Below are positions 1-25,473 of a stretch of 25,473 bases of DNA, in pieces (positions within the stretch are counted from its first letter, which is position 1; the number at the start of each line of letters is the position of its first letter). The stretch spans positions 1 to 25,473 of the forward strand of contig KZ992627.1 of the NCBI GenBank assembly GCA_003614735.1, read 5' to 3'. The notes under the pieces were generated by a model. It was not told where the DNA came from. It ran no database searches and saw only the letters and a program-made list of their open reading frames with translations. This DNA is from Thamnocephalis sphaerospora. Its lineage: Eukaryota > Zoopagomycota > Zoopagomycetes > Zoopagales > Sigmoideomycetaceae. The translations under genes and the position numbers were made by a program.

Positions 1-30
1 CGTGAATAAAGAGATCATCATTTCAAGCAC
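1..30 (-). ncRNA. box C/D snoRNA, 5' part only (snR73 expected from order)
   Basis: A perfect C box ATGATGA lies at 21-15 on the minus strand, 42 nt after the donor at 63, the same spacing as in the other five introns. The rest of the snoRNA, including any guide and D box, lies outside the window. By its place in the series it should correspond to yeast snR73, but nothing visible tests that. Confidence 0.6.
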
Positions 31-182
31 GCACTGTGGAGGGATGAGGGAAGCGCAGCTTACCAGGTGCAGCTTGCGTAGGTTGCCACGGCTCTAAACA
101 GAATGTTGCAACAGATTGATATCTACCCCAAAACGCAGGTGAGCAACATGCATCGTAGGCACAACAAAGAGATGTCAAGAGA

Positions 183-256
183 ATGCATCAGAATGTAAGG
201 GATCCGCATTATGGTTCAGATATATGCTTGTCATGAATAGGTATCATCACGCGCAC
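183..256 (-). ncRNA. snR74: box C/D snoRNA, snR74/U27 counterpart (SSU Am28 guide)
   Basis: It lies in intron 5 of the host gene. A short stem GTGC/GCAT (256-253 with 186-183, including a G-U pair) encloses a perfect C box GTGATGA (250-244), D' CTGA (219-216) and D CTGA (191-188). The guide before D', GACAAGCATAT (232-222), complements ATATGCTTGTC near the 5' end of SSU rRNA. The fifth base from D' faces A28 in yeast numbering, the target of yeast snR74 and vertebrate U27. The element before D has no target that I recognise. Confidence 0.88.
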
Positions 257-422
257 AAAAGCTCAAAAGGGAGTGACTGTCAATGCTTACCATAATCTAG
301 TGCAATGGCGGTGCGGCAAGTAAGTGCTGAAATATACAAGCAGCAATCTGTATGCAGGCGGTGCAATGGTTAGCTACTATTCAACAAACACCAAAAGCAG
401 CAGCCACATTGAAAGTGCGAAG

Positions 423-520
423 GGACAGATCAGAAAGCCATGCATGAATGTAAAAAAGGTTGGTCAACATCGAATTACTCGAATCAGACTCGTCATCTAA
501 AGGGCTCATCACTTCGGTCC
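423..520 (-). ncRNA. snR75: box C/D snoRNA, snR75 counterpart (LSU Gm2288 guide)
   Basis: It lies in intron 4 of the host gene. A stem GGAC/GTCC (520-517 with 426-423) encloses a perfect C box GTGATGA (512-506), D' CTGA (487-484), a C'-like ATGTTGA (470-464) and D CTGA (433-430). The element before D', TTAGATGACGAG, complements LSU CTCGTCATCTAA, with the fifth base facing the G that I number as yeast G2288, the snR75 target. The element before D (446-435) is complementary over 12 nt to SSU AAGCCATGCATG, pointing at a C for which I know no yeast methylation. Confidence 0.88.
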
Positions 521-695
521 ACTGGGGCGGGGAGGAAAGGAAAGGGACACTAGGAAATACTTACAAGCTAAGACAGCGTGCTTGATTCATTGGCCGTGGA
601 TCGACTGTCAGATGCCTAATGCGACAAACTACGATAAGCGTTAGCAGATGCAAATGACCAGCCAACTACATCGCCGATCGGCGTGGCGCAACAGC

Positions 696-787
696 TCGGA
701 TCAGGTGCCGTCGAATGTCAAAGTGTGACGACAATACACATTTTGGCATCATGGTGTTCAGTGCCCAGTGCAAAACATCCTTTCCAA
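696..787 (-). ncRNA. snR76: box C/D snoRNA, snR76 counterpart (LSU Cm2197 guide)
   Basis: It lies in intron 3 of the host gene. A stem TTGGA/TCCGA (787-783 with 700-696, one G-U pair) flanks a weak C box AGGATGT (781-775) and the D box CTGA (704-701). D' CTGA (761-758) and C' ATGATGC (752-746) are clear. The guide GCACTGGGCA (771-762) complements LSU TGCCCAGTGC, with the fifth base facing the third C, which I number as yeast C2197, the snR76 target. A further 13-nt element (725-713) complements LSU GAATGTCAAAGTG just downstream of that site, but is not in register with a D box and may be an accessory pairing. The weak C box is the main uncertainty. Confidence 0.78.
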
Positions 788-946
788 ACAGTGTCCACCC
801 TATGGGCCATCTCGTGCAAATACTTACATTGTGATGCAGCGGCATGGGCTTGCGGCTTGCTAGTGTCAGGCAGACAAGGGCATCTACACACGGGAGAAAC
901 AACGGTTAGCTCCGTAGTTGATGCACTGCAGGCGCATGACAGGCGT

Positions 947-1033
947 ATGTCATCAGTAATCAGCCGCAATCGTGTCCTCATTAATATTTCGGACGGTAAT
1001 TCCAACATGATTGATTTGATCATCATCTGACAT
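947..1033 (-). ncRNA. snR77: box C/D snoRNA, snR77 counterpart (SSU Um578 guide)
   Basis: It lies in intron 2 of the host gene. A perfect terminal stem ATGTCA/TGACAT (1033-1028 with 952-947) encloses a perfect C box ATGATGA (1026-1020) and D box CTGA (956-953); D' is the variant CCGA (992-989). The guide before D', TGGAATTACCG (1004-994), complements the universally conserved 530-loop sequence CGGTAATTCCA of SSU rRNA. The fifth base from D' faces the U right after the conserved GG (E. coli U531, yeast U578), the known snR77 target. The guide before D has no target that I recognise. Confidence 0.88.
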
Positions 1034-1193
1034 TGCCGGCGCTTTCAACCATGACGCGGCTTACCTAGCACAAACACCAGGCTGCATCTCTGGAGCAGGC
1101 CATTCTGGCGGCGGTAGGACTTCTATTGGGGTTCTGCAGGCACAGCGTTAGCTTCAAATCTCAGACGAGCAGACCATCGTCTGCGACATGCGT

Positions 1194-1287
1194 GCAGTAC
1201 GCTCAGGAAAAGAGAGTTGTAATCAAAAAAAGCATATAGCTATTCAGAAACTCTAGTTTGAAAAGATTGGATCATCTTTGCAACTGC
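1194..1287 (-). ncRNA. snR78: box C/D snoRNA, snR78 counterpart (LSU Um2421 guide)
   Basis: It lies in intron 1 of the host gene. A terminal stem GCAGT/ACTGC (1287-1283 with 1198-1194) encloses a degenerate C box ATGATCC (1275-1269), D' box CTGA (1247-1244), C'-like TGATTAC (1225-1219) and D box CTGA (1206-1203). The element before D' contains CAAACTAGAGT, complementary to the conserved LSU sequence ACTCTAGTTTG. The fifth base from D' faces the U that I number as yeast 25S U2421, the known snR78 target. A second element before D, AACTCTCTTTTC, complements the conserved LSU D1 stretch GAAAAGAGAGTT. The rRNA sequences and numbering are from memory; the complementarities are read directly. Confidence 0.85.
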
Positions 1288-1543
1288 GCGAGTATGGGGA
1301 GAGGGCTCAACGGGCAACACCTACCACATGTAGCTAGACTCGAGCAACAAAGTGATGTGTAAATGTAGATATACAAACGGCTAGGACATGTTGCTGAAAG
1401 GGAAAGGAAAGAAGTGAAGATGGCTGTCGCTGACACGGGTGGTGTGGGCACCGCCTTTTGTAGGCGGCAACGACGCGACTGTTTTGCTTCTTTTTCTGCC
1501 TGCTGGGCATGGGTCCGACCCATGTAGCAGTTTTAGTAAAGCC

Positions 1544-1589
1544 GCACACACCAGCACACACACCAGCACACACACACGCACACACACAT
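1544..1589. repeat. CA-rich microsatellite
   Basis: An imperfect (CA)n run interrupted by CCAG and CACG units. It lies in the gap between the snoRNA host gene's 5' end and the Psf3 stop codon. Confidence 0.9.
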
Positions 1590-1622
1590 TTAATTGACAG
1601 TAGGGTACAGCAATGGCAGCAG

Positions 1623-2543
1623 TTACATCATCGATGCGCTGCGCTTGAGCGACGTTAGGCTGGTGGTTGCACCGCGCAATCGCTGCTCATCAGCATCTGG
1701 TTCACGCAGGCTCCAGCGACGGAGCGCGCCAACACTCCGCCGGCCAATCTGGTAGACTGTTGCACGCGACCAGTTAGTGGTAGAAAGGATGACATGCAGG
1801 TAACGACGACTACATACGCGTTCGCTCAGTGTTGTCCATTCGCATAAACATGGTCGTTTGCTCGGCACCAGCGCGGCTGTGCGCGTAATCCATAATACTG
1901 CACACTCTCTCGCGAAACGTGCCGGCCAGTAAGTGGTGTAGCTCCATATCGTCCACCCTATTGCGCCGCAGGACAATCACACCCGACGTCAAGGCATCGC
2001 GCTGTTTTCAGAACGGAAAGTGCAGAGCCCCGTTCGCGAGAAAGGATACAGTGCAAGCAGTTTGGTGCCAAACAAGTAGTAGTAGGGGCCGAGCTGCTGC
2101 AGGTCGATATTACCGGTAGACGCTTTCATACTGTTGCGCATCGATTCGCCGTATGCCTTGGGCATATCGATGGCAACCTGCTGGCTACAACGGTGCCGGT
2201 CTGTGAGCCCTTGTGCGCCCGACGGCTGTCCGGGCCGCTTACCTTCTCGCCAACGCCTGCGCCAGCCATAGCGGTAATTCCAAATGAGACCCGTACGGAA
2301 GCTATGCAAAGTGCGCCAGCGGTCAGCACTAACGCGGCCGCCAGCGCGCCTCCCTCTCCATCGCTGCCCACATCTTCGCCGGGATTGTTGTCCAGGTAAC
2401 CTAGAGCGGTGCCCTCGATGTTCATCGTGCATGGAATGCGCTGCCATGCACCAGCGTTAGCTCGCTAGCGACCGCCGCCGCAGCATAGTGCAATTCACCT
2501 GCTGGTCTGCCAAAATACTGTCAATGTCATAGTAGTCGTCCAT
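1623..2543 (-). CDS. PSF3: GINS complex subunit Psf3
   Basis: Psf3 is a subunit of the GINS tetramer (Sld5-Psf1-Psf2-Psf3) that joins Cdc45 and MCM2-7 in the replicative helicase. The model has six exons: 2543-2499, 2440-2372, 2301-2243, 2184-2050, 1957-1818 and 1756-1623, total 582 nt, 193 aa, close to the family's usual length. The N-terminus MDDYYDIDSILADQQ is the Psf3 signature and fixes the start over two upstream in-frame ATGs. It is followed by IPCTMNIEGTALGYLD, LELPLWLAQALA, IDMPKAYGESMRNSMKA, GPYYYLFGTKLLAL and TFRERVCSIMDYA, all in family order. Introns are 58, 70, 58, 92 and 61 nt. The fourth has an unusual donor, GTATCC, chosen because it is the only one that keeps the frame. The gene is divergent from the G-patch gene at 2661. 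Confidence 0.93.
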
Positions 2544-2660
2544 GGTGGCTGCGGGTCCGGAATGAGGCGCGTTAACGCGAAAAGCACGCGCACTCGTTGC
2601 CAGGTCTTTGACAAATTTCACTCTGCAATCGCCCGCCAAACCCATTTTGTCATCGTAGCT
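2544..2660. promoter_or_regulatory. Shared divergent promoter between Psf3 and G-patch gene
   Basis: Only 117 bp separate the two start codons, so both promoters must overlap here or extend into the neighbouring gene. I see no clear TATA box. The role is inferred from the layout. Confidence 0.55.
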
Positions 2661-3422
2661 ATGGCCCAACGCGGCATCACCTTTGTGCGTGCCGGCGAAG
2701 CGCCCAACTCAGAAAAGCGCCGCCGTTCGTATCCAGAAGACGGCTCGGCTGGTGCTGGCGACTCTGGAGCTGCAATCGCCGACTTTTATCGGACTCTGGT
2801 ATTACCAACAGCCAGCCAGGAGCAAAAACTTGATGCAAGCAGTCCGGCCAACGATAATGAACGCAAAGACGCTGTTACTGAGGCATACTGGTGCGCGGCA
2901 TGCGAGCTAAACGTTGCAGCAGGAGAAACCAAACAGCACCAACACGGCATTGCGCATCTGGCGTCGCGTGCGGATTATCCACCTACGCCGGATCCCATAG
3001 TGCTTAATGAGGTCAGTAATGCGTAAAGCAAGTATCTACCTGTACGGCACCGGCAGGTAGCGCTAAAGCATATGTTTGCCTTTTGCGTAGACCAATCTGG
3101 GCTACCGGATGATGCAACGTGCTGGATGGCGCTATGAGCAAGGCTTGGGCGCAGACGAGCAGGGTCGCCGACATCCTGTACGGGCACGTATGCGACCTGC
3201 ACGCTTAGGAGTTGGTGCAAAGCAGCCACGAGGAGACTCTGGTACTGTGCAGCAGAACACACCTGTAGGTAGCGGTAGGACACACAGAGGCGTCTAAACG
3301 TGCTCAACTTTTGCTTATGTCGCGCGCACATTCAGGCGAACATGGGAGCACGTCAGGCGACACAGCAGGCAAAAGAAGATGGGCGTGCGCGTGAAGAGCT
3401 GCTTGCATACTTGAAACGATGA
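2661..3422 (+). CDS. GPANK1-like zinc-finger and G-patch protein
   Basis: The model has three exons, 2661-3011, 3091-3264 and 3336-3422, total 612 nt, 203 aa. Introns are 79 nt (GTCAGT donor) and 71 nt (GTAGGT donor), both phase 0. Residues 78-99 form a C-x2-C-x11-H-x5-H zinc finger in the context YWCAACELN. Residues about 118-162 form a G-patch domain (TNLGYRMMQRAGW, then QGLGADEQGRRHPVR). The last exon encodes a basic helical tail ending AREELLAYLKR, typical of the C-terminus of fungal and animal GPANK1-type proteins. G-patch domains bind and activate DEAH helicases; the exact role of this subfamily is not settled, probably RNA processing. The start at 2661 was chosen because the frame upstream has no recognisable sequence; an in-frame ATG at 2562 would overlap the Psf3 promoter. 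Confidence 0.88.
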
Positions 3423-4001
3423 CTGTAAGCATATCCGGGCAGTGTGAACACCCAGAGTACGCTACGGCCACCACTAAGCTTGTGCGCACAATGTAACATG
3501 TTGACTACGATAGAGTGCTTATGAATAGCAGCGGTGGATACAGACAACTAGGTTTTGGTGATGCTGCAGCAATAAGCAACTGTGCTATGATGTGATATTT
3601 CACTGATGGACGGTGCAATCATCTTCAGGATTACTGGCGTAGTGTAGCATATCGAAAAAGAGCAAGTGTATAGATAAAAGATGGAAGATACGTGTATATT
3701 CATGATAATCGTAGTCGCGGTGACGGCCTGTGTAGATCTAGTGCGTGGCTGTACGCCAGCATGGAGTAGAGTGCCACATAGATATCATGTACGCAGACGA
3801 ATGGACGCAAGTAGGGAATGTAGATAGGTGACAAGTGTCGCGTGCAGGCTTTGGCAGGAGCCGCTGATTGTGTGCAAACACGCACAAAAGCAAGGGGTAG
3901 ATAGCGATAGTTTGGCTTAGCAGTGGCAAGGAGAGCGCGCACAGCAGCCGGTATGATGTGTGGTCAGTGAACAGATGGGTTACATATACAACAATTTGGA
4001 A
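3423..4001. other. Intergenic, convergent 3' ends
   Basis: This 579-bp stretch lies between the end of the G-patch gene (plus) and the end of MT-A (minus). I see no gene, repeat or RNA here; it presumably holds both 3' untranslated regions. Confidence 0.6.
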
Positions 4002-6281
4002 TCACGGCCGGCGAGCGACCAGCACATTTAGGGTCCAGTAGGTGTGCGTGTGTGCTACCTCACTACGCCAGGCTTTTAGCGTAGCGTCAAACTCTTCGCG
4101 ATCGACAGAAAGTCGCTCTGCAAGCAGGTTCCGATCAGCCTCCAACGCCCAGCATGCCCCCTCCAGGCTGGCGGCGCCGAGAGAGCCGGCCCATCCGCCC
4201 ACCGGGACTTGAATCTGCTGCACCTGCACCATCTCAAACCCGGCGTCTTCAATACTCTGCTGCATCTCCGCTAGTGATGGGACTGCGCGGCTGTGCGCTA
4301 GAGACGCGTACCGCAGCCAGGTGTTCACCTGCTGCCCGGCCGGCCCAACCGTGTCAAACTGCAGCTCGCGCTCTTGTACCTCCAGCAGACCGCCGCTCTT
4401 GCACAGGCGGAAACATTCTCGCCAGTACGCGTAGCGTTGCTCGCGTGGCACATGGTTGAGGAGAAAGCGGTGATGCAGATAGGTGAACTCTTCGCTTAAA
4501 TAGGGCAAGGCTATGATACGTGTTGAACGTGTTAGCTAAAGTGTGCACAGTGACATTCAAAAGTTGTCTGCAAACACACCTTCCAGGTTTTGAGCTAAGC
4601 GGAAATGACAGTTGGGCGGAAGGACGGTCGTTGGCTGTGCCGGCAGCAGATCCATACCGTGGATTTGGCAGTCGGGATATTCGGTGGCCATCTCCAAGGC
4701 CCAAGCGCCAGAGCCGGTCATCAAATCTAGCGTGTTGCCCATATTTTCAGTCGGCACAAAGTGGTTCGTGCCGGTTGCTGCTCGCACGAGGTAGTGTAGT
4801 TGGTCCTGGCGATCCAGCTCACTTTGGTCTTCTGTAGTAATCATCGGCAATGCCAGCTGCCTGTTGCGCAGTTTACGACGAAGGTTGCTTGCACCGGCAA
4901 GCGTCAGATCCACGCTTCGCTGGCTCCATGAGCTCTTTCTGGCATGTCTGCCCAGATCTTTCCGCTCGTCGCTGCTTTCGTCATTGCTCCTTTGCGCAGC
5001 TGCACTTGGAAGAAATGCTTGAATGCTAACATTGCTGAAATGGTCCATCTTGGGCAGGCTTGCTTTTTTCGAAATGGTATCCATTTCACCGGTGGTAGCA
5101 GACTGGCGAGCCTTGGATCTGGCGTATCCGGCAAAGGTCCGTGAAGCGCGCGGTGCTGTCTGTAGTGCAAGGTCCGGGCTGCTTGGCTTGGCCCTTACAG
5201 CACGAGGAACCTGTGATGGCGGTGGTGGTGGTGGGCGCTCCGGAAGCATCCACTTTTCCAGCAGAGTATCGCCCGAAAATGGCTGCGAAAGATCACCGAA
5301 AGAGAGAGCTGGTGCGCTGATTTTCGCCGGTAAAGCCAGATGAAAGGGCGACTGCGAGTATGGTGCCTCGGGGCGAAATGCAGGATAACGCTCCGTAGAT
5401 GCAAACTCGGTGCTTGAAACGGTGCTGCTTTCCGATGACGACTCGTAGTCGCTGCCACTAGAGAAAGCGGCTGTATGATCGCCATATGACAGATGCCTTG
5501 TAGTTGGATAGACTGTCCCATTTGCCTTGGTGTTTCCGTGCAAAGTGTCGTTATAATGGCTACGGGCACTGATGTCGTTGTGCGAGGCTGCTCGACGATG
5601 GCAAAGACGATGCTGGCCGTTACTCCTGGAGGCAGCTTCGCCATCGAATGCTGACGCGGTGGCATTCAACGCAGTCCAATTGGCGCTTAGATACTGGTGA
5701 GTACGGGACGGGCTGCTTGCCAGGCCAGATGTGGCGCCACATGGATTGTACTCGTCACTGGAAAGACGAGCTTGGCTCTGAACGTTTAGGTGTTGCCCGA
5801 CGTGTTCTAGGTGTCTAGATACCGCATTGGACTGTGACCGCGGACACATCCGTGGACTAGACGCGCTTTGTCGTGGTGTTACCCGACCAACACCGACAGC
5901 GGTGGTACTTTTGACCGAATAATCCGGCACAGCCACCAATAGGGCCGCCTCTTTTGGCAGTGAAAAGGGTGTCGGGTCGGTAAAGGCCCTGTATTTCCTC
6001 GCTGCTGCACCGGCGTTCCGGAGCACTATAGATTCCGATCGTAGCAATGATGGCATGGACCGCTTTGTCGTAAGCGGGTTGCTGCTTGTAGCGACGTGCT
6101 TGCTGTTTTGATCGGTACCAAATGCGCTGGACTGTTCTACGCTCAGCTGTGGGCGAGATCGTGCATGCCTGATCGTGGCACTATTGAAGCATGCAGCGTG
6201 CTTACTGCCTGTTGTATGGGGAGCTAGTGCGTGAGCAGCGTCACAAGTCAAGCCTTGAGATGAACTGTGGGCGGCACCCAT
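4002..6281 (-). CDS. MT-A: long, divergent SAM-dependent methyltransferase-like protein
   Basis: The model has two exons, 6281-4580 and 4510-4002, with a 69-nt phase-1 intron (GTGTGT donor, GCTAACA branch), 736 aa. The first 450 or so residues are low-complexity: serine runs near residue 300 and a proline run (RPPPPPPS). The methyltransferase-like domain starts near residue 515. Motif I reads LDLMTGSGAWALEMA, with Met for the first glycine of the usual D-x-G-x-G-x-G. The FDxVHxR region is FTYLHHR and the PGGWxE region is KSGGLLE. The acidic end of strand 2 (HGMDL) and the C-terminal LNVLVARRP are kept. It may bind SAM poorly or not at all. The Met-Gly start (MGAAHSSSQ) was chosen by analogy with the three paralogues; in-frame ATGs at 6347 and 6308 are alternatives, and a 5' leader intron (donor at 6476) is likely. 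Confidence 0.75.
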
Positions 6282-9038
6282 CAGGTACCACGGGCGCGAG
6301 CGCGGCATCTTTGTGGGCGCTGACTCTGATGCAAGGGGAACAGTCATGTTGGATCGGCGACGTACAGCTGTCGATGAACACCAGATGCCGTTGAAACAAA
6401 CGTCGGCGAAAAATACAATATTAGATACCATTCTACCTGTAGCTGCACTAGCAAGCAAGCAGAATAGTGTACTTACTATGTAAACGCAATTCCGGCAAAA
6501 ACGGATGACTTGAATGAAAGGGGGCTTTAAAGCGGAGGTGCACGTACGCGCCTGGCGAGTGCGGGTGAAAGCTGTAATGATAGACACGTCCGTGTAAATG
6601 TAAGAGAAGACAGCGTCAGAAAAACGTTGTGACAAAGTGTGCCACGGCGCCAGAACGCCAACGACAGCATTACCACGCACAGCAGTCAGCAGTCAAGTTG
6701 GCGGAATAGAGGTAACGCAATGGCGACACAGCGCGCGGGTTGCTAGGACAAGCAGGCGGCGATGGCGATCCGCGCAGAATAGATAGGGCGGGTGTGAGTA
6801 CACCTGGGACTGCGGCGCGAGATAATTGGAATAAATAGACTAGTGCGTGCTGCGAGATGACTACTGCACGTTTGTAGACTGCAAGTGTAGAATATGTGTG
6901 CGTGAGAGCGCTGGTGCTGAGCAGCGGAAACACAAATATAGCACAGCGGTACAATACGACGACAACGCAGGAGAGCACCACGTACTCGTTTTCGGGCACA
7001 ATAAAACGATGGGGCGGTGGCGGAAAAGGCGTGCACTGCTGGTCGAATACGACGCTATATAGGCAGACATGGAGCGGCGACGAATGGTTATCAGCCAAGC
7101 CCAAGGCGCGGATGGGAGTAGGACTACGTGTGCTGTGCAGACGATGATAACAGTGGCCCATTGCATACAGCCGGGGTAGAGTGGCTGATATGGAAGTGCG
7201 TACAGACACGCTAAACCACTCGCTAGCAGCGTGGCTGTAGCATTGTATCATGGCACCACATGTGCGTCCACACTACAGCCGATGCAGACCTAATAGATTT
7301 TGCAACTACACCCATCAGGCTAGTTGCACGACGCGAAATATGGCAGTACAGACGCATGTGAATGGCTGATGGATAAAGCAACGACACAAGGGTGGCGAAA
7401 TTGACGCCAAACGCAAGCGGAAACAGAAATCATCGATAATCTAGGCTAGCACACAGGCGAAGAGCCTGTAAGCACGAGCACGGTGCACGAAATTACGGCG
7501 CACAAGCATCGCACAAAGCCACTTTCACCAGTCAGATGGCACCTATGGCTGGACAATACCGTTGCTGGTGATTTGCCCACCCGCATGCCATCCGTCGCTA
7601 GGAAGCTCCGTTTTGGATGACGCTCGCCCATAGACGAATCATTTGGCAACCGACGTTGCCTTCAACGGTACGCTACGCGAGAAATGCTGCACGATATAAA
7701 TGGTATGGGTGGTGGCGCAGTAGGTGCAAGCAGCCAACACAGCGTTGGTGGGAGTCACAAGTGCGCCGGCTTTGCCACAAGTAGCGAGTGCAGCATTAGA
7801 ACCGCCGGTACACCGCATCATGAGAGCATAAACACCGCTGGTGTCGCAACAGAGAGGCGCCAATGGTACAATCCTTACCAATGCAGAGTGTATCGTAAGT
7901 AACAAGAGAACCTCGACTAGCGAGTTTAACAGTGTAGAGGTGCGGGAGATGAGTGGCAGCGGCGGGGGTGCTTGCGTATTGAGGTGCTAATAAGTAATTC
8001 GGTCGACTGCGCCGCATGTAAAGAAACGGCATGGCTGTATGAGGCGGTGCTTCGCAATCTTTTTTCTACTAGCACGATTTCTAAAATAGCAGTGCATTCA
8101 CGTTTACTCAAAACAGTATCTCAGCAAAAGTTTCATGTGCACGAAACTAGCAGCATCCAGGTACCAGCAAAGCGGTACCGATATTGACCATAGTGTTTTG
8201 AATCACCACTTTCAAAGACCGGGCTGATCTTTGTGGGAAATGAGCGCACGTGTAAAAGTGTATCAAGAGCTCGCTTACAGCAAGACGCTTTCCGCGTCCG
8301 TGCTTTCGCGACAATGTGGGCTGCAGTGTGCGGGGTATTCCAGAAGTTACCGCCACCCGCGCAACGCGGGTTTAGAAACTCGGGCAGGTAGTAGCGTAGC
8401 GCAAAGGTCGAGGTCGAACAACTGTCAGCGATGCGAGCTGCACGGTAGGGGCACCGTATCCGCGATGTCTTTCGAATACCTTGCTTTCTGAGCTGTACGC
8501 CAATGTAAACACGCGTCTGCTAGATGTCGCGCAACAGAGCAATTGTGCGGCATATCTCTGCAAACGACGAGGCACACCAAAATGTTACCCTTACGCTTGA
8601 TTTTGGACACAGTGCTCAGTGACATCCAGGAGACTGAAATACGCATTGCAGCTATCTCAGATAGCGCAGGCTCAGCAAGGATACAAGCGGGCGCCGCGCT
8701 ATTTACGCCACCACCTAATTGCTAGTCTCATCAAAGTAAGTTTAGCAATTCTAGACGCTGTTTGGCTTTTCACATGGATAGCCTACTGGTAAATATTGTC
8801 TGCTGATTGTATGGCGCTATAGATCAGGGACAGTACCATCGACACTGGTGGGGTGCACGCCATTATGCATCGATGATTGGGCATCAACGTTGGGCAGCAG
8901 TGTCTCAAGCCTCAAGAGGTGTCATTGGTAGCATGGCTGCTGGCATGTCTGAACGCTTGAGCGTGCTGGCGTTTGGTGTGCGTAGCGCTGCCAGGCGAGT
9001 CGTGTTACGTATCTTGGTTTCATCGCTCTAGCTGTCGG
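6282..9038. other. Long gene-poor interval upstream of MT-A
   Basis: About 2.75 kb. The part nearest MT-A (to about 7100) is pyrimidine-rich on the minus strand and looks like its promoter and leader, including a strong GTAAGT donor at 6476-6471. From 7250 to 9038 there are only short overlapping ORFs on both strands with no domain or composition that I recognise. I found no tRNA, rRNA, transposase or reverse-transcriptase sequence. Confidence 0.5.
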
Positions 9039-9352
9039 ATGCAAGGCTTACTGGTTCTTTTGGCCGTCTCGCTTGTTTTCGGCATCATGCACTCTGCGCC
9101 AGAGGAGGCCTTGATGCAGCCACAGCAGATATACAGCGCAAAGTGTAACTGGTCGCCAACAGAGTCATGCAAGCGGCGACCAGGATTGATGGAAAACGAG
9201 TGTTTATACGCGTAACGGGCACACGACCGTAAACACCTATCAGAGGGCACAGCAAGACGGAGCGCAGTTAGCCCGAGCCAGAATACATATGCTGGACCAG
9301 TGGGTGCCAATATGCCACCTGGGTCACCATGGCGCTGGGCCTGGTAGTAATA
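9039..9352 (+). CDS. Possible small secreted cysteine-containing protein
   Basis: This is a weak candidate. From ATG 9039 the frame encodes a hydrophobic leader (MQGLLVLLAVSLVFGIMHSA) that looks like a signal peptide. A short polar part with three cysteines (spacing C-x8-C-x10-C) follows, up to a stop at 9213. If a 60-nt intron is removed (donor GTAACG at 9212, acceptor TTAG at 9271), the frame continues through APSQNTYAGPVGANMPPG to a stop at 9350-9352, giving 83 codons with the stop. Without the intron it is 58 residues. The first exon alone is the better supported part. No homologue comes to mind, and a chance signal-like ORF is possible. Confidence 0.27.
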
Positions 9353-9764
9353 GGCTGGGTACTTGGATTGCCGCTGCACCCACGCCGAGCATGTATACGC
9401 AATCGTCTGCAGTTTAACCGCACGTGCTTTATCGACGTTTGAGCGAGCACAAATAACACTGTCTGGGAAGCTGTAGACAGGCATGGTAATCACAAATGAA
9501 AGGATGGGGTGTGAGGGGACACGCCAGCGCCCGGCGCATGGCAGAGTGATATTAATTTTAGGCGTTGGTAAAGAGGGCGCAGAGGTAACACGATATGTAT
9601 CCAGCCGTGCGCTAGTGGGTCAAAAAAGTAACACATAATGCCAGTGGGTGCATGGTTAAGGACTAATGCTGACGATAATGAAGCAAAGATGAGCGAGGCT
9701 GCTGCCGGCAGAATCGGCAGTCTGAGTGCTGTGATAGGGAATATTTGTTGGGTGGACAGACGCT
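9353..9764. other. Intergenic, downstream of MT-B
   Basis: This 412-bp stretch presumably includes the 3' untranslated region of MT-B. No gene or structured element is seen. Confidence 0.45.
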
Positions 9765-11213
9765 TCACCAAGGTCGCCGTGCAGTGTACACGCACACGTT
9801 ATAGTAGGCGCGTCCAGCGTTAACCTCGGCGCCATACTCGGACATCAGCCACTCAATCTCATCCTCGGAGGTTACGCCGGCTTCGAGCATTTGCGAGCGG
9901 CTGTAGACAAGCCAGTCTGCAAAATCGTGTGCGATAAAGTCGCCCATCTGACCACCCCAGCGCCCGACTGGCAGCGAGACGACAGTACGCTCCACGTGAA
10001 CAAAGCCGACAGCGCGTAGGATCACATCCAGGTGTCGGATCAGCTCCAGGTCAATGCCGTTGGCAGAGCTAAACCGATGTGAGAGCGTGTTGATGGCAGC
10101 GGCCACTGGTCCGCAGTCCAGGTGCCGACCATCAGACTCGGTCACCTGGATCCAGCCGCCTGGGCGTGTGACGCGAAACAGCTCTGCAAAACAGTGGTGC
10201 CACTCTTCCGATGGAATCCCGGCCACTAGATAGCGCCAGTGGACAAGGTCAAAGGTGTTGGGATTGAACGAGAGGCCTATAGAGTCGTGGAAGAAAAGGT
10301 CACAGAACGGGTGAGAAAACGTGCAATGTTGCCGTGCACGCGCCGGTAGCTTACCATCGCAAATGTCCATGCGGAAAAACTGACAGTTGGGCGGCCGTTT
10401 GGCCCAAGGAAAGCGATCGTATAGATCGACGCCCAGGACCTGGCAATCTGGCCACTCTTCAGCCATGTCCAGTGCCCATTCTCCAGTTCCCGTGCCTATG
10501 TCCAGCACGCTACGCGGCTCGACGATTGGTGCAATGTAGTTGCCGCCGAGAACAAACTGATAAAGCCGGTGTTTGCAGTGCGCACGTATACTAGGGTCGT
10601 TTGTGATGTCCAGTCCCCAGTGATCAAGTAGCGAGTCGATCTGCAGGGCATCGCTATCATTAGCCTCCAGCTCAAGGTCGCAATCCTGCTGCTGCAGTGA
10701 GTCAGGACAAGGAAGCGGCTGCGCGTGTCCTGAAAAACTGCTAGTCTTGTGCAGCGTGCGCTGTTGTTGGAAAAACATGGCCGTTGTTGATACAGGATAC
10801 CGTCTGTAGCCTTTCCGACCGACTACGTTCACGGTGGGCATGGAATGACGACGGCTGTTTGGTAGTGTGCATGCTGCCGGAAGGTATCCGCACAGCTGCA
10901 GATTGTCGGTGTGCTTTTGTTTCCGCTCCAGCCACCAAAAGTGGCGTCCACTAGGGTCCGACGTGTCTAGCGGACAGTGCGCATCGCTGCGCATAGAGCT
11001 CAATGATCGCTGGCTGCTCTTGCGGGGTAGTCGACCCGAGAGTGCAAGCGCGATTGTGTGGATAATGCTGCCGGTTGATGTACCAGAGCTTTCGGTGCTG
11101 GTCAGGCCAGCTGGCTCGCTGCTGCAGCGGTATGCGGGCCTGCTCACTTTTGCGAGTTTGGCATCGGCATCCAGCTCGCCGCTGTGACTGCGCTTTCCGT
11201 GAATGTTACCCAT
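9765..11213 (-). CDS. MT-B: LaeA-type SAM-dependent methyltransferase
   Basis: The model has two exons, 11213-10355 and 10276-9765, total 1371 nt, 456 aa. The domain has canonical class I motifs: motif I VLDIGTGTGEWALDMA at residues about 236-251, GVDL at the end of strand 2, PPNCQF, FDLVHWRYL, TRPGGWIQVTE, then VSLPVGRWGG and the C-terminal VYTARRPW. The 78-nt intron (GTAAGC donor, CTATAG acceptor) is a multiple of three and has no stop, so an uninterrupted ORF runs through it; alignment with the paralogues shows it is an intron. The N-terminal 200 or so residues are disordered and Ser/Arg-rich, with a FWWL motif. The Met-Gly start (MGNIHGKRSHS) is preferred to an in-frame ATG 60 nt upstream. 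The substrate is unknown; the family includes LaeA-like regulators. Confidence 0.88.
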   Translation of the reverse strand: MGNIHGKRSHSGELDADAKLAKVSRPAYRCSSEPAGLTSTESSGTSTGSIIHTIALALSGRLPRKSSQRSLSSMRSDAHCPLDTSDPSGRHFWWLERKQKHTDNLQLCGYLPAACTLPNSRRHSMPTVNVVGRKGYRRYPVSTTAMFFQQQRTLHKTSSFSGHAQPLPCPDSLQQQDCDLELEANDSDALQIDSLLDHWGLDITNDPSIRAHCKHRLYQFVLGGNYIAPIVEPRSVLDIGTGTGEWALDMAEEWPDCQVLGVDLYDRFPWAKRPPNCQFFRMDICDGKLPARARQHCTFSHPFCDLFFHDSIGLSFNPNTFDLVHWRYLVAGIPSEEWHHCFAELFRVTRPGGWIQVTESDGRHLDCGPVAAAINTLSHRFSSANGIDLELIRHLDVILRAVGFVHVERTVVSLPVGRWGGQMGDFIAHDFADWLVYSRSQMLEAGVTSEDEIEWLMSEYGAEVNAGRAYYNVCVYTARRPW

Positions 11214-13394
11214 GGCTAGCGGAAAGTATAGGGAGAGCGGAATACGCGGCTGCAAACTGGTAAGCACGTGCAAGTAAAGTCGCGACAGCTGAGCAAGGCG
11301 TAGAGCGACAAGTGCGTCAGGTAAAAGCGTGGCTACTGGGTGCGGGTGACCCTGGCCAAACGATGATTTGCAGGGCAGCGCGCGCGTAGAGAAACAAGAC
11401 AGAAGAAGTGGTGGTGGTGGTGGCGGCGGTGGTGCTGGGAGAATACTCGAGTAGGAGCGGGGCGGAGTTGGTGGTGGCGGTGCACGGATGGGTGTGATCG
11501 GGTGTGCGGTGTGGCAAGCGTGCTGGAGGACAGTGCGCTGTATATATCACTACGGACGCGAGTCAGGCGACGGTAGACAACTGTACGGCGCCGGTACAGA
11601 CTTTTAAGATTCAGGGGAGAGTACGTGAAGGAAACGAGGGGCAAACGAGTCGGGCAAAAACGACGCCGTTCAAGTTGCCATAAAGTGTGTGCGCGTGCGT
11701 GTGGATAGCGGTGACCTGGCGCGTGCTGCTAAGAAGCGCATGTGACCGGTGCGGTGAAGCCAGGCCGTGGTGATGAGGATAAGCCAGATCGGCAACGCCG
11801 CACCCGCTCTCCGCCAATTTGTCATCCCAGCGTCGCCAGGTCAACATACGCGTCGGTAGGGAAAAGGAGAGCTGCGCACACAGGTGGCCAAGGCAGGCGT
11901 AGCGATGGTAGCGGGTCAAGGAAAAGGGATGGCGCCTTACCAGACGCCGCCACGATAGCAGATGGTTGCGGTCAGCATGCCAACTGGCGGCAGTCTTGGC
12001 GTGCGCGCGCACCGGCAGAATAGAAGCGCTGGCGGGTCAAAGAGGCGGGTCGGAGCGGGTCGGACGGAGTATCAACGCATCCACCGGCCCTGTACAGCAG
12101 GAAAAACCAGTGGCAAAACAACGGTGCTACCACCGCCACCGCACGCGAATGCCTTGGATGCTAAGGCGAGGTGTTAAGAGAACGGGCAAGGCAGAAATGA
12201 CCAGCAAACGCACGCATAAAGGTTGGACAAGGCACCAAGGATGATCGGTGGCACGCGTCTGCTGGTCTTACCGGTGGTACACGTACGGTGCTTGTGCCTG
12301 GCACCAAGTGCTTGTGTGGGTATGAGTGGTATACAAAAAAGTAGATGGCGACGACGCCTTCAGCAAAAGCCGATATTAGTGGGCGCGCACAGGATGACGT
12401 TCATTGATCAGTCTGTTTACTGGCGGCAGAGCGACAGTCTTGGCAATAATACCGAGACGCTGATCGGTCGGTCGGTCGGTCGGTCGGTCGGTCGGTGCGT
12501 CGAATGGAATGTACACAAAGCGGCGCTAGCGGTGGCTGGCGTGCAGGCAACAGCGAACGCGCTCGCGCTGACGGAGTAGAAGGAAAGAGTAAGGCTGCGG
12601 ATGTGGGGTGCCGGCGGCGCCTGTGCCGATATGAATAGGTTTTGTTAGCGCGCCGGTGTCAGTGCCGGCACGGCGCGGTCGGCCAGCGTCACTGTTTACA
12701 CTGGGGACTGTGCAGCATGTGAAATGCGGAGCAGATCGGCACTACTCGGCGCCTGTGAGCGTGTGAGCCGCCCGCCCGCCTGTTTGCGTGGAAAAGCCAA
12801 TGGAACTGGCCTCTGCACATTGTCGATCCATTGGAGGAAAACAGAAATATCAGGCCCAACCTGGCGATTAACCAGCAGAATGATCTCTGATCCGCCGTAG
12901 CCTTGTCCCGATGATGTCATTGGCGAGGCTTTGGACAACGTGCGCAGGAGTGACTGGTACCGTGCGCACCGCTGCTGTTGCGACCACTTTGCCAGAGCCA
13001 TCAACGCGCGTCACACGCCAGCGCTACAAAGGTGATCGCCGCGGCTATCTCATGCGCAATGGGGGAGAGAGAGAGAGCAGGCAGCAAACGAAAAGCACAC
13101 ATCTTGCAGCTGCACTCGTGCTTTATACAGCGATGCTAGCGGTCAAAACTATTGCTAGCCAGTACATCAGTGGCATGGCTGCCGCCAGCATAGCGTACCA
13201 TGCCGATGCCAATGCGTGCTAGTACATGCGCATGCTGGGGCCGCCTTGGGATAGCGTATCGCGATCAGTGGTAGATATCGCGTGCATGTGCATGCATTGG
13301 CGGTGCACAGACGCCATGCCCACGGGAAAGTGATTGATGTGAAACAGAATCACGCTACGTTCGGTCTATTGGGGTGTGAGCGTGGGTGGATGTG
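11214..13394. other. Gene-poor interval upstream of MT-B
   Basis: About 2.2 kb. The first 500 bp are pyrimidine-rich on the minus strand (including a CCA/CAC-rich stretch near 11409-11436) and likely form the MT-B promoter and leader. The rest holds two simple repeats and short ORFs on both strands without recognisable content. A GA/CT tract lies at 13066-13078. Confidence 0.5.
12464..12496. repeat. Tetranucleotide repeat (TCGG)n
   Basis: About 8.25 perfect copies of TCGG in the intergenic region between MT-B and MT-C. It is a simple microsatellite, probably length-variable. Confidence 0.95.
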
Positions 13395-14983
13395 CTAGGA
13401 TGAGTACGGCCGTCGCGCTGTGAATGCGTAGAATCTAACGTTGGTGTGCATGCTCTCCTTCTCAGCCTCCCATGCGTGCATCACATCCTCCACCTCGTCC
13501 GGAGCTATGAGATCGAGGTTGATGCTGCGGGCAATCACCTCTGACGCGAGCGCCTGGGTGTCGCGCCATGACTGCTCGCCGATAACGCCACCCCAATGGC
13601 CAAGAGGTACATCACGTGCCCGTGTGTCGACTTGCTCGAAACCGACGTCAGTCAGTATTCCGTCCAGTCGCGTTACCATCCGCGGATCCACATCACAGGA
13701 GGCAAACAGCGCGCGAGCCAGCGCATTCACGCGGTCGCCCACCTTGCCAGTGTGGCGGTAGCGTGCATCCCACTCGACTATCTCGACCCAGCCACCTGGC
13801 ACTGTCAGCCGGTATGCCTCGCTGAGGACCTCTGGCCAGCGGCTGGTTGGAAAGCTTGACGACATGAACCGAATGTGTACATAATCAAAACTACAGTTGG
13901 GATAGGTGATGCCTGCAAAAGACAGTAGCCGTCAGGGTGAGTCGATGAAGCAGCTGGCTTTGCACGCTTAAGCCTAGAGATGACGTACCTTTTAGCACGT
14001 CGCCGTATTCGAAACGGCAGTTGACCGGCATGGTGCTCTGTGGATATCCGTTTTCTACATCCACGCCCAGGAAGCTTGCCTGCGGATATGCGGTAGCCAT
14101 TTCCTACCGTACCCGTTCAGTATGCGTGAGCTGCACTGCGTACTCACGTCTGTGCATAAGAATGACTTACCAGTGCCCATACGCCGGTGCCAGTGCCAAT
14201 GTCCAAAACACGCGAGATGCCGTCAAACGGAATCAAACAATCGGCACCAAACACCAGACGCATCAAGTAGTGCTTTTCGCATTCGCTTTAGACACAATAC
14301 ACGGCGACATTAGCGGATACGCACTTGCCAATACGCCACTAACGGATATTCCACCACACCTACCGCTCGGCCTCTGTTCGTATGCCAAAAGACAGCGGCT
14401 CGCTCTTCGGTTTTACCGGTTGTGGCCACGATCGCCGATGCGTCTTGGAGATCCAGTGCGGTAGACGCCGAAACGCCATCACGCTAACGGTGCTATCACT
14501 AAATCGACGGCTTTTCGACGCTGCCGACGCGTCCTCACAGTGATGAGGGTGGAAGCCAGCGTCGTTGCTATCCTCGATCGCTTCATCCTCCATGATGCCC
14601 GTGTGTGATCGTCCATCAGAGTTGAAGGATTGCGTCTTGAGTGTTGCCCAGTTCTCTGGCTCCTCCCATCCTGTACGAGTTGTCTGACTGTCCATACTTG
14701 CACGGCGGCCGCGCGGAGTCATAAACGTGCGCGCTTTGCAGCGACTACCGCGCTGGTGCTCTCCTTTCTCGGTTACCAGTCCCTCGGGAATGTTGGCGGT
14801 TGATGTCGTTTTTAGCCAGGAGAGAAAATTACGCCGCTTTGGTGTCTCGCTGCTTCTGCTGCTGCTGCTGTTACTAACAGCGGAAGGACGTCGCGTTTTG
14901 ATCGGCTCGCTTGACGTCGACTGCACGCTACCTCGACGGGTACGGCCCGTCGCCGGCATCTCTTGCGACTGAATACCGCCCAT
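13395..14983 (-). CDS. MT-C: LaeA-type SAM-dependent methyltransferase
   Basis: The model has four exons, 14983-14364, 14285-14171, 14103-13989 and 13912-13395, total 1368 nt, 455 aa. Introns are 78, 67 and 76 nt with good donors (GTAGGT, GTAAGT, GTACGT). The first two are absent from the three paralogues; the third is at the shared phase-1 site. The domain begins HYLMRLVFGAD, then motif I VLDIGTGTGVWALEMA (residues about 233-248), GVDV, MPVNCRF, FDYVHIRFM, TVPGGWVEIVE, VPLGHWGG and C-terminal FTARRPYSS. All SAM-binding glycines are present, so it should be active. The first 200 residues are Ser/Arg-rich and disordered, with a run of serines. The start MGGIQSQEM fits the N-myristoylation pattern G-x3-S and is the first ATG of the frame. 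Confidence 0.9.
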
Positions 14984-15983
14984 AGAACTGCACTATTGTC
15001 GTAGTAATTGGATCGTGTCTTGATATGTGCTTTGCAGGCGCCGTCGTGCGATAACAATAGAGCGACAAAGAGTTGTGTGCTGCGGTAAGGTGAGGTCGCT
15101 GCAGCGTTAAAGGTTTGACTTATTTTCGTGCTGCATTCTAATTGTCGTCATCCCCGGGACGGCTGCACGTTTTGCCAAAGAACTCAGCCAACCGAAACTC
15201 AGTCACCCGGATGAATCGCCGGATAAGTGAAACCACTTGGCAAAATCCATCGTCTCAAGCATTTCACCCGCGCTGCAAACGCCGATCTTTCCAGATGTGT
15301 CAGCGTCACCGATAAACGTCCATCATTGATGCTAGCCTGTCTTACTTGGGCTTACTTATAATGCAATCTGCATAACCTGCCGATAATCACCTCTGCAAAT
15401 CATGGCAAGAGCTACCGGCAAATACATGCTAGCTTCAATTGCACTTGAGCTATAGCGATGCACTAAGCCATCGTCTGCTTTCCGTGTAGCATACTTTCGG
15501 CTTTGATAGCCAGCGTACTAGACCGTTTGCGACCCTTTAAGCTTTAAAGGCCTGTTGTCGGGCAGGATCACGCGGCGTCTGGAGGACAACTGGTGTTTCG
15601 GCTGTTCAACGAAATGCACTGTACTATGCTTATGGTAGACGACAACAACAACAACAACAGCAACAGTAGATGCACAAATGTGCGTGCGATGCATGCAGAG
15701 CAAACAAAAGGCCCGTAAAAGGGGCGGCGTGCAATTGCACGATAATAGCAACACAGGCAAATAATAGAAGCAAAATGTAGACATGAAGAATAAAAGGATG
15801 ATGGCGCATACAAGAGCGCGCGTGTTGTGCCTAGCTTGTGACCATGCTGAGCAAGAAAATGGACGATAAACGAGGGCATGCAGAGAAAGCAAAAAGAGAG
15901 AGAGAGCAAGATGGTGACATGTAGGCGGCGTTAAGAGCGAGACGCCGTGTATACTATAGCAGATCCAAGTGGAAGCTGCGTCG
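14984..15983. other. Intergenic, MT-C promoter and MT-D 3' flank
   Basis: One kilobase without a gene that I can support. It contains an AAC/CAG-type repeat and, near 15890-15907, a GA tract (CT on the minus strand). Long ORFs here are translations of low-complexity pyrimidine-rich sequence. Confidence 0.55.
15642..15666. repeat. (AAC)n trinucleotide repeat
   Basis: Short run of ACA/AAC units interrupted by one CAG, upstream of MT-C. Confidence 0.85.
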
Positions 15984-17252
15984 CTACTCATCACACAGCG
16001 ACACGCCCGGACGTTGCGCCATGTAAATGATCATATTGCCGTAGCACCGAGTAGCGTCTAGCTCTTTGCGCCAGGCATCGTAGAGTGCGTCCAGCGCGGA
16101 TGCTGCCACCAAGCCTAGCTCCAGGATGCACGATCGCACGGCACGCAGCGCGCCCGCGCAGTCCTCCATAAATAGACGACCAACATGGCCGCCCCAGTCG
16201 CCACACGGCAGCGAGACTACGATGCGCTCGACGCTATCATAGCCAGCTGCCGGCAGCAGCTTGTTCAGGCGGGCGACGCCGTGTATGTCCACGCCCACCG
16301 CATCAGTCAGACGCTCAAGCAGTAGATTCAGTTCGCGACCGGCAGGGCCTACCGAATGGAACTGCATCTCCATCTCCGCAAGCTCCATCCAGCCGCCGGG
16401 CGCAGTGACAGCGTACAGATCATCACAGATGGCGGGCCATTTCTTTGCAGGAATACTGCCGGCTAGGCACCACCAGTGCACATAGTCGTACCCACCTGGA
16501 AGCGAGCGCAGTCCCAGATCTAGGTGCGCGTGCGAGTGTTGCATGCGTTCACGCACAGAAAGTAAGCACCACGTTGCAGATCACCACATGGTCAGTTACT
16601 TGCCGCTCAAAAGATCTAGCTGCTCGAATCGGCAGTTGGCCGGCTTGACCGAAGAGGGAAAATGCGCGACCAGGTCAACGCCTGTGAACTGTGCCGATGG
16701 CCATTCGGATGCCATCTCCATCAGCCAGACGCCCGATCCGGTACCGACGTCCAGCACATGGTGCAGCTGATCGAGCGGAGCAACACGATTGTCTCCCAGC
16801 ACCCTGCGCAACAGTTCATATCGACGGTCCATTCGGTCCATCTCCTCCTCATCGCGCGGCGAGAGGGGTGGCTGTGTGCGGTACGGTTGCGGCCGGGCGG
16901 TCATGGCGCTGTAGCTGTTGGCGCCGACAGATGCAAGCGCAAACTCTGGCAGCGTGCTAGCACGTGCCCGCTGGCGTTCACCCGTCCTGGCAGCAGGCGG
17001 GACCAGCTCGGAGCGATGGCGGGTCAGAGGGCGTCCGCCTAGCCACCAGCTAGCGCGCACACGGCGTAGCTGGCTTGTTGACGCTTCTGCACCGGCGCTG
17101 GCTGCGGCGGTGTGTGGGGTGCCTTTGACCGTTGCCGTGGCGTTGGCAATGCCAAGCTTGCCGTGCCGGCTACCCTCCTGATCCGGATCAGGGGAGCGAC
17201 GCTGGTCTCGAGGATCAATTTCGTGTAGCAGTTTAGTATTTCTATTGCCCAT
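15984..17252 (-). CDS. MT-D: LaeA-type SAM-dependent methyltransferase
   Basis: The model has two exons, 17252-16604 and 16519-15984, total 1185 nt, 394 aa. The 84-nt intron has a GC donor (GCAAGT) and CTAG acceptor, at the same phase-1 site as the paralogues; no GT donor keeps the frame. Motifs: VLDVGTGSGVWLMEMA (residues about 166-181), GVDL, KPANCRF, YDYVHWWCL, TAPGGWMELAE, VSLPCGDWGG and C-terminal IYMAQRPG. The SAM pocket is intact. The N-terminal part is shorter than in the others, Arg/Ala-rich, with a WWL motif. The Met-Gly start (MGNRNTKLLHE) is an excellent myristoylation match and is preferred to an in-frame ATG 63 nt upstream. It is the most upstream member of the tandem array, next to PAN2. 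Confidence 0.9.
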
Positions 17253-18040
17253 ACGTACGGAAAAACGACAACTGAAGGCAACTGGGCGAGAGCGCAGTGG
17301 GGCCGGCAGACACAACGCGATGGTTTACTGTAAGAAGGCCCAGCTAGCACGGCGGTGGCAAACGAGGGATAGCAAGGGATAGTGGGACGATACGGGACAC
17401 GGACTGCAGGGCAGCGTCGGAATACGGCAGCATCGTCGACGTACATGATATACGAACATAGCATCAAGCTTGGCATCGGTGCTCACGCGGGTAAATGCGT
17501 TCGTATGTAACCGTGCACATGTGGAGCGTATCAAGGACTCCGCGTGGCTATATTTTGCGCATCTGCGGGTTTGTACCAGAGTCGGCCTCAGACCGACGCG
17601 TGCGCGCGCACAAAAGTCCTCATCGCGCTTAAACACTGCCATGTGGGTAATGCGTGCCAGCAACGGATGGCTAGCTGGTCAATCAGGCAGACGGGCATGC
17701 GTGCATGGTGGGCAAGGCAAAGGTTTACGCCTAGCCTTACATGGATGTGTGGTTGTGTTACCCGCGTGCCGTAGCAATGACGACAGCGCCGTCGGTGTTA
17801 CCCTGTTAGAGCGCTCAAAGCACCCAGACCAGGCGCGTGTCGCTACGCCGAGACCTGCGCACAAAACGGTGTGGTGGCGCGGGCGCATGTTGTCGAGCGT
17901 AGGACGCAAAGGGCCGCTCGACCCAAACCACGTATGTAGACGTACAATGTGCCACCGCGCACCTTGAGTTAGCCAGCGACAAGCCGAGGTGTGAAGACGT
18001 ATAGCTTTGTTATATGTAAGGCATCACACAACAATGGGAT
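17253..18040. other. Intergenic, MT-D promoter and PAN2 3' flank
   Basis: 788 bp. A plus-strand frame of 165 codons (17470-17967) has no recognisable motif and no supporting context, so I do not call it. Nothing else is seen. Confidence 0.55.
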
Positions 18041-21000
18041 CTAGGTGCCACCCGAGGTGGTCGCGCGGAACAAGGGCAGGCGCCGCGCCTCTGCTGCGTC
18101 GTCGTCTGCAGCCACCATTTCGGCGGTCGATGGACTGGCCAACAACGTTGGCGAGAGCAGCGCATCGTCATCTGCGGTCTCTGCATGCATGTCATCGTCG
18201 CCAGGAGGTAGCATGTGCAACGCTGCAGGTACTGCCTTGGATTTGAGGCCCGTCTTCGTCTCGGATGTCGGGTCTGTGTCATTGTTCGATGCAATAGTGG
18301 CGGGTGCTGGAGTCACGCTAGCGGCAGCTGCCTGATCCGGATGCACAATTGCAAGGGGCGCGGCAGGGGCTCGAGGCAACAGCGACTGCCCGGGCGGCTC
18401 ATCCTTTTCGCCGACCTTCCAGTTGCGCCGCCATCCTTCGGCATATATCCCCTCAAGAACGCGGTCAAATGTTCCCTTTGCACGCAGCTCCAGATACTTT
18501 TTGTACAGACGCAGTGCCTGAGCATGGATGCATATGTAAGCAAGTACATGCAGCGATGCAGCTCTCCACCAAAGAGCAAGCACTTACCGTGCGCGCATCC
18601 TCGATGCTGTCGTGTCCGCTGGTCTGAATACTTTCTCCAAGCAAGTACCAGGCAAGGAATCGGAGCGATATCTTTCGCTGGCGATTCTTCAGGTGAAAGA
18701 TGTCCACCGTGTCGATCACCTGCTCCGGCGGCACCATGATGTTGATGATGCGAAAGTCCTTCTTCAGCCCGTGGCCGACAAACACGCAGCCCATGTCGAG
18801 CAGAAGCCGCAGCTTTTTGTAGGCCGTTTTGAGCTGCACCAGATGGTGGCTTGACAGCGCAGGGTCGAGGTCGGCAGCTTCAATGCCCGAAAACTCGGTT
18901 AGGTAATCGACAATCGGCTCCGAGGTGGTGATGTAATCATCGATAAATGGCACGCCCTCTAATGCGCCATCGCCGCGCACTACGCTGACACGCGCCAGAC
19001 TCAGTCGAATGGGGCGAACCACGGTGCGCACGCCGTCCGCGCTCGTCTCTGTCTTTTCCTGGAAGCAGGATGGGTCCAGAGATTAGCACTGCCATCTGGT
19101 TGTGCGCATGTAGCACGACAACACCTACTTGGCTTAGCGCAACAAACTCGGCGTCAATGGCACACACGCTTCCCGGTCCAATGGCCTCGTCTTCCTCCAA
19201 CAGACGATACTGCTTGCAGGCGTCATTAGTATTTCTTCACCGACGTGCGCGGATATGTTAGTTTACATCCGCAATGACAAATGGGCCTTGTAAGCTCACA
19301 TAGACATGGACTCGCTGTTGCGCAGGATGTTGGGATCCGCGTACGGTGGGATAGGTACGTCTTCCAGCAAATCGTACGCGTTCTCGCGCACGTAGCATAG
19401 AACGGCAGGAAGCTATACAGCTGTACGGTAAGGGTGCAAACAACCAAAGCACGCGCATCGACGTTGACTTTCGTACCTTCCAGTTTGGTAAAAGATCCAG
19501 CGCTTCCGCTTCCTGCACCCCGCGAACCAAAAAGTCATTGAACAAATACCATTCGCTGCTATCGCCATCCAGGCTATCATACTCCATTGGCGGCACTGTA
19601 GCCAATGCAGAAGAGTAAGGTGATGCGATAGTACGCAAAGACGACAATTTCTGGATTGTGGCACGCACCGCGGATATGCGCCACCAAGTGGGGCAGCTCC
19701 TTTTCCGGTTGAATTTGGCTAATGACCGCCTAAGTAAAACATGACAATGGCGCACCATCGGTAAGCAGGTGTTGTTATCGACATCAAGCGTGTGTATGGC
19801 CTACCGATAGCTCAAAAATAGCATACTGGTTATAGAGTGCCTCGTCAGGTTCGAGCGCCGAGTCCCCTGCATCGCGCACATCCAGTTCACCGTCCTTTTG
19901 CAGTCCGATGAAAAGCCTGGTGTAGGTGTCTCGCATGTCAGCACACGCTTACACTCTCACTTTGCTGCACTACGGACCGTTTTGGGAGCCAGCGATGACT
20001 TTGGTCGGCTGCACCGTGGCTGCACCAATGCGAGCGATCCTCGCGCTTGTACAGGGCAGAGTTGATGTTCAGGATCACCGGTAGGCCTCGGAGTCGTTTG
20101 TGCTGGATTGTCGGCTGGTATTGCCGGCATCGATCGCACCAAGCGCGCGTCTGGCTTTCACGCGTCAGGCTGGACCGCAATATATCCGTAAATGGCCGGC
20201 TATGCTGACCGGCCATGTCGACGCTCTGCAACAGGTACAGGATATTCAGCAATGCTGAGCCGCATCCTGGGCGCGCATTGCACTCACCTTGGCCGCATAT
20301 GCCATATCGACCGTAAATGGTGACGAGTTGCGCTGTGTCATTTCGCCGCACTGGCATTGACTCTGTGTGACCATTGGTATCCCAAATAGCTGCTTGATCG
20401 GCGATGTTGCACCAGCGTCCTCGCCAATCGTCTCGTCGCCAGCCAGACTCTTCTCCATTTCGGTAGGACGCACCAGCATTGTTGAACCACACTCCTGGTG
20501 CAGTTGCTCCAGAATAAAGCGATTAAAGCTTTGGATAAGCGCGGAATAGGAGGTGCGAGGTTCAGGAGTTTCGGGTTCAAACAGACCGAGTGCTGATGCT
20601 ACAAGCGCCCATGTTTGCTGTTAATGCTGCGCAGCGAGTCGCCGCAGCGGCATGTGCACGCCACTAACCTTCTGGGATGGTACCAAATGCGCGCAGAAAG
20701 TTGCTTGCTTGGCAGTTGGCACCGTCGGCCGCCTCGAGCATTCGAAGAAGGAATCCAAGCTCGCAGCAAAGACAGTACTCCTTTGTACACTCCTGAGCAG
20801 TGTGCAGTTTGGCAGCAACACCAACGCCAGGCAGAAATCGGAGCGCTTGCAGCTCTGCATTGCAGTACGAATTGGTAATGTGCGTTTCCAAGCCACCAAA
20901 AAAAGTCTTGTTGTAGTAACTGTGCCGTGAAAGAGTTAAGATGGGCTGTCGGCTGTGCGGCAACGACGCTGTTGGTCTGCGCCACCTACCCAAAGTCAAA

Positions 21001-22848
21001 GTCTTCCACGCCAAACTTGCTGTACTTGATCTCGACTTTGCGGTAGTACTTTGGCATTTCTCCGGCGCGTGCCGACCATTCATTATCGGAAAACGGATCC
21101 ACGTCGAGGTCCAGGTCCGTATGCATTGTCTGTGGCACCATCGACAATCACGCCATTAGCTATACATCGTCGCAAACACCGTCGATCCTGTAGCGATGAC
21201 TTGCCGATGACCGTGACCGCCCGGAAAACATGTCCTTGTCGCGTTCTGAGCGGAACCTAGGCACCTCTGCTGTACGATACTTGCGATATGAGCTCGAGAC
21301 CTGGTTTCTTAGACGGGTGCCCGGATTGGGGGCATAGCCAACAAAGTCGACCGTTTTCATCTGATCCAGAACCTCGGTGTCGATAGCTTCAGCCGGTCGG
21401 CCCACCTCAAAGATCATATGTGAGGGCCAGGCCGAAAGCAGCGGCTGATCGTAGTAAGGCATTCCGACGAGCGATAACGGGCTGCCACCCGCAAAAGCGT
21501 TAGGGTACGCTGACCGGCACGTAGACACGCTCAATTGCCCAAAGTACATGCCTGTCGTCGGTCATGGCAGCGCTGGGAGGAAGGTGTGTCGAATCGGCCA
21601 TTTCTGGCATCTCCCCGCTCATATTGACGCGCGGATGCATGCTGTCCGTCCACAGACTGACCACCGAGCTGGCATCGCCAAACGCTACAAGTTCTCCAGA
21701 GGGTGAGATGTCAAACGCAGTGATGTAGCTGCTAGTGTTTGCCTAAGCATTTGTCTGCGCCATTAGACGGTCGCCTCACATATGCGTGCCATGTCACCAT
21801 ACCTGATAGAACTGGACCTGTGCCGCTGGATTACCGATGTCGCATGTCTGGAATTGACCGTCTTGCGCAGCAATAAATACGCTCAAGGGTTTGATAGGGT
21901 GCAGCTTGAGAAACGAGGGGCCGGCCACAAAGGATAGCGGTGCTAATGGACGCATACTGCGCAAGTCGTATACCTTGACGAGCGGATCGATGACTAGCTC
22001 ACCGTGACTATCGCACAAGAAGCCAGCGCATCCGTTTGATCGTTAGAAGATTGGCCGGCAATAGATGCGTCATTATCCTTGCTTACCGCTCCGAATAACC
22101 GCAAGTTAGCAAATAGTTGTCCGTGACGGCAATGTCTGAAATGGTTCCTGTATGCGCCTGCACCGCATGCTCCACGCGGAATGTGCGCGGATCGCGTAGC
22201 ATCACCTCGCCAGTTGCTGTTCCACAGCAGACCAGCTGGGATCTCCGCAGCACCACAATGTCGCTGTCGCAGTCAAACTATATGCGTTCACAAGTCAGAC
22301 TGCCGTTTTGTGCGCTGAAATCCGTTATATCATCAGCGACACTGACTTTGCGTATGATTGTGCCACGATCCACGTTGACCATTAGCGCACAGCGCTGCCG
22401 GCCAGCCACAATAACGTCTGAGTGCCGAAGGGCACTTGGCGCCATGCAGTAGAGATCCTGGGTAAGCATTGGATCGCTGCCAGACTATTAGCAGATGCCA
22501 CATATGCCAACTGCATGCAGCCGATTGATAAGGCGCCGCCCACCTAATGGTCCACTGCACCATACCGCGCCGGTTTGTTAGCCGCACGCTTTGAGGGCCC
22601 ACCGAGAGCACTCCGGTGGCCACGGGTATCAGCTGGCGGACTGGGCCCTGGTGTGCCCGGAAGCTGGTGTACTTGTGGATTTCTCCCCCAACATACGAGG
22701 CAACACGTCCATGCTCGTTACCCGTCCATAGCAGCTCCTGGTCCAAGTCAAAAGCGGCCGAGGTTAAAGCAGCTGGCGATGCAGTTACAGCCGCGGCTGC
22801 AGACAGATCGGCATCGCAAACCGACGACAGCTCTGACCAGCCGGCCAT
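18041..22848 (-). CDS. PAN2: PAN2, catalytic subunit of the PAN2-PAN3 poly(A) nuclease
   Basis: PAN2 starts cytoplasmic mRNA deadenylation with PAN3. Seventeen exons were joined: 22848-22544, 22476-22347, 22277-22087, 22007-21803, 21742-21552, 21481-21178, 21129-20990, 20919-20669, 20598-20288, 20225-19978, 19916-19805, 19729-19669, 19595-19477, 19412-19300, 19234-19129, 19058-18588, 18517-18041. The total is 3735 nt, 1244 aa. The WD40 region is residues 1-340 ([26 protein letters not shown]). The pseudo-ubiquitin-hydrolase region is about 485-880; [10 protein letters not shown] lacks the catalytic Cys, and the zinc-type pairs CQC and CDRC are present. The exonuclease is about 910-1110 with D921, E923 (IDAEF), D1030 (GLKKDF), H1078 and D1083 (HDSIEDA), so it should be active. 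The last 120 residues are an acidic, Ala-rich tail. Intron 5 appears to be GC-AG. The junction of exons 6 and 7 (48-nt intron) is the least certain. Confidence 0.95.
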
Positions 22849-24422
22849 CAGTCATGTGCCGTCCGCCTGGTGGACCAGCGCAGATGAAGGCAGGTGCGCA
22901 GGAAAGACGAGTCCTCGAAGCGCCGAGTGGAGGATAGACAGTACAGTCGGAGCAGTTGCAGCGGCGGCCAAGACGAGGCCAGTCAAGCAGGAGGAAACGA
23001 AATAACGGCACAGCGGCAGCGATGCTGCAATGCGGAAATGGCAAGGGTAAATACACGGCGCTGACGCTTGACGAAAACGGTGCCATACTGGAGGCTGGCT
23101 GGGGTAGACTCGAGTCGAGGCAACTCGCGTGAGCGATGAGACCTGCCTCGCTGAAACAGCTGCACGCTCCACGACACCAGCCGCAGTACATCCTACCTAG
23201 CACGGACAGATCTAAGCAGCCGGTGAGATCCATGACATCAGGTGGTGTAGGCACGCGTGCGTGCGTATGTGTGTGTGTGTATGGTCTTTCAGCCATTACA
23301 TCGACATGCTACGATCAGACAATCGCACATGTATCCATGCCATCCACGGTGTTGGCGCTATCAGTCAGGCCATGGCTACCTCTGCTGGCACGATCCAGCA
23401 AATCGCCAGCCCTTTAGCTGGCCAATCGGCCGTCTTGCCAGCAGTTTGTGAGCCCAGTCTACTCCACAGCTCCGGTAACAGACGCGGTCGGACGATGGCG
23501 CTCAAACAAAGTTGCATTCGCCGCTCATATGCTCGCAGCTGCATCTGCATGCAGCGTCCGGGCATCTAGCCGGTAGCATACCTGAATGATGATGGCTGCC
23601 GCACACTTTTCCCTCCTATCTTCCTGGCCGATCAGCGCCCCTTTTTACACTTCAGCTTCCTATTGCGCTCCGCCAGCGCGGCAGATAACACTCTATTGCG
23701 CTCGTCCGCCTTCTCCACGCTCGCCCTACAGCTATAGTCTACACATAGGTTTATACACCTTTACACTTGCGTTATCCATAGACTGTTGTCCTTTTTCGGC
23801 AAAGCGGCCTGTTGCTGTATACGTGGCTTTGGGCCTATTCACCCATCTTTTGCGCTTACTGCTCCTTCATCTGGCTTTGGTCATCTTGTTACGCCTCTTT
23901 TCCGCCTGCCGTTTGCTCGCTGCATATACCAGCTAGCACACCGCCGGCGTCCGGTGTTCCAATACGGTAAGTATGGCGCGGAGCGGAGCAAAATGTGGCT
24001 GCCGATTTGCACCGCAGGTTTCTTGGCTCCGCAATTCCCTCTCGTTTTTCATCACTTGTGCCGCAGAGAGCCGTTTGCTTCTCTTGGCACAACATTGCTT
24101 GCCACTCCTTTGTGCTAGAGTTTTCTGCGAGTGTGCTAGCGTTCGTCTCCGTTCCGTGTTTAGTCTGTCTGCCAGCTCAAGGACTTGAATCCTAGTCAGT
24201 CGCTAATCAATCGCGCGGCAGACCAACCTGCTTGCAGTAGGTCCGACACGCTTGGCAAAATACGTGTCAGTACTGTGCAGTCTACACCGTCGGCTGGCAG
24301 CAGCATCGTGCGCTGGAACACACACCGTTGGACGTAGCGCCACTGTACGGTGTACATTACGGGTGTTGCTCGTTGGCCATCATCGATAGAGACATCTTTG
24401 TTGCTCTCTGTCGCAACTCGAT
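22849..24422. other. Divergent intergenic region between PAN2 and the membrane-protein gene
   Basis: About 1.57 kb. Around 23586-24180 the plus strand is strongly pyrimidine-rich, as expected for the promoter and leader of the gene starting at 24423. A good GTAAGT donor near 23964 could mark a 5' leader intron. The PAN2 side carries only out-of-frame ORFs. No RNA gene or mobile element is seen. Confidence 0.5.
23256..23281. repeat. GT-rich microsatellite
   Basis: Alternating GT/GC units becoming pure (GT)n at 23267-23280, upstream of PAN2. Confidence 0.85.
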
Positions 24423-25473
24423 ATGGATGGTGGAAGTGATCAAGGGTATGCCGACCCGCAGTCTACGCCCCGCGTGTGGCTACGTCGCAATCTGTCGTCG
24501 ACGCACATGCAGCGGTCGCAGTCGGCCGAACCTTCAGTACAGCATTGGTCTAATGGCAACGGAGCATCACTGGTGGGCGCCACTGAAACAGGTGTTGCCG
24601 GAGATGGCGTTAGCATCGACAACACCATCACGAGTGACGATCGCCCGCCGCTCTCGCGTACCATGTCGACGCGCACGGTGCTCGGTAGCACCGCGGGGTT
24701 AAATGTCGCAGCAGCGGCCGGTGTAGATGCTGACAGCGACGCGCGCGAAGCACGTCGCCCACGTTCACCGCAAGCATTGCAAGATACACCATTTGCAATT
24801 GCCACGGGTGCAGTGACTCCGGTCAGTCCCTCACGCAGTAACCCATTTTATACAGCCAATTTTGGGAGCGATATCGGTAGCCGAAGCCGTGCCACCAGCG
24901 AAAGCTACAGCGAGAAAGATGCTGACTTTGAAGCGGTCGACAATGTTCGCTCACCACTTGTCAGCAAGAAGCACGACGACTTGCCGCATGCTGCGCCATT
25001 GCTCCCCGATGGTTATTTCGATGCGCGTCCGTTGTGGTCCTCGACACGGGCGCCGCACGATTCAGAGGTGGATGACATTGTGGAAATGCCCAACCCGTTT
25101 GCCGGCGCCATCTCACCTTCTGTTGGCACCCCAAGCTCGGACGATTTTTCGCCAAGTACCAACACTGCCATGCAAGATCCGCGTCGGCGTAAACATAAGC
25201 TGCTGGTTCTGTGGCCGGTGCCGGTGGTGACGCGATATGTGGCCATCGTCACAGCGATTGTTTCACTGATGGCGGCACTGGACGCGCTTCCGGCGCGGTG
25301 CACTGCACCCTCGTTCGTCATCCATCGGGCCAACTATTTTCAGCTGCTGGTGTCGCCGTTCTACGTCCCGGTCACCTTTCCGGCAGTGCTGCTGGGGCTC
25401 AGTAATCTACTGCTGCTGGGCCTATTTGAAGAATCACTGACTAGTATTCTGGGCGGCAGTACACGGCGATTCA
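24423..25473 (+). CDS. Rhomboid/UBAC2-like multi-pass membrane protein, 5' part only
   Basis: An open frame runs from ATG 24423 to the window end (at least 350 residues) without a stop. The start is the first Met after an in-frame stop at 24387-24389. The first 250 residues are polar, Ser/Asp-rich and disordered, with RSRSPQ/SPS-like stretches. A basic RRRKHK segment then precedes a hydrophobic helix (LLVLWPVPVVTRYVAIVTAI, continuing to DALPA). The stretch RANYFQLLVSPFYVP comes next, then a second helix (LLGLSNLLLLGLF) and EESLTSILGGSTRRF. This layout (helix, aromatic loop with SPF, helix, LE/FE-x-GS-x-RF) resembles rhomboid-like proteins such as UBAC2/Dsc2, which lack protease residues. The catalytic region, if any, lies beyond the window, so protease versus pseudoprotease cannot be decided. 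Confidence 0.72.
   Translation, partial: MDGGSDQGYADPQSTPRVWLRRNLSSTHMQRSQSAEPSVQHWSNGNGASLVGATETGVAGDGVSIDNTITSDDRPPLSRTMSTRTVLGSTAGLNVAAAAGVDADSDAREARRPRSPQALQDTPFAIATGAVTPVSPSRSNPFYTANFGSDIGSRSRATSESYSEKDADFEAVDNVRSPLVSKKHDDLPHAAPLLPDGYFDARPLWSSTRAPHDSEVDDIVEMPNPFAGAISPSVGTPSSDDFSPSTNTAMQDPRRRKHKLLVLWPVPVVTRYVAIVTAIVSLMAALDALPARCTAPSFVIHRANYFQLLVSPFYVPVTFPAVLLGLSNLLLLGLFEESLTSILGGSTRRF

Follow-up and report, generated by a model that had tools for sequence, protein, structure and literature searches.

The window of this study is an entire contig of 25473 bases, taken from the 14.46 Mb, 594-contig assembly of Thamnocephalis sphaerospora (Zoopagomycota, Zoopagales). The genome was obtained with single-cell methods, alongside those of other uncultured fungi, according to the accessible text of PMC6784888. 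Assemblies of this kind can be partial. Five complete box C/D snoRNAs and the beginning of a sixth lie on its minus strand, from 1324 to 1, with one of them in each intron of a host gene (Table 1). The first-pass annotation had placed the five snoRNAs and the sixth start in the same intervals, and the Rfam matches and the boxes, all on the minus strand, confirmed this.

Table 1. Features of the snoRNA host locus in window coordinates. Guide and accessory pairings refer to a provisional yeast rRNA reference sequence and, where named, to the public LSU fragment L053.
Feature	Position	Strand	Details
Putative first exon / host gene 5' region	1325..1620	-	precedes the first 5' splice site (1324)
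Intron 1, 191 nt, with snR78	1134..1324	-	GTAGGT...GCTAAC...CAG
snR78 box C/D snoRNA	1201..1282	-	RF01176, 36.5 bits (gathering 48)
snR78 guide	1261-1250	-	12 nt paired; D'+5 opposite LSU U2421 (Um2421), yeast rRNA reference
Internal exon, 69 nt	1065..1133	-	bounded by splice sites
Intron 2, 181 nt, with snR77	884..1064	-	GTAAGC...GCTAAC...TAG
snR77 box C/D snoRNA	945..1032	-	RF01178 (snoR77Y), 47.8 bits (gathering 52)
snR77 guide	1004-994	-	11 nt paired; D'+5 opposite SSU U578 (Um578), SSU reference
Internal exon, 56 nt	828..883	-	bounded by splice sites
Intron 3, 212 nt (199 nt with the AG at 629), with snR76	616..827	-	GTAAGT...GCTAAC...TAG
snR76 box C/D snoRNA (SNORD88 family)	694..789	-	RF00604, 32.8 bits (gathering 46)
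snR76 guide	771-762	-	10 nt paired; D'+5 opposite LSU C2197 (Cm2197), L053 and yeast LSU reference
snR76 accessory LSU-complementary element, 13 nt	713..725	-	yeast LSU reference; in the 3' half of snR76
Internal exon, 51 nt (64 nt with the AG at 629)	565..615	-	bounded by splice sites
Intron 4, 217 nt, with snR75	348..564	-	GTAAGT...GCTAAC...CAG
snR75 box C/D snoRNA	428..514	-	RF01185, 60.6 bits (gathering 40)
snR75 guide	500-489	-	12 nt paired; D'+5 opposite LSU G2288 (Gm2288), L053 and LSU reference
snR75 accessory LSU-complementary element, 9 nt, weak	442..450	-	yeast LSU reference; also in L053
Internal exon, 57 nt	291..347	-	bounded by splice sites
Intron 5, 168 nt, with snR74	123..290	-	GTAAGC...GCTCAC...TAG
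snR74 box C/D snoRNA (SNORD27/U27 family)	184..255	-	RF00086, 38.8 bits (gathering 52)
snR74 guide	232-222	-	11 nt paired; D'+5 opposite SSU A28 (Am28), SSU reference
Internal exon, 59 nt	64..122	-	bounded by splice sites
Start of intron 6 and of the sixth C/D snoRNA	1..63	-	5' site at 63, C box, contig end

The Rfam check recommended at the outset succeeded for snR75, the only one of the five snoRNAs to reach its gathering score; snR78, snR77, snR76 and snR74 stayed below theirs. These four were found by a permissive search of positions 1-1600 against 4227 families, with E values of 1e-7 to 1.4e-3 in a search space of 1600 bases. Their names follow from guide target and order and not from an Rfam threshold. 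SNORD88 is presumably the family of snR76. SNORD27 is the family of snR74 in a table of PMC3511168, and snR76 and human HBII-180 share one target row in a table of PMC2780460, as far as the accessible parts of both papers go. An exact C box (RUGAUGA) is present on the minus strand in snR77 (1026), snR75 (512), snR74 (250) and the sixth unit (21). All five complete snoRNAs have a CUGA D box near the 3' end, and the D' box is CUGA in four and the variant CCGA in snR77. The flanks pair with predicted energies of -11.0 kcal/mol for snR78, -10.7 for snR77, -10.2 for snR76, -7.7 for snR75 and a weak -4.3 for snR74, all calculated without a shuffle control.

The guides were compared with a provisional yeast rRNA reference sequence and with L053, a eukaryotic LSU fragment and one of seven public rRNA records found. 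The expected nucleotide stands at D'+5 in all five guides, within 10-12 Watson-Crick pairs to the provisional yeast rRNA. The targets proposed earlier (Um2421, Um578, Cm2197, Gm2288 and Am28) were thus recovered on that reference, and those of snR75 and snR76 on L053 as well. Because the yeast sequences are provisional, three checks were applied to them. The three LSU target sites lie exactly 91 and 133 nt apart, in agreement with their numbering; A28 is the 28th base of the SSU reference; and the LSU reference segment is identical to L053 at 241 of 263 positions. L053 by itself yields the guide matches of snR75 (12 nt) and snR76 (10 nt), two of the three LSU guides; it diverges from yeast at the snR78 site and is without SSU. 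The target sites are not present in L059, another public rRNA record, and three further scans of viral_contigs for rRNA gave no match. The rDNA of T. sphaerospora itself was sought with short patterns in contigs of at least about 10 kb, and the counts were 0, 0 (exact) and 0 (at most two mismatches). Contigs are numbered by decreasing size and C586 of 594 has 10195 bases, so that the searched set appears to cover only contigs of about 10 kb or more and the absence says little. The records L052 and L054-L058 are bacterial MAG entries with a short eukaryotic LSU stretch beside other DNA. R2-type insertions, for some of these records, and eukaryotic contamination are the likely origins.

Additional complementarity to LSU was found in the 3' half of snR76. 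On the yeast reference, the LSU match of this 13-nt element lies downstream of the guide match, separated from it by a gap of 3 nt, and none of 2000 shuffles, which kept base composition only, reached it. The corresponding match in L053 is 9 nt long, and its gap is likewise 3 nt. For snR75, the 9-nt accessory match was reached by 40 of 2000 composition-only shuffles. Extra pairing between snoRNA and rRNA is a known phenomenon. The accessible text of PMC6171561 has nothing on additional rRNA pairing for snR76.

Two of the C boxes are degenerate, namely AAGAUGA in snR78 (one change from RUGAUGA) and AGGAUGU in snR76 (two changes), and both align to the C box of the respective Rfam model. Together with the loss of snR76 reported for R. 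oryzae (in the accessible text of PMC3596301), they would fit a partly degraded copy of the cluster in which some units, notably snR76, are non-functional. On the other hand, snR76 retains its 10-nt guide, its D box, its 13-nt accessory pairing and its flank pairing, and the SNORD88 consensus C box itself departs from the canonical form (AUGAUGU). Only a small chance is therefore left to a degraded copy.

The intron architecture was examined with a joint pattern as the intron signature, GTARG followed by KCTMAC and YAG. Positions 1-1345 contain five signatures, every one of them on the minus strand. Five were reached in 0 of 1000 dinucleotide shuffles, the highest count being 1, and the rest of the contig has at most one signature per stretch (76 overlapping stretches on both strands, 152 counts). 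The five predicted introns are 168-217 nt long with GTARG 5' sites and YAG 3' ends, and the branch sequence is GCTAAC in four and GCTCAC in one. Intron 3 may have its 3' splice site at 616 or at 629, and the joint pattern chose 629. Each snoRNA starts 32-50 nt past the 5' splice site and ends 39-58 nt ahead of the branch A. The claim of one snoRNA per intron is supported.

In S. cerevisiae, processing of the SNR72-SNR78 polycistron includes an RNase III step. A yeast-like polycistron could be imagined for T. sphaerospora also, with an endonuclease freeing the snoRNAs from an unspliced precursor and with incidental splice-like signals, because the yeast cluster has the same snoRNAs and guides in the same order. 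However, the yeast cluster has no introns and gives an unspliced transcript (PMC3596301, accessible text), which differs from a layout of five phased intron signatures with one snoRNA in each. The distance of 32-50 nt to the 5' splice site also speaks against a polycistron, as intronic snoRNAs of N. crassa lie mainly 41-60 nt from theirs in the accessible part of PMC2780460. A polycistron is regarded as extremely improbable at this locus, and splicing of the host remains the preferred reading.

The host transcript appears to be non-coding, as the first-pass annotation had put it, and its internal exons are small (51-69 nt). When these are joined (292 nt, with the 51-nt form), every frame is interrupted by three or four stops, and no open run exceeds 53 codons. 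Because exon 1 is not defined, a short peptide with an upstream start is possible. Three of the five internal exons (69, 51 and 57 nt) are divisible by three, which together with the undefined exon 1 would suit a small protein-coding gene with the snoRNAs as intron passengers. The stops argue against such a gene, and so do the cluster hosts of N. crassa, which according to the accessible text of PMC2780460 have only short ORFs. A coding host is considered very unlikely, and an apparently non-coding host is preferred. Directly upstream of the snoRNA host and on the same strand lies the gene of the GINS subunit PSF3 (about 1620-2542, minus), with a PSF3_N match of 49.4 bits from a translation joined by hand.

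The sixth unit has a C box, AUGAUGA, at 21-15, followed by 14 bases to the contig end, of which the terminal ones are UCACG. We take the snR73 guide to start with (C)UCACGACGG. The terminal UCACG is compatible with this start, and five bases are weak evidence, so that the identity of the sixth unit as snR73, cut by the contig end, is a guess. SNORD111 was dropped as an identity for this unit (match at 30-1) with 20.0 bits against a gathering score of 46. Both snR73 and snR72 are not seen in the cluster because the contig ends. Elsewhere in the contigs of at least about 10 kb, a match to the snR73 Rfam model on contig C4 (14.2 bits) was rejected; sub-cut-off matches were also obtained in 8 of 14 control genomes. 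The snR73 guide pattern combined with a D-like box gave two matches, equal to the count of the reversed control, and inspection by eye showed no C box within 120 nt upstream of either. Rfam at the gathering score gave nothing in three stretches around the C4 place and these two matches. The snR73 guide 10-mer had 42 matches, of which 41 were examined; two had TGATG at most 45 nt upstream, and neither was snR73-like. For snR72, a guide 11-mer had no match in contigs of at least about 10 kb, a search without a positive control.

Cluster I of fungi is snR78-77-76-75-74-73-72 (Luo et al. 2013, PMC3596301, accessible text). The first five units of the T. sphaerospora locus match this order, each inside an intron signature. 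The yeast order given in the first-pass annotation was accordingly upheld, both by the succession of the Rfam matches and by the published order. As far as the accessible text of PMC3596301 goes, 323 of the 460 snoRNAs analysed across three clusters were predicted to be intronic. In Euascomycetes, Basidiomycota and R. oryzae, the clustered snoRNAs are without exception intronic, whereas in S. cerevisiae and its close relatives all come from unspliced transcripts. According to the same text, R. oryzae and the fission yeasts have lost the snR76 intron, and most fungi the snR72 intron. The T. sphaerospora locus shares with the intronic form of cluster I the snoRNAs, their order, the intronic layout, the small exons and an apparent lack of a long open frame. 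Its host also resembles animal UHG/SNHG1 and GAS5, which are multi-intron, apparently non-coding hosts with one C/D snoRNA per intron, but their snoRNA set and order are other than those of cluster I. In N. crassa, the accessible text of PMC2780460 describes five clusters conserved with yeast, intronic and with short-ORF hosts, with RT-PCR support. These C/D clusters are like the present one in their introns, in their UHG-like, apparently non-coding hosts and in the similar spacing of the snoRNAs from the 5' splice site. A difference is CD5 of N. crassa, a single snoRNA that combines the guide of snR78 with that of snR72.

Taking together what can be read in the DNA, namely the boxes, the registration of the guides at D'+5, the splice signals, the spacing from snoRNA to branch and the order, the locus is very probably the T. 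sphaerospora copy of fungal cluster I, with one snoRNA per intron of an apparently non-coding host. RNA polymerase II would transcribe the host from the minus strand. Each intron would then be spliced out and its lariat debranched, and exonucleases would trim the debranched introns to the ends guarded by C/D proteins. The mature snoRNPs are predicted to direct 2'-O-methylation of U2421, C2197 and G2288 in LSU and of U578 and A28 in SSU.

The arrangement itself is already known from many fungi, and T. sphaerospora is a good but ordinary further example. What appears to be new is a Zoopagomycota case of the intronic cluster I that retains snR76, and the accessory pairing of snR76. T. sphaerospora is not among the species named in the accessible text of PMC3596301, where R. 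oryzae is the sole species of Zygomycota. The accessible passages of one paper on snoRNA and Zoopagomycota deal with introns of RPL7 and NOG2 and not with cluster I. The earlier suggestion of an ancestral cluster that fungi share and express in two different ways is supported; the idea that the cluster was re-packaged into introns is not, since the accessible text of PMC3596301 has the intronic state in most examined fungi. There the yeast polycistron is attributed to decay of splice signals, as a derived, de-intronized form, so that the direction is opposite to re-packaging. A switch of expression is not a new suggestion either, as it had been published by 2013 at the latest (PMC3596301). It is most likely that the intronic layout is ancestral and the S. 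cerevisiae polycistron derived; the basis for this is the literature, to which T. sphaerospora adds one further case. Mitrovich et al. 2010 reportedly gave an earlier, first statement of the splice-signal-decay mechanism.

T. sphaerospora keeps the snR76 intron, the loss of which is reported for R. oryzae. Therefore, the intronic cluster including snR76 is likely older than the split between Zoopagomycota and Dikarya. The presence of snR76 in T. sphaerospora also strengthens the view of the yeast polycistron as a late, de-intronized derivative. With moderate confidence, we go one step further and propose that the ancestor of Zoopagomycota and Dikarya had a host with one snoRNA per intron, snR76 included, that the gapped and intron-free forms are losses, and that snR76 has an old, conserved grip on LSU through two helices of 10 and 13 nt, 3 nt apart.

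Other snoRNAs were looked for in the same genome. For snR70, a member of other fungal clusters, there was no match in contigs of at least about 10 kb and likewise none in the control genomes, and this null shows nothing because snR70 was silent in every control genome. A candidate for snR61 (17.1 bits) was rejected, as it turned out to be an snR56-like snoRNA. With these outcomes, clusters II and III are not established in the T. sphaerospora genome. The snR56-like C/D snoRNA scores 45.6 bits (gathering 54) and lies on the minus strand (L039:1582-1500; contig C168, about 22742-22819). By eye, it is flanked on its own strand by GTAAGC and GCTAAC...TAG, and from these splice-like signals it is probably another intronic snoRNA.

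The remainder of the window contains several protein genes. A run of SAM-dependent methyltransferase-like genes occupies 9765-17324 on the minus strand, and a stretch at 4557-6692, whose ORF gave no match to Pfam, was assigned to it by eye only. Several of the predicted N-termini begin with MGN or MGG, and the run suggests a tandem family. Across its full length, the methyltransferase at 11213-9765 shares 40% identity with a protein of Syncephalis plumigaleata, its best named relative. A PAN2 deadenylase gene of several exons, with PAN2_N and UCH_1 matches, was found at about 19938-22851 (minus). The protein THASP1DRAFT_23774 (partial) corresponds to 24423-25388, with 77% identity over 90% of the unspliced query, and its 265 residues are spread over an alignment of 322 columns, consistent with an intron left in the query.
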